Of a DNA stretch of 45,681 bases, positions 1 through 45,681 are shown in pieces; positions within the stretch are counted from its first letter, which is position 1; each line of letters starts with the position of its first letter. The stretch comes from Gemmataceae bacterium (GTDB lineage: Bacteria; Planctomycetota; Planctomycetia; Gemmatales; Gemmataceae). The stretch is from the NCBI GenBank assembly GCA_009697105.1, contig SIAQ01000030.1, positions 1-45,681 of the forward strand. The letters are read 5' to 3'. Position numbers and translations under genes: made by a program. The notes beneath the pieces are model-generated. The model was not told the origin of the DNA, searched no databases, and saw nothing but the letters and a program-made list of their open reading frames with translations.

Positions 1-102
1 ACCATACCCAAGTGGCCACACCCGTTCCCATTCCGAACACGGCCGTTAAGCACTTGGGGCCCATGATAGTGCGAATAGCGCGAAAGTAGGTTATCGCCGG
101 CT
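1..102 (+). rRNA. rrf: 5S ribosomal RNA, 5' end cut by window edge
   Basis: The conserved 5S core is readable: CACCCGTTCCCATTCCGAAC at 19-38, then the ACGG..GTTAAGC segment and the AAAGTAGG..CGCCGGC 3' end. Compared with E. coli 5S, roughly the first 10-12 nucleotides lie upstream of base 1. The 3' end near 102 is inferred from the closing-stem sequence GCCGGC. A strong intrinsic terminator follows at once, so this is the last gene of a plus-strand rRNA operon whose 16S and 23S genes are outside the window. Confidence 0.93.
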
Positions 103-149
103 TTTACCAAAACCCTCGTGGGAAACCACGGGGGTTTTGCTTTTTGCGC
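41..149 (+). repeat. Direct repeat, copy 1: 5S 3' half plus terminator
   Basis: These 109 bases recur at 1432-1539 with four differences: 44 C to T, 48 A to G, 114 C to T, and loss of one C at 140. The two copies flank the zinc-ribbon membrane gene. The change at 114 turns a C-G pair into a T-G wobble, so the terminator hairpin is kept in copy 2. Confidence 0.95.
109..145 (+). terminator. Rho-independent terminator of the rRNA operon
   Basis: Two 13-base arms (109-121 and 126-138) pair across a GAAA tetraloop at 122-125, with one T-G wobble. A five-T run follows at 141-145. It lies just after the 5S 3' end. An identical structure recurs at 1500-1535. Confidence 0.9.
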
Positions 150-285
150 CGACGGTCTTCTTGTCAGGCCAAATCAATATCATTTCATTGCTGCACATTA
201 CCTCATACGACAATTGGCGGAGCCATTTTGGTTGAATCATGTTGAACCAGACTCGCCGTTGCTTGAATATGCGGAAGGTAGAACA

Positions 286-1425
286 ATGATCATTTACTTT
301 GGCAGACGATTTGACGCAGCGAGCACCGGAGGTGCCATAGTCGGTGTTCAGTGCGAGAAATGCAGCTGCGAGTATTTCTACGAACTCGCTCGCATAGGAA
401 GGGGGAGTGGAACTGCTTCCTACGGGATTGGCTCAGAGGGCGCGAAGCTTAGAGCGGAAGGACAATCCCAACGAGATTTACAGACGCGGCTCGCGTCGGA
501 GGCGGAACTGGTTCCTTGTCCGAAATGTAATTGGATAAATGCAGAACTCGTGCGAGGGTATCGGCAAGCTAGATATCGCGGGCTTGGCAAATTTACTTTG
601 TATGTCAGCACCATCGGAGCCGCTATCGCTCTGCTTTGCGTGTGGGTCTTTTCGAACGGCGATCCCCGCGACCAGCATCTAGTGCCGTATTTTCTGTACG
701 GTGGGCCGGCCTTGGTGACGGCATTTGCGACGGGGATGTTATTGCTGCGGACTTTGCTGCGTCAGCGTATTCAACCGAACCATAGGTTTCCTCAGCCGCC
801 GAAATTGCCGGCCGGCACGCCGCCGGCGCTATTCGGGGATTCGACACGCGGGGAATTCTGGCCGGCGATATCCGACAGGCCGCCAGTGAGCGAGTGGCAG
901 GAATTCCAGATCGGGCGCAACCTCTTTCCTTTGGTTTGTTGCGGGTGCCTGCGAACGGCCACGACGGAACACGCCCTTACCATCCCGATCGATCACGGAA
1001 TCGACCTTGAAATCCCCCAGTGTGCAGAATGCGCTAAGAAGCCGCTTGCCACCGACAAGCTGGGCTGGCTTATTTTTGCGGCGATCGTACTGTTAATCGG
1101 CGGAATGACGCTCACGTTTTTCTTGGCTGACTCCGGTTTATCGTGCGTAATTAATTTCGGGTTGTTGGCCCTGTTTCTTGTCTCAGTCGTGATCATCGCC
1201 ATGATCATGAAAAAACCGGGGCCCGTGGATGCCACCGTTGTTGACGTATCGCGCGGCGTCGTCCGAATCCGATTTCACAATGCCGAGTACGGACGACTTG
1301 TCGCCGAGCATGCCAAGGAAACCTCCGAACCCACTACCGAACCCGCAACTCATCCTACAACCGCAATTGAAGCAGCACTGCCGCAGCGACAACATGGTGT
1401 AAGAGAGCCGGAAACGCCAAAATGA
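286..1425 (+). CDS. Zinc-ribbon membrane protein of unknown function
   Basis: This 379-residue protein is not a family I recognise. ATG 286 is chosen because GGAAGG lies about 9 bases upstream; the frame stays open back to a GTG at 118, but that GTG is inside the 5S terminator. The N-terminal part carries two cysteine pairs (CEKCSC and CPKC), as in a rubredoxin-type knuckle. Two hydrophobic segments follow (nt about 595-660 and 690-760). A second soluble part holds CCGC and CAEC, and a second pair of membrane segments lies at nt about 1065-1130 and 1145-1210. The tail is Thr/Pro/Glu-rich. The layout zinc knuckle, 2 TM, zinc knuckle, 2 TM suggests an internal duplication. It is bracketed by copies of the 5S 3' end, and the downstream copy supplies its terminator. 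Metal binding is inferred from cysteine spacing only. Confidence 0.8.
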   Translation: MIIYFGRRFDAASTGGAIVGVQCEKCSCEYFYELARIGRGSGTASYGIGSEGAKLRAEGQSQRDLQTRLASEAELVPCPKCNWINAELVRGYRQARYRGLGKFTLYVSTIGAAIALLCVWVFSNGDPRDQHLVPYFLYGGPALVTAFATGMLLLRTLLRQRIQPNHRFPQPPKLPAGTPPALFGDSTRGEFWPAISDRPPVSEWQEFQIGRNLFPLVCCGCLRTATTEHALTIPIDHGIDLEIPQCAECAKKPLATDKLGWLIFAAIVLLIGGMTLTFFLADSGLSCVINFGLLALFLVSVVIIAMIMKKPGPVDATVVDVSRGVVRIRFHNAEYGRLVAEHAKETSEPTTEPATHPTTAIEAALPQRQHGVREPETPK

Positions 1426-1431
1426 CGAAAT

Positions 1432-1539
1432 GGCTGTTGAGCACTTGGGGCCCATGATAGTGCGAATAGCGCGAAAGTAGGTTATCGCCGGCTTTTACCA
1501 AAACTCTCGTGGGAAACCACGGGGGTTTTGTTTTTGCGC
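1432..1539 (+). repeat. Direct repeat, copy 2: 5S rRNA fragment plus terminator
   Basis: The sequence matches bases 41-149 with four differences and begins 6 bases after the stop codon of the zinc-ribbon gene. It lacks at least the first 40 bases of the 5S present in copy 1, so it cannot make a 5S rRNA and is a remnant. It ends in the same GAAA-loop terminator, which now ends the upstream protein gene. Either a 5S-5S tandem lost the front of its second copy to the inserted gene, or the 5S end was copied when the gene arrived. Confidence 0.93.
1500..1535 (+). terminator. Rho-independent terminator, duplicated 5S copy
   Basis: The stem arms at 1500-1512 and 1517-1529 pair around a GAAA loop, followed by a T run to 1535. 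One arm base differs from the first copy but still pairs as a wobble. It lies 75 bases after the zinc-ribbon gene and reads the same way. Confidence 0.88.
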
Positions 1540-1650
1540 TTTGAGATCAATCTTTGAAGTTTCAATACCATTGCTCAAGGCATCGTTTTTCACTTGGGCT
1601 ACGTGCCCACAGAATTGCAGTCGTGCATCGAGAGAACGCGAGTCTTGAAT

Positions 1651-2910
1651 ATGATGCGTCGTTTCTTCCAAATTCTGTTGATCATCCTCCTTGTCCTTCT
1701 TTGTATTTTTGATGTTCGACTTTACAGTGAACCGGGCACGGAGGACGCGGTCGAGCAGCTTCGTTTCCTGCGCCGGACGATTGACGATGGCTCAGCCGAA
1801 AAAATGCAGGCTCTATTTCCCGAGGGTTACTTCTTTCTGCATGCCCTCTATGGATCGGCGTGGGTTGAAATCGGATCACAGGAAAATGTAACTCCCGCCC
1901 TGCGCGACGAGGCTCGCCTTGAAGTGAAATGGGCGCTCGAGCAGCTTGATTCGCCGACAGGAACGGCGCCATTTCCGCGTGACCTGGAATTGCCTCACGG
2001 TGTGTTTCACGCAGGTTGGACGAATTGGCTTCGCGGCGGATACTTGCGACTATTTCCTGACGCTGAGCGCCCGGTTGAGGTATTGCGGTGCTTTGGTGAG
2101 AATTCCAAAACAATCGCCGACGCTTTCGACACGGCTGGCTTCCCCTATCTTCGATCGTACAAGGATAAAGCGTGGCCGGTCGATAGCGTCGTCGCCATCG
2201 CGTCTTTAAGGCTTCACGATCACCTGTTGCCTGCTCGTTTTGAGGCGACGGTGGCACGATGGCGCAGTCAAGTTCAAACGCGACTTGATCCAGAGACGGG
2301 ATTGTTGCCTCATCGTGTGGATCCGCAGACAGGCGCAATTCTTCAAGGCTCGCGGGGTTCATCGCAATCGCTTTTGCTACGCTTTTTGCTGGAAATCGAT
2401 CCAGAGATGGGCCGCGAGCACTACGTCGTTTTCCGTACGCGCTTCGTACCCGGGGCGTGGATCCTGCCTGGCACACGCGAATATCCGATCGGCACGGAAG
2501 GCATTGGCGACATCGATTCGGGGCCGCTTGTCATGGGCGTGAGCCTGTCCGCATCGGTGGTAAGCATTGCGCCGGCACGGATGGTAAACGATCACAACCT
2601 TGCGCTGCCGTACTTTCAACTGGGCGAGGCGATTGGATTGCCGATTTCCTGGCAAGGTGAGCGACGTTACGTTTTTGGGCGATTGCCGATCGCCGATGCG
2701 TTTCTTGTGTATTCGCGTATCGCTACCGCTTGGGTTACGGCCCCAGATTCGGTCACGACAGAGCCGATCGTTCCGTGGGGGTGGAGGTTGGGCTGGCACT
2801 TCTTGACAATATTGCCAATCGCGGGGTTGCTGATGCTCACGCGCAGGCGGCGCGGTTGTTCGCCGGATACTGGTCCTTCAACACCTGGGACCGAGACTCT
2901 GGGAAAATAG
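1651..2910 (+). CDS. Membrane-anchored alpha-barrel protein, linalool dehydratase-isomerase-like
   Basis: A 419-residue protein with an N-terminal membrane helix (about residues 4-22) and a second helix near the C-terminus followed by an Arg-rich tail. The part between has the helix-turn pattern of (alpha/alpha)6-barrel proteins. Blocks that recall linalool dehydratase/isomerase-like proteins are GWTNWL, WPVDSVVAIASLRLHD, RLDPETGLLPHRVDP and REYPIGTEGIGDIDSGP. From memory, family members usually have PCDN where this protein has PVDS, so catalysis may differ. ATG 1651 is preferred over a TTG at 1594 because the hydrophobic anchor starts right after it; the ribosome site is weak. The dehydrogenase gene follows after 120 bases in the same direction. 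The family call is a motif impression only; substrate is unknown. Confidence 0.65.
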   Translation: MMRRFFQILLIILLVLLCIFDVRLYSEPGTEDAVEQLRFLRRTIDDGSAEKMQALFPEGYFFLHALYGSAWVEIGSQENVTPALRDEARLEVKWALEQLDSPTGTAPFPRDLELPHGVFHAGWTNWLRGGYLRLFPDAERPVEVLRCFGENSKTIADAFDTAGFPYLRSYKDKAWPVDSVVAIASLRLHDHLLPARFEATVARWRSQVQTRLDPETGLLPHRVDPQTGAILQGSRGSSQSLLLRFLLEIDPEMGREHYVVFRTRFVPGAWILPGTREYPIGTEGIGDIDSGPLVMGVSLSASVVSIAPARMVNDHNLALPYFQLGEAIGLPISWQGERRYVFGRLPIADAFLVYSRIATAWVTAPDSVTTEPIVPWGWRLGWHFLTILPIAGLLMLTRRRRGCSPDTGPSTPGTETLGK

Positions 2911-3030
2911 GTTTTGCCGAATTACTGATTTCTTCCCGCCGGGTTTGCTCGTTCATTTCTTCGCGATTTCAATTGAATTCGATACAAAAACAATCGACTT
3001 AGCTTTCTCCCTCCGTTCTGGAAACCTGTC

Positions 3031-6024
3031 ATGATATTTCAATATCCAATACCTTTGGCCACGTTCCTACTTCTTTTTTCCGCTCAAATGGCAATGGCCC
3101 AGCCCGCAAGCAAAGATCCAAAGGCCACGCCCGCCAAGCTTTCGCCTGCCGAATCGGCGCGGGCGTTCAAAGTCGCTGACGACCTGCGTATCGATCAGAT
3201 TCTCGCGGAGCCGATTGTCAAGCAGCCGCTGTCGATGACGTTTGACGAGCGTGGCCGATTGTGGGTCGTGCAGTATTTGCAGTATCCGCATCCAGCTGGG
3301 CTGAAGATTTTGAGCCGGGATCAGTTTTGGCGTGTCGTCTATGACAAAGTGCCCGCGGCGCCGCCAAACCATGTGCGCGGGCGCGACGTGATTTCGATTC
3401 ACGAGGACACCAAGGGAAACGGCGTCTTCGACAAACACACCGTGTTCCTCGACGGGCTGAACATCGCCACCTCCGTCGCGCTGGGTCGCGGCGGCGTGTG
3501 GGTACTGAATCCTCCCTATCTCCTGTTTTACCCCACCAAGCCCGGTTCCGACACGCCGGCCGGCGATCCCGTTGTCCATCTGCAAGGCTTCGGCCTGGAG
3601 GACACGCACAGCTGTGCTAATAGCCTGCGCTGGGGCCCCGACGGCTGGCTGTACGGTGCACACGGCAGCACGGTATCGGCTCATGTCACTCGGCCCGGCA
3701 TCAAGGAACCTCCGGTGCAGATGATCGGCCAGCACATCTGGCGTTATCATCCTGAGAAGAAGAAATTCGAAATCTACGCCGAGGGCGGCGGCAATGCCTT
3801 CGGCGTCGAGATCGACGAGAAGGGGCGAGTTTATTCCGGCCACAACGGCGGTGACACGCGCGGCTTCCATTATGTGCAGGGCGCGTCCTATCGCAAGGGC
3901 TTCGAGAAGCATGGCGTGCTCGCCAATCCCTATTCTTTCGGTTTCTTCGAGGCGATGAAGTCGAACAAGCTGCAACGCTTCAGCCATACCTGGGTGCTCA
4001 ACGAAGCCGAGAGTTTGCCGGCGAAGTATCGGGGGAACATCTTCGCGGTCGAGCCGTTGCAGGGCAGGGTGATGCTAAGCGAGGTCTCTGCGGATCGCTC
4101 GTCGTTTCAGACCAAGGATCTCGGGCCGGTGGTGGCCAGCAGCGATACCTGGTTCCGCCCCGTGGACATCAAACCGGCGCCGGATGGTTCGCTCTTCGTC
4201 GCCGATTTTTACGAAGCGAAGATCGCGCATGGCGGCCACAACGATGGCGTCATCGACCGCGACACGGGACGCATCTACCGCCTGAGCGCGAAGGATGCGA
4301 CGCCGCGCACACCGTTCGATCTCGGCAAAAAAACTTCGGCGGAACTCGTCGCGCTGTTGGCGAGTGCGAATCGCTGGGAGCGCCAAACCGCGCTGCGATT
4401 GTTGGGCGATCGCAAGGACAAGTCCGTCGTCCCTGATCTGAAGAAGAAGCTTTTGAACAGCATCGGCCAAACGGCGCTGGAGTCGTTGTGGGCGCTCAAT
4501 CTCATCGGTGCACACGATCGCGAGCTCGCCACGCTCTTGGTCGCCCACAAGGAACCGTGGGTGCGGGCGTGGAATATTCGCTTGCTTGCGGATGATAATA
4601 AGCTCGGCTTTCCCGTGGCTCAATTGCCCGAGTGTCTGGAGCCTACACGGCAGGTGCGCGTGCAATACGCCGCCAGTGCAAAACGCCTTACCGTAGCCGA
4701 GGGTTTGCCGATCGTGCAGAGCCTGCTGATGCGCGACGAGGATGCGGGCGACATCCATGTGCCGTTGTTGTTGTGGTGGGCGATCGAAGTACATTGCAGC
4801 AAGGAGCGCGATAAGGTGCTCGACATGTTCCGCGACTCGTTTCTGTGGCGTGCGAAAATTGTGGAGGAGACCATACTTCCTCGTTTGATGAAGCGCTTCG
4901 CGATGGCGGGGTCACAGAAAGACTACCAGACGTGTGTCGAGTTGTTTCGCCTCGCGCCGGAGAAAAAGCATAGTCAGATTTTACTCAATAGTTTCGAGGA
5001 AGCGTTCAAGGGCCGATCGATCGCGGGATTACCGAACGAATTGTTGGCCGAGATCGCGAAGCTCGGCGGCGGGTCGATTGCGTTTGCCGTGCGCCAGGGC
5101 AAGGCCGATGCGATCGACAAAGCGCTCGGGCTGATCGCGAATGGCAAGACGCCGGTCGTTGAGCGCGTTGAGTTGATCGAGATTCTCGGCGAATCGAAAC
5201 AACCGCGCTGCGTGCCGCCGTTGCTCGCGCTATTAGGTGCGAAGGAGACCGAAGCGATTCACAAGGCGGTGCTCGGCTCGTTGCAAGCGTACAAGGACGA
5301 TCGCATTGGCGCCGACGTGGTCAAGTTACTGCCGAGCCTCACCGCCGAGGTGCGCGACGTTGCTGAGTCGCTCTTGGTCGGGCGCCGTGAGTGGAGTCGG
5401 CAGTTTGTGTCGGCGATCGACAGCGGCGCGATCGCGGCGAAATCGGTGCCGTTGGCGACGCTGCGAAAACTGCTGCTCCACCGCGACGATCAGATCGCCG
5501 GCCTCGTGAAGAAACACTTCGGCGAGATCAAGGGCGCTACCACTGCTCAGATGCGGCAAGAAATCGACCGATTGGCCGCGATTGCCACCGAAGGCAAGGC
5601 CGATCCGTATGTAGGGAAAAAGATTTATACCGCGCGATGCGCCAACTGTCACGCACTTCACGCGGTGGGGGGCAACGTCGGGCCGGACCTGACGCCGTTC
5701 AAACGCGATGACGTGGGCAATCTTCTTATTCACATCGTCAATCCGAATGCCGAGATCCGCGAGGGGTATGAGTCGTCGGTCGTCATCACGGAAAGTGGGC
5801 GGACGCTCACGGGCATCGTCGTCGAAAAGGACGCGCGCATCGTGGTGCTGAAGACCTCCGACGGCCAGCGGGTGGTGTTGCCGAAGGACGACATCGAGAC
5901 GCTGGCGGCGAGCGGCATTTCGCTCATGCCGGAGGGGTTGCTGCAAGGATTGAGCGACCAGGAGGTGCGCGATCTGTTTGGGTACATTCGGTCAGGTCAG
6001 CCGCTGAATGAGAGGAAGAAGTAG
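3031..6024 (+). CDS. PVC-type dehydrogenase: propeller, HEAT repeats, cytochrome c
   Basis: This 997-residue exported protein belongs to the planctomycete group usually annotated as membrane-bound dehydrogenase with HEAT-like repeats and a PVC heme-binding domain. It starts with a signal peptide (cut near AMAQP). Residues about 40-430 form a beta-propeller like sugar/sorbosone dehydrogenases (SLRWGPDGWLYGAHGS, FVADFYEAKIAHGG). HEAT-type helical repeats fill about 430-850. The C-terminal cytochrome c domain has the heme motif C870-A-N-C873-H874. Met966 in SLMPEG is a likely distal ligand. It probably oxidises a carbohydrate or alcohol outside the inner membrane and passes electrons to heme c; the substrate cannot be read from sequence. 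The length is normal for the family. Confidence 0.92.
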   Translation: MIFQYPIPLATFLLLFSAQMAMAQPASKDPKATPAKLSPAESARAFKVADDLRIDQILAEPIVKQPLSMTFDERGRLWVVQYLQYPHPAGLKILSRDQFWRVVYDKVPAAPPNHVRGRDVISIHEDTKGNGVFDKHTVFLDGLNIATSVALGRGGVWVLNPPYLLFYPTKPGSDTPAGDPVVHLQGFGLEDTHSCANSLRWGPDGWLYGAHGSTVSAHVTRPGIKEPPVQMIGQHIWRYHPEKKKFEIYAEGGGNAFGVEIDEKGRVYSGHNGGDTRGFHYVQGASYRKGFEKHGVLANPYSFGFFEAMKSNKLQRFSHTWVLNEAESLPAKYRGNIFAVEPLQGRVMLSEVSADRSSFQTKDLGPVVASSDTWFRPVDIKPAPDGSLFVADFYEAKIAHGGHNDGVIDRDTGRIYRLSAKDATPRTPFDLGKKTSAELVALLASANRWERQTALRLLGDRKDKSVVPDLKKKLLNSIGQTALESLWALNLIGAHDRELATLLVAHKEPWVRAWNIRLLADDNKLGFPVAQLPECLEPTRQVRVQYAASAKRLTVAEGLPIVQSLLMRDEDAGDIHVPLLLWWAIEVHCSKERDKVLDMFRDSFLWRAKIVEETILPRLMKRFAMAGSQKDYQTCVELFRLAPEKKHSQILLNSFEEAFKGRSIAGLPNELLAEIAKLGGGSIAFAVRQGKADAIDKALGLIANGKTPVVERVELIEILGESKQPRCVPPLLALLGAKETEAIHKAVLGSLQAYKDDRIGADVVKLLPSLTAEVRDVAESLLVGRREWSRQFVSAIDSGAIAAKSVPLATLRKLLLHRDDQIAGLVKKHFGEIKGATTAQMRQEIDRLAAIATEGKADPYVGKKIYTARCANCHALHAVGGNVGPDLTPFKRDDVGNLLIHIVNPNAEIREGYESSVVITESGRTLTGIVVEKDARIVVLKTSDGQRVVLPKDDIETLAASGISLMPEGLLQGLSDQEVRDLFGYIRSGQPLNERKK

Positions 6025-6040
6025 CGTGGACACTGATCGC

Positions 6041-6070
6041 CTGGCAATCGCGTGATGGCTCGTGTATGAT
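6041..6070 (+). promoter_or_regulatory. Candidate sigma-70 promoter of the first toxin-antitoxin pair
   Basis: CTGGCA (6041-6046) and TATGAT (6065-6070) are separated by 18 bases and lie 38 bases before the small antitoxin-like ORF. The match is 4/6 and 5/6 to the E. coli consensus. Planctomycete promoters are poorly defined, so this is tentative. Confidence 0.35.
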
Positions 6071-6107
6071 GGGTGAGAGAAATAACGCAGTCAAACAGGG
6101 AGCCACG

Positions 6108-6329
6108 ATGATAGCACTTAGTCCAGATCAGGTTCAAGCGCTGCGATCGTCGCAAGACGATACGCTCTGCGTTATCAATCCACTGACGAAACAGAAATAC
6201 ATGCTGTTGCCGTTTGAAGAATATGGGCGATTGTTTGACGAAAAGGCGAAACACGACGAGTGGACGGAGACGGAACAAGGGGATTTGCGATCGGCCGCTT
6301 GTGAACTTCTGGATTCATTCGAGAAATAG
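6108..6329 (+). CDS. Small putative antitoxin paired with PemK/MazF toxin
   Basis: A 73-residue acidic protein. ATG 6108 is preferred over ATG 6066 because GGGAG lies just upstream. It has no AbrB/MazE DNA-binding signature; the readable part is NPLTKQKYMLLPFEEYGRLF, then an acidic helical C-terminus. The stop is only 2 bases before the toxin start, a typical antitoxin-first layout with translational coupling. The antitoxin role is inferred from size, charge and position. The Tyr/Leu-rich strand followed by an acidic helix would fit a partner that binds a MazF-fold dimer. It could also be an uncharacterised small protein unrelated to the toxin. Confidence 0.7.
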   Translation: MIALSPDQVQALRSSQDDTLCVINPLTKQKYMLLPFEEYGRLFDEKAKHDEWTETEQGDLRSAACELLDSFEK

Positions 6330-6331
6330 CC

Positions 6332-6688
6332 ATGAGCTACCAACGTGGCGATGTCGTGATGACGCGGATACCGCATACGAGCGGCGACCGCGGGAAAAAA
6401 CGCCCAGCGGTGATTGTTCAGGCAGATCCGTACAACATCAAACTCCGGCATTTCATCGTTGCGGAGATCACGACAAATCTTGCCGTTGCCTCGGATGCTT
6501 TTGGTTTCCGCATCGACATCTCGACGCCCGATGGGATCGCGACGGGATTGAGTCAAGATTCCGCCATTTGCTGTTTGTTTTTGGCGACCGTGGGCGAGGG
6601 TGTGATTACACAGGTGATCGGTTCGCTCTCGCCAAATTTGCTGAGGCAGCTCGACGATTGTCTGAAAACGGCGTTGCAGATAACCTAG
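6332..6688 (+). CDS. PemK/MazF-family endoribonuclease toxin
   Basis: A 118-residue protein with the PemK/MazF opening: YQRGDVVMTRIPHTSGDRG then KKRPAVIVQAD. The Arg of the KRP motif and the Thr in AEITTN sit where catalytic residues lie in this family. Members cut RNA at short sequence motifs and stop growth unless bound by the antitoxin. The length matches the family (about 110-120 residues). It lies 2 bases after the presumed antitoxin and shares its transcript. It is distinct from the second MazF copy at 12.1-12.4 kb, so the window holds two separate loci with unlike antitoxins. Confidence 0.88.
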   Translation: MSYQRGDVVMTRIPHTSGDRGKKRPAVIVQADPYNIKLRHFIVAEITTNLAVASDAFGFRIDISTPDGIATGLSQDSAICCLFLATVGEGVITQVIGSLSPNLLRQLDDCLKTALQIT

Positions 6689-6733
6689 CCTTGCCGACGA
6701 GAGAAATATTTGCCGGCAGAAAGAGAACATGAC

Positions 6734-7072
6734 ATGGCCAAGTCGATCCAAACTGGTGCCAAGAATGGGCACAAAAAGTCGTCGAGTCCCACGGTCGCGC
6801 CAACTCCGAAAGCATGGCATGGCCATCTTAACGCCTATCCCGACAAGCAACGGCTTGTCTTTTCGGATGAGAATGAGTTGGAGAAAGCGATCGATCTGCT
6901 CTGGACGGACGAGTTGCGTCACTTGCCGCACGATTCGCCGGATGGCCGTTCGCTGGTGATTCCTGCCGATGCGGTTGCCTGCTTCACGCTAGCGGGATTG
7001 AAATTCACTTCGCGCAAGCTGCGATCGGTGGCCGATTTCTCCGCGGAAGAGATTGCCCGTCTTCGCCGATAG
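6734..7072 (+). CDS. Small conserved-looking protein of unknown function
   Basis: A 112-residue protein I do not recognise. ATG 6734 is preceded by AGAAAGAG; an in-frame TTG at 6710 has no clear site. The first 30 residues are rich in Lys, Ser, Pro and Thr and look disordered. A compact part follows with acidic helix residues (DENELEKAIDLLWTDELRHL) and a strand-turn segment (DGRSLVIPADAVACF). It lies 45 bases after the PemK toxin in the same direction, so it may share its transcript, but nothing ties it to toxin control. The ending EEIARLRR suggests a terminal basic helix. Confidence 0.7.
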   Translation: MAKSIQTGAKNGHKKSSSPTVAPTPKAWHGHLNAYPDKQRLVFSDENELEKAIDLLWTDELRHLPHDSPDGRSLVIPADAVACFTLAGLKFTSRKLRSVADFSAEEIARLRR

Positions 7073-7155
7073 AACTACGATTGCGGTGCGGAGATCTCGC
7101 CATCGCAGGACGAAGTCTGGGTTGTCGCGCATCCGATTCTGCGGCAAGATTGAGG

Positions 7156-7188
7156 TCCGCGCTCGCCGAAGGCGAGCGGCTAAACAAG
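7156..7188 (+). repeat. Palindromic element, family E (partial)
   Basis: An 8-bp stem (7160-7167 with 7171-7178, loop GAA) is followed by CGGCTAAACAA. The right arm of the element at 37942-38036 has the same layout and nearly the same bases (GGCGAGCGGCTAAACAA in both). Only that arm is recognisable here, so this may be a half element. It lies between the small unknown gene and the calcineurin-fold gene. Confidence 0.7.
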
Positions 7189-7210
7189 TCGGTTTGCCGA
7201 GGTTCCCACC

Positions 7211-7987
7211 ATGCGCATCGCGGTATTCGGCGGCATCTATAGCAATCACATCGCCCTTGAATCGGCTCTCATTGACGCTCGGCGGCGAGGCGTCGATGCC
7301 ATCTATTGCCTCGGCGATCTCGGTGCGTTTGGGCCGTTCCCCGATCGCGTTTTTCCGTTGCTTCGCGAATATGGCGTTTTGTGCATCCAGGGCAACTACG
7401 ACAACTCGATCGGCAACGGCCTGGCCGACTGCCAGTGCGGCTATACCGATCCGCGCGACAATCATTTCGCACGCATCAGTTACGCTTACACCTTCGCCAA
7501 CACCAGCCTGGCCAATCGCGCCTGGCTGCGCGACATGCCGGGCGAACGGCGTGTCACGCTTGGCGATTGCCGAGTGTTGATGTGCCACGGCAGTCCTCGG
7601 CGGACCAACGAGTTTCTGTGGGAATCGACGACGTCGTCCGCGTTTCTCGAACGGCTGTTCGACGAAGCTCAAGCTGATGTCGTGTTGGCAACGCACACCG
7701 GCATCAAATGGCAGCGCGAACTGAGCGGTGGGCGACGATTCGTCAACGTCGGTGTGTTGGGGCGACCGGAGAACGATGGGACGACACGAGTTTGGTATGC
7801 GGTGTTGAATGATGCTCCGAACCTGACCGTCGAGTTCGTGCCAGTGGAATATGACCATGCACGATTGGCCGGCGAGATGCATGCGGAACGGTTGCCCGAG
7901 GAGTTTGTGCAAACTGTGCAAACCGGGTGGTGGACGACGTGTTTGGAGATACTGCCGGCGAAGGAGCGATTGCGAGGGCGGTATTGA
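7211..7987 (+). CDS. Calcineurin-fold metallophosphoesterase-like protein, altered site
   Basis: A 258-residue protein with the order of motifs of small bacterial metallophosphoesterases (YfcE/MJ0936-like). Motif II GDLGAFGP (35-42) is intact. Motif I, normally D-x-H, reads G8-I9-Y10 in AVFGGIYSN. Motif III, normally GNHD, reads GNYD (61-64). The later histidine motifs appear as MCHGSP and ATHTG. Two first-shell metal ligands of motif I are therefore missing, so the enzyme may bind one metal, use another chemistry, or be a non-catalytic binder. The start is well supported by GAGG 7 bases before ATG. It lies in the accessory stretch after the toxin pair; no partner is obvious. Family members act on phosphodiesters, but no substrate is claimed here. 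Confidence 0.85.
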   Translation: MRIAVFGGIYSNHIALESALIDARRRGVDAIYCLGDLGAFGPFPDRVFPLLREYGVLCIQGNYDNSIGNGLADCQCGYTDPRDNHFARISYAYTFANTSLANRAWLRDMPGERRVTLGDCRVLMCHGSPRRTNEFLWESTTSSAFLERLFDEAQADVVLATHTGIKWQRELSGGRRFVNVGVLGRPENDGTTRVWYAVLNDAPNLTVEFVPVEYDHARLAGEMHAERLPEEFVQTVQTGWWTTCLEILPAKERLRGRY

Positions 7988-8013
7988 CGCAATCAAATAT
8001 CGTGGAATTCCTT

Positions 8014-8043
8014 TTGCACTGTCACAATCGGATTGGCTATAAT
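8014..8043 (+). promoter_or_regulatory. Candidate sigma-70 promoter upstream of SUKH gene
   Basis: TTGCAC (8014-8019) and a perfect TATAAT (8038-8043) are 18 bases apart. They lie 188 bases before the TTG start of the SUKH gene, inside a 243-base gap with no other gene. This is the best consensus match I saw in the window. Confidence 0.5.
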
Positions 8044-8230
8044 AGACGGAGAGGAATCATTGAGGGCGCCCTGCAAGCGTTAAGACGGAAGCGGCACAGA
8101 TCGACGACAATTATATTTGGCGACAGTGAAAAAATGACCCCATTCCAAACCTGGCTACAATCCGATTCGCGTCGGTGGGCGCATTCGGTGAGGCTCGTTA
8201 CTACTCGGCCCCCCAACAAAGGCGAGTAAC

Positions 8231-8965
8231 TTGAGCATTTTCAATAAATCCGACGCTCTAGAGTTAAAATATCTCGTTGAGCTTCTGGCAAAACGAGATA
8301 TCGGATTTCGGGTATTCGGTTCGGGTGGCCAATATGGGCACAATTATCGACTACTACCGACACTACATTATACAGAATTAATTGCGTTTGAACGAAAGCA
8401 TGGCATCCAGTTACCTGATGACTACCGGCAATACTTGACTCACGTGGCGAATGGTGGGGCTGGGCCTTCTTATGGAATAACCAGTCTGGAATATGCTGCA
8501 AGGGAATCGACATTGGACTTGCCGTTTCCGTGGACGGAGAGAACCGAATTGGCGACCAATTCGGACTTCGAACTCTGGGATAAACATCCTGGATTTCTTG
8601 AACTTTGCCACCTGGGTTGCGGATATTATTACTTGTTGATCGTTAATGGAATGACGAAAGGCATGATTTGGCACGATATTCTCGCAGCAACCAATGAGAT
8701 CATCCCATTGGGGAAACCGTCCCATCAGTGGTACAGGGAATGGGTAGACGAGAAGCTACGATGTTTGGACAAAGAACCATTACTTGACAAGATCACGATT
8801 GGAATGCCGCTGGGAATCCTAGTTGAAAATCTCGGACCAGTTGCAGATACGTGGTTTGGTAGTGGATCGCCGCCCAAGAAATTTGTTTGTTTCCAAGACG
8901 CTATTGCCTCATTCGTGATTGACGAAAATGATCTAGTGAAAGAAATGACGCGGTTTAATCTTTAA
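8231..8965 (+). CDS. SMI1/KNR4 (SUKH) family protein
   Basis: A 244-residue protein with the SUKH core: IAFERKHGIQLPDDYRQYL, then VANGGAGPSYGI and a later strand LCHLGCGYYYLLIV followed by GMIWHDI. SUKH proteins often act as immunity proteins against contact-dependent or polymorphic toxins, but many are orphans with no known role. No toxin of that kind lies beside it. The start is a TTG preceded by AAAGGCGAG 5 bases upstream; no ATG lies near. The gene is visibly richer in A and T than its neighbours, which suggests transfer. The C-terminal 60 residues (GMPLGILVENLGPVADTWFG) form a separate small segment of unknown role. It ends 20 bases before the DUF1501 gene. Confidence 0.85.
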   Translation: MSIFNKSDALELKYLVELLAKRDIGFRVFGSGGQYGHNYRLLPTLHYTELIAFERKHGIQLPDDYRQYLTHVANGGAGPSYGITSLEYAARESTLDLPFPWTERTELATNSDFELWDKHPGFLELCHLGCGYYYLLIVNGMTKGMIWHDILAATNEIIPLGKPSHQWYREWVDEKLRCLDKEPLLDKITIGMPLGILVENLGPVADTWFGSGSPPKKFVCFQDAIASFVIDENDLVKEMTRFNL

Positions 8966-8985
8966 GACAGCTCCAAGGTGATTCA

Positions 8986-10446
8986 ATGAACCTGTTTCGA
9001 TCTTTTTCAGAGAATCTCACTCGCCGCCATTTCTTCACGACTGGCTCAAATGCCGTCGGGTTCGCGGCGCTGGCGTCGCTGCTTGGCCAAGATCAGGCCT
9101 CCGCACAGGACGCCACAGGCATCAACGCCGCGTTGCCTCGCACCCATCTCCCGGCGACGGCGAAACACGTGATCTACCTGCACACGGTCGGCGGGCCGCC
9201 GCAGATGGACCTTTTTGACTACAAACCGCAAATGCGGCGCTACTTCGATGTCGAACTGCCCGATTCCGTTCGCATGGGCCAACGGCTGACAACGATGACC
9301 TCCGGCCAGGCGCGCTTCCCAATAGCGCCGTCGAAATTTCGTTTCGCTCGTCATGGCCAGTGCGGCATGTGGCTGTCGGAACTGTTGCCCTACACGTCGC
9401 GCATGGTTGACGACATGTGCTTCATCCGTTCGATGAACACCGAGGCGATCAATCACGAGCCGGCGATCACCCTCATGCAAACGGGCAACCAGGTCACCGG
9501 TCGGCCGTGCCTGGGAGCGTGGGCGTCCTATGGCCTTGGGTCGCTCAACCAGAATCTGCCGACGTTCGTCGTGCTCGTCGCACGGCCCAGCAATCAAGAA
9601 CAGGTGCAGGCGATCTCCGCTCGGCTATGGCAATCGGGCTACCTTCCCGGCGAACATGCGGGCTGCTCGTTTCGCTCTGCGGGCGATCCGATCCTGTACA
9701 TCAACAATCCGCCAGGCGTCTCGACCGAAGTGCGGCGCCGCACGCTTGACGGGTTGCGACAATTGAACGAACTGAATCAACAGAACGTCGGCGATCCCGA
9801 AACGCACACGCGCATTCAGCAATACGAGATGGCGTTCCGCATGCAGGCGAGCGTGCCCGAACTGACCGACCTCCGCAGCGAGCCGGAATCGACGTTCCGC
9901 CTCTACGGCGAAGCCGCTCGCAACCCCGGCACGTTTGCAAACGTCGCCTTGCAAGCGCGGCGCATGGTCGAACGCGGTGTACGGTTCATTCAGGTCTACC
10001 ACAACAACTGGGACACACACTCGAACGTCGCTGGTCGGCTGCCCGATCAGTGCCGGGATGTCGATCAAGCGTGCTGGGGCCTGGTGCAGGATTTGAAGCA
10101 CCGGGGATTGTTCGATTCGACGCTCATCATCTGGGGCGGTGAGTTTGGCCGGACGATTTACTCGCAAGGTGGGCTGACCGCGCAGAACTATGGCCGCGAT
10201 CATCACCCGCGCTGTTTCACAATGTGGATGGCAGGCGGTGGTTCGCGCGGTGGGCAGATCTACGGCGAGACCGATGACTTCTCGTACAACATCACCGAGA
10301 ACCCCGTACACATCCGCGACTTCCACGCCACGATTCTGCAACTGCTCGGCATCGATCACACACGGTTCTCGTACCGCCATCAAGGTTTGGACCAGCGGCT
10401 TACGGGCGTCGAGCCGGCCCACGTGATCCGCGATCTGGTGGCGTAG
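8986..10446 (+). CDS. DUF1501 family secreted protein
   Basis: A 486-residue protein with a Tat-like N-terminus (LTRRHFFTTGSNAVGFAALA) and DUF1501 motifs: VIYLHTVGGPPQMDLFDYKP, WGGEFGRT and GRDHHPRCFTMWMAGGG. The fold is related to alkaline phosphatase/sulfatase enzymes. In planctomycetes these genes usually sit next to a DUF1549/DUF1553 cytochrome-like gene; here the neighbours are a SUKH gene and a PQQ-propeller gene, so this copy is unpartnered. ATG 8986 has AAGGTG 5 bases upstream. The protein probably works in the periplasm after folding in the cytoplasm. The natural substrate of the family is not known to me. A second DUF1501 gene with a DUF1800 partner lies at 24.3 kb. Confidence 0.92.
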   Translation: MNLFRSFSENLTRRHFFTTGSNAVGFAALASLLGQDQASAQDATGINAALPRTHLPATAKHVIYLHTVGGPPQMDLFDYKPQMRRYFDVELPDSVRMGQRLTTMTSGQARFPIAPSKFRFARHGQCGMWLSELLPYTSRMVDDMCFIRSMNTEAINHEPAITLMQTGNQVTGRPCLGAWASYGLGSLNQNLPTFVVLVARPSNQEQVQAISARLWQSGYLPGEHAGCSFRSAGDPILYINNPPGVSTEVRRRTLDGLRQLNELNQQNVGDPETHTRIQQYEMAFRMQASVPELTDLRSEPESTFRLYGEAARNPGTFANVALQARRMVERGVRFIQVYHNNWDTHSNVAGRLPDQCRDVDQACWGLVQDLKHRGLFDSTLIIWGGEFGRTIYSQGGLTAQNYGRDHHPRCFTMWMAGGGSRGGQIYGETDDFSYNITENPVHIRDFHATILQLLGIDHTRFSYRHQGLDQRLTGVEPAHVIRDLVA

Positions 10447-10465
10447 CGAAATGTGCCGACGCACT

Positions 10466-10524
10466 ACGAGCCGGAAGCGTAAGCGACGGACTGGAGAAAT
10501 CCGTCGCTTACGCTTCCGGCTCGT
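10466..10524. repeat. Perfect 25-bp palindrome between convergent genes
   Basis: Arms 10466-10490 and 10500-10524 are perfect complements around a 9-base loop. The arm starts ACGAGCCGGAAGCGTAAGCG. It fills the gap between the DUF1501 stop (10446) and the PQQ-propeller stop (10552), so it can serve as a terminator for both strands; there is no clean T run. No second copy of this word is in the window. Confidence 0.93.
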
Positions 10525-10551
10525 GTTATTGTCGGGCTCGTCATTCTTATA

Positions 10552-11904
10552 CTACTTCGCGCGGATGTCATAGCAGAGGATTTGGTCGTTACCACGGAGG
10601 TAGAGCTTGCCGTTGTAGATGACGGGGTGCGGCCAACCGTTGCCTGCGATTTGCGGGCGGAAGCTTGATTTGAGGGTATAGCCTTTGGGCGTGGCTTCGA
10701 TGAGGGCCATGTCGCCGCTCTCGTAGCGGAAATAGAGATGGCCGTCGGCGTACATGACAGCGGCAGAGCCGCCGCCTACGCCGCGTTCCGGGGCCCAGGC
10801 GAATTTGCCGGTCTTCCAATCGAGGCAGAACGGGAAGCCCTGGTTGTGACCGTGACCGCCGTAGATGTGATCGCCGAGCATGACCATGCCGCCGTGATGG
10901 TTCTGGAGTTCTTTGTTTTTGAAGTAATATTGTTCTTCGACTTTGATGCCGCCGGTGCCCGAGGGGACGAGTTTGAGCAGGGCCGAGCCGCCGTCGCCGT
11001 AGCCGGTGCTGCCGAAGACGTATTCGCCTTTGACGAGTGCGGTGGGGGCGTTGGAGGTGCCGTTGGCGATTTTGTTGTAGTTCCAGAGGAACTTGCCGGT
11101 CTCGGCGTCGACGCCGAAGAGGCCGAGCTGTTTGTGAGCGAGGATGATGTACATTTTGACGTCGCCGGCTTCGGTTTTGACGATCGAGCCGTGGCCTGTG
11201 CCGTCATTGATGGGAGCTTCGCTGATCCAATAGGTATCGCCGGTGAGTTTGTTGAGGGCGACCATGCAGGCTTTTTTGCCGCCCGGAGCGACGACGACTT
11301 TGTCACCGTCGATGAACGGCGATTCAGAGTACCCGCCGAAGCCGGGGACTTTGCCGCCGAAGTCCTTGGCGAGTTCTTTGGACCAAAGGATGGCACCGTC
11401 AGCGATTTTGAGGCAGACGAGCTTGCCCTGGGTGGTGAGGACGTAGGCGCGATCACCGTCGATGGTGGGAGTGGAGCGTGTGCCGCCGCCCGGGCCGCCG
11501 TTCGAGGGTGGGCCGATGACGGTTTTCCAGATTTCTTTACCCGACTCGGCATCAAGGCAATACATTTCAACGCTGATGCCTTTGTTGGCTTTCTTCTTGC
11601 CGGCTTTGCCTGCTTTGTCCTTGAAATCGACTTCAATTACTTTCGCGACGTCGCCGATGGTGTAGATCTTGCCGCCGACGATAGCGAGGCTGGAAAGCCC
11701 CAGGCCAACGGACGGTTCCTTGTTGACTTTCTTGGAATCCCAGAGCAGCGTCGGGCCGCCCTTGGGCCATGCGGTGAGCAAGCCTTTTTCGGTGGAGATG
11801 GCGTTACGCTGCGGGCCACGCCATTGCGTCCAATCGTCGGCGTGGACCATTGTGACGGAAACGAAAACGAGGCCGGCAAAGGCGGCTTGTGCGAGACGAA
11901 ACAT
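10552..11904 (-). CDS. PQQ-binding-like beta-propeller secreted protein
   Basis: A 450-residue exported protein of the BamB/PQQ-like propeller group. The start is the internal ATG at 11904, preceded by GGAG and followed by a signal peptide (MFRLAQAAFAGLVFVSVTMV). The upstream 25 residues of the open frame lack signal character. The typical planctomycete opening DDWTQWRGPQRNAISTEKG follows. Repeated blade motifs are visible, such as IDGDRAYVLTTQGKLVCL, DAESGKEIWKT and LDWKTGKFAW. No catalytic dehydrogenase residues can be pinned down, so a scaffold or binding role is as likely as an enzyme. A Lys-rich low-complexity run (KDKAGKAGKKKANKG) interrupts an early blade. It faces the DUF1501 gene end to end. 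Confidence 0.9.
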   Translation of the reverse strand: MFRLAQAAFAGLVFVSVTMVHADDWTQWRGPQRNAISTEKGLLTAWPKGGPTLLWDSKKVNKEPSVGLGLSSLAIVGGKIYTIGDVAKVIEVDFKDKAGKAGKKKANKGISVEMYCLDAESGKEIWKTVIGPPSNGGPGGGTRSTPTIDGDRAYVLTTQGKLVCLKIADGAILWSKELAKDFGGKVPGFGGYSESPFIDGDKVVVAPGGKKACMVALNKLTGDTYWISEAPINDGTGHGSIVKTEAGDVKMYIILAHKQLGLFGVDAETGKFLWNYNKIANGTSNAPTALVKGEYVFGSTGYGDGGSALLKLVPSGTGGIKVEEQYYFKNKELQNHHGGMVMLGDHIYGGHGHNQGFPFCLDWKTGKFAWAPERGVGGGSAAVMYADGHLYFRYESGDMALIEATPKGYTLKSSFRPQIAGNGWPHPVIYNGKLYLRGNDQILCYDIRAK

Positions 11905-12024
11905 GCAACACTCCGAAACAGGTAGGATGGCGGGAGGAAACGTCGGTAGGCAGATACTATCTAATGAAACCCCAGCCACGCGGACAAGTATCGGCGGCGC
12001 GAATCGTGATACGTTGCGACTCGC

Positions 12025-12095
12025 TTCGTTTAGCCGCGACGCGCCAGCGGAGCGTGCCCCCCCCGCGCTCTGCTGGCGCGTCGCGGCTAAACGAA
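12025..12095. repeat. 30-bp palindrome after the mazEF-like operon
   Basis: Arms 12025-12054 and 12066-12095 pair over 30 bases with one wobble, around a C-rich 11-base loop. The arm reads TTCGTTTAGCCGCGACGCGC and then CAGCGGAGCG. It lies between the MazF stop (12124) and the start of the propeller gene (11904), both on the minus strand. It shares the words TTTAGC and GCGCCAGCG with other elements in the window. Confidence 0.92.
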
Positions 12096-12123
12096 AGCTC
12101 GCGAACGGACGCCGCTGATGAAT

Positions 12124-12447
12124 TTAAGGCGCGAACATCTCGCTCAATACCTCCAGAACCTCCGCCGCGGTTTTGTTGTCCAGTCGTCCCAGCTTCTTGA
12201 TTAGTCGCTGTTGATCGACGGCACGAATCCGATCCAGCACCACCTGTCCGTTCTTGACCTTGAATCGACAGGCGACCCGCGTGGGATACGCCTGGCCTTC
12301 CGTCGTCAGCGGAGCGACGATAACGGTTCGGATATGATGGTTCATCTCGTCGGGCGAGACAATCACGCATGGCCTGGTCTTCTTGATTTCGACGCCCACC
12401 GTGGGGTCCAGGTTGACCAAGTACACTTCAAAGCGGCTCACTACCAT
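12124..12447 (-). CDS. mazF: MazF/PemK-family endoribonuclease toxin
   Basis: A 107-residue protein with a classical MazF opening: FEVYLVNLDPTVGVEIKKTR then PCVIVSPDEMN. The TRP arginine and the Thr of VAPLTTEG occupy expected active-site places. Start ATG 12447 overlaps the last codons of the antitoxin by 7 bases in another frame, so translation is coupled. ATG 12468 is open in frame but lies deeper in the antitoxin gene. Family members cut mRNA at short motifs and are held off by the bound antitoxin. A 30-bp hairpin follows the stop. It differs from the PemK-like toxin at 6.3 kb, whose antitoxin is of another type. Confidence 0.92.
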   Translation of the reverse strand: MVVSRFEVYLVNLDPTVGVEIKKTRPCVIVSPDEMNHHIRTVIVAPLTTEGQAYPTRVACRFKVKNGQVVLDRIRAVDQQRLIKKLGRLDNKTAAEVLEVLSEMFAP

Positions 12448-12695
12448 TCCCATTCCTCCTTGTCCCATTCGGACAGAGCTGGAGGATCGTCGGCAAATAG
12501 GGTGTCATCCCCACGCTTGGCCATTTCTTGAAAAGCCTCGGCCCAGCCGGCGCGCGGATAGCGGGCTGGTCGAATCACCAGCATGCCGCGCTTGGCGGTG
12601 AGCTCGACATCGCCTTTCAAGCCGGCAGTTTCGAGGAGCGGTTTGGGGATGCGAACACCCTGCGAATTTCCGATACAAACGATACGGGCCTTCAT
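12441..12695 (-). CDS. mazE: AbrB/MazE-family antitoxin
   Basis: An 84-residue protein with the swapped-hairpin AbrB/MazE N-terminus: MKARIVCIGNSQGVRIPKPL, then LKGDVELTAKRGMLVIRPAR. This part binds the operon's own promoter in related systems; the acidic C-terminus (SEWDKEEWEW) should thread along the toxin. Start ATG 12695 has GGAGG 7 bases upstream, which rules out longer versions of the frame. A candidate promoter lies 22 bases before the start, with a short inverted repeat over its -35 part, so autorepression is likely but inferred. The gene overlaps the toxin by 7 bases. Confidence 0.92.
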   Translation of the reverse strand: MKARIVCIGNSQGVRIPKPLLETAGLKGDVELTAKRGMLVIRPARYPRAGWAEAFQEMAKRGDDTLFADDPPALSEWDKEEWEW

Positions 12696-12716
12696 GCGGA
12701 AGCCTCCAGTGACTAC

Positions 12717-12745
12717 ATTGTAACTACTAGAGGCGAGGCAAGCAA
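12717..12745 (-). promoter_or_regulatory. Candidate promoter and operator of mazEF-like operon
   Basis: On the minus strand TTGCTT (12745-12740) and TACAAT (12722-12717) are 17 bases apart and 22 bases from the antitoxin ATG. An inverted repeat CGAGG..CCTCG spans 12734-12750 across the -35 part and could be the antitoxin binding site. Confidence 0.45.
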
Positions 12746-12924
12746 CCTCGAAAAAAAAGCCCGTGAGATATCTCAAGCGCCCGGCCGACACACTTGCGTT
12801 TGACACCCTACATCCTGCCGACCCACCCCTCCCGCGCCCGCTTTTTCCATTTCCCCATGTCCCGCACTCGCCGCTTCCATAAATTGGTCCCTATTCTTTG
12901 CCGGCTTGGTTTTCGTCGCGGCCC

Positions 12925-12938
12925 GGAGGTGTTTCTTG
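12925..12938 (+). promoter_or_regulatory. Ribosome site deciding a TTG start (first paralog)
   Basis: GGAGGT at 12925-12930 is followed after 5 bases by TTG 12936. The two downstream paralogs have the same GGAGGT-TTG arrangement, and protein alignment of all three begins at this codon. The frame is open further back to a TTG at 12906, but that would place the GGAGGT inside the coding region. Confidence 0.8.
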
Positions 12939-15902
12939 CTGCTCTACTTCAGTTTTTCGCTCTTTATGAGCGCCATGCTACTGTTTCTCGTGCAACCGAT
13001 GATCGGCAAGATGATCTTGCCACAACTCGGCGGCACGCCGGCGGTGTGGAACACGTGTATGGTCTTCTTCCAGGGCGTGTTGCTCGTCGGCTATGGCTAT
13101 ACGCATCTATTGACGACAACGCAACCAGCGCGACGGCAAGTGATAATCCAGGGCGTGCTGTTGTTTCTGCCGTTCCTGGTGCTGCCGTTCTCGCTGGGAG
13201 AATGGAACCCGCCGACCGATTCGAATCCGATCTTTGCGCTGATCTTCAAGCTGACCCTAATGGTCGGCTTGCCGTTCTTTCTTGTCTCGACGACGGCGCC
13301 GCTGTTGCAAAAGTGGTTCATTCACACCGACCACCCAGCCGCGGCGGACCCGTACTTCCTTTACGGGGCGAGCAACTTTGGCAGCATGCTGAGCCTGGCG
13401 CTGTACCCGACGGTGGTTGAGCCGTTCTTGCAGGTGTCGCCGTTGGAGGACGAATCGACCTACCGCACGCAGGTCCACTTGTGGACGGCGGGCTATGCGA
13501 CGTTCGTAGCTCTTGTCGGTGGCTGTGCCTATGTGGTTTGGAAAGCACTGCAGCGAAAAGCCGCCGCGCCAGGCCAACCGACACCAATCGCCGCACCGAC
13601 GCCCGCTCCGACTTCCGCCCTCGCCATGGCGGTGACGACATCGAAACGGCGCGGCGCCCGCCTTGGCAGCGACACGTCGGCGAAGCCAGGCGAGACGCCG
13701 GCGCCGAGCGAAAAGCTTCCAGATGTCACGCTGCCGAATTTGAGCGATGATCTCACACTCTGGCGCCGGCTACGCTGGATCGGCCTCGCCGCGGCACCGT
13801 CGAGTCTCATGCTCGGCGTTACGAACTACATGACGACCGACATCGCCGCCATCGCCTCGTTCTGGATCATTCCGCTGGCGCTGTACCTGTTGACGTTCAT
13901 CCTCGTGTTCGCCCGTTGGCCGGTGGTCTGGGTCGGCACGCCGCATAACGTCATGATGTTCTTGCAGCCGATGGTGCTGCTGCTGCTTATCTTGAAGATG
14001 ATCGCCAATGTCACCCTGCCGCCGAAGTGGGGGATGTGGGAAACGCCGCTGGCCTTTGCCCTGAACCTCGGCGCCTTCATGACGACCACACTGATGTGTC
14101 ACGGCGAACTGGCGAAAGATCGTCCGAGCACGAAGCACCTCACCGAATTCTTCTTCTTCATGTCGCTCGGCGGCGTCCTGGGCGGGCTGTTCAACTCGTT
14201 CTTCGCACCCGTGTTCTTCCAGTACGGGCTATGGGAATACCCTGCCGCGATGGCGTTCGCATGCGTGCTGCGCTCGAACCTTGTCGATCAACCGATGACG
14301 TTGATCCCGGGCGACTCGACGGCCGAGAAAACGACCAAACTCGGGATCGGCCTCGACTATTTCATCCCCATTCTGATGGGCATTGCCTCGTACTGGGCCA
14401 TTTACGTTGGCGACCATTACGTCAGTCAATATTCGCTTCTGCGCCGCTCTTACCTCATCGCGGTGCTCGTCATCCTCACGCTCGCCCTGTCGTTGCGTCC
14501 AGTACGGTTTGGCTTGAGCATCGCGGCACTGTTTATCGGCAGTTTTGCCTATGATCGCGTGTACGATTCGTTCGTCTACGAAGGCCGCGGGTTCTTCGGC
14601 TTGATGCGCGTGCGCGAGGACAAAGGTAGCTGGTCGAAGTTGCCGCAATTGAGAGAGAATCACGAAGTCCCCTACGAGTGGAAGAAATATCGCACGCTGA
14701 TTCACGGCGGCATCAACCACGGTCGGCAGATCGTGAGTTACAAGGACAACCGGGCGATTTGGGCGCTGCAGCCTGCCAATAACGTCGCCGTCATGGCGAT
14801 GCCATTCGGCGGCCCGTTCCAGGCGGCGAGTTTTTGGCTCCTGGATCGCTCGATTCCCGATTTTGAATCCGACGAGATGACACGCAAAAAACGCCGCGAG
14901 CCGATCACCTACTTCCACGAGCGCAACGGCATCGCGGAGCTGTACTACAAACTTTCCTGGCCGACGGCTCAGCCGTTGACGGAAGAGTACAACATGACCG
15001 GCGCGTCCGATGGGCGGATGGCGGCGTCGATGGTTGGCCTGGCGACAGGCCCGTTTGCAAGCTCCACCATGCTGGCCAACCTGCAATCCGAACCGCCGTT
15101 GGCCGTGCTCGGCCTGGGCACGGGCATCCTCGCCTGTTACGCCAAGCCGTTGCAACATGTTGACATCTTCGAGATCGATCCGCTGGTGAAGGACCTATCC
15201 GTTCCGAAGGGCTACATCCCGCCCTGGCATGAGGAACGTTTGAAAAGGGACGAAAACGGCGACCTCGTGAAGTACAAGGTTCCCGATCCGGTGTTCTACT
15301 TCGTACAGGACGCCACCGAACGCTGGGCCAAGGTTGACATCAAGCTCGGCGACGGCCGACTGGTGATGAAGAACCTCAAGGACCAAAAAGGCCTCTCGTA
15401 CTACGAAAAGTATTACCACGTGATCGCGCTCGATGCCTTCAGTTCGGACGCGATTCCGGTGCATCTCTTGACCAGGGACGCCGTCAAGCTGTACCTCGAC
15501 AAGCTGGCCGACGGCGGCGTGCTGATCTTCAATACGACCAACCGCTATGTGCGCATCGAAGGCGTGTTGGCGGCGATCGCGAAGGACCTCGACCTCGAGT
15601 GTCTGAACTGCCCGGATTACACCTTCAATTTCGACCATCCTGATCGGTTCTCAGCCGATTGGCTGGTAATGAGGCGTAAGGGCGAACACGGCAATGGCGG
15701 GCCGCCGCTCGCGCAGCGTTTAGAGAGAGAGCGACCGTGGAAGGCCTGGACGGGCGTGGTCGTGCCGCCGCCGGAAGGCAAAGGCGCGAAGGAACTTCGC
15801 TGGCAGAGCATCGACCCTATGCCTGGCCCCGTGTGGACCGACGGCTATTCCAACATGCTCAATCCGAGCGTCATGCCCTGGATCAGGCCCTGGCGGCGGT
15901 GA
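12936..15902 (+). CDS. Fused MFS-like membrane / spermidine synthase-fold protein, copy 1
   Basis: A 988-residue protein. About 13-14 membrane helices fill residues 1-560, starting with LFLVQPMIGKMILPQLGGTP and including the paralog-wide block CHGELAKDRPSTKHLTEFF. The C-terminal part has the spermidine synthase/methyltransferase fold: the nucleotide-binding motif GLGTG near 724 with the acidic end FEIDPL, and the motif DAFSSDAIPVHLLT near 831, in the place of the catalytic Asp loop of SpeE. The family is named fused MFS/spermidine synthase; the chemistry is unproven. It may make or move a polyamine-like amine, or transfer a group to a membrane substrate. A Pro/Ala-rich cytoplasmic loop lies at about 205-270. 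It is the first of three paralogs in the same direction, separated from the second by an ECF sigma gene. Confidence 0.9.
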   Translation: MLLYFSFSLFMSAMLLFLVQPMIGKMILPQLGGTPAVWNTCMVFFQGVLLVGYGYTHLLTTTQPARRQVIIQGVLLFLPFLVLPFSLGEWNPPTDSNPIFALIFKLTLMVGLPFFLVSTTAPLLQKWFIHTDHPAAADPYFLYGASNFGSMLSLALYPTVVEPFLQVSPLEDESTYRTQVHLWTAGYATFVALVGGCAYVVWKALQRKAAAPGQPTPIAAPTPAPTSALAMAVTTSKRRGARLGSDTSAKPGETPAPSEKLPDVTLPNLSDDLTLWRRLRWIGLAAAPSSLMLGVTNYMTTDIAAIASFWIIPLALYLLTFILVFARWPVVWVGTPHNVMMFLQPMVLLLLILKMIANVTLPPKWGMWETPLAFALNLGAFMTTTLMCHGELAKDRPSTKHLTEFFFFMSLGGVLGGLFNSFFAPVFFQYGLWEYPAAMAFACVLRSNLVDQPMTLIPGDSTAEKTTKLGIGLDYFIPILMGIASYWAIYVGDHYVSQYSLLRRSYLIAVLVILTLALSLRPVRFGLSIAALFIGSFAYDRVYDSFVYEGRGFFGLMRVREDKGSWSKLPQLRENHEVPYEWKKYRTLIHGGINHGRQIVSYKDNRAIWALQPANNVAVMAMPFGGPFQAASFWLLDRSIPDFESDEMTRKKRREPITYFHERNGIAELYYKLSWPTAQPLTEEYNMTGASDGRMAASMVGLATGPFASSTMLANLQSEPPLAVLGLGTGILACYAKPLQHVDIFEIDPLVKDLSVPKGYIPPWHEERLKRDENGDLVKYKVPDPVFYFVQDATERWAKVDIKLGDGRLVMKNLKDQKGLSYYEKYYHVIALDAFSSDAIPVHLLTRDAVKLYLDKLADGGVLIFNTTNRYVRIEGVLAAIAKDLDLECLNCPDYTFNFDHPDRFSADWLVMRRKGEHGNGGPPLAQRLERERPWKAWTGVVVPPPEGKGAKELRWQSIDPMPGPVWTDGYSNMLNPSVMPWIRPWRR

Positions 15903-15912
15903 GCGCTGACCC

Positions 15913-15977
15913 GTTTACGTTTAGCGCTCGATGGGTGTCACGCCTTCGGGAATGTCCGGCGAGCGCTAAACTTAAAC
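15913..15977. repeat. Palindromic element, family B
   Basis: Arms 15913-15930 and 15960-15977 pair over 18 bases with one mismatch; the arm contains CGTTTAGCGCTCG. It follows the first spermidine synthase-fold gene by 10 bases and precedes the sigma factor gene. Related copies lie at 20973-21038 and 25601-25654. Confidence 0.88.
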
Positions 15978-16055
15978 AAGAATATTTCCAAAAATGAGTG
16001 GAACATTCCGCCCGGCATCGTCCAATACTATGGGACATCTTCCGAGGCCGACGCC

Positions 16056-17591
16056 ATGGACACGACCGCGATAACACTACCGTATCTCGCCGACGCTGCC
16101 GTTGCCGAATTGCCGCGCACCGATGGGCAGCTTCTCGACATTTTCCTTTGCCGAAAAGACCAGGACGCCTTCGCTGAGCTTGTGCATCGCCACGGCGCGA
16201 TGGTGCTGGGCGTCTGTCGGCGTGTGCTGGATGACGCCCATGCCGCCGAGGATTGCTTCCAGGCGGTGTTCCTCGTGCTGATGCGCAAGGCCGACACGAT
16301 CCTGCCGCGCGAAATGGTCGGCAACTGGCTGTACGGCGTCGCCTATCGCACGGCACTCGAAGCGTGCAAACAAGCGATTCGCCGCAAAAACCTCGAAAAG
16401 AAGAAACAAGCCATGCCTGCTCCCGAACCGCGCGACGCGCTGTGGCAGGAACTCCAGCCGCTGCTCGATCAGGAACTGAATCGGCTGCCGGACAAGTATC
16501 GCTTCGTCATCGTGGCATGCGATCTGGAATGTAGGCCGCGCCGTGAAGTCGCCGCGATGCTCGACGTTCCGGAAGGCACGGTCGCCAGTCGGCTGTCGCG
16601 CGGGCGGGATCTACTGGCGAAGCGGTTGCGGCGGTATGCGCTCACGGTCTCGCCGGGCTTGCTGGCGATGCTGTTGGCGCGTCATGCCGAGGAGGTCGTC
16701 GTTCCGCCGCACCTGATCCAGGCGGCGACCGTTGGCGTGACGGGTACCCAGGCGAAGGTTCTCGCGGATACCGTGACACGCGGATTTTGGCTCGCCAAGA
16801 TGAAGCTCGCCGTGGCCGTTGCGCTGATCGTTGCGATTCTGTGCGTCGGCGTCGCCACACTTGTGCCCATCGCGTTTGCGGAGCGCGAAAACGTCGGCAA
16901 ACCCGCGATCGTAACAGGCGAGAAGCCGGTGCATCTGCGCGACTGCGTCATCCAATCGATTGACTGGACCAATCGCGTCGTTCGCCTTGTTTCGTTGGGC
17001 GAGTCGAGCGCCGCTCCGCCAATTGATGTGCGGATCGATGAAGACACCGTCGTTCTCATTGACGGCGAGAAACGCGGCTTCGCCGATCTGCAACCGGGCA
17101 TGTCGATCAACCTCGATCTGCATCGGCAGAAAGGCGACATCGATCGCGCGATGCGCATCGAAACCGTCGGCGCCTGGTCGCCGGGCTATGTCAGCGCGGT
17201 GGATGGCGACTCGATTACCGTTCGCGTCGGCGACAAGACCGTCAATGTCAAACCTGGCGTGTCGTTATTCATCGATGGCAAGAAAGCCAAGCCGGGCGAC
17301 ATTAAAGTGAAGATGCGGGTCGAGCTTCAGGTCTCGCCCAAGAAGAATACGGTGCAGGTGATTAAAGCGATGGGGCCGAAGATCACTGGCGTGCTCAAGA
17401 GCATCGATTCCAAGCAAGGCACGCTGGCGGTCGGCACCGACGCCCATCGTCTCGCGGATGAGCTTCACGTCGTCCACGACGGCAAGCACGCCAAGCTCGT
17501 CGACCTGCCGATGGGTTCGCGCGTGGCGGTGCAATTGTCCGCCGACCGCGCCGACAGCCGGGTTGTCGGCGTGACGACGCTGCGGGAGTAA
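16056..17591 (+). CDS. ECF sigma factor with membrane-anchored triple-repeat extension
   Basis: A 511-residue protein. Residues about 25-195 are an ECF sigma factor: region 2 (DAFAELVHRHGAMVLGVC then DAHAAEDCFQAVFLVL) and region 4 (LPDKYRFVIVACDLE then VPEGTVASRLSRGRDLLAKR). A single membrane helix lies at about 246-272 (AVAVALIVAILCVGVATLVP). Beyond it are three repeated beta-rich units starting near 291, 374 and 441. Units 1 and 2 carry IDG..K and D(L/I)K/QPGM-type turns, and unit 3 keeps a matching HDG.. turn; they resemble DUF5666-type barrels. The design suggests a sigma factor tethered to the membrane with an outside sensor, replacing a separate anti-sigma factor. ATG 16056 follows GAGG. 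It sits between paralogs 1 and 2 and may control them, but this is inference. Confidence 0.88.
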   Translation: MDTTAITLPYLADAAVAELPRTDGQLLDIFLCRKDQDAFAELVHRHGAMVLGVCRRVLDDAHAAEDCFQAVFLVLMRKADTILPREMVGNWLYGVAYRTALEACKQAIRRKNLEKKKQAMPAPEPRDALWQELQPLLDQELNRLPDKYRFVIVACDLECRPRREVAAMLDVPEGTVASRLSRGRDLLAKRLRRYALTVSPGLLAMLLARHAEEVVVPPHLIQAATVGVTGTQAKVLADTVTRGFWLAKMKLAVAVALIVAILCVGVATLVPIAFAERENVGKPAIVTGEKPVHLRDCVIQSIDWTNRVVRLVSLGESSAAPPIDVRIDEDTVVLIDGEKRGFADLQPGMSINLDLHRQKGDIDRAMRIETVGAWSPGYVSAVDGDSITVRVGDKTVNVKPGVSLFIDGKKAKPGDIKVKMRVELQVSPKKNTVQVIKAMGPKITGVLKSIDSKQGTLAVGTDAHRLADELHVVHDGKHAKLVDLPMGSRVAVQLSADRADSRVVGVTTLRE

Positions 17592-17604
17592 GCTATTTCT
17601 TGTA

Positions 17605-17662
17605 TTCCGCTTGCGGCTTAGCGCTCAAGTGGGATGTTCCGAGCGCTAAGCCGCAAGCGGAA
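17605..17662. repeat. Palindromic element, family A
   Basis: Perfect 22-bp arms (17605-17626, 17641-17662) around a 14-base loop. The arm reads TTCCGCTTGCGGCTTAGCGC then TC. It starts 13 bases after the sigma factor stop. Close copies lie at 35356-35409 and, decayed, at 44261-44314. Confidence 0.95.
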
Positions 17663-17753
17663 AACAAAAAAGCAGCGATTTGCATCCTGCCCACGAACGA
17701 TGAAATTCCTAGAATACTTTTTTGATTTCCTGACCGAAATCGACATCCCTCAC

Positions 17754-17771
17754 CGGCGAGCTTGCTCGCCG
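17754..17771. repeat. Short hairpin before second paralog
   Basis: CGGCGAG and CTCGCCG (17754-17760, 17765-17771) pair around CTTG, flanked by ACATC..GATGT that adds imperfect pairing. It lies 30 bases before the TTG start of the second paralog and could affect its leader. Confidence 0.6.
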
Positions 17772-17789
17772 ATGTTAGTTGTTGTATGT

Positions 17790-17803
17790 GGAGGTGGCAC
17801 TTG
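17790..17803 (+). promoter_or_regulatory. Ribosome site deciding a TTG start (second paralog)
   Basis: GGAGGT at 17790-17795, 5 bases, then TTG 17801. The frame is open back to an ATG at 17762 (inside the hairpin flank) and another ATG at 17786, but the GGAGGT would then be coding, and the paralogs align from TTG (Met-Ala-Leu-Pro). Confidence 0.8.
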
Positions 17804-20800
17804 GCTCTGCCGATTTTTGCAGTTACCCTGTTCGTCAGCGCGTTTCTCCTGTTCCTCGTCCAACCGATGATCGGCAAGCTCATTCTGCCGAAACTCGGCG
17901 GCACGCCGATGGTCTGGAACACCTGCATGGTGTTCTTTCAATCGGTGCTGCTGCTCGGTTATGCCTACACGCATACCATCAGTACGCGTTTGAAACTGCG
18001 GCCACAGCTGATGTTTCACAGTGTATTGTTGCTGCTGCCCATCATCATGATGTCTATTTTTCCGTTTTATAGCTACGTGCAGGACAGCTTCGATCCGACC
18101 ACCGAAGGCAATCCGATCGTCGATACGCTGATCTGCCTGGCGATTGTCGTCGGCGTGCCGTTCTTTGTTGTCTCGACCAGCGCTCCGCTGTTGCAGAAAT
18201 GGTTCGCCTACAGCGGCGAGCCGGCTGCGAAGGATCCCTACTTCCTCTATGGGGCCAGCAACCTGGGTAGCATGCTGTCGCTGATTTTGTACCCGTTCGT
18301 GATCGAGCCGATGACGTTGCTACCAACGCAAACCACAATCTGGTTCGTGGGTTACATCATTTTCGCGGCGATGGTGATATTCTGTGCGTACAAGATATAC
18401 CTGATCGCGCCATCGGATGATGCGATCGCCGCAGTGGCCTCCGCGGAATCGTCCGCACTGGCACCGGTCGAATCGGAACCAATTCCCGCGCCCGCTCCCG
18501 TGGCGCCTGCTCAGGCGAGCACTGCCGTCAAGAGCGGCGACGCTCCCGCGAAAGGCGGCGCGCGGCGCAAAGCAATCAAACTGCCCGGCCAGGCCGACAC
18601 GACGCCCTCCATCGCCGAGCCGATGATCCGAACGCCGAACGTCCTCTCCGGTGCGACGGCGCCGATGACTGCTTGGCGGCGCATCCGCTGGGTGCTTTTG
18701 GCGATGGTTCCCTCCAGCCTCATGCTCGGCGTCACCAGTTACGTCTCCACCGACCTGTCGCCGTTCCCGCTCGTCTGGGCGATTCCACTGTCACTGTACC
18801 TGCTGTCGTTCATTCTTGTTTTCATGCAGATGTGGACGCAGAAGCGGTTCCCGTTGGTCAACCCTGAAGGCTACACCTTCCACCAGATCACGGTCTATGC
18901 ATTGCACCCGCTCGGCCTTGTCGCGCTGTGCTTTATCGTAATGAAGGGCGGGTTCGACCCGTTCTTCGCCACCACGATCGTGATGCTCGGTTTCTTCGCC
19001 TCGGCCATGGCGTGTCACGGCGAATTGGCGGTCGATCGGCCCAGTCCACGCTATTTGACCGAGTTCTTCTTGCTTATGTCGGTTGGTGGTATGTTGGGCG
19101 GCGTGTTTAACAGCCTCATTGCGCCAAATCTATTCGAGACGGGCGTCTGGGAATTCCATATCGCCATCGTCCTCGCTGCCATGGTTCGTCCGCAGTATGT
19201 ACAGAGTGGTTGGTTTGACGAGCTGGTCCTCAGTGCCTTCTCGGGCTTCAAGGACTGGACCGTCAGTCAAGGCGATGAGCTTGCGAAGTCGTCCGGACGC
19301 CCGGCTCCGCGCAGTACCTACATGTTTAACTACTTTCTCGACGTGGTGCTCGGCCTATTCGTGCTCGCCTTGGCGTATTACCTCACGACGAAGTATTCCG
19401 CGCGCTACCGCGACACGCAGGATAACACGCTCAGAATCATGAAGTTCATCGGCCTGCCGATGACCAGCAAATGGCTGGCGATTACGTCGAACGTTTTGAC
19501 GATCGGCATCCCCGCGATATTCTGCTTCTTCTACGCCGGCCGGCCGGTCCGCATTACCATCGCGATTGCTGGGCTATTGCTCGGCAGCCTGTATTTCGCC
19601 TCGCGCGATGATGCCCGCGAAACGCTTGAATCGCGGCGAACGTACTTCGGCATTCTCCGCGTCATGAAAGACGTGGAGTATGTGCGCGACGAAGAGGAAG
19701 TTCGCCACATGACCAAGGGCGGCGTCCAGGATTTGGCCTATCCGAATTCCTACCTGATGCATGGCACCACGCATCACGGTCGAAACTACTTTGCCAACAC
19801 CGACGACAAGCTTTCCAAGAGCCGAGTCGATATCAGCCGCTTGGCGACGACGTATTACCATCGCTATGGCCCAGTCGGGACGGTGATGGAACAATGGAAC
19901 TGGTTCCCCGGTGAGCAGAACTCCTATCGCGGCGATGTGCGGCTGCCGGCGTCGTTGATTGGCCAAATTGCGGCATCGATCTGTTCGTCCTCGCTGCCGG
20001 TCGTGCCGTTGGTCGATATGTGGTCCGAGCCGCCGTTCGCCACCATCGGCCTGGGCACGGGCACAATGGCGTCCTACGCCCGTCCCTATCAGCACATGAC
20101 CTATTACGAAATCGACGAGCAGATTCGGCAGTTTTCGTTGCCGGACGAAGGGCGCGAAGTGCGATTTTCGTTCCTCCAGGGCGCAGTCAAACGCGGCGTT
20201 AACCTCGAAGTAATCATGGGTGATGCACGCCAATCGCTCGATCCGAAGCGCGAGAAATCGAACCTCAAGAACGCGTTCCTGTATTTTGCTGATTTCTCCA
20301 AAGAGAAGCCCAAGATCGAGCCGCCAATAACCAACAAGAAGTTTGATGCCAACCGCTATTTTCCGAATCGCGACCACTACTACAAGGCAATCAACGTCGA
20401 TGCGTTCAGCTCCGACGCTATTCCCGTGCATTTGGTGACCAAGCAATCGATCGAGATCTACATGAATAAGCTGACCGACGACGGCGTGCTCATGGTGCAC
20501 ACGTCAAATCGGCACATGGACCTCGTCCGTCCGGTGGCTCGCATCGCCCTGGAGCTTTCCGAGGAACATAAGGCGAAAGGCCTGCCCGAGATCAACTGCC
20601 TTGTCGGCAAAGATCACGGTTCGTCACGCTACATGGGCCATTTCTCGTCCGAGTACGTCATGATCTTCCGTGGAAATGGCTTCAAGAATTTGGTGGATAG
20701 CATGGAGAAAAAGCGCGAGGATTTCTTGGCCGCCAAAACGATGCAGGCGATTCCGCGCGGCGGCAGAGACGAAGGCACGATCACTGGACGTGCCCCCGCC

Positions 20801-20941
20801 GGGGAGCAGATTTTGAACTCCACGGTGGAATGGTACAACCCCTACACCGATCACACCGACCGCGGGCAAAAGCGGCCGGTGACTAAGAATGATCCGGTTT
20901 GGACCGATGATTACTCGCATATCCTCAGCGTCTTGCGTTGA
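17801..20941 (+). CDS. Fused MFS-like membrane / spermidine synthase-fold protein, copy 2
   Basis: A 1046-residue paralog of the genes on either side, and the longest of the three. The membrane domain begins ALPIFAVTLFVSAFLLFLVQ and keeps MIGKLILPKLGGTPMVWNTC and the block CHGELAVDRPSPRYLTEFF. A Pro/Ala-rich loop (about 205-285) separates two membrane halves. The synthase fold has GLGTGTMASY near 749, YEIDEQ, GDARQSLD and DAFSSDAIPVHLVT near 866. The extra length compared with copy 1 lies in the late membrane part and a Lys-rich insert near 820-850. All sequence hallmarks of the family are intact, so it is probably active and not a decaying duplicate. It is closer in its first residues and motif wording to copy 3 than to copy 1. 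Confidence 0.9.
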   Translation: MALPIFAVTLFVSAFLLFLVQPMIGKLILPKLGGTPMVWNTCMVFFQSVLLLGYAYTHTISTRLKLRPQLMFHSVLLLLPIIMMSIFPFYSYVQDSFDPTTEGNPIVDTLICLAIVVGVPFFVVSTSAPLLQKWFAYSGEPAAKDPYFLYGASNLGSMLSLILYPFVIEPMTLLPTQTTIWFVGYIIFAAMVIFCAYKIYLIAPSDDAIAAVASAESSALAPVESEPIPAPAPVAPAQASTAVKSGDAPAKGGARRKAIKLPGQADTTPSIAEPMIRTPNVLSGATAPMTAWRRIRWVLLAMVPSSLMLGVTSYVSTDLSPFPLVWAIPLSLYLLSFILVFMQMWTQKRFPLVNPEGYTFHQITVYALHPLGLVALCFIVMKGGFDPFFATTIVMLGFFASAMACHGELAVDRPSPRYLTEFFLLMSVGGMLGGVFNSLIAPNLFETGVWEFHIAIVLAAMVRPQYVQSGWFDELVLSAFSGFKDWTVSQGDELAKSSGRPAPRSTYMFNYFLDVVLGLFVLALAYYLTTKYSARYRDTQDNTLRIMKFIGLPMTSKWLAITSNVLTIGIPAIFCFFYAGRPVRITIAIAGLLLGSLYFASRDDARETLESRRTYFGILRVMKDVEYVRDEEEVRHMTKGGVQDLAYPNSYLMHGTTHHGRNYFANTDDKLSKSRVDISRLATTYYHRYGPVGTVMEQWNWFPGEQNSYRGDVRLPASLIGQIAASICSSSLPVVPLVDMWSEPPFATIGLGTGTMASYARPYQHMTYYEIDEQIRQFSLPDEGREVRFSFLQGAVKRGVNLEVIMGDARQSLDPKREKSNLKNAFLYFADFSKEKPKIEPPITNKKFDANRYFPNRDHYYKAINVDAFSSDAIPVHLVTKQSIEIYMNKLTDDGVLMVHTSNRHMDLVRPVARIALELSEEHKAKGLPEINCLVGKDHGSSRYMGHFSSEYVMIFRGNGFKNLVDSMEKKREDFLAAKTMQAIPRGGRDEGTITGRAPAGEQILNSTVEWYNPYTDHTDRGQKRPVTKNDPVWTDDYSHILSVLR

Positions 20942-20972
20942 GGATATCGAACATAGGCGACAAAAAAAGACC

Positions 20973-21038
20973 TGTTTGCGTTTAGCGCTCGCAGGATGGC
21001 TTGCCGGCCGGCGTCCACGCCATCGCTAAACGTAAACA
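20973..21038. repeat. Palindromic element, family B
   Basis: Arms 20973-20987 and 21024-21038 pair over 15 bases with one mismatch; the arm is TGTTTGCGTTTAGCG. It is the first of two palindromes in the 277-base gap between paralogs 2 and 3. Confidence 0.88.
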
Positions 21039-21068
21039 AGCAGTCATTATACTGCGGCTATTCGACTT

Positions 21069-21140
21069 TTTCCGTAGGACGGGTCTCCAGGCCCGTCCAT
21101 GTGCGAGAGACGACGGGTTTGGATATCCGTCCTACGGAAA
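21069..21140. repeat. Palindromic element with nested arms, TTTCCGTAGGACGG type
   Basis: Outer arms 21069-21082 and 21127-21140 are perfect 14-bp complements. Inside lie further complementary words (GACGGG and CCCGTC), giving a branched fold. It lies 79 bases before the TTG start of paralog 3. No second copy is in the window. Confidence 0.85.
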
Positions 21141-21206
21141 TAACCGTATGGCTAGTGTATACCCGGTCCCGGCGGCATAATATCTTACTTGCGCCCATTT
21201 TGTTCT

Positions 21207-21221
21207 GGAGGTTGTCCCTTG
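21207..21221 (+). promoter_or_regulatory. Ribosome site deciding a TTG start (third paralog)
   Basis: GGAGGT at 21207-21212, 6 bases, then TTG 21219. The protein then reads Met-Ala-Leu-Pro as in copy 2. The upstream open frame to 21189 would put the ribosome site inside the gene. Confidence 0.8.
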
Positions 21222-24191
21222 GCTCTGCCACTTTATGCTATCACGTTGTTCGTCAGCGCTTTCATTCTGTTCCTCGTGCAGCCGATCGTCGGCAAGATCA
21301 TCTTGCCGAAACTCGGTGGGACGCCCCAAGTGTGGAACACCTGCATGGTGTTCTTCCAAATGGTGCTCCTCGCTGGCTATGCTTACACGCATAACGCCAG
21401 TACACGACTCACGCTTCGGCAACAGCTGATGGCTCACGCTGTCCTGCTGATGTTGCCGTTTATCGTGCTGCTGCCGTTCCCGTTCGCGCTGGGCGGGGAG
21501 TTCCTGGCCGACGGCATGACGCCAAATCCGAGCAGTCTGTGGGGATTTGTGCCCGACCTGGGCAGCAACCCGATTCCGTCCACGCTGAGCGTGTTGTTCT
21601 TGTACGTCGCGTTGCCGTTCGTCGTAGTGGCGACGAGCGCGCCGCTGTTGCAAAAATGGTTCGTACACACGGGCCACCCGGCTGCGAAAGACCCGTATTT
21701 CCTTTACGGCGCCAGCAACTTCGGCAGCATGCTCTCGCTGATTGTGTATCCGACGCTGATCGAACCCAACGTATCGTTGAAAATGCAGGGATTCGTTTAC
21801 ATGTTCGGCTACCTCGCCTTGGTGGTTTGCGTCGTGGCGTGTGCCAGCATCGTGTGGCACAGCAAAGAGAAGCACCATACGCCCGAGCATAAGCCGCATC
21901 CCAAGCCCGATGCTGCTCCGTCCGCGCCAGCGGTAGCACCTGTCGCATCTGAGACCGGCATTACAGCGACTACGCCTGCTGTCACCGGCGTGAAGTCCGG
22001 GCAGCCGAAGCAACCGGCCAAATCGGGCGGCGTGAAGCCAATGCCGACCCACGATTCGCCGATCGCGCTCGGTGCCGACGATCTTACGCCGGGTCGCCGT
22101 TTCCGTTGGGTCATGCTGGCGGCGATTCCGTCAAGTTTGATGTTGGGCATCACAACCCACATCACGACCGATCTTTCGCCGATCCCGCTCTTTTGGCTCA
22201 TTCCTCTGATCCTGTATCTCTTGTCGTTCATCCTCGTCTTCGCCAAATGGCCTGTGGTTTGGACCGAGGAACCGCACAAATACGTCCTCTACGCCCAACC
22301 GTTCTGCGTGGCGTTGATGATTATCGTAGACGTGTTCAACCTCTTCCACAGCACGCAGGCGATCCTGTTTGCGATCATCGCCCACGTACTCGGATTCTTC
22401 GCCACGACGATGATGTGTCACGGCGAGATGGCCAAGGATCGGCCTAGCACGCGCCATTTGACCGAGTTCTTTCTGTGGATGTCGGTCGGCGGCATGGTCG
22501 GCGGCATGTTCAACGCCCTCATCGCCCCCGTTGTCTTTCCGAAAACCTGGGAGTTCCCGCTGGCGATCTTTGCGGCGGTCATCATCCGCCCCAAGATGCT
22601 CGACAGCGGCTTCCTCGACCCGTTCTTCGCCAGCCTGTTTGAAGGCCAACCCAATACGGTCCGACCGGCGGGCATAGGTCACAAGCCGCTTCCGGTGCAT
22701 GGCGGCCTGGTCGTTCCCAACGAGAACACCACGAAGAACCTCGACCTCGCTTGGGCCGTCGGCATCCTGGTGCTCACGGTCGTCCTGGCGATGATCTTCG
22801 ACAGCGCCCGCGGTTCGTCGCCCCAAGGCAAGCTCATCGCTTACGGCTTGCCGTTGGCTCTGGCGTGCATGCATTTCTCGCGTCCCTTGCGCGTCGGGCT
22901 TGGCATCGGCTTCGTGTTGCTCGTCAACACTGTCTTGACGTCCCTCAACGATGAAGCATCACGCTATTCCAGCCGAAGCTATTTCGGCACGATCGCCGTC
23001 AAGGAGTCGCGAATGGCGAAGGATAAAGATGGCAAAATCGTCCTGAATTTCCATCGGCTGATTCATGGCCACATCGACCACGGCATGAACTTCCTGCGCC
23101 CGGCGAACAAGAGCGATTTCGATCGCCCGGACAAGGATTACAGCCGATTGGCGACAACGTACTATCACCGCGAAGGCCCAGCCGGGCGCGTGATGGAAAA
23201 GTTCAACTGGTTCCCCGGCGCGCCGAACACCTTTGATGCCGACGCGCGCCTGCCGGTATCATTGATTGGCTCGATCGCTGCCGATATCGCCAGCGCCATG
23301 CTGCCGACGACGGCTTTGGTGACGGCCTGGTCCGAACCGCCGATAGCGACGATTGGACTCGGCACGGGCACGATGGCGTCGTACGGGCGTGTCTACCAGC
23401 ACGTCCACTTCTACGAGATCGACGACCAGATTCGCCGGCTTTCCTTGCTAACTCCGACTCGGCTTTGCGGCAGCCATGACGACTACGTCAAGGCCAAGCA
23501 GAGTGTGCCGGGCCGACAACAAACCTATTTCAATTACCTGGAAAGCGCCCTCCAGCGTGGCTCGAGCGTGCAGGTCATGATGGGCGACGCCCGCCTTCGC
23601 ATGGCCTTGCCGTACAAGAACCATTACCTTGACGAAAAGGAACGTGGCGGCGGCCCCGAAGGCTTCTACCACATGATGGTCGTCGACGCGTTCAGCTCGG
23701 ATGCGATCCCGGCTCACTTGCTCACCAAGCAAGCATTCCAAATGTACTTCGACAAGCTCACCACGAAGGGTATTCTCTGCGTGCATACGTCCAATCGGTT
23801 TGTTGATTTGCCGAAAGTCGTGTCGGCACTTTCCGCAGATGGTATCTATGTCGAAACCGTGGACGCGAATGGCAAGAAAGTGAAAAAGATCGAGAAGCTC
23901 TCGCATTTCCGCGGGCACGACTCCAACGACGAGCGCAGCAATGGCCACTACACTTCGGAATGGGTGATGGTTGCACGCGAACATGATTATTTGGATACGG
24001 GCCGAGTGAGCAAGGGAAATTTCGGACTGGTTTCTCTCCAAAGCGATTCTAAATTCCTCGATGATTATGCCAAAGGATTGCAGGAGGGCAACAAACGCCA
24101 GGAGGAATATTGGACAACCATCACATCTGATGGTCGTTATGTTTGGACCGATGACTACTACAACATCCTCTCGGTCGTTCGCTTCCGTTGA
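21219..24191 (+). CDS. Fused MFS-like membrane / spermidine synthase-fold protein, copy 3
   Basis: A 990-residue paralog. It begins ALPLYAITLFVSAFILFLVQ, PIVGKIILPKLGGTPQVWNT, and keeps CHGEMAKDRPSTRHLTEFF. A His/Pro/Ala-rich loop lies between the membrane halves (about 215-285, with HHTPEHKPHPKPD). The synthase fold shows GLGTGTMASYGR near 713, FYEIDDQIRRL, MMGDARLRMALPYK and DAFSSDAIPAHLLT near 823. The end VWTDDYYNILSVVRF matches copy 2 (VWTDDYSHILSVLR), and copy 1 has VWTDGYSNMLNPSV, so the C-terminus is conserved. A strong terminator follows 20 bases after the stop, closing the array. Confidence 0.9.
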   Translation: MALPLYAITLFVSAFILFLVQPIVGKIILPKLGGTPQVWNTCMVFFQMVLLAGYAYTHNASTRLTLRQQLMAHAVLLMLPFIVLLPFPFALGGEFLADGMTPNPSSLWGFVPDLGSNPIPSTLSVLFLYVALPFVVVATSAPLLQKWFVHTGHPAAKDPYFLYGASNFGSMLSLIVYPTLIEPNVSLKMQGFVYMFGYLALVVCVVACASIVWHSKEKHHTPEHKPHPKPDAAPSAPAVAPVASETGITATTPAVTGVKSGQPKQPAKSGGVKPMPTHDSPIALGADDLTPGRRFRWVMLAAIPSSLMLGITTHITTDLSPIPLFWLIPLILYLLSFILVFAKWPVVWTEEPHKYVLYAQPFCVALMIIVDVFNLFHSTQAILFAIIAHVLGFFATTMMCHGEMAKDRPSTRHLTEFFLWMSVGGMVGGMFNALIAPVVFPKTWEFPLAIFAAVIIRPKMLDSGFLDPFFASLFEGQPNTVRPAGIGHKPLPVHGGLVVPNENTTKNLDLAWAVGILVLTVVLAMIFDSARGSSPQGKLIAYGLPLALACMHFSRPLRVGLGIGFVLLVNTVLTSLNDEASRYSSRSYFGTIAVKESRMAKDKDGKIVLNFHRLIHGHIDHGMNFLRPANKSDFDRPDKDYSRLATTYYHREGPAGRVMEKFNWFPGAPNTFDADARLPVSLIGSIAADIASAMLPTTALVTAWSEPPIATIGLGTGTMASYGRVYQHVHFYEIDDQIRRLSLLTPTRLCGSHDDYVKAKQSVPGRQQTYFNYLESALQRGSSVQVMMGDARLRMALPYKNHYLDEKERGGGPEGFYHMMVVDAFSSDAIPAHLLTKQAFQMYFDKLTTKGILCVHTSNRFVDLPKVVSALSADGIYVETVDANGKKVKKIEKLSHFRGHDSNDERSNGHYTSEWVMVAREHDYLDTGRVSKGNFGLVSLQSDSKFLDDYAKGLQEGNKRQEEYWTTITSDGRYVWTDDYYNILSVVRFR

Positions 24192-24211
24192 GGCGCATGA
24201 GTGCGAATGAA

Positions 24212-24258
24212 AACACAGGAACCCCGCGTGCTATCTGGCACGCGGGGTTCTTTGTGTT
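24212..24258 (+). terminator. Rho-independent terminator closing the three-paralog array
   Basis: Arms 24212-24231 and 24238-24258 pair with a GC-rich core (ACCCCGCGTGC with GCACGCGGGGT) around TATCTG, with an A/T-rich base. It is 20 bases after the stop of paralog 3 and is the only hairpin in this part of the window with ordinary terminator features. Confidence 0.9.
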
Positions 24259-24274
24259 ACTTGGACTTGAATCA

Positions 24275-24334
24275 TCCGAGCCTGAGCGCCAGCGAAGGGC
24301 GCCGCTTGGCCTTTCGCTGGCGATCAGGCTCGGA
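24275..24334. repeat. Palindromic element, family C
   Basis: Arms 24275-24298 and 24311-24334 pair over 24 bases with two changes (one wobble). The left arm, TCCGAGCCTGAGCGCCAGCG then AAGG, is identical to the left arm at 35711-35734. It lies between convergent genes, next to the DUF1501 stop. Confidence 0.92.
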
Positions 24335-24348
24335 CAATGTGCCAATTG

Positions 24349-25581
24349 CTACGCCCGCAGCACATCGACAGCCGCGAAGTTTTCACCCAATACCTGTCGG
24401 CTAGGCACTCCCAGCCAGCGGTCGAGTACGGTGGCGTAAACCTGGCGGAAGTCGATCGCGAACGGCAGGTTGCCCTGCTGCAGATTGACGAGGCTCGGCT
24501 GCTGCCCGATGACGCCCGAACGCACCCGGTCGCCGACCAGCAATATCGGCGCCCCTGCGCCATGATCGGTGCCCCGGCTGCCGTTCTCATATCCGCGCCG
24601 ACCGAACTCGGAAAAGACCATGACCAGGATGCGCTCGCCCTGCCCGCGCTGAGCGAGATCGCGATAGAACGCACCGATCGAATCGGACACGTCGCGCATC
24701 AGATTCGCATGTGCCGGAAGTTGTGCGGCGTGCGTATCGAAGCCGTCCTGCGTCACGTAAAACAAGCGAGCGCCCAGGCCGGCATCAATCAATTGCGCCG
24801 CCAGCTTCAGGTGATTGCCCAGCGCTGACTGCGGGTACGGCACGCGCGGCTGATACGCCCGGCCAATGCTCGCCAGCCGGTCGGTGCTGGCGTAGGTCTG
24901 CACGGCGGTGCGCTGAACGAAATCGAGTAGGCTCGGCGATTCGCTTGGCCGAGAGACGCTATCGAGCAGTTCGCGTTGTCTCCGGCGGTCGACTGCTCCG
25001 GCGGCTAGCAGACGGAGTTGAAAATCGTCGAGCGTCGCAATCGACGGCACTCTCGCGGGCGCGCCGGTCAACGCCAACGGCGCGACTTCGTTCGCATTCG
25101 CCAGGTGAAACGACGCCGAGGCCGGCACATGCCGCAGCGCTCGGCCGATCCAGCCTTCGTTGAGCACATCGGCCATGCTCGCCGCCTGCCAGATATCCAT
25201 CGAGCGGAAGTGCGATTGGCTCGGATTCGGATAACCGACACCTTGCACGATGCACAGCGCGTTGTCTTGCAAGAGGCCGTGCAGCGAGGTCATCGCCGGG
25301 TGTAGGCCGACGTCGTCGTTGATGCGTAGCGGATTGGTGATGCGCAATGTGGGCCGAAGCCGGGCGTAGTTCGGATCGCGCAAGGGGACGACGGTATTCA
25401 GCCCGTCGTTGCCGCCGGTCAGCTGCACGACGACAAGGATGGTATCGCGCGCGCCTTGCCGAGCGGCGTCGGGCGTTTGGGCAACAGCGCGGCCGAGAAA
25501 ATTCGGCACCGCTCCCGTTAGTGCCACCATGCTCGACCCGGCGAGCGAGAACCGAAACATATCCCGGCGAGATAACGACAT
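24349..25581 (-). CDS. DUF1501 family secreted protein, DUF1800 partner
   Basis: A 410-residue protein. ATG 25581 follows GGAG and opens a Tat-like signal (MSLSRRDMFRFSLAGSSMVA). DUF1501 signatures are VVVQLTGGNDGLNTVVPLRD, SHFRSMDIWQAA and VFSEFGRRGYENGSRGTDHG. It is shorter than, and only distantly like, the DUF1501 protein at 9.0 kb. It follows the DUF1800 gene in the same direction, a pairing common in many bacteria, so the two products probably act together outside the cytoplasm. A family B palindrome lies in the 83-base gap between them. The biochemical role of the pair is not known to me. Confidence 0.92.
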   Translation of the reverse strand: MSLSRRDMFRFSLAGSSMVALTGAVPNFLGRAVAQTPDAARQGARDTILVVVQLTGGNDGLNTVVPLRDPNYARLRPTLRITNPLRINDDVGLHPAMTSLHGLLQDNALCIVQGVGYPNPSQSHFRSMDIWQAASMADVLNEGWIGRALRHVPASASFHLANANEVAPLALTGAPARVPSIATLDDFQLRLLAAGAVDRRRQRELLDSVSRPSESPSLLDFVQRTAVQTYASTDRLASIGRAYQPRVPYPQSALGNHLKLAAQLIDAGLGARLFYVTQDGFDTHAAQLPAHANLMRDVSDSIGAFYRDLAQRGQGERILVMVFSEFGRRGYENGSRGTDHGAGAPILLVGDRVRSGVIGQQPSLVNLQQGNLPFAIDFRQVYATVLDRWLGVPSRQVLGENFAAVDVLRA

Positions 25582-25600
25582 GATGAGACTCCGTTGGCTG

Positions 25601-25654
25601 CGTTTAGTGCTCGCGCGATGCCGTGCAAGCGTGGTATCCAACAGGCGCTAAACG
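25601..25654. repeat. Palindromic element, family B (short)
   Basis: CGTTTAGTGC (25601-25610) pairs with GCGCTAAACG (25645-25654) with one wobble; the interior is 34 bases and unpaired by eye. It sits inside the DUF1800-DUF1501 operon, 20 bases before the DUF1501 start codon. Confidence 0.75.
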
Positions 25655-25664
25655 TCGAATGCAC

Positions 25665-27107
25665 TTACATCAACTGAAACTCCGGTAGACATAATACCAA
25701 ATGGCACAGAGTGCGCGTACCGTGATTCGCAACATCATCCGGTGTCCAGTAGACTGGCAGGTTGCGCGGGGCCGCGCCGCTGGCGTATTGCGTCAAGCGT
25801 TCGCGCGCGGCGGCGGGCGCGTCGCCTTGCAGGAACAAGTCGAGCAGCAGGCCGAGCCGGCGCTGGGCGTCGTTCGCGCCATGCCGACGTAGCAACGCCG
25901 CCGGGTCGAGGCGACGCCCGAAGCGGGAATCGGTCGTCGAGGTCAGCGCCAGTGCGAAGTTCTGCCGTAGCAGGAACGTCTGGCCATTGAGCCAGGCGCG
26001 GCCGCCGTCCCAACCGGCGACGGAGGGCGGGAAAAACAGACGCTGGCCAAGCCCTTCGAGCGTCCGGGCAAGTTCGACCGTGCCGATTCCGCCCTGGCCC
26101 GCATCGCTCGCCCGCTGGCCTTCGAGAGCGCGGACGATACCGAGTACGTAGTCGATCGGCGACTTAATCTTGGCGCGATAGGCGCTTGCCGAGAAAAATA
26201 GGTTCGACCGCAGAACACGCTCGACGAGCGCACCGAAGTTCCACTCGCGGCGAAACTCCGTGGCCAACGGCTCGAGTAGTTCGGGCGATAGTTCCAGCGT
26301 ATCGCTGACGAGGAAACGCACCAACTTGCGAAGAATGAAATACGGCGCCGACTCTTGCTCCAAACAGATGCGGACGATGTCGTCCGCACCAAAGCGCCCG
26401 TTTTGCCCGAGGACGGACTTCTCGCCGTCGTCATGGTCGGCAGCGAGAAAGACGGCTCGGCCATTTTCGAGGCGCAGGCCCGTGAACGCCCTGGCCGCCT
26501 GACGGACGTTGTCCTCGGTGTAGTTGCGCTGCCCGGCCCGGCGTGCGTTGGTCACGCCCAGGCTGAAGAGTTCCATCAATTCGCGGGCGTAGTTCTCGTT
26601 CGGCTGTCGGCGTTGGCTTTGCACGGTGTCGAGCCAAACCATCATGGCCGGGTCGCGCGACATTTCACTTAGCAGCGTGCGAAAGCTGCCCTGAGCATGG
26701 CGGCGCATCACCTCGTACTGGCCGAGCATGAAGCCGGCGTTGCGAACTTTGGCGTTGCTGGTGGCGAAGTGGTTGTGCCAAAACAGCGTCAGCTTCTCGC
26801 GCAGCGGATGTTGGCTGTGGAGCATGCGGTACAGCCATAGCGCGGACAGGTTGTCGCCGGCGTTCGAGTCGGCGAGGCTGCGCGACATCGTTGCCCAGAG
26901 GTCATCGCCTGTCGCATCCGCCCGGCCTTGCAGTAGTGCCGTGATCGTGCGCTCGGGGCCGTCGCGCAATGCGGCTTGCAATTCATCCCAGCTGGCGCCG
27001 AATGCGGCCCGGCGATAGAGATGGCCGACCTTGCGCAAATCCCACGGCGCAGCGTCACTGGGCCGATAAGGTTCCCAGGCCGTGCGAGGATCGATGATTT
27101 GGGTCAT
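25665..27107 (-). CDS. DUF1800 family protein
   Basis: A 480-residue protein with DUF1800 motifs: VGHLYRRAAFGASWDELQAA near residue 27, LFWHNHFATSN in the first third, and NYARELMELFSLGVTN near the middle. No signal peptide is evident, which is usual for the family. ATG 27107 is the first start in the frame; the ribosome site (TTGGA) is weak. It is transcribed toward the DUF1501 gene, its common partner. Its function is not established; linkage to a Tat-exported DUF1501 protein suggests a cell-envelope or extracellular role. The length is within the family's usual range. Confidence 0.92.
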   Translation of the reverse strand: MTQIIDPRTAWEPYRPSDAAPWDLRKVGHLYRRAAFGASWDELQAALRDGPERTITALLQGRADATGDDLWATMSRSLADSNAGDNLSALWLYRMLHSQHPLREKLTLFWHNHFATSNAKVRNAGFMLGQYEVMRRHAQGSFRTLLSEMSRDPAMMVWLDTVQSQRRQPNENYARELMELFSLGVTNARRAGQRNYTEDNVRQAARAFTGLRLENGRAVFLAADHDDGEKSVLGQNGRFGADDIVRICLEQESAPYFILRKLVRFLVSDTLELSPELLEPLATEFRREWNFGALVERVLRSNLFFSASAYRAKIKSPIDYVLGIVRALEGQRASDAGQGGIGTVELARTLEGLGQRLFFPPSVAGWDGGRAWLNGQTFLLRQNFALALTSTTDSRFGRRLDPAALLRRHGANDAQRRLGLLLDLFLQGDAPAAARERLTQYASGAAPRNLPVYWTPDDVANHGTRTLCHLVLCLPEFQLM

Positions 27108-27133
27108 GTGTGATATCCAACAATGATGATACG

Positions 27134-27217
27134 CCCAAGCCCCAGGATGAGCGCAGCGATTCCTGGAGGGTGACGCCTTTACCCCCAGGAATCGCTGCGC
27201 TCATCCTGGGGCTTGGG
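27134..27217. repeat. Perfect 33-bp palindrome, family D
   Basis: Arms 27134-27166 and 27185-27217 are perfect complements around an 18-base loop; the arm contains CCAGGATGAGCGCAGCGATT. The right arm ends 2 bases before the stop codon of the DUF3352-like gene. A close relative is at 36868-36948. Confidence 0.96.
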
Positions 27218-27218
27218 G

Positions 27219-28940
27219 TTACTTTTTTCCCAGCCGCCACAGTACCTCATGCTGGTATTCGTTCGCCAAGTAGCGTGATTGCAGCGAAAGCGTGCCGAGC
27301 GATTCGGTCCAATCGAGGATCGCTTGCAACTCAGCCTTCGCGGTTTTGGGCGGAAGGGCCTGCTTGAGGATTAGCTCGGTAAGGCTGGTGTCGTAGTTGC
27401 CACGCGCGATATCCGCCAGGCCCGACGCCTTAAGAGTCGTCCGCATCGAGGCCGAGTTGACGGAGCCCGTTTTTGCTTTCTTGATCTCAGTCACGATATC
27501 CTTCGCCAACTCGGCGGTTGCGCTGAAGACGAATGAATCGCCGACGGCAACATAGGCCGGGCTGAAGTTGAAGCGGATGCCGTCGGGATCGCCTTCGACC
27601 TTTTTCGTTTCGGAAAAGGTGTAGCTGACGATGTTACACCCCTCGTGTTCCTCCTCCTTCAGATGCAGACCATACGCGAACGTTGCCAGCAAGGCACCTG
27701 AGCGGAGGATGCTGTTCAACTCTTTGGCGAACGACGGGTCGCGCGTGTCAACGACTAACGCGAATGCTGGAAACGGCGTGATCGGACGCGTCTTGTACGG
27801 GCGCTCCTTTTGCTGAGCGAAGACGAGGCGGTGATGAGGCCCCGCGTTATGCAAGAGCTTTGAAAGCTTGATGCCGCCGAGCAGCTTGGCGAGATTGCGA
27901 TCGCCATCCTCCAGGCCTTGAGCGTTCTTCTCGCCAAAGATTTCGCGGCGTTTGTCCCACATTTGACCAAGATCGAGATAGTACGAACTCGTGCCAATCG
28001 CCCGCGGCGGATTCAGCGGCGCGAAGGTTCCCGCGGCATCGCCGGGCGGAACGAGCATGTGGCGAATCGGGGCCATCCCGTCACTCCCCGCGGACATGCT
28101 GGCGGCGATGCGGTAATCGTCGCCTTCACGGACCAGCGATGCCGACAGATATGGCGCACGTTTGAGGACATCGGCCAAGCCACCGATGAGGAGCATCTGA
28201 AACGGGTCAACCGCAGCGGTGTTCAATCCATTCTGAAAGTTCTGATTCTTGCGAAGTTCTTCAAGATGCAACCAAGTCGCGGCAAGTGCGTCCTTCGGTT
28301 GCTTCGCGCGGGCGGCACGGAAGCCAGGCAGTTGTGCGATGTCGTCCACGCCGGGTTTAATGTCGAGCGCCAGCTTAAGCGCGGCCGACTCGCTGGCGAG
28401 GATCAAGGTGCCATCGGTGATTGCGAAGCTCAGATTCGAGCCGAGCTGGCCGATGTCGATGCCGTTGTACTTCTTGCGAACGATTTTGTCCTTCGATTCC
28501 TGCCGATCCAGTTCCTGCTGGAAGACGGTCAACGCCAACTCGACGAATTTTCGCAAGCGAGCCTCATCGCGCGATTGCAGAATGACAACAGCGCCACCCG
28601 GCGATGTCAGCTTGGCGGCGAGCACGACCCCGCCGGCACCCAGGTCGGCGACCAATTCATCTCGGCTCTGGCCAAGCTCTTTCTCGAAAAAGGCGATGAG
28701 CTGATAGAGCCGCTGAAAATTGGTCGTGTCATAAAGCTCGCGCCCGCCTGCCAATTTGAGTGCGTTCTGAAAGACGGCGTGCTTTTCGACGAGCGCAATC
28801 AGATCACCAGGGTTCTTGACCGTGACGACCCATTCCGCCTGGATCGGCACGAAACGCAGCGGGTCTTTCGGACCCTGTGCCGACGCGCCGCTTACGCTGA
28901 GCAAGAGAACCGCGAGAAGGCAAATCCAGCGCTGCGCCAT
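27219..28940 (-). CDS. Secreted protein resembling DUF3352 family
   Basis: A 573-residue protein. ATG 28940 is chosen because GAGG lies 7 bases upstream and a clean signal peptide follows (MAQRWICLLAVLLLSVSGAS); the ATG at 28958 has no ribosome site. The mature part has the alternating strand-helix pattern of DUF3352 proteins, with ADLGAGGVVLAAKL, GTLILASESAALKLALD and YVAVGDSFVFSATAELAKDI. No catalytic motif is visible. The family is common in planctomycetes and has no assigned role. It lies upstream of the DUF1800 gene in the same direction but is separated by a 33-bp hairpin, so it may be its own transcript. Confidence 0.85.
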   Translation of the reverse strand: MAQRWICLLAVLLLSVSGASAQGPKDPLRFVPIQAEWVVTVKNPGDLIALVEKHAVFQNALKLAGGRELYDTTNFQRLYQLIAFFEKELGQSRDELVADLGAGGVVLAAKLTSPGGAVVILQSRDEARLRKFVELALTVFQQELDRQESKDKIVRKKYNGIDIGQLGSNLSFAITDGTLILASESAALKLALDIKPGVDDIAQLPGFRAARAKQPKDALAATWLHLEELRKNQNFQNGLNTAAVDPFQMLLIGGLADVLKRAPYLSASLVREGDDYRIAASMSAGSDGMAPIRHMLVPPGDAAGTFAPLNPPRAIGTSSYYLDLGQMWDKRREIFGEKNAQGLEDGDRNLAKLLGGIKLSKLLHNAGPHHRLVFAQQKERPYKTRPITPFPAFALVVDTRDPSFAKELNSILRSGALLATFAYGLHLKEEEHEGCNIVSYTFSETKKVEGDPDGIRFNFSPAYVAVGDSFVFSATAELAKDIVTEIKKAKTGSVNSASMRTTLKASGLADIARGNYDTSLTELILKQALPPKTAKAELQAILDWTESLGTLSLQSRYLANEYQHEVLWRLGKK

Positions 28941-29329
28941 GGCGAACCTCGATTGCATGCCAATGAAGGGAGATGTTACTCGTTATACTCCGCGGGTCGC
29001 CGAATGTTTCAAAATCGCCTGCACGATTGTTGATAAACGCCAATTCCGATGACATCGCTTGCCGCGCGTATGGGCAGCCAACCTTGCGACCGGAAAAAAT
29101 ACCCTCGAAAGGCGATGGCGTAACTACATACGCAAATCAGCACTTCGCGCGACCGACCTACGAGGACGCGAGCACTGGCATGAATGCTGCTATCCCATAT
29201 TCCGCCGCAGAATGGCCTACGGAACTCTCCCGCCTCCAGGCTCTCCCGATCCTAAAACATCGCGCGCGAAATCCGCCTCTCGGCGGCGGCGGCGGCGCGC
29301 GCCGGTTCCATTCACTCCTGAGGAAAACG
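28941..29329. other. Divergent intergenic region, no gene seen
   Basis: This 389-base gap separates the divergent DUF3352-like and NarK genes. The NarK frame is open back to 28973, but those codons read as Arg/Pro/Gly-rich noise with a GGCGGCGGCGGC run near 29280-29300. Apart from the candidate minus-strand promoter I see no RNA gene and no palindrome of the kind found in nearly all other gaps. Confidence 0.6.
28982..29012 (-). promoter_or_regulatory. Candidate promoter of the DUF3352-like gene
   Basis: On the minus strand TTGAAA (29012-29007) and TATAAC (28987-28982) are 19 bases apart, 42 bases from the ATG. Both hexamers match 5/6, but the spacer is long. Confidence 0.35.
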
Positions 29330-30610
29330 ATGAAGATTCGCGACTTTCTGAAAGCGGGCCAAACGCCATCACTGTTTAGCGCATTTTTGTTCTTTGACAT
29401 CAGTTTTATGGTCTGGGTGCTGCTCGGCGCGCTGGCGAATTCCATCGTACCCGATCCGAACTTTCAACTCAACGAGACGCAGCGTGGCTTGATGATTGCG
29501 GTCCCGCTGCTGGGCGGAGCGGTGCTGCGGTTAGTCCTTGGCACGCTGACCGACTACATCGGGCCGCGCAAGACGGGTCTGATCGGACTGGGTTTGACGT
29601 ACATTCCGCTGCTGCTCGGCTGGTTATGGGCGGACAATATTGAGAAGATCATGGTGGTCGGAGCGCTCCTGGGCGTGGCCGGCGCGAGTTTCGCCGTCGC
29701 CCTGCCGCTCGCCAGCCGATGGTATCCGCCACAATATCAGGGCCTGGCGATGGGCATCGCCGGCGCTGGGAATAGTGGGACAGCCCTGGCGACGCTGTTC
29801 GTGCCACTCATCGCCCGTCAGTGGGGTTGGCACTCTGCCTTCGCAATTGCCATCATCCCGTTCAGCCTGACGACGCTCGTCTTCTATTTCTGCGCCAAGG
29901 ACAGCCCGAATCAGCCCGCACCGAAACCGTTCGGCGATTACCTCAAAGTCCTCGGCCAGCGCGATACGTGGTGGTTCTGTCTGTTCTATTCTGTTACGTT
30001 CGGCGGATTCGTCGGGTTGGCGAGCTTCCTCAACAGCTTCTTCAAGGTGCAGTACGATCTTGACCCGGTCATGGCCGGCATGTTCGCGACCATCTGCGTC
30101 GTCGCCGGCTCGTTGATGCGTCCCATCGGCGGGTTTCTCGCCGACCGGTTCGGCGGCATTCGCATGCTTGTCGTGCTCTACTCCTGCGTGCTCATCACGA
30201 TGCTCGGTCTCGGCGTTTTCGTTACGCCGATGGGGCTGGAGTTGCTGCCCAACAGCCTCTACGTCGGTACCGCGTTGATGTTTCTGTGCATGGGTTCGCT
30301 GGGATTGGGCAACGGATCGGTCTTCCAGCTTGTGCCATTGCGCTTCCCGAAAGAGATCGGCGTGATGACGGGCATCGTCGGCGCGGCAGGCGGCGTGGGC
30401 GGCTTCTTCCTGCCGACGGTGCTCGGTCTCATCAAAGACCAGACCGGCTCGTTCGCCGGCGGGTTCTTCTTGTTCGGCGCTAGCGGCTTGGTCTGCGCCG
30501 CCGCCATCGTCATTGTTGCCCGCTGCTGGGTCGGCGTATTCGTCACCGCAGGCGGCAGGGCAGTCACTGATGTAGTGATGGAACCGGTGACGCCGAGCCC
30601 CGCGACCTAA
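29330..30610 (+). CDS. narK: NarK/NasA-type nitrate/nitrite MFS transporter
   Basis: A 426-residue protein with about 12 membrane helices. The two nitrate-signature regions of the nitrate/nitrite porter family are readable: GIAGAGNSGTALATLFVPL and GIVGAAGGVGGFFLPTVLG, with MFS loop motifs GTLTDYIGPRK and GGFLADRFGG. Start ATG 29330 follows GAGGAAA; the upstream open frame is not coding. Family members bring in nitrate or exchange nitrate and nitrite across the inner membrane. No nitrate reductase or regulator gene is in the window. Its stop lies only 23 bases from the stop of the convergent FtsK-like gene, with no hairpin between them. Confidence 0.92.
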   Translation: MKIRDFLKAGQTPSLFSAFLFFDISFMVWVLLGALANSIVPDPNFQLNETQRGLMIAVPLLGGAVLRLVLGTLTDYIGPRKTGLIGLGLTYIPLLLGWLWADNIEKIMVVGALLGVAGASFAVALPLASRWYPPQYQGLAMGIAGAGNSGTALATLFVPLIARQWGWHSAFAIAIIPFSLTTLVFYFCAKDSPNQPAPKPFGDYLKVLGQRDTWWFCLFYSVTFGGFVGLASFLNSFFKVQYDLDPVMAGMFATICVVAGSLMRPIGGFLADRFGGIRMLVVLYSCVLITMLGLGVFVTPMGLELLPNSLYVGTALMFLCMGSLGLGNGSVFQLVPLRFPKEIGVMTGIVGAAGGVGGFFLPTVLGLIKDQTGSFAGGFFLFGASGLVCAAAIVIVARCWVGVFVTAGGRAVTDVVMEPVTPSPAT

Positions 30611-30633
30611 TCATTAGCCGGGATCATCGGCGT

Positions 30634-33600
30634 CTACGAGCGCAGTCCCGGCAGCGACTGAATCCATTCCGCACTCGGCAAAGCGTAGGGCCGAAATTTC
30701 TCGATGCGGCCTTGATCCTCGGTAAAGTACAGCGCCCGTTGCGGACCAAGTTTGGCGGCGATCGGCGAGTCCATCAGCGTGCTCGAATCCGCAGCGCTCA
30801 TCTGCATCATGACCCGCTGATCGAACTCGCGCATCGTCGGGCGGTCGATCATGCGTTGCAGATTGACGAGCGTGTCGCACCAGAGCAGCGTGAATACGCC
30901 GACCGGCGGGCCTTCCTTCAAGACATGCGTGAATTGCCGATAGGGCGTTTTGTCTTCGCCCTTTTTCGAGAAGCCGAAGTCGTCATCCGGTTTGCGCAGG
31001 TCGCGCAGCCGTTGCAAGCCGTACAGGAACAGGAAACGCGGCGGACCGCCAAGCTGACTTCGGCGATCGATCTCAGCCGCCAACTGATTCAATAACGCAC
31101 CCAACTCACGCAGAGGCCACAGGCGGATAGGTAAAGTATCGGTCAGAGTTTTCACCAGCTCTTCCGAAGCGGCATCCAGCGCCTGCCCGATGACGAGATC
31201 GACACATGGCTCCGCGCTGAGTGCGCTCAGGCTTATCAGACTCGAAACGGTCAGGCCGATGGCGAGATCTTCTTGCTGGCCGAGAATGAGCAGATTCGAG
31301 CCGCTTTGCTTGCGAAAGACGGCTGCGGTCGGATCCTTGATGGCGATCGCGTCGCCAAGCCAGGCGCTCGACGTAGTCCCTGACGGCTCGGCGGATTTCC
31401 AGCGTTCGATCAACAAGTGATTCGTCGCGAGATCGGCAGGGATAGCGCCTTCAAAGACGATCGGCTTCCGCACCGGCCAACTGGGAGAGACCATCGCGTG
31501 AACCTGCGTCAATAGTTCGTCGCGTTTGTTGTCGCCGAGCCAAACGACCTGGAACATGTGGTTGCCTTCGAGCATGCCGTGCATGGCGTTGTAAATGCCT
31601 TCGCCAGGCCGAGACAGCAAACGCGCCTCGGTGTTATCCCGGCTCAAGATCAGGTGGGCGTCGGCTTCACTGCATTGCAGGGCGATGCGCACCGCCATCT
31701 GGTCGATGGTGCTCCGCGCCAGACTGTACGCCCCGCCGATCGTTTGGGAGCCGAGCAGTACATGGATGCCGAACGCTCGGCCTTGACGCACGAGCCGATC
31801 CATCAGCAACGACGATTCACCGGCGATCTTGTCGTCCTCGATGAAGAACTCCTGGAATTCGTCAACGATCAGCATGACGCGCGGTAAGTACGGCACCTCG
31901 GGATGACTCTTCGCATGTTCGCGATAAGTCGCCAGGTCGTTGACGCCGGCCGAGCGATAGATTTCACCGCGTTTGCTCAGTTCGCCGTCGAGTTTCTGCA
32001 ACACGCTCAGGCCGAACTCGCGTTCGCTTTCGACGGCGATGACCTTGGCATGCGGCAGGTCGAACGAGGCGTATGCCTTGAACTCGACGCCTTTCTTGAA
32101 GTCGATGAGATAGAGTTCGATTTCGCGCGGGCTGTAGAACATGGCGAGCTGTGAGATGAGCACATGCAGCAGCGTCGATTTGCCCGATCCGGTCTTGCCG
32201 GCGACGAGCACATGCTGCGACGTGCCGAGACCGAGTTCGAGGTATTGCTTGCCCTGGGCGCCGAAGCGTCCGATCGGCACGCGGATGCCATTGGCCGTAT
32301 CGCCATGCCACCAGGTGTCGCGCACGGGCATGATCCACTCAAACGGGACCTCGACTTTGCTGGAGCGCACCGCCTCGTCGCCGACCTGTTTGAGCAACTC
32401 GGTGCAGCGCGCGGGTTCGGGGGACGTGGACAGCGTGAGCGGGTATTCGCCGAAATCGGTGTCTTCCCAGAGAAAGCGGTCTTTCTCCCAGTACAGGCAG
32501 GTGCAGACTTTTTCCAGATCGGCGAGGTTGAACCCGTGCGGCATCGGTTGCTTGAGATCGACCATGACGAACGTGTAGATGCCACACCGCGCGCCGGCGC
32601 TGGCGAGACTGACCAGGCGCCGGGCGGCATCCTCGCTGAAGTTGACCGGGAAATGCGCGATCACCAGAAAATGAAACGGCTCGGCGACTTCGCCTGCCTG
32701 GGCGTTGTACTCAGCCAGCGTTTCGTATTCATTGCGCAGATACTTTTGCAGCACGTTCTCCATGTGCAGCGTGAGGTTGGAGAGCCGTTCGTCAACCTGG
32801 GAGAGTTCGGTCCAGATGCGGTAGTCGATCAGTTTTTCATCGTGATCGGCAAGGTGCATGAACGCCGAGAAATTCTCACCGCGACCGACGGGGTCGATAA
32901 TCGTGGCGCGGACTTTGCCCGCGGGCATGGCAGTCCAGCAATGCAGGAGCAGGGCTTGCAACGCATCGATGGCGAGTTGCCTGGCTTCTCCGTGGGTGCG
33001 ATAGAGAACCGATGCACGCTGCGGAAACGGCAACAGCGCGGGATACGTCGCCTTGGAGAGATCGGGGCGTGGAAGCTGCGGATCGCTCGGCACGCCGCCG
33101 GGAAACATGTCGAGCGTCCAATGCATCTGCCCGATCGGCAGGCCCATCGGCAGCGCTTTGGGCAGGGTCAGTGGTTTGTCCCATGGGGGGAACCATTGCT
33201 CGCAATCGCGGGCCACCGCTTTGCAAGTTTGGAGGAAGCCGTCGCAGGCCTGTTTCCAATCGCGCAGCAAGGCGGTCCACTGCTGCGTATGCCATTGATG
33301 ATTTGCTTCGCGTTTTTGGCGGTATTCGTTCTCGACGAATTTGCAATCGGCGTCATACTGTTGCGACGCCTGGCGTTGGTCTTTTTCCAGCGATTCGTCA
33401 ATCGTGGCGGCTTCCTTGGGCTGTTGCTCGCCCTGTACAGCGTAGCGTTTCTTGAAGGTGCGTTCGATCGCGTGCAGCGCTTTGTCGCGTTTTTCACGCA
33501 GCTCTTCCAGGCTGGCACGCGTTTTTTCGGTCATCGTCCGCTGCAGGTCGCGGTTGCGTTGGAGGCTCTGGCGTTTCTTCGTGAGATATTTTTTCTTCGC

Positions 33601-34491
33601 GCGCTGGTAGCAAATCGGACGCAGCTTCCGCGCGAGATGGGCAGACTCACGCAGCGAAAACCACAACGACAGGATGCGGTCGTTCGTTCGGCTACGCATG
33701 CGGTTGATCATGGCGTTGCCGATCGGCAACATGATCGCCGGCGCGGCGATGACAATGAGCCAATACGGGATTAAATGCCCGACGAAAAAAATCGCACCAA
33801 GGATGCTCGGCGCCGTGATCACCAGCCAGACTGCGACGAGAATCAACCACGGCAGCCAACCGTTGATGAAGCGGGGGCTGCGCATCGTTTGCAGGGCATC
33901 CACGTCGGCGGCGGCGCGATCGGCGCATTGCTGGATCTGTACGAATGGATCACCTGCACCGATATGAATCGCTTTCACGTCGAGCGCGGGAATGTCGTCA
34001 AGAAACTCAAGGTTGTCGATGATCGTGCGGCCGCCGCGCCAGTGGACTAACAGCTTTCGCAATAGTTCCCTGCACGAGGCCATCGCTTCGAGCATCTGTT
34101 CTTTGGCGACGCGTTTGTCGGCTTCATAGACTGCGCCGGTCGTCCAGCGTGCTTCGCGGAACTCGGCTTCCAGCGCCTCTTTCGCCTCGCGATATTCGGC
34201 AAGATGCGCCTCCCGCGCGGCTTCGTGCTCCTGCCGAAGCTCCTCGCGCTCCCGTTCCTGGCGTTCGAGAATCTGTCGACGATTCATCTCGACGCGATTG
34301 ATGGCATCACTTTGGGCGGCGGCGTGTACACTGTCGGCCTTTTGCTTCCTGGCCGCATGATGTTGCTCGTTTGCACGGGTGCGCGATTGCTCCTCGCTGG
34401 CGATCTCCGTCTCTCGGCGCGCGCGATCCGTGATCGCCAGACGAAACGCCAGCAAGGCCTGACGTTGTTGTTCACACCATAACTGGGTCAT
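30634..34491 (-). CDS. FtsK/EccC-like membrane ATPase of an ESX-like module
   Basis: A 1285-residue protein. Residues about 1-150 are a charged coiled coil (RQEREREELRQEHEAAREAH). Two membrane helices lie at about 208-254 (WLILVAVWLVITAPSILGAI, then LIVIAAPAIMLPIGNAMI). A second coiled coil follows (about 285-420). Residues about 500-680 look like a degenerate FtsK-type domain (ATIIDPVGRGENFSAFMHL) with no P-loop. The active domain has Walker A GKTGSGKST at 765-773 and Walker B LIVDEFQEFF with D877, plus LYLIDFKKGVEFKAYA. The C-terminal third resembles a further inactive domain. Tandem FtsK domains behind a membrane anchor are the plan of EccC, the motor of type VII secretion. It is the last gene after three small helical genes, two with WXG-like motifs. 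A DNA-pumping role is less likely given these neighbours. Confidence 0.88.
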   Translation of the reverse strand: MTQLWCEQQRQALLAFRLAITDRARRETEIASEEQSRTRANEQHHAARKQKADSVHAAAQSDAINRVEMNRRQILERQEREREELRQEHEAAREAHLAEYREAKEALEAEFREARWTTGAVYEADKRVAKEQMLEAMASCRELLRKLLVHWRGGRTIIDNLEFLDDIPALDVKAIHIGAGDPFVQIQQCADRAAADVDALQTMRSPRFINGWLPWLILVAVWLVITAPSILGAIFFVGHLIPYWLIVIAAPAIMLPIGNAMINRMRSRTNDRILSLWFSLRESAHLARKLRPICYQRAKKKYLTKKRQSLQRNRDLQRTMTEKTRASLEELREKRDKALHAIERTFKKRYAVQGEQQPKEAATIDESLEKDQRQASQQYDADCKFVENEYRQKREANHQWHTQQWTALLRDWKQACDGFLQTCKAVARDCEQWFPPWDKPLTLPKALPMGLPIGQMHWTLDMFPGGVPSDPQLPRPDLSKATYPALLPFPQRASVLYRTHGEARQLAIDALQALLLHCWTAMPAGKVRATIIDPVGRGENFSAFMHLADHDEKLIDYRIWTELSQVDERLSNLTLHMENVLQKYLRNEYETLAEYNAQAGEVAEPFHFLVIAHFPVNFSEDAARRLVSLASAGARCGIYTFVMVDLKQPMPHGFNLADLEKVCTCLYWEKDRFLWEDTDFGEYPLTLSTSPEPARCTELLKQVGDEAVRSSKVEVPFEWIMPVRDTWWHGDTANGIRVPIGRFGAQGKQYLELGLGTSQHVLVAGKTGSGKSTLLHVLISQLAMFYSPREIELYLIDFKKGVEFKAYASFDLPHAKVIAVESEREFGLSVLQKLDGELSKRGEIYRSAGVNDLATYREHAKSHPEVPYLPRVMLIVDEFQEFFIEDDKIAGESSLLMDRLVRQGRAFGIHVLLGSQTIGGAYSLARSTIDQMAVRIALQCSEADAHLILSRDNTEARLLSRPGEGIYNAMHGMLEGNHMFQVVWLGDNKRDELLTQVHAMVSPSWPVRKPIVFEGAIPADLATNHLLIERWKSAEPSGTTSSAWLGDAIAIKDPTAAVFRKQSGSNLLILGQQEDLAIGLTVSSLISLSALSAEPCVDLVIGQALDAASEELVKTLTDTLPIRLWPLRELGALLNQLAAEIDRRSQLGGPPRFLFLYGLQRLRDLRKPDDDFGFSKKGEDKTPYRQFTHVLKEGPPVGVFTLLWCDTLVNLQRMIDRPTMREFDQRVMMQMSAADSSTLMDSPIAAKLGPQRALYFTEDQGRIEKFRPYALPSAEWIQSLPGLRS

Positions 34492-34515
34492 GAATTCATC
34501 TCGTGGGGCCTGGAG

Positions 34516-34619
34516 GCTATCGGCATGTAGGGTGTGTCAAGCGCCAGCGCCGACGCACCGGTTCTTGCAGGGGCAGGTGCGTCGGCGCTGGCGCTTGACA
34601 CACCCTACATGCTGATAGC
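34516..34619. repeat. 44-bp-arm palindrome inside the ESX-like operon
   Basis: Arms 34516-34559 and 34576-34619 pair over 44 bases with a single wobble (36 of them perfectly from 34524), around a 16-base loop. The arm contains GTGTGTCAAGCGCCAGCGCC. It fills the 135-base gap between the 74-residue gene and the ATPase gene. It is the longest hairpin in the window and could strongly reduce read-through or stabilise the upstream mRNA. Confidence 0.96.
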
Positions 34620-34626
34620 TGATAGC

Positions 34627-34851
34627 TCACTCCCGTTCCGTACCGCATTCGCTGCGCATCTTGGCAACTTCGAGTTCCAGCCGATCGGTCGCTGACAGGA
34701 TGGACGCCAGGCGTGCTTCGAGCGGCTCCCAATGGTGGTCGTTGTAGTCCTTGCGAACGATGTCACGCCAAACGCCCTCGGTCGAATCCCATTCCTGCTT
34801 CAACGATTTGAAGGCGTTGGCCAACTGATATCTTCCTGCGGATAGACTCAT
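34627..34851 (-). CDS. Small helical protein with WXG-like W-R-D motif
   Basis: A 74-residue, mostly helical protein. Its ATG overlaps the stop of the 163-residue gene as ATGA (34851-34848), so translation is coupled. The middle reads STEGVWRDIVRKDYNDHHW; the segment W-R-D-x4-D-Y lines up with W-R-D-x4-K-F of the 90-residue WXG100-like protein encoded upstream. Trp flanked by two helices is the hallmark of WXG100 proteins, though this one is short and has Asp where Gly is usual. It may be a partner forming a heterodimer with the 90-residue protein. This is inferred from one motif; it could also be an unrelated chaperone-like helix pair. Confidence 0.75.
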   Translation of the reverse strand: MSLSAGRYQLANAFKSLKQEWDSTEGVWRDIVRKDYNDHHWEPLEARLASILSATDRLELEVAKMRSECGTERE

Positions 34852-35339
34852 GGAGTTCCTCCTGGACCGGCGATGCGCTGATATTCTTCGAGCGCGGCGA
34901 GTTTATGTTCCAAAAAAGCGACGGCCTTGACCATGTCGGTTTCGAGCGCGTCCTGGAATGGCCGGGCCTTGCCATCGTAGGCCTCGACAGCGTCGGGAAG
35001 GCGGATTGCCCAGGCCTTGACGTTGTCGCGTTTGTCCTCGGCGAAAGCCAGGCGTGCCTTGGCGCGGCGAAGGTCCTTCTCTTGCTCGGTGGTGTCGATG
35101 GGCCGATCGCCGACGCGCAGCATTTTTCGTCGAGCCAATTCGCGTTTGGCGTGAAAGACATCGTCCTCGGCGCGGATGATCTCCGCTTTCCAGGTGAGCA
35201 TCTGTTGCTGCAACCAATCGTGTTCGCGGCGGATGGACAGGGCGTTGGCGCTCATCGCCGATTTTGCCTTGTCGATAAAAATCTGCACCGCCGCCTTGAA
35301 CTGTTCGAGGCGATCCAGCGAGTGTACTTTCGCGGACAT
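34848..35339 (-). CDS. Coiled-coil protein of the ESX-like module
   Basis: A 163-residue, highly charged helical protein. ATG 35339 is preceded by GGAG; the open frame upstream starts with TTG in the hairpin flank and is rejected. It contains long heptad-like stretches (EIIRAEDDVFHAKRELARRK, then EQEKDLRRAKARLAFAEDKR) and no signal peptide or membrane helix. I do not recognise a named family. Its position between two WXG-like genes and its ATGA overlap with the next gene make it part of the same system. It might be a secreted long helical substrate (LXG- or EspB-like) or a cytoplasmic chaperone; sequence alone cannot decide. Confidence 0.8.
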   Translation of the reverse strand: MSAKVHSLDRLEQFKAAVQIFIDKAKSAMSANALSIRREHDWLQQQMLTWKAEIIRAEDDVFHAKRELARRKMLRVGDRPIDTTEQEKDLRRAKARLAFAEDKRDNVKAWAIRLPDAVEAYDGKARPFQDALETDMVKAVAFLEHKLAALEEYQRIAGPGGTP

Positions 35340-35355
35340 GGTGAGGGTCTCCAAA

Positions 35356-35409
35356 CCGCTTGCGGCTTAGCGCTCGCGTCGCAAGTTCCGAGCGCTAAGC
35401 CGCAAGCGG
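35356..35409. repeat. Palindromic element, family A
   Basis: Perfect 21-bp arms (35356-35376, 35389-35409) around a 12-base loop; the arm is CCGCTTGCGGCTTAGCGCTC then G. It nearly fills the gap between the WXG100-like gene and the coiled-coil gene and ends 16 bases before the latter's start. It matches the element at 17605-17662. Confidence 0.95.
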
Positions 35410-35419
35410 GAACCTGCAA

Positions 35420-35692
35420 TCAATGCTGTTGCAAGTACTCTTCGATCCGTTCCGCTTTGCGCTGGAGGAACGGCACGTGCATGTCGGCGACTTCGAGAAA
35501 GTGCTCGATCACATGCAGCGTTTGCTCGAATTCCTGCGTGAACTTGTCGTGCTCCTGATCGCGCCAGGTGTCGGAGAGCCGCGTTATCTCGGCGTGCAGG
35601 CCGGACACGCGTTCGCGCAGATCGCCGTTGAACTGTTTGAGATGATGGGCAAAACGCCGGAGTTCCAGGGGATCGACAATCGCTTGAGCCAT
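35420..35692 (-). CDS. WXG100-like protein (type VII secretion target family)
   Basis: A 90-residue, all-helical protein of ESAT-6/WXG100 size. The central turn is SDTW43RD45QEHDKF, with Asp instead of the usual Gly after W-x, flanked by two amphipathic helices. The C-terminal helix contains a Y/F-x3-D/E-like arrangement loosely (FEQTLHVIEHFLE). WXG100 proteins are exported as dimers by EccC-type ATPases, and such an ATPase is encoded three genes downstream. ATG 35692 has AAGGTG 5 bases upstream and is directly preceded by a family C palindrome. It is the first gene of the minus-strand cluster. The assignment rests on length, helical pattern, the Trp turn and context. Confidence 0.85.
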   Translation of the reverse strand: MAQAIVDPLELRRFAHHLKQFNGDLRERVSGLHAEITRLSDTWRDQEHDKFTQEFEQTLHVIEHFLEVADMHVPFLQRKAERIEEYLQQH

Positions 35693-35710
35693 GAGTCACC
35701 TTGTATTTTT

Positions 35711-35768
35711 TCCGAGCCTGAGCGCCAGCGAAGGAATCTTTCGCCCTTCGCTAGCGCTTAGGCTCGGA
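35711..35768. repeat. Palindromic element, family C
   Basis: Arms 35711-35734 and 35745-35768 pair over 24 bases with two changes. The left arm is identical to that of 24275-24298. It lies just before the ribosome site of the WXG100-like gene, so it is either in its leader or next to its promoter. Confidence 0.93.
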
Positions 35769-35899
35769 CAGCAATCTTATTTTCCAAGAATCGGCCTGAA
35801 CCCGCAAGGACAAATCGCCAATACAATGGTGAAGATTGATGATTTTCAAGCGGAACAAACGGAACCACGAATTAGCCCGATTCACAGATAACCGATGGA

Positions 35900-36826
35900 A
35901 TGCTGTTGACCAACGAACGCCGATTTCCGATCTCGCTGTCGATACTCGCTGCGGTGATGACGCTAGGTATCAAGTTCGCCGCCTATTGGCTGACCGACTC
36001 AGTCAGCCTGCTTTCCGATGCGGCGGAGTCGGTCGTTAACTTGTTGGCGGCGTTGGTAGCTTTCGGCTGTCTCTGGTATTCCTCGCTGCCGGTCGATTCC
36101 TCCCATACCTATGGGCACGAGAAGATCGAATTTTTTTCCAGTGGCCTGGAAGGCGCACTGATTCTCATCGCCGCCGCCGGCATCGGCTGGTACGCGATCC
36201 AACGCTTGATCCTGCACCACTCGCTTCAGCCGTTGACGGTTGGTGTCCTCCTCTCTTCGGGCGCGGCGATCATCAACCTTGTGGTGGCAAGCATTCTGAT
36301 TCGTGTCGGACGGCGTACCAACTCCATCATCCTCGAAGCCAATGGCCAACATCTCATGACCGATGTGTGGACGTCAGCTGGCGTCCTTGTCGGCTTGGGC
36401 TTGGTCCACGTCACAGGTTGGGAGATTCTCGACCCGATCCTCGCCCTGGCGGTGGCGGCGAACATCGTCTGGACCGGCGTCGATCTAATCCGGCGCTCCT
36501 TCAACGGCCTGATGGACCACTCGCTACCCGCGGACGAACAGCAACTCGTGCGTACCGCCATCGAATCCCTGATGAAGCCTGGCCTTCATTACCATGCCGT
36601 GCGAACTCGCCAGGCTGGAGCGCGGAGGTTTGTCGATTTTCATCTGCTCGTGCCCGGAAAATGGACCGTGAAGCAGGCCCACGATTTCACGGAAAATGTC
36701 GAGGCCGCCGTGCGTGCCGCCTTGCCCGGCGCTGAGGTAACGGTGCACATCGAGCCGATCGAGGAAGAAGTCGCATGGAAAGACAGCGAGCTATTAGCCG
36801 TCGAAGCTCGCGCGAGTCAGGAATAG
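35900..36826 (+). CDS. Cation diffusion facilitator (CDF) family transporter
   Basis: A 308-residue protein with six membrane helices and a C-terminal cytoplasmic domain (HYHAVRTRQAGARRFVDFHL). The second helix reads SLLSDAAESVVNLL, which puts E43 and N47 at the places of the YiiP metal ligands D45 and D49. The fifth helix keeps the usual H-x3-D (GQHLMTDVWTSAG). HTYGHEKIEFFSS is the family's loop motif. The E..N variant is shared by a recognisable CDF clade, as I recall, and may alter metal choice among Zn, Fe, Mn and Co. CDF proteins export divalent cations using the proton gradient. The ATG at 35900 has only a weak ribosome site. The gene is divergent from the ESX-like operon. Confidence 0.9.
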   Translation: MLLTNERRFPISLSILAAVMTLGIKFAAYWLTDSVSLLSDAAESVVNLLAALVAFGCLWYSSLPVDSSHTYGHEKIEFFSSGLEGALILIAAAGIGWYAIQRLILHHSLQPLTVGVLLSSGAAIINLVVASILIRVGRRTNSIILEANGQHLMTDVWTSAGVLVGLGLVHVTGWEILDPILALAVAANIVWTGVDLIRRSFNGLMDHSLPADEQQLVRTAIESLMKPGLHYHAVRTRQAGARRFVDFHLLVPGKWTVKQAHDFTENVEAAVRAALPGAEVTVHIEPIEEEVAWKDSELLAVEARASQE

Positions 36827-36867
36827 GGCCTTGCTTCGCATCCGGTTTACCCTTAAGAAAATAGCAG

Positions 36868-36948
36868 CAAGCCCAGGGATGAGCGCAGCCAATCCCTGGG
36901 ATATGGGCGTCACATCCCAGGGATTGGCTGCGCTCATCCCTGGGCTTG
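36868..36948. repeat. Perfect 35-bp palindrome, family D
   Basis: Arms 36868-36902 and 36914-36948 are perfect complements around an 11-base loop; the arm contains CAGGGATGAGCGCAGCCAAT. It lies between the CDF gene and cysK, 27 bases before the cysK ATG. It is related to 27134-27217. Confidence 0.96.
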
Positions 36949-36975
36949 AATTTTCCTATTTGAAGGAGCACTCGC

Positions 36976-37932
36976 ATGGCTGCTGGACGTGGAAGAATTT
37001 ACGATGACATCACCCAAACGATAGGCAACACGCCATTGATTCGTCTACGCCGCGTTGTCGGTGACGCCAAGGCGACAGTCGTGGCGAAAATGGAAAACTT
37101 CAACCCGCTATGGTCAGTCAAGGATCGTATCGGCGTCGCTATGCTCGACGCCGCCGAGCGCCAGGGCAAAATCACCAAGGGCACCATCATCGTCGAACCG
37201 ACGAGCGGCAACACCGGCATCGGTTTGGCGTTTGTCTGCGCGGCCCGTGGCTACAAACTCATGGTCACGATGCCCGAAAGCATGAGCCTCGAGCGTCGCC
37301 GATTGCTCAAAGCCTTCGGCGCCGAGATCGTCCTCACGCCGCGCGAACGTGGCATGACCGGCGCCGTCGAGAAGGCCGCCGAGCTTGTCAAATCCCTGCC
37401 CAACGCCTATATGCCGCAACAGTTCGAGAACCCCGCTAACCCCGAGATTCACCGCCAGACGACAGCCGAGGAGATCTGGAACGATACCGACGGCAAAGTT
37501 GATATCCTCATCGCCGGCGTCGGCACCGGCGGCACGATCACGGGCGTCAGCGAAGTCATCAAGCAGCGCAAGCCGTCGTTCAAGGCGATCGCCGTCGAAC
37601 CGGTCGGCAGCCCGGTCATCACGCAAAAGATGGCGGGTCAACCGTTGCAGCCGGCGCCGCATCGGATTCAGGGCATCGGCGCGGGGTTCATTCCCGGCGT
37701 GTTGAACCTCAAGATCGTTGACGAAGTCGTGCTAGTCAAGGACGATGACGCTTTCGATATGGCTCGCCGATTGGCGCGCGAGGAAGGCATGCTGTGCGGC
37801 ATCAGCTGCGGCGCCGCCGCGTGGGCCGCCGTGCACGTCGCCAATCGCCCGGAGAACGCCGGTAAGCTGATCGTCGTCGTGCTGCCTGATTTGGGCGAGC
37901 GCTACTTGTCCACGCCGTTGTTTCCGGAATAA
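36976..37932 (+). CDS. cysK: Cysteine synthase (O-acetylserine sulfhydrylase)
   Basis: A 318-residue PLP enzyme that makes cysteine from O-acetylserine and sulfide. The PLP lysine is K49 in [11 protein letters not shown]. The substrate loop [11 protein letters not shown], phosphate-binding loop [10 protein letters not shown] and the end motif [22 protein letters not shown] are all intact. Length and motif order are those of CysK/CysM; the SVKDR form and C-terminus favour CysK-type. ATG 36976 is preceded by AAGGAGCA. The stop overlaps by one base an ATG that opens a spurious extension of the next gene. A perfect 35-bp hairpin lies in its leader region. Confidence 0.95.
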
Positions 37933-37941
37933 TGTTCTCCC

Positions 37942-38036
37942 GTTTGGCCGCTCGTCTTTGGCGAGCGCGGGCGCGGCGCACTGCCTGTCATGGCAAATAC
38001 GCTATGTCCGCACTCGCCAAAGGCGAGCGGCTAAAC
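37942..38036. repeat. Palindromic element, family E
   Basis: Outer arms 37942-37965 and 38013-38036 pair over 24 bases with two wobbles; the right arm contains CGCCAAAGGCGAGCGGCTAA. It lies between cysK and the oxidoreductase gene and is open in the oxidoreductase frame. A right-arm-only relative is at 7156-7188. Confidence 0.9.
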
Positions 38037-38054
38037 AAATCCTGGACGTTCATC

Positions 38055-39233
38055 ATGGCAGTAACCTGCGACATTCTCATCGTTGGCGGCGGGGTCATGG
38101 GAACCAGCATCGCCTGGCATCTCGCCAAGCGGCGCTGCGGACGCGTCATGCTCCTCGAAAAATCTTATCTCGGCGCCGGTTCGAGCGGTAAGTCCGGCGC
38201 GATCGTCCGCCAGCATTACTCGAATCGCCTGACTGCGAGCATGGCTCAGAAAAGTCTGCGCGTCTACGAGCAATTCGACGCCGTTGTCGGCGGACCGCCT
38301 GTGTTCACGCGCAGCGGGATGGTGCTCATCGTCAACGAAAAAGACAAGGCCGGCGTTGAAGCCAACGTCAAGATGCAACAAGAACTCGGCATCGACGTCC
38401 GCGCCATCCCCGCCCAGGCCTTGGCCGACATCGATCCCAACGCTCGACTTAAAGAGGACGAAATCGCCGTTTTCGAAGCCGAGGCCGGCTACGTCGAATC
38501 GGTGCAAGTCGTCGCGTCCTATGCCGAGTCGGCTCGGCGTGAAGGCGCGGACATTCGACTCGGCGTTGAAGTGCAAAAGATCGTCACGAAAGGCAACAAG
38601 ATTCTCGGCGTCGAGACCAACGAAGGCCGATATGACGCCGGAACTGTCATTCTCGCCACTGGCCCGTGGGCGGCGCAACTTGGTAAGGATATTGGCGTCG
38701 AGTTGCCGGTGCAAGCCTGTCGCACACAGGTCGCGCTCTATCGACGGCCAGCCGATTTCGGCAGGCGCACCGCCGTCTATTGCGATTTCGTCCAGGGTAT
38801 CTATTTCAAACCGACGCATGGCGAGATGATCCACGCCGGTAGCTTGGCGGGCGAAGAAGCGCAAAACCCCGTCGATCCCGACGACTACAACGAAGCCGCC
38901 GACGGTGCCTGGCTCCCCGGCATCCGCCAGCGCTTGAGCCGACGGCTGCCCGCGATGCATCGCAGCTATGGCCGCGGCGGGTTCGGCGCACTGTACGCCA
39001 TCACGCCCGATTGGCATCCGATCATGGATCGCCTGCCCGGACTTGACGGCGCCTACTGCGCTATCGGCTTCTCCGGGCACGGCTTCAAGATGGCCCCAAT
39101 CGTCGGCCAATTGATGGCCGAGATGATCGTCGATGGCAAGGCCGCCACTCTCGACATCAGCGCACTGCGCTATTCCCGCTTTGCCGACAACGACCCCGTC
39201 ACGACGCCGTTTTCGTATGGAGTGATGGGGTAA
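38055..39233 (+). CDS. FAD-dependent oxidoreductase, DAO/sarcosine oxidase type
   Basis: A 392-residue flavoprotein of the D-amino acid oxidase group. The dinucleotide motif GGGVMGTSIAWHLAKR starts near residue 10, followed by GAGSSGKSGAIVRQHYS. The C-terminal FAD block is GAYCAIGFSGHGFKMAP. The family oxidises amines such as sarcosine, glycine betaine breakdown products or amino acids, giving an imine; the substrate is not readable. ATG 38055 is chosen because the protein fold begins there; the frame is open back to an ATG at 37932, but those 41 residues are encoded by a palindromic repeat. It may share a transcript with cysK, though a hairpin separates them. The ribosome site before 38055 is weak. 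Confidence 0.88.
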   Translation: MAVTCDILIVGGGVMGTSIAWHLAKRRCGRVMLLEKSYLGAGSSGKSGAIVRQHYSNRLTASMAQKSLRVYEQFDAVVGGPPVFTRSGMVLIVNEKDKAGVEANVKMQQELGIDVRAIPAQALADIDPNARLKEDEIAVFEAEAGYVESVQVVASYAESARREGADIRLGVEVQKIVTKGNKILGVETNEGRYDAGTVILATGPWAAQLGKDIGVELPVQACRTQVALYRRPADFGRRTAVYCDFVQGIYFKPTHGEMIHAGSLAGEEAQNPVDPDDYNEAADGAWLPGIRQRLSRRLPAMHRSYGRGGFGALYAITPDWHPIMDRLPGLDGAYCAIGFSGHGFKMAPIVGQLMAEMIVDGKAATLDISALRYSRFADNDPVTTPFSYGVMG

Positions 39234-39267
39234 TTTCAGATTGCAGATAGAAATGATCTGGGTATTC

Positions 39268-39349
39268 AAGCCCAGGAGTGAGGTAATCCGAACCCTTGGG
39301 AGCATTCAAACGCGATCCCAGGGGTTCGGAGTACCTCACCCCTGGGCTT
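39268..39349. repeat. 34-bp palindrome, diverged family D, between convergent genes
   Basis: Arms 39268-39301 and 39316-39349 pair over 34 bases with three changes, around a 14-base loop. The ends AAGCCCAGG..CCTGGGCTT are as in family D, but the middle (GTGAGGTAATCCGAACCC) differs. It fills the gap between the oxidoreductase and VWA genes and can end both transcripts. Confidence 0.92.
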
Positions 39350-39363
39350 ATGTCATTACGGGT

Positions 39364-42300
39364 TTAGTTCGCGCCCGGAATCACGGACAGGTTAACGGCC
39401 GGGCGGTTGGTGCGATTGGCACCGTCGAAGAATGGCCGGATGACCATTTCCATGCTGCGGCGATCGTCGCTGACGCGGAGTTGGGTGGTCATTTGGAGGC
39501 CGCCCATGCCGCTTGGGTTGACGACGTTCTGGGCAACGATGACGCCGGACTTGTTCTTGCTATCGCGGGCGGCCAGGGCCTCGACGCTGGGGATGCGTGA
39601 ACCGCCTGGCGTGCTCATGCCGCCGCGAGGGCCGCGGGCACCGTAGAAGTTGGGATTGGCAACGGAGCGAAGGGCGTTGAAAGCATTGCCGGCCTTTTCG
39701 TTGTCGTTCTTGGCCGAATGGCGTTTCTGGGCGGCCGGCGAAACGAGCGAGAGCTCGGTGCGTCGCCCGTCCTTGAGCGAAATCTTGATCGGTGCGTTGT
39801 CGGTCAGAGTGATGATCTTCATTTGCGTCGACTGGTTCGGCATCCCCGCGTTCTGGGTGATGATGAGCCGAGCGCGATTACTGAGAACCTGGCCATAGAC
39901 GCGCGAGACGGTGATTTCGTACTCGCCGGGAAGGGCCTGGGCGACGACGTATTGGCAGTTGGGTTCTTTGTCCAGGAGGTTATAGCCGATCATGATGCCG
40001 CCGCCTGGAGTTTGCGGTTGGTCCCATGAGGCAACGCTGCCGCAGGGTTCCTTGACGCGGAGATCCAGCTCGGCCGGTCCGCCGACGGAATCCCAGACAA
40101 GCTGGACGACGAGGTCACGCTGATTGAGTCGGGCCAGCGCGGATTCCAGCGACTTGGCCTCGCCGTCGCGTTTTTCGGATTTCAGCGTGCTGGCAAGCGA
40201 GTTGAGTCGCTTGCGAGCGAGTTGATGGAGAAGCGTGTTGTCAACAGGCCAATCCTGGCTGACGAGGTTGCCGACGGCCCATTCCATGGCGTTGGCGTCC
40301 TTGGCCTTCTCCGCGCAGGCGAGCGCGAATTCGTAGGCGTGGTAATCGGTCGGTTCGAGCTGGGCGGCGTGCCGACAGAAGGCGATGGCCCGATCGTGTT
40401 CACCGCGATCGGACACAGCGCGGGCAGCACTGAGGAAGCCTTGAGCGTCATTCGGGTCGAGGGCGATTCCCGACATGCGGACGCGGCGGATTTCCTCGGG
40501 ATCGCCGCCGGACATTTCCAGTGCGATGGCGAGCGATTCAAAGACCCACGGACGAACGACAACGGAGTGTCGCAGGTTCGCCTTGAGGAACTCGGCTGCG
40601 TGCTTGAATTCGCCTGCTTCAAAAAGAAAATCGGCAGTGGCGATGACGTGGCCGGGCTGTATGCCGGGCTTGGCGAGAGCGTCATGCCAAATCTTGTTCG
40701 GATCGAGGTTGGCGCCTTTGTTGATGCCGGTTTTGTCGTTCTTGGCGATCTCCATGCCGGCGGCGACTTTGAGCACGGGTGCTTTTTTGCCTTCGAGTTT
40801 GGCGAAGATTCGGTCGCGCATTTCTTCGTTAAGGAAGACGGCGGCACCTGCTTTCTTCGCCCCGCCTCCTCCGAAGATACCGCCTGTGATGGAGGTGTGA
40901 ATTCGGGAGGGCGCACGCACGAGAAGCGCCTGGGTCGGTGCGAAATAATCGATCGAATTTTTCTCGGGGTTGATCGTGGCATTGGGGTCCGCTCCGGGCG
41001 GCATGGCGCCGACCATCGCCATACCAGGAAGCATGCCCATGGCCATCATGCCGGGGAAGCCGGGCATCATCATCGGAAAACCCATCATCATGCCGGGCAT
41101 CATGGGCATCATGGCCATGACGCTGGCGGCATTGGGAGCGTTCCAGTTGCCAGGATCGACGATGCGGGTCAGGATGTCGATGAGGGGGAGCGCTTCAAAC
41201 ATTTGTTGTCCGCCCATGATACCACCCATACCGCCGCCCATCATGCCTGGCATACCACCCATCATACCGCCGCCCATCATGCCTGGCATACCACCCATCA
41301 TACCGCCGCCCATCATGCCGGGCATACCACCCATCATGCCGGGCATACCACCCATCATACCGCCGCCCATCATGCCGGGCATACCACCCATCATGCCGCC
41401 GCCCATCATGCCGGGCATACCACCCATCATGCCGCCGCCGCCGCCGCCGCCGGAGGTACTGAACTGTTGAATCAGATCGGCAACAGGATAGACGCGCACT
41501 ACTTTGTCGGCGACATAGGCGTCAACGGTCGTGATTTCGATGTAGCTTCGGCGAATGAGATAGGTCGCTTTGCCTTTGGCGACTTGCGACAGCATCATTT
41601 TGAACGCGAGATTCAGCGTGATTTCACCGGGAATGTCCGGAAGGGCAACTTCCTCGTCGTAAACGCTGCCTTCCGCGCCGGCCTCGGCGGCGAATGCTCG
41701 TTCGTCCACGAGGATCGGTGTCTTCTTGAGATACTTGGTCGAAAGCAGATCGAGCGCGTCCTTGAGTTTTTCTTTGCCTGGGAGTATCTTTTTGGGGATT
41801 TCCGATTGCTGCAATAAATCGTAAATACGCGACGCTTCCTGCCGACCTTTGTCGTCATCGAGGAAGAAACTGCCGACTTCGTATTTTCCCTTGCGTGATT
41901 CGGTGATCGCTTTCCAGGTCTTCAACGGCGGAAAGTGCATGGCCGGCTCATCGGGGAATGGCACATGCGATTTTTCGACTTCGAGCAGCACGGCGAGCCA
42001 TTTTTCTTCGCGTTTGCGGATCATCTGGTGATGCAGTTGTAGCGGATAGGCTGCCAGGGCGATGTCGTAAAACGCCTTGGACGCGACCGGCACGCGCTGA
42101 CCTTTGCGACGTGCCTCGTCCTGGATATCGACCATGGCGTTGACGATATTCATGCGTGTGCGTTCGTCGAAACGGGCCTGGATCATCTGGTTCTTGTAAA
42201 GGCGGAATTGCTGATCGACGCGATCTTCCCAGGTCTTGCGTTCTTGTTCGCGCGTCAAATTCGCCTGAGCGACGGCGATGGCCTTGTTCTGGTCGTCTTT

Positions 42301-44058
42301 CTTGAGCCGAGATCGCATCACTTCCGTTGCCGAGTCGCGTAGCGCGTTTTCCAGGCGATTGGACAACCCGTCGCGAATTTGTGCCCCAAGGTCGGGGTGG
42401 CTCTTGACGCGCTCTTTGAGGAGCTTTAGAGCTTCCAGCGTGCCATCGGGGTCGTTGGTCAGGGTCTTGCGGGCTTGTCGAATGGTGTCGTCAACGAGCT
42501 GGTTTATTTTCTGTTCTTCGACGGCCTGGCGTTCGCGGTGTTCGCGAATGAGGTTTTCCGGTGCGAGGGCGGGTTGCTTCGGTTCCGGAAATTTGGGAGC
42601 GTTTTTGGCTTCGTCTTGAGCGAGTTCCAGAAGGTTTACGTTGACCCATTGCTGCTTGCCTTCGACGACTTTGAACATCTTGCCGTTGCCCGCGCGGTTA
42701 TCGAGTTGCTTTTTGAGCATGTCGCGCGTCAGCGTGCCGTCTTTCAAGCGATCGACGACGCGAATACCTGCCTCGGCCTGTGGATCGTGCGGAGCGAGTT
42801 GCCGAGCTTGCTGAAAGAATCGGCCTGCGGCTTCGATTTTGTTGTCGGAGAGCGCCAATTCGGCGCTTTCGATGCACTCCAGGTGCTGCAAGCGGGTCTG
42901 TTCGTAGGCGAAGGCCAAGGCGCGGTCGGCACGCAAAATGGCTGGGTTCTCGCGGGCCTTGGCCCATTGCTCGGCCATGGTCGCGATGAAGTAATGGTCG
43001 AGGCTGGGGGGCTGGACTTTTTCGCTCGCCCTGACCGTCACATCGCCCTTGCGGCCTTGGATGGCGCCGGTGATCGTGTAGTCGATCTGCTTCGGCAGTT
43101 TCTTGAATTGGCCAACGAGCAGCGTCGGCACCTCGCTGCGTAATGGCGGCAGGACGCTCGGGCAGATGTCGGTCGCGTCAGCGGGGAGATCGATCTTGGC
43201 GGAGTAAAGGATCGAGCCGGCGAAGGTCTCGTGATAGCGTTTGATCGTGTCGGTTACTTTTTCCGTGCCGACGTCGGTGCGCAACACCATGCCGCCGGTG
43301 CTGTTGGCCAAGCCGTGGAGGGTTTTCGGGTCAACCTGAATGCCGAGCGGGACCGGGAAGAAGGCGATGCGGCGTTCGACCATTTGTTTCGCCAAGGTGA
43401 CGCGGTCGCCGTCGGACATTGGGTTGTGCGTGCTCAGGCCGTCACCCAGGAACAGGATGATGCGTCGGCGATCCTTGGAGCTGTCGAACGTCTTGATCGC
43501 CTCGGCCAGGGCGTTCTTGAGATCGGTGTTGCCCGAAGGATATTCCTTCTCGCGATACTGCTTCAACGCATCGCGAAGGCGTTTGTTTTCGCCATAATCC
43601 TTGGTCAACAGGAAGTCTTTGGTCAGGTTCTTCGTGAATTTCGGCTCGTTGACGGTCCAGAGCGACACGCGGTCGAATTCGCGGGCACCGTCCATGATCC
43701 CTTCCGCGAGTTGATGGGCAGCGACCCAGCTGGCACCGGCCTGCGTGGCGGCGGTGGACAGCATAATTAAGTAATCGCGCGGCTGATCCGGCGACTTCTC
43801 CAGCTGCGGCTTCATTTGCAGCGCGAAATATCCGTCGCCTTTTATCCCTTGATAGGTAACGACGCCAGGCACGCCGAATCGGCCCGTACTTGCCGGTTCG
43901 TAGGCACGCAAGTTCGCTGGTTCGGCCTGCGCGACGGCCTGCGCAGTCGTTATCGCCGTGTCCGCCTTCTTGCCTGCCTGACCGTGCAAGTGTGTGGAGA
44001 TGAAGGTAACGAGACCCATCATGGCGGCAAGCGCCAAAAGACGACGCACTTTTTTCAT
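39364..44058 (-). CDS. Giant secreted VWA protein with Met-Gly repeat
   Basis: A 1564-residue exported protein. A signal peptide covers about 1-27 (LALAAMMGLVTFISTHLHG). A von Willebrand A-like domain lies at about 90-270, with RRRIILFLGDGLST and LHGLANSTGGMV; the first metal motif D-x-S-x-S is missing (LIMLSTAATQ), so metal binding is doubtful. A long charged helical part follows (about 340-700). A domain like those before secretins, PDIPGEITLNLAFKMMLSQV, ends near 868. A Met-Gly-Pro repeat spans about 870-945. Helical TPR-like repeats (about 1170-1290) and a DUF2135/YfaP-like beta domain near 1320-1400 (GGPAELDLRVKEPCGSVASW) finish it. GAGAGG precedes ATG 44058. It probably works as a surface or periplasmic scaffold; its partner is unknown. 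Confidence 0.85.
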   Translation of the reverse strand: MKKVRRLLALAAMMGLVTFISTHLHGQAGKKADTAITTAQAVAQAEPANLRAYEPASTGRFGVPGVVTYQGIKGDGYFALQMKPQLEKSPDQPRDYLIMLSTAATQAGASWVAAHQLAEGIMDGAREFDRVSLWTVNEPKFTKNLTKDFLLTKDYGENKRLRDALKQYREKEYPSGNTDLKNALAEAIKTFDSSKDRRRIILFLGDGLSTHNPMSDGDRVTLAKQMVERRIAFFPVPLGIQVDPKTLHGLANSTGGMVLRTDVGTEKVTDTIKRYHETFAGSILYSAKIDLPADATDICPSVLPPLRSEVPTLLVGQFKKLPKQIDYTITGAIQGRKGDVTVRASEKVQPPSLDHYFIATMAEQWAKARENPAILRADRALAFAYEQTRLQHLECIESAELALSDNKIEAAGRFFQQARQLAPHDPQAEAGIRVVDRLKDGTLTRDMLKKQLDNRAGNGKMFKVVEGKQQWVNVNLLELAQDEAKNAPKFPEPKQPALAPENLIREHRERQAVEEQKINQLVDDTIRQARKTLTNDPDGTLEALKLLKERVKSHPDLGAQIRDGLSNRLENALRDSATEVMRSRLKKDDQNKAIAVAQANLTREQERKTWEDRVDQQFRLYKNQMIQARFDERTRMNIVNAMVDIQDEARRKGQRVPVASKAFYDIALAAYPLQLHHQMIRKREEKWLAVLLEVEKSHVPFPDEPAMHFPPLKTWKAITESRKGKYEVGSFFLDDDKGRQEASRIYDLLQQSEIPKKILPGKEKLKDALDLLSTKYLKKTPILVDERAFAAEAGAEGSVYDEEVALPDIPGEITLNLAFKMMLSQVAKGKATYLIRRSYIEITTVDAYVADKVVRVYPVADLIQQFSTSGGGGGGGMMGGMPGMMGGGMMGGMPGMMGGGMMGGMPGMMGGMPGMMGGGMMGGMPGMMGGGMMGGMPGMMGGGMGGIMGGQQMFEALPLIDILTRIVDPGNWNAPNAASVMAMMPMMPGMMMGFPMMMPGFPGMMAMGMLPGMAMVGAMPPGADPNATINPEKNSIDYFAPTQALLVRAPSRIHTSITGGIFGGGGAKKAGAAVFLNEEMRDRIFAKLEGKKAPVLKVAAGMEIAKNDKTGINKGANLDPNKIWHDALAKPGIQPGHVIATADFLFEAGEFKHAAEFLKANLRHSVVVRPWVFESLAIALEMSGGDPEEIRRVRMSGIALDPNDAQGFLSAARAVSDRGEHDRAIAFCRHAAQLEPTDYHAYEFALACAEKAKDANAMEWAVGNLVSQDWPVDNTLLHQLARKRLNSLASTLKSEKRDGEAKSLESALARLNQRDLVVQLVWDSVGGPAELDLRVKEPCGSVASWDQPQTPGGGIMIGYNLLDKEPNCQYVVAQALPGEYEITVSRVYGQVLSNRARLIITQNAGMPNQSTQMKIITLTDNAPIKISLKDGRRTELSLVSPAAQKRHSAKNDNEKAGNAFNALRSVANPNFYGARGPRGGMSTPGGSRIPSVEALAARDSKNKSGVIVAQNVVNPSGMGGLQMTTQLRVSDDRRSMEMVIRPFFDGANRTNRPAVNLSVIPGAN
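41227..41450 (-). repeat. 36-bp minisatellite coding for Met-Gly-Pro repeat
   Basis: Inside the VWA gene a 36-base unit (plus strand ATACCGCCGCCCATCATGCC onward) recurs about five times, with one short 21-base unit and a terminal GCC run. Units encode 12 residues of type GGMPGMMGGGMM; the length of every unit is a multiple of 3, so the frame is kept. Further Met/Pro/Gly-rich but irregular sequence follows to about 40990. Confidence 0.93.
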
Positions 44059-44260
44059 CGCGAACCTCTCTGAGATGAGCCGACGGAACTGCTCGAAATG
44101 GAGCTGATCCGCCTACCAACCTATTGTAATCCACAACCCGGTGCAAACGCCAGCGCTTTTTAGCGAAAATTCCATTCCTGCAACAATTTGGGTGCATCAC
44201 GAACTACGAACCGCCTGCGTGTTCGGTATTATCCGCATTGCCTGCAACGCAGGAAGTTTG

Positions 44261-44314
44261 CCGCTTGCGGCTTAGCGCTTGCAAAGCTCCACGCGATCGC
44301 TAAGCCGCGATACG
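44261..44314. repeat. Palindromic element, family A (decayed)
   Basis: The inner arms GCGGCTTAGCG (44267-44277) and CGCTAAGCCGC (44298-44308) pair over 11 bases. The outer left arm still reads CCGCTT as in the intact copies at 17605 and 35356, but the outer right arm (GATACG) has lost its complement. Confidence 0.85.
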
Positions 44315-44333
44315 AAAACACGAATACCCTACC

Positions 44334-44363
44334 TTGACCGTTCGCGCGGCAATCTGTTATACC
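44334..44363 (+). promoter_or_regulatory. Candidate promoter of manA
   Basis: TTGACC (44334-44339) and TATACC (44358-44363) are 18 bases apart, 78 bases before the manA ATG. The -35 matches 5/6 and the -10 4/6. Confidence 0.35.
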
Positions 44364-44441
44364 TGAAACGCGGAGTTGCTTGCAGCTTGCGCCGAATTAT
44401 TTTTTATTTCCGAAGTAGCGAAGTTCGACCTTACCTTCATT

Positions 44442-45425
44442 ATGCCAATAATTTACAACGTTACGCACCCGCTTCGGTTCACGCCGTACCTTCGGCCGAT
44501 GCCGTGGGGCGGACGAACGCTCGCGCGGTATCTCGGCAAGACGCTTCCAGCCAATGTCCCCGTCGGCGAGTCGTGGGAGGTCAGTGATCATCCGAGTCAC
44601 GTCAGTTTCGTGGCAAACGCCACGGATTTCGGCGTCACCTTGCGGCAGCTCATGACGGACAATCGCCGCGAATTGCTCGGACCAACGGCAGATCGCTTCG
44701 ATCGATTCCCGTGGCTTATCAAACTGCTCGATGCACGCGACTGGCTGTCCGTTCAGGTACATCCCGACGACGATGCGGTGGAAACGCTTCTGCCAGGCGA
44801 ACAAGGCAAAACCGAGGCTTGGCTTGTACTCTCCGCCGAGCCGACCAGCCGAATCTATGCCGGTCTGTTACCGGGCGTCGGCCCGAAGGAATTGCGCGTG
44901 GCATTGGCGAGTGGGAAAGCCGCAGATTGTCTGTACGAATTCACGCCACGCGCCGGCGACTTCGTCTATCTGCCCGCGGGTACGGTACACGCGATCGGCG
45001 GCGGGGTGGTCGTTGCGGAGATTCAGCAAACGAGCGACGCCACGTTTCGCTTGTTCGACTGGAACCGCGTGGACAGCCAGGGCAAGCCGCGTGCACTTCA
45101 CGTTGAGCAGGCGTTTGCGTCGATCCATTGGGATGCGGGGCCGGTGCAGCCCACGAACGTCAGCGGATGGGATTCGCCGAAGCGGCCGCTTGCCTCGAGT
45201 CCTTACTTTGATTTGGAGTGGATCGTTGCCAAGCGCACGCTACAATTGGGCGGTGCCGGGCGGTTGCAGGCGTTGATCGTCGTCGAAGGCCGTGGCAGGT
45301 TCGACAACGGCGAATACGTCTTGCCGGGCGACGTGTGGATTCTGCCGGCGGCGATGCCGACGATCGGACTACAGATCGACGCGCCGCTATCGGCCTTGCT
45401 GTGCACGCTGCCGGAATCGACATAG
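44442..45425 (+). CDS. manA: Mannose-6-phosphate isomerase, class I
   Basis: A 327-residue zinc enzyme that interconverts mannose 6-phosphate and fructose 6-phosphate, feeding GDP-mannose and glycan synthesis. The zinc ligands are readable: Q105 and H107 in SVQVHPDD, E125 in GKTEAW and H183 in PAGTVHAIGGG. The catalytic-site Arg region TFRLFDWNR is present. Length fits the short bacterial type I enzymes (about 310-330 residues). ATG 44442 is chosen because YNVTHPLRFTPYLRPMPWGG, the family's usual N-terminus, starts right after it; the 22 upstream residues of the open frame do not fit. The ribosome site is weak. It stands alone, with a repeat region downstream. Confidence 0.93.
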   Translation: MPIIYNVTHPLRFTPYLRPMPWGGRTLARYLGKTLPANVPVGESWEVSDHPSHVSFVANATDFGVTLRQLMTDNRRELLGPTADRFDRFPWLIKLLDARDWLSVQVHPDDDAVETLLPGEQGKTEAWLVLSAEPTSRIYAGLLPGVGPKELRVALASGKAADCLYEFTPRAGDFVYLPAGTVHAIGGGVVVAEIQQTSDATFRLFDWNRVDSQGKPRALHVEQAFASIHWDAGPVQPTNVSGWDSPKRPLASSPYFDLEWIVAKRTLQLGGAGRLQALIVVEGRGRFDNGEYVLPGDVWILPAAMPTIGLQIDAPLSALLCTLPEST

Positions 45426-45436
45426 TTTAAATCCTT

Positions 45437-45460
45437 CACCACAGAGACACAGAGGCACCG
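45437..45460. repeat. CACAGAGACACAGAG-type element, left arm
   Basis: CACAGAGACACAGAGGCAC (45440-45458) is complementary, with one mismatch, to GTGCCTCTGTGCCTCTGTG in the octamer array downstream. It looks like the left arm of an inverted repeat whose right arm has expanded. It lies 15 bases after the manA stop. Confidence 0.8.
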
Positions 45461-45542
45461 AGATGAGAAGAATAGGTAAAATGAACGACACATGCCATCA
45501 AACGGTCAGGAATTGATGTAACTCTTCCTCCCTATCGCCTTC

Positions 45543-45681
45543 CTCTGTGCCTCTGTGCCTCTGTGCCTCTGTGCCTCTGTGCCTCTGTGCCTCTGTGCCT
45601 CTGTGCCTCTGTGCCTCTGTGCCTCTGTGCCTCTGTGCCTCTGTGCCTCTGTGCCTCTGTGCCTCTGTGCCTCTGTGCCTC
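45543..45681. repeat. Octamer tandem array CTCTGTGC, about 17 units, runs off window
   Basis: CTCTGTGC repeats without interruption or change from 45543 to the last base: 139 bases, 17.4 units. Eight is not a multiple of three and all frames read low-complexity, so it is not coding. The true length is unknown because the array reaches the window end. Confidence 0.97.

What the first reader, a model, noticed from the sequence alone, without database searches (positions are those of the whole stretch)
30634..35692. Minimal ESX/type VII-like secretion module in a planctomycete
Four minus-strand genes form a unit: a 90-residue WXG100-like protein, a 163-residue coiled-coil protein, a 74-residue protein also carrying W-R-D, and a 1285-residue two-TM ATPase with one good P-loop (GKTGSGKST, D877 in Walker B) between two domains that look inactive. 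No EccB, EccD, EccE, mycosin, EsaA or YukD homolog is nearby. WXG100 proteins and EccC-type motors are the known core of type VII systems; a double-membrane bacterium would need something else to cross the outer membrane. This may be an undescribed, stripped-down or diverged version.
Basis: partly seen in the sequence, partly recalled or inferred. Interest (0 to 1): 0.75.

Follow-up and report, generated by a model that had tools for sequence, protein, structure and literature searches.

The report
Planctomycete minimal WXG100 membrane-motor operon
Four neighbouring planctomycete genes encode two small helical proteins, one long helical-hairpin protein and a membrane-anchored ATP motor related to type VII secretion engines; the same cassette occurs widely in planctomycetes and verrucomicrobia, so it is a real, little-described branch of a known kind of machine whose job is untested.

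Summary
Minus-strand genes A (WXG100, 90 aa), B (163 aa), C (74 aa) and D (1285-aa ATPase) form one unit. D has two TM segments and one active ATPase domain between two without P-loop; its C-terminal model matches EccC best. A's closest solved relative is H. pylori HP0062. B is predicted as one long helical hairpin. Of 60 named D-bearing contigs with room upstream, 50 carry A-B-C-D in order, mostly Planctomycetota and Verrucomicrobiota MAGs.

D is neither a DNA pump nor inside the sampled EccC/EssC clade. It groups with 'WXG100 + FtsK' modules of TerY-P/CoCoNuT-like islands and Helicobacter, a published kind of minimal type VII-like system. New here: the PVC-wide branch, its fixed B and C partners, its membrane anchor, and signs that B carries swappable C-terminal domains elsewhere (Imm33-like; another shared by a Chloroflexota MAG and a Rhodococcus plasmid) but none in this window. 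YukD and EssB were not found in the genome; the YxxxD/E export motif is missing from A and C. Most likely an inner-membrane ATPase that moves or switches the A-B-C complex; export is inferred.

The parts
35420..35692 (-). Gene A: 90-aa WXG100 protein with W-R-D at the hinge
   Evidence: Pfam WXG100 32.8 bits; 19 of 19 aligned members hit WXG100 at E <= 0.01; best PDB match HP0062, 3fx7, E 6.7e-11; exactly one match in each of the 70 A-bearing genomes of 95
34848..35339 (-). Gene B: 163-aa protein, predicted as one long antiparallel helical hairpin (helices 6-73 and 84-157), without a C-terminal passenger domain here
   Evidence: AlphaFold2 mean pLDDT 94.1; no Pfam or NCBIfam match at E <= 1; present in 38 of 40 family neighbourhoods
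34627..34851 (-). Gene C: 74-aa protein with invariant W-x-D, probably a WXG100-like partner; its start codon overlaps B's stop
   Evidence: alignment A3: W28 and D30 invariant in 29 of 29; 4 of 29 members weakly hit WXG100, best E 0.0025; weak single-pass and strong iterated cross-match with A
30634..34491 (-). Gene D: 1285-aa FtsK/EccC-like ATPase with two predicted transmembrane segments
   Evidence: PF01580 99.9 bits; EccCa 117.5 bits vs FtsK (PRK10263) 18.9 bits, both below the curated cut-offs
33697..33876 (-). D residues 206-265: two transmembrane segments between charged, Pro/Gly-poor (helical, coiled-coil-like) stretches 1-205 and 266-440
   Evidence: hydropathy: at least two such segments in 58 of 68 named sequences that keep the N-terminus; composition
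32410..33042 (-). D1: ATPase-like domain without P-loop (residues 484-694)
   Evidence: matches D3 by hhalign, probability 95.5%; its profile clearly hits only the TerY/TerD/Helicobacter-type ATPases among 14 proteins
31540..32337 (-). D2: FtsK-type ATPase domain with intact motifs (residues 719-984; Walker A from G765, Walker B D877)
30670..31482 (-). D3: ATPase-like domain without P-loop (residues 1004-1274)
   Evidence: matches D2 by hhalign, probability 96.7%; the model of residues 440-1285 matches EccC 4nh0

Best explanation
A stand-alone minimal WXG100-FtsK module of the diderm kind. Shown by sequence or prediction: the four-gene unit, its conservation and single copy, the WXG100 identity of A, the long hairpin of B (predicted), the EccC-like ATPase array of D with one intact site, the conserved TM pair, and the kinship of D with TerY-P/CoCoNuT-like and Helicobacter WXG100-FtsK ATPases. 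Inferred: D forms a hexameric ring at the inner membrane (as EccC and FtsK do); A and C form a WXG100-type helical bundle, alone or with B's hairpin; this A-B-C complex is the dedicated partner and substrate of D; ATP hydrolysis in D2 moves it, or part of it, across the inner membrane, B being the carrier to which variable C-terminal domains are fused in other lineages. In the window's lineage B has no passenger, so either the complex itself is the product or it carries something unrelated in sequence. How anything would cross the outer membrane is unknown; the operon offers no candidate.
For: A. D. A-B-C-D in order in 50 of 60 named contigs and all four genes in 37 of 40 family neighbourhoods. 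Co-occurrence of A and D: 69 both, 6 D only, 1 A only, 19 neither, of 95 genomes (p). B in 12 of 12 tested genomes, once in 11 and with one weak extra match (E 0.003) in the twelfth; C once in 12 of 12. Passengers on B: Imm33-like; a second domain shared by L163 (Chloroflexota MAG) and L100 (Rhodococcus plasmid), E 7e-19. Membrane anchor.
Against: No export data. The T7SS motif YxxxD/E is absent from the last 30 residues of A (0 of 19) and C (0 of 29) and rare in B (4 of 47). YukD and EssB not found. No toxin or immunity gene was recognised beside the module in the window, and the profiles found no second A, B or C protein in the own genome that could be another substrate. The outside relatives sit in defence-like islands, and the CoCoNuT ones were described as lacking TM segments, so D's clade may have an intracellular job. 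Foldseek found nothing specific for B (no match at E <= 0.001). In 7 of 60 contigs D stands without A, B and C nearby; in 12 of the 69 family genomes with both, A and D lie on different contigs, mostly with D at a contig end but not in G001 and G093; in G116 B and C lie far from D.
Confidence: 0.5

Rival explanations
1. Intracellular defence or stress module: the motor and its WXG100 partners work inside the cell, as the TerY-P/CoCoNuT-associated relatives may, on nucleic acid or as a signalling switch, with B's C-terminal domain (a nuclease elsewhere) as effector; the PVC version is tethered to the membrane.
For: Closest outside relatives lie next to CARF nuclease, VWA-PP2C-kinase and AAA genes (Caballeronia), TerD genes (Rhodococcus), or a WHH/colicin-DNase protein with a SUKH gene (Helicobacter); PMC11090510 places such operons in CoCoNuTs.
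Against: No such partner family recurs at a fixed place beside the PVC module; kinase/WD40-type ORFs occur within the fetched stretch in 16 of 40 family loci but at varied positions and on both strands. The TM pair is conserved. In closed genomes such as G052 and G071 the unit lies on the multi-megabase contig. PADLOC gave only SspH/HerA/mads-type ATPase matches to D and none to A, B or C.
Confidence: 0.27
2. DNA translocase: D is a second FtsK-type DNA pump and the small proteins are accessories.
For: FtsK/SpoIIIE fold of D2; Foldseek also matches FtsK, E 1.3e-15.
Against: The genome has its own FtsK elsewhere (C126, 201 bits); D scores 117 bits to EccCa against 19 to FtsK; best structural match is EccC over its ATPase array, E 8.6e-31; D2 falls outside the FtsK rows; WXG100 neighbour.
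Confidence: 0.06
3. A true type VII secretion system (T7SSa/b or c-j) whose other membrane parts lie elsewhere in the genome.
For: WXG100 plus EccC/EssC-like motor with two TM segments.
Against: D2 groups with the TerY-type proteins (95/97 support), apart from the EccC/EssC first ATPase domains (98/99), with long outgroup branches; YukD and EssB not found; YukD found in 1 of 21 genomes of the own group and relatives, among ubiquitin-pathway-like genes.
Confidence: 0.1

Closest known systems
H. pylori HP0062-HP0066 'WXG100 secretion system' (PMC4978471, PMC3397514; passages read)
   Same: WXG100 protein with W-R-D at the hinge clustered with an FtsK/SpoIIIE ATPase in a diderm; HP0062 is the best solved match of A
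   Different: PMC4978471 lists DnaK-like and HNH/ENDO VII nuclease genes in that cluster; neither is beside the window module, which has fixed B and C partners and a TM pair
EssC-like/WXG100 extension of Type III-A CoCoNuTs and TerY-P islands (PMC11090510, passages read; Anantharaman 2012 not seen)
   Same: three ATPase domains with only the middle one predicted active, N-terminal coiled coil, two WXG100-type proteins, one coiled-coil protein; stand-alone copies are mentioned there, citing Anantharaman 2012
   Different: [quoted passage not shown] here a TM pair and no nuclease
T7SSa/T7SSb and T7SSc-j (PMC11217815; outline, introduction, first part of Results and passages read)
   Same: WXG100 protein and membrane-bound multi-domain FtsK-type motor
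   Different: YukD and EssB not found; motor outside the sampled EccC/EssC clade; that survey is of Bacillota and Actinomycetota
Bacterial FtsK
   Same: D2 fold and Walker motifs
   Different: flanking domains without P-loop, WXG100 partners, separate FtsK in the same genome

Membership tests
WXG100 superfamily (gene A) | profile match and kinship to a helical hairpin with W-x-G at the hinge | tested here: met
   Pfam over cut-off; HP0062 structure as relative; A itself was not folded; the motif is W-R-D in 18 and W-K-D in 1 of 19, not W-x-G
WXG100 superfamily (gene C) | profile match | tested here: inconclusive
   no Pfam match for the window protein; 4 of 29 members weakly hit; direct hhalign with A gave 1.8% probability; link to A weak in one pass, strong only by iterated profiles; C was not folded
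Type VII secretion system (T7SSa/T7SSb) | motor inside the EccC/EssC clade | tested here: not met
   tree of ATPase domains; 3 EccC/EssC proteins sampled, long branches
Type VII secretion system (T7SSa/T7SSb) | YukD/EsaB-like component and EssB (T7SSb) | tested here: not met
   PF08817 and PF10140 not found in the own genome (91.9% complete); control rings in B. subtilis
Type VII secretion system (T7SSa/T7SSb) | EccB | tested here: inconclusive
   no match, but no control genome rang
Type VII secretion system (T7SSa/T7SSb) | EccD, EccE, mycosin; EssA, EsaA | not tested
   not searched genome-wide; none among the window ORFs scanned with Pfam
Type VII secretion system (T7SSa/T7SSb) | C-terminal YxxxD/E export motif on a substrate | tested here: not met
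   last 30 residues: A 0 of 19, C 0 of 29, B 4 of 47; motif recalled and seen in a search-listing abstract (PMC5311947)
Type VII secretion system (T7SSa/T7SSb) | demonstrated ATP-driven export of WXG100 proteins | not testable with these tools
   needs an experiment
TerY-P/CoCoNuT-type WXG100-FtsK module | three ATPase domains, only the central one with Walker motifs | tested here: met
TerY-P/CoCoNuT-type WXG100-FtsK module | shared motor clade | tested here: met
   5 plasmid proteins sampled, of which only Caballeronia lies beside VWA-PP2C-kinase genes
TerY-P/CoCoNuT-type WXG100-FtsK module | motor without transmembrane segments | tested here: not met
   TM pair in the window protein and at least two such segments in 58 of 68 relatives; 6 have one and 4 none
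TerY-P/CoCoNuT-type WXG100-FtsK module | neighbouring TerY-P triad or nuclease-fused coiled coil | tested here: not met
   window ORFs (a VWA-like gene lies 3.7 kb away, below cut-off); no conserved neighbour in 40 + 80 loci
FtsK/HerA DNA pumps | motor grouping with FtsK | tested here: not met

The most novel reading that the evidence does not exclude
A phylum-old, chromosomally fixed branch of WXG100-FtsK machines in PVC bacteria in which a toxin-delivery module has been domesticated: the B carrier has lost (or traded for Imm33-like) its passenger, the motor has a membrane anchor, and the A-B-C-D unit now does a housekeeping task at the inner membrane of a diderm cell, for example export or surface display of the A-B-C complex, with no known type VII membrane partner.
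Probability: 0.3. Interest if true: 0.72.

Novelty: new variant of a known kind. Interest (0 to 1): 0.52.

Why it matters
Type VII-like machinery is studied mostly in Gram-positive bacteria and mycobacteria. A four-gene unit conserved across planctomycetes and verrucomicrobia would be among the smallest WXG100 machines known, apparently without the EccB/D/E or EssA/B/EsaA parts, in a double-membrane cell. It makes the question 'what do WXG100 proteins and a motor do on their own?' directly testable, and it links secretion engines with phage-defence islands.

Tried and rejected
FtsK DNA pump: rejected on scores, tree and the separate FtsK. Classical T7SS: not supported. Extra subunits in the neighbourhood: in the 40 family loci the commonest clean family beside the module was in 11 (an oxidoreductase by eye); 17 further ORFs in 16 loci had been lumped with D by loose clustering and on re-check form a loose group at varied positions and on both strands; of these I identified two, a kinase (L053) and a WD40 protein (L058). 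In the 80 named loci no other family was in more than 6. Further substrates with A-, B- or C-like domains: none found in the own genome. B as an LXG domain by fold: Foldseek gave only generic coiled coils, none at E <= 0.001. YukD in relatives: the one hit of 21 (G423) lies among genes that read as ubiquitin-like, E2-like and E1-like proteins (by eye), with no A, C or D2 match and only marginal B and D ones (E about 0.01 or worse). VIA-align was not available.

Weak points of my own links. hhalign of the A, B and C family alignments against each other gave 1.8% probability or less, so A-C kinship rests on iterated searches; hits, also those of the plasmid loci, were added to the profiles at each round, so its E-values for these loci are flattered (first-round matches at E < 1e-4: A 56, B 55, C 58, D 89). 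With profiles not containing them, A finds the Helicobacter (4.5e-17), Rhodococcus AH-ZY2 (9e-15) and Deinococcus (6e-9) small proteins, and B finds the Rhodococcus 314-aa protein (6.8e-6); Caballeronia 436-aa 0.003, Deinococcus 326-aa 0.17 and Helicobacter 340-aa 3 are not convincing (all among 16 sequences). So the B role of the last three rests on gene order and size. In R. pseudokoreensis (L103) no A, B or C was found at E < 0.01.

Papers: PMC11217815 outline, section 4, part 1 of section 6, and passages; PMC11090510, PMC4978471, PMC3397514, PMC6471051, PMC3935865, PMC1779556, PMC3796261, PMC4631099 passages only; PMC5311947 abstract start in a listing; Sutcliffe 2011 and Anantharaman 2012 not seen (known only through citing papers; the latter is not held). 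Searches combining WXG100 with planctomycetes, verrucomicrobia, diderms or TerY listed no paper on this PVC module; several listings were capped and subscription papers are mostly missing from the library.
Full report
1. The observation. A (90 aa) passes the curated WXG100 cut-off. C (74 aa) and B (163 aa from ATG 35339; scanned in the 168-aa reading) have no Pfam or NCBIfam match at E <= 1. D (1285 aa) scores 117.5 bits to EccCa, 90.7 to EccCb, 87.4 to EssC and 18.9 to FtsK PRK10263; none reaches the curated cut-off of its model, so D is a distant relative, not an EccC or EssC. The own genome holds one WXG100 match and a separate FtsK on another contig.

2. Conservation. D occurs in 75 of 95 genomes of the family at E <= 1e-20 and in 67 of 392 genomes drawn across the phylum at E <= 1e-30. 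In 40 fetched family neighbourhoods A was found in 37, B in 38, C in 38 and D in 40, all four in 37, drawn in the order A-B-C-D or, where long overlapping readings blur the starts, next to each other. Two loci without A, B and C (L036, L045) have D near a contig end; L039 lacks A, which that genome (G093) has on another contig. In 27 more distant loci with about 1.5 kb of flank, A matched at E < 1e-15 in 16, B at E < 1e-5 in 22 and C at E < 1e-9 in 24; L076, L081 and L092 had none. Of the 60 with at least 1900 nt upstream of D, 50 have A, B and C in order on the same strand (12 of 14 Verrucomicrobiota; the Chloroflexota one too); 7 have none of the three and 3 are partial. Titles are those of the records and most are MAGs, so single odd placements (Bacteroidetes, Kuenenia, Akkermansia) may be binning or naming errors.

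3. One copy each. With a profile of A, 70 of 95 family genomes have exactly one match and none has two. Joint presence with D: 69 both, 6 D only, 1 A only, 19 neither (tallied); Fisher p 7e-14, ignoring relatedness. In 57 of the 69 A and D share a contig; in 12 they do not, mostly with D at a contig end, but D is internal in G001 and G093. B: one match in 11 of 12 genomes tested, the twelfth with an extra match at E 0.003 inside a 2143-codon frame. C: one in 12 of 12. In G116 B and C lie about 1.6 Mb from D. So no further substrates built on these domains are visible.

4. Anatomy of D. Residues 1-205 and 266-440 are charged and poor in Pro/Gly, which I read as helical coiled coils; between them lie two hydrophobic segments. 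At least two such segments occur in 58 of 68 named sequences that retain the N-terminus (6 have one, 4 none). D1 and D3 lack a P-loop; hhalign links D1-D3 (95.5%) and D2-D3 (96.7%), not D1-D2. The model of residues 440-1285 (mean pLDDT 85.6) matches the EccC cytoplasmic domain best (4nh0, E 8.6e-31), then EccC and EssC fragments, then FtsK (1.3e-15). TM-scores to EccC are modest (about 0.4), so the domain arrangement differs or is uncertain.

5. Where D belongs. Among 14 proteins, a profile of D1 finds the plasmid proteins of Rhodococcus sp. AH-ZY2 (1e-37), Caballeronia (8e-32), Deinococcus (1e-21), Helicobacter NHP19-012 (1e-15) and R. pseudokoreensis (3e-13), while a Hymenobacter protein is at 3e-4 and FtsK, EccC and EssC at 0.01 or worse. 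The D2 profile gives 174-283 bits to that group, 132-165 to EccC/EssC summed over several domains (73-93 for the best single domain), and 59-83 to the FtsK-type rows. The tree of ATPase domains puts the 14 PVC rows and the 5 plasmid rows together (95/97), apart from the three EccC/EssC first ATPase domains (98/99) and from FtsK-type rows; the 5 plasmid rows are not a supported group of their own, the deeper order is unresolved, and several outgroup branches are long.

6. Partners. A's closest solved relative is HP0062 (3fx7 and 2gts, E 6.7e-11 and 1.5e-10), before EsxB and EsxA entries. PMC3397514 (passages) describes HP0062 as a dimeric hairpin with W-R-D at the bend, in a cluster with an FtsK/SpoIIIE protein. 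A has W-R-D in 18 and W-K-D in 1 of 19 rows. C has invariant W28 and D30 in 29 rows; its profile has no convincing PDB match (best E 0.007, an apolipophorin). A and C profiles meet weakly in one pass (E down to about 0.002) and strongly after iteration. B is predicted with high confidence (pLDDT 94.1) as two helices of about 70 residues packed side by side; Foldseek finds only generic coiled coils.

7. Passengers on B. In nine PVC loci that I looked at B runs to 327-375 aa (some readings run in from the locus end). Six of these pass the Pfam cut-off for Imm33-like in the C-terminal part (L115, L149, L083, L085, L075, L080), L150 is just below it, and L148 and L159 have no match. Other Phycisphaerales loci have a short B (e.g. 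L128). L163 (Caldilineaceae) and L100 (Rhodococcus) share another C-terminal domain, 36% identity over 117 residues, E 7e-19; I read it as ParB-like from its motif, Pfam ParB_N being only E 0.08. In the Helicobacter plasmid the gene after A ends in a WHH/colicin-DNase domain and is followed by a SUKH-type gene, an arrangement typical of toxin and immunity pairs; its N-terminal part does not match the B profile, so the equation with B is by position. In the window B ends with the hairpin.

8. Mechanism. The strict four-gene unit, one intact ATPase site between two without P-loop, a membrane anchor and WXG100-type partners fit a motor dedicated to its own A-B-C complex. EccC and FtsK relatives work as hexamers. 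Export across the inner membrane is the best-supported reading by kinship, but against it stand the missing YxxxD/E motif, the missing T7SS partners and the defence-like setting of outside relatives. I give it 0.5, an intracellular role 0.27. Nothing here tells how a substrate would pass the outer membrane.

9. Known or new. WXG100 + FtsK as a minimal type VII-like set in diderms is in print, and stand-alone copies are mentioned there through Anantharaman 2012, which I could not see. PMC6471051, citing Sutcliffe 2011, names Cyanobacteria, Lentisphaerae, Proteobacteria and Verrucomicrobiae as having WXG100 proteins. My searches listed no paper on the planctomycete or PVC operon; subscription papers could hold one. 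The branch, the fixed B and C partners, the TM pair and the passenger swaps are what this adds: a new variant of a known kind.

Noticed in passing
window 39364-44058 (-): 1564-aa protein with a VWA-like region (VWA_3 and VWA_2 just under their Pfam cut-offs), about 3.7 kb upstream of gene A.
   Followed up: no
window 12906-15902, 17762-20941 and 21189-24191 (+): Three ORFs of about 1000 aa with no Pfam match at E <= 1e-5; the first and third, which I translated, read as related multi-pass membrane proteins with a C-terminal spermidine-synthase-like part (by eye).
   Followed up: partly
L115, L149, L083, L085, L075, L080 (B gene): Imm33-like domain fused to the B hairpin: an immunity-type domain carried by the supposed cargo protein.
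   Followed up: partly
L163:1848-2843 and L100:11417-12361: The same C-terminal domain (36% identity) sits on B-type proteins of a Chloroflexota MAG and a Rhodococcus plasmid typed as conjugative.
   Followed up: partly
L105:9131-13533: Helicobacter (cat) plasmid with WXG100-like, WHH/colicin-DNase, SUKH-type, 77-aa and FtsK genes in a row.
   Followed up: partly
L100:7456-11424: TerD domain at the N-terminus of the same kind of ATPase.
   Followed up: no
L210 (G423 contig C256) 2139-4621: YukD-like protein next to genes that read as E2-like and E1-like proteins (by eye) in a planctomycete: looks like a bacterial ubiquitin-like operon.
   Followed up: partly
G116 (D at C1:5919306-5923031, B at C1:4299135-4299617): B and C lie about 1.6 Mb from D, so the unit can split.
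   Followed up: partly
L149:5020-8943: D is read as two adjacent frames (5020-6921 and 7144-8943) in a Phycisphaerae MAG; split gene or assembly error.
   Followed up: no
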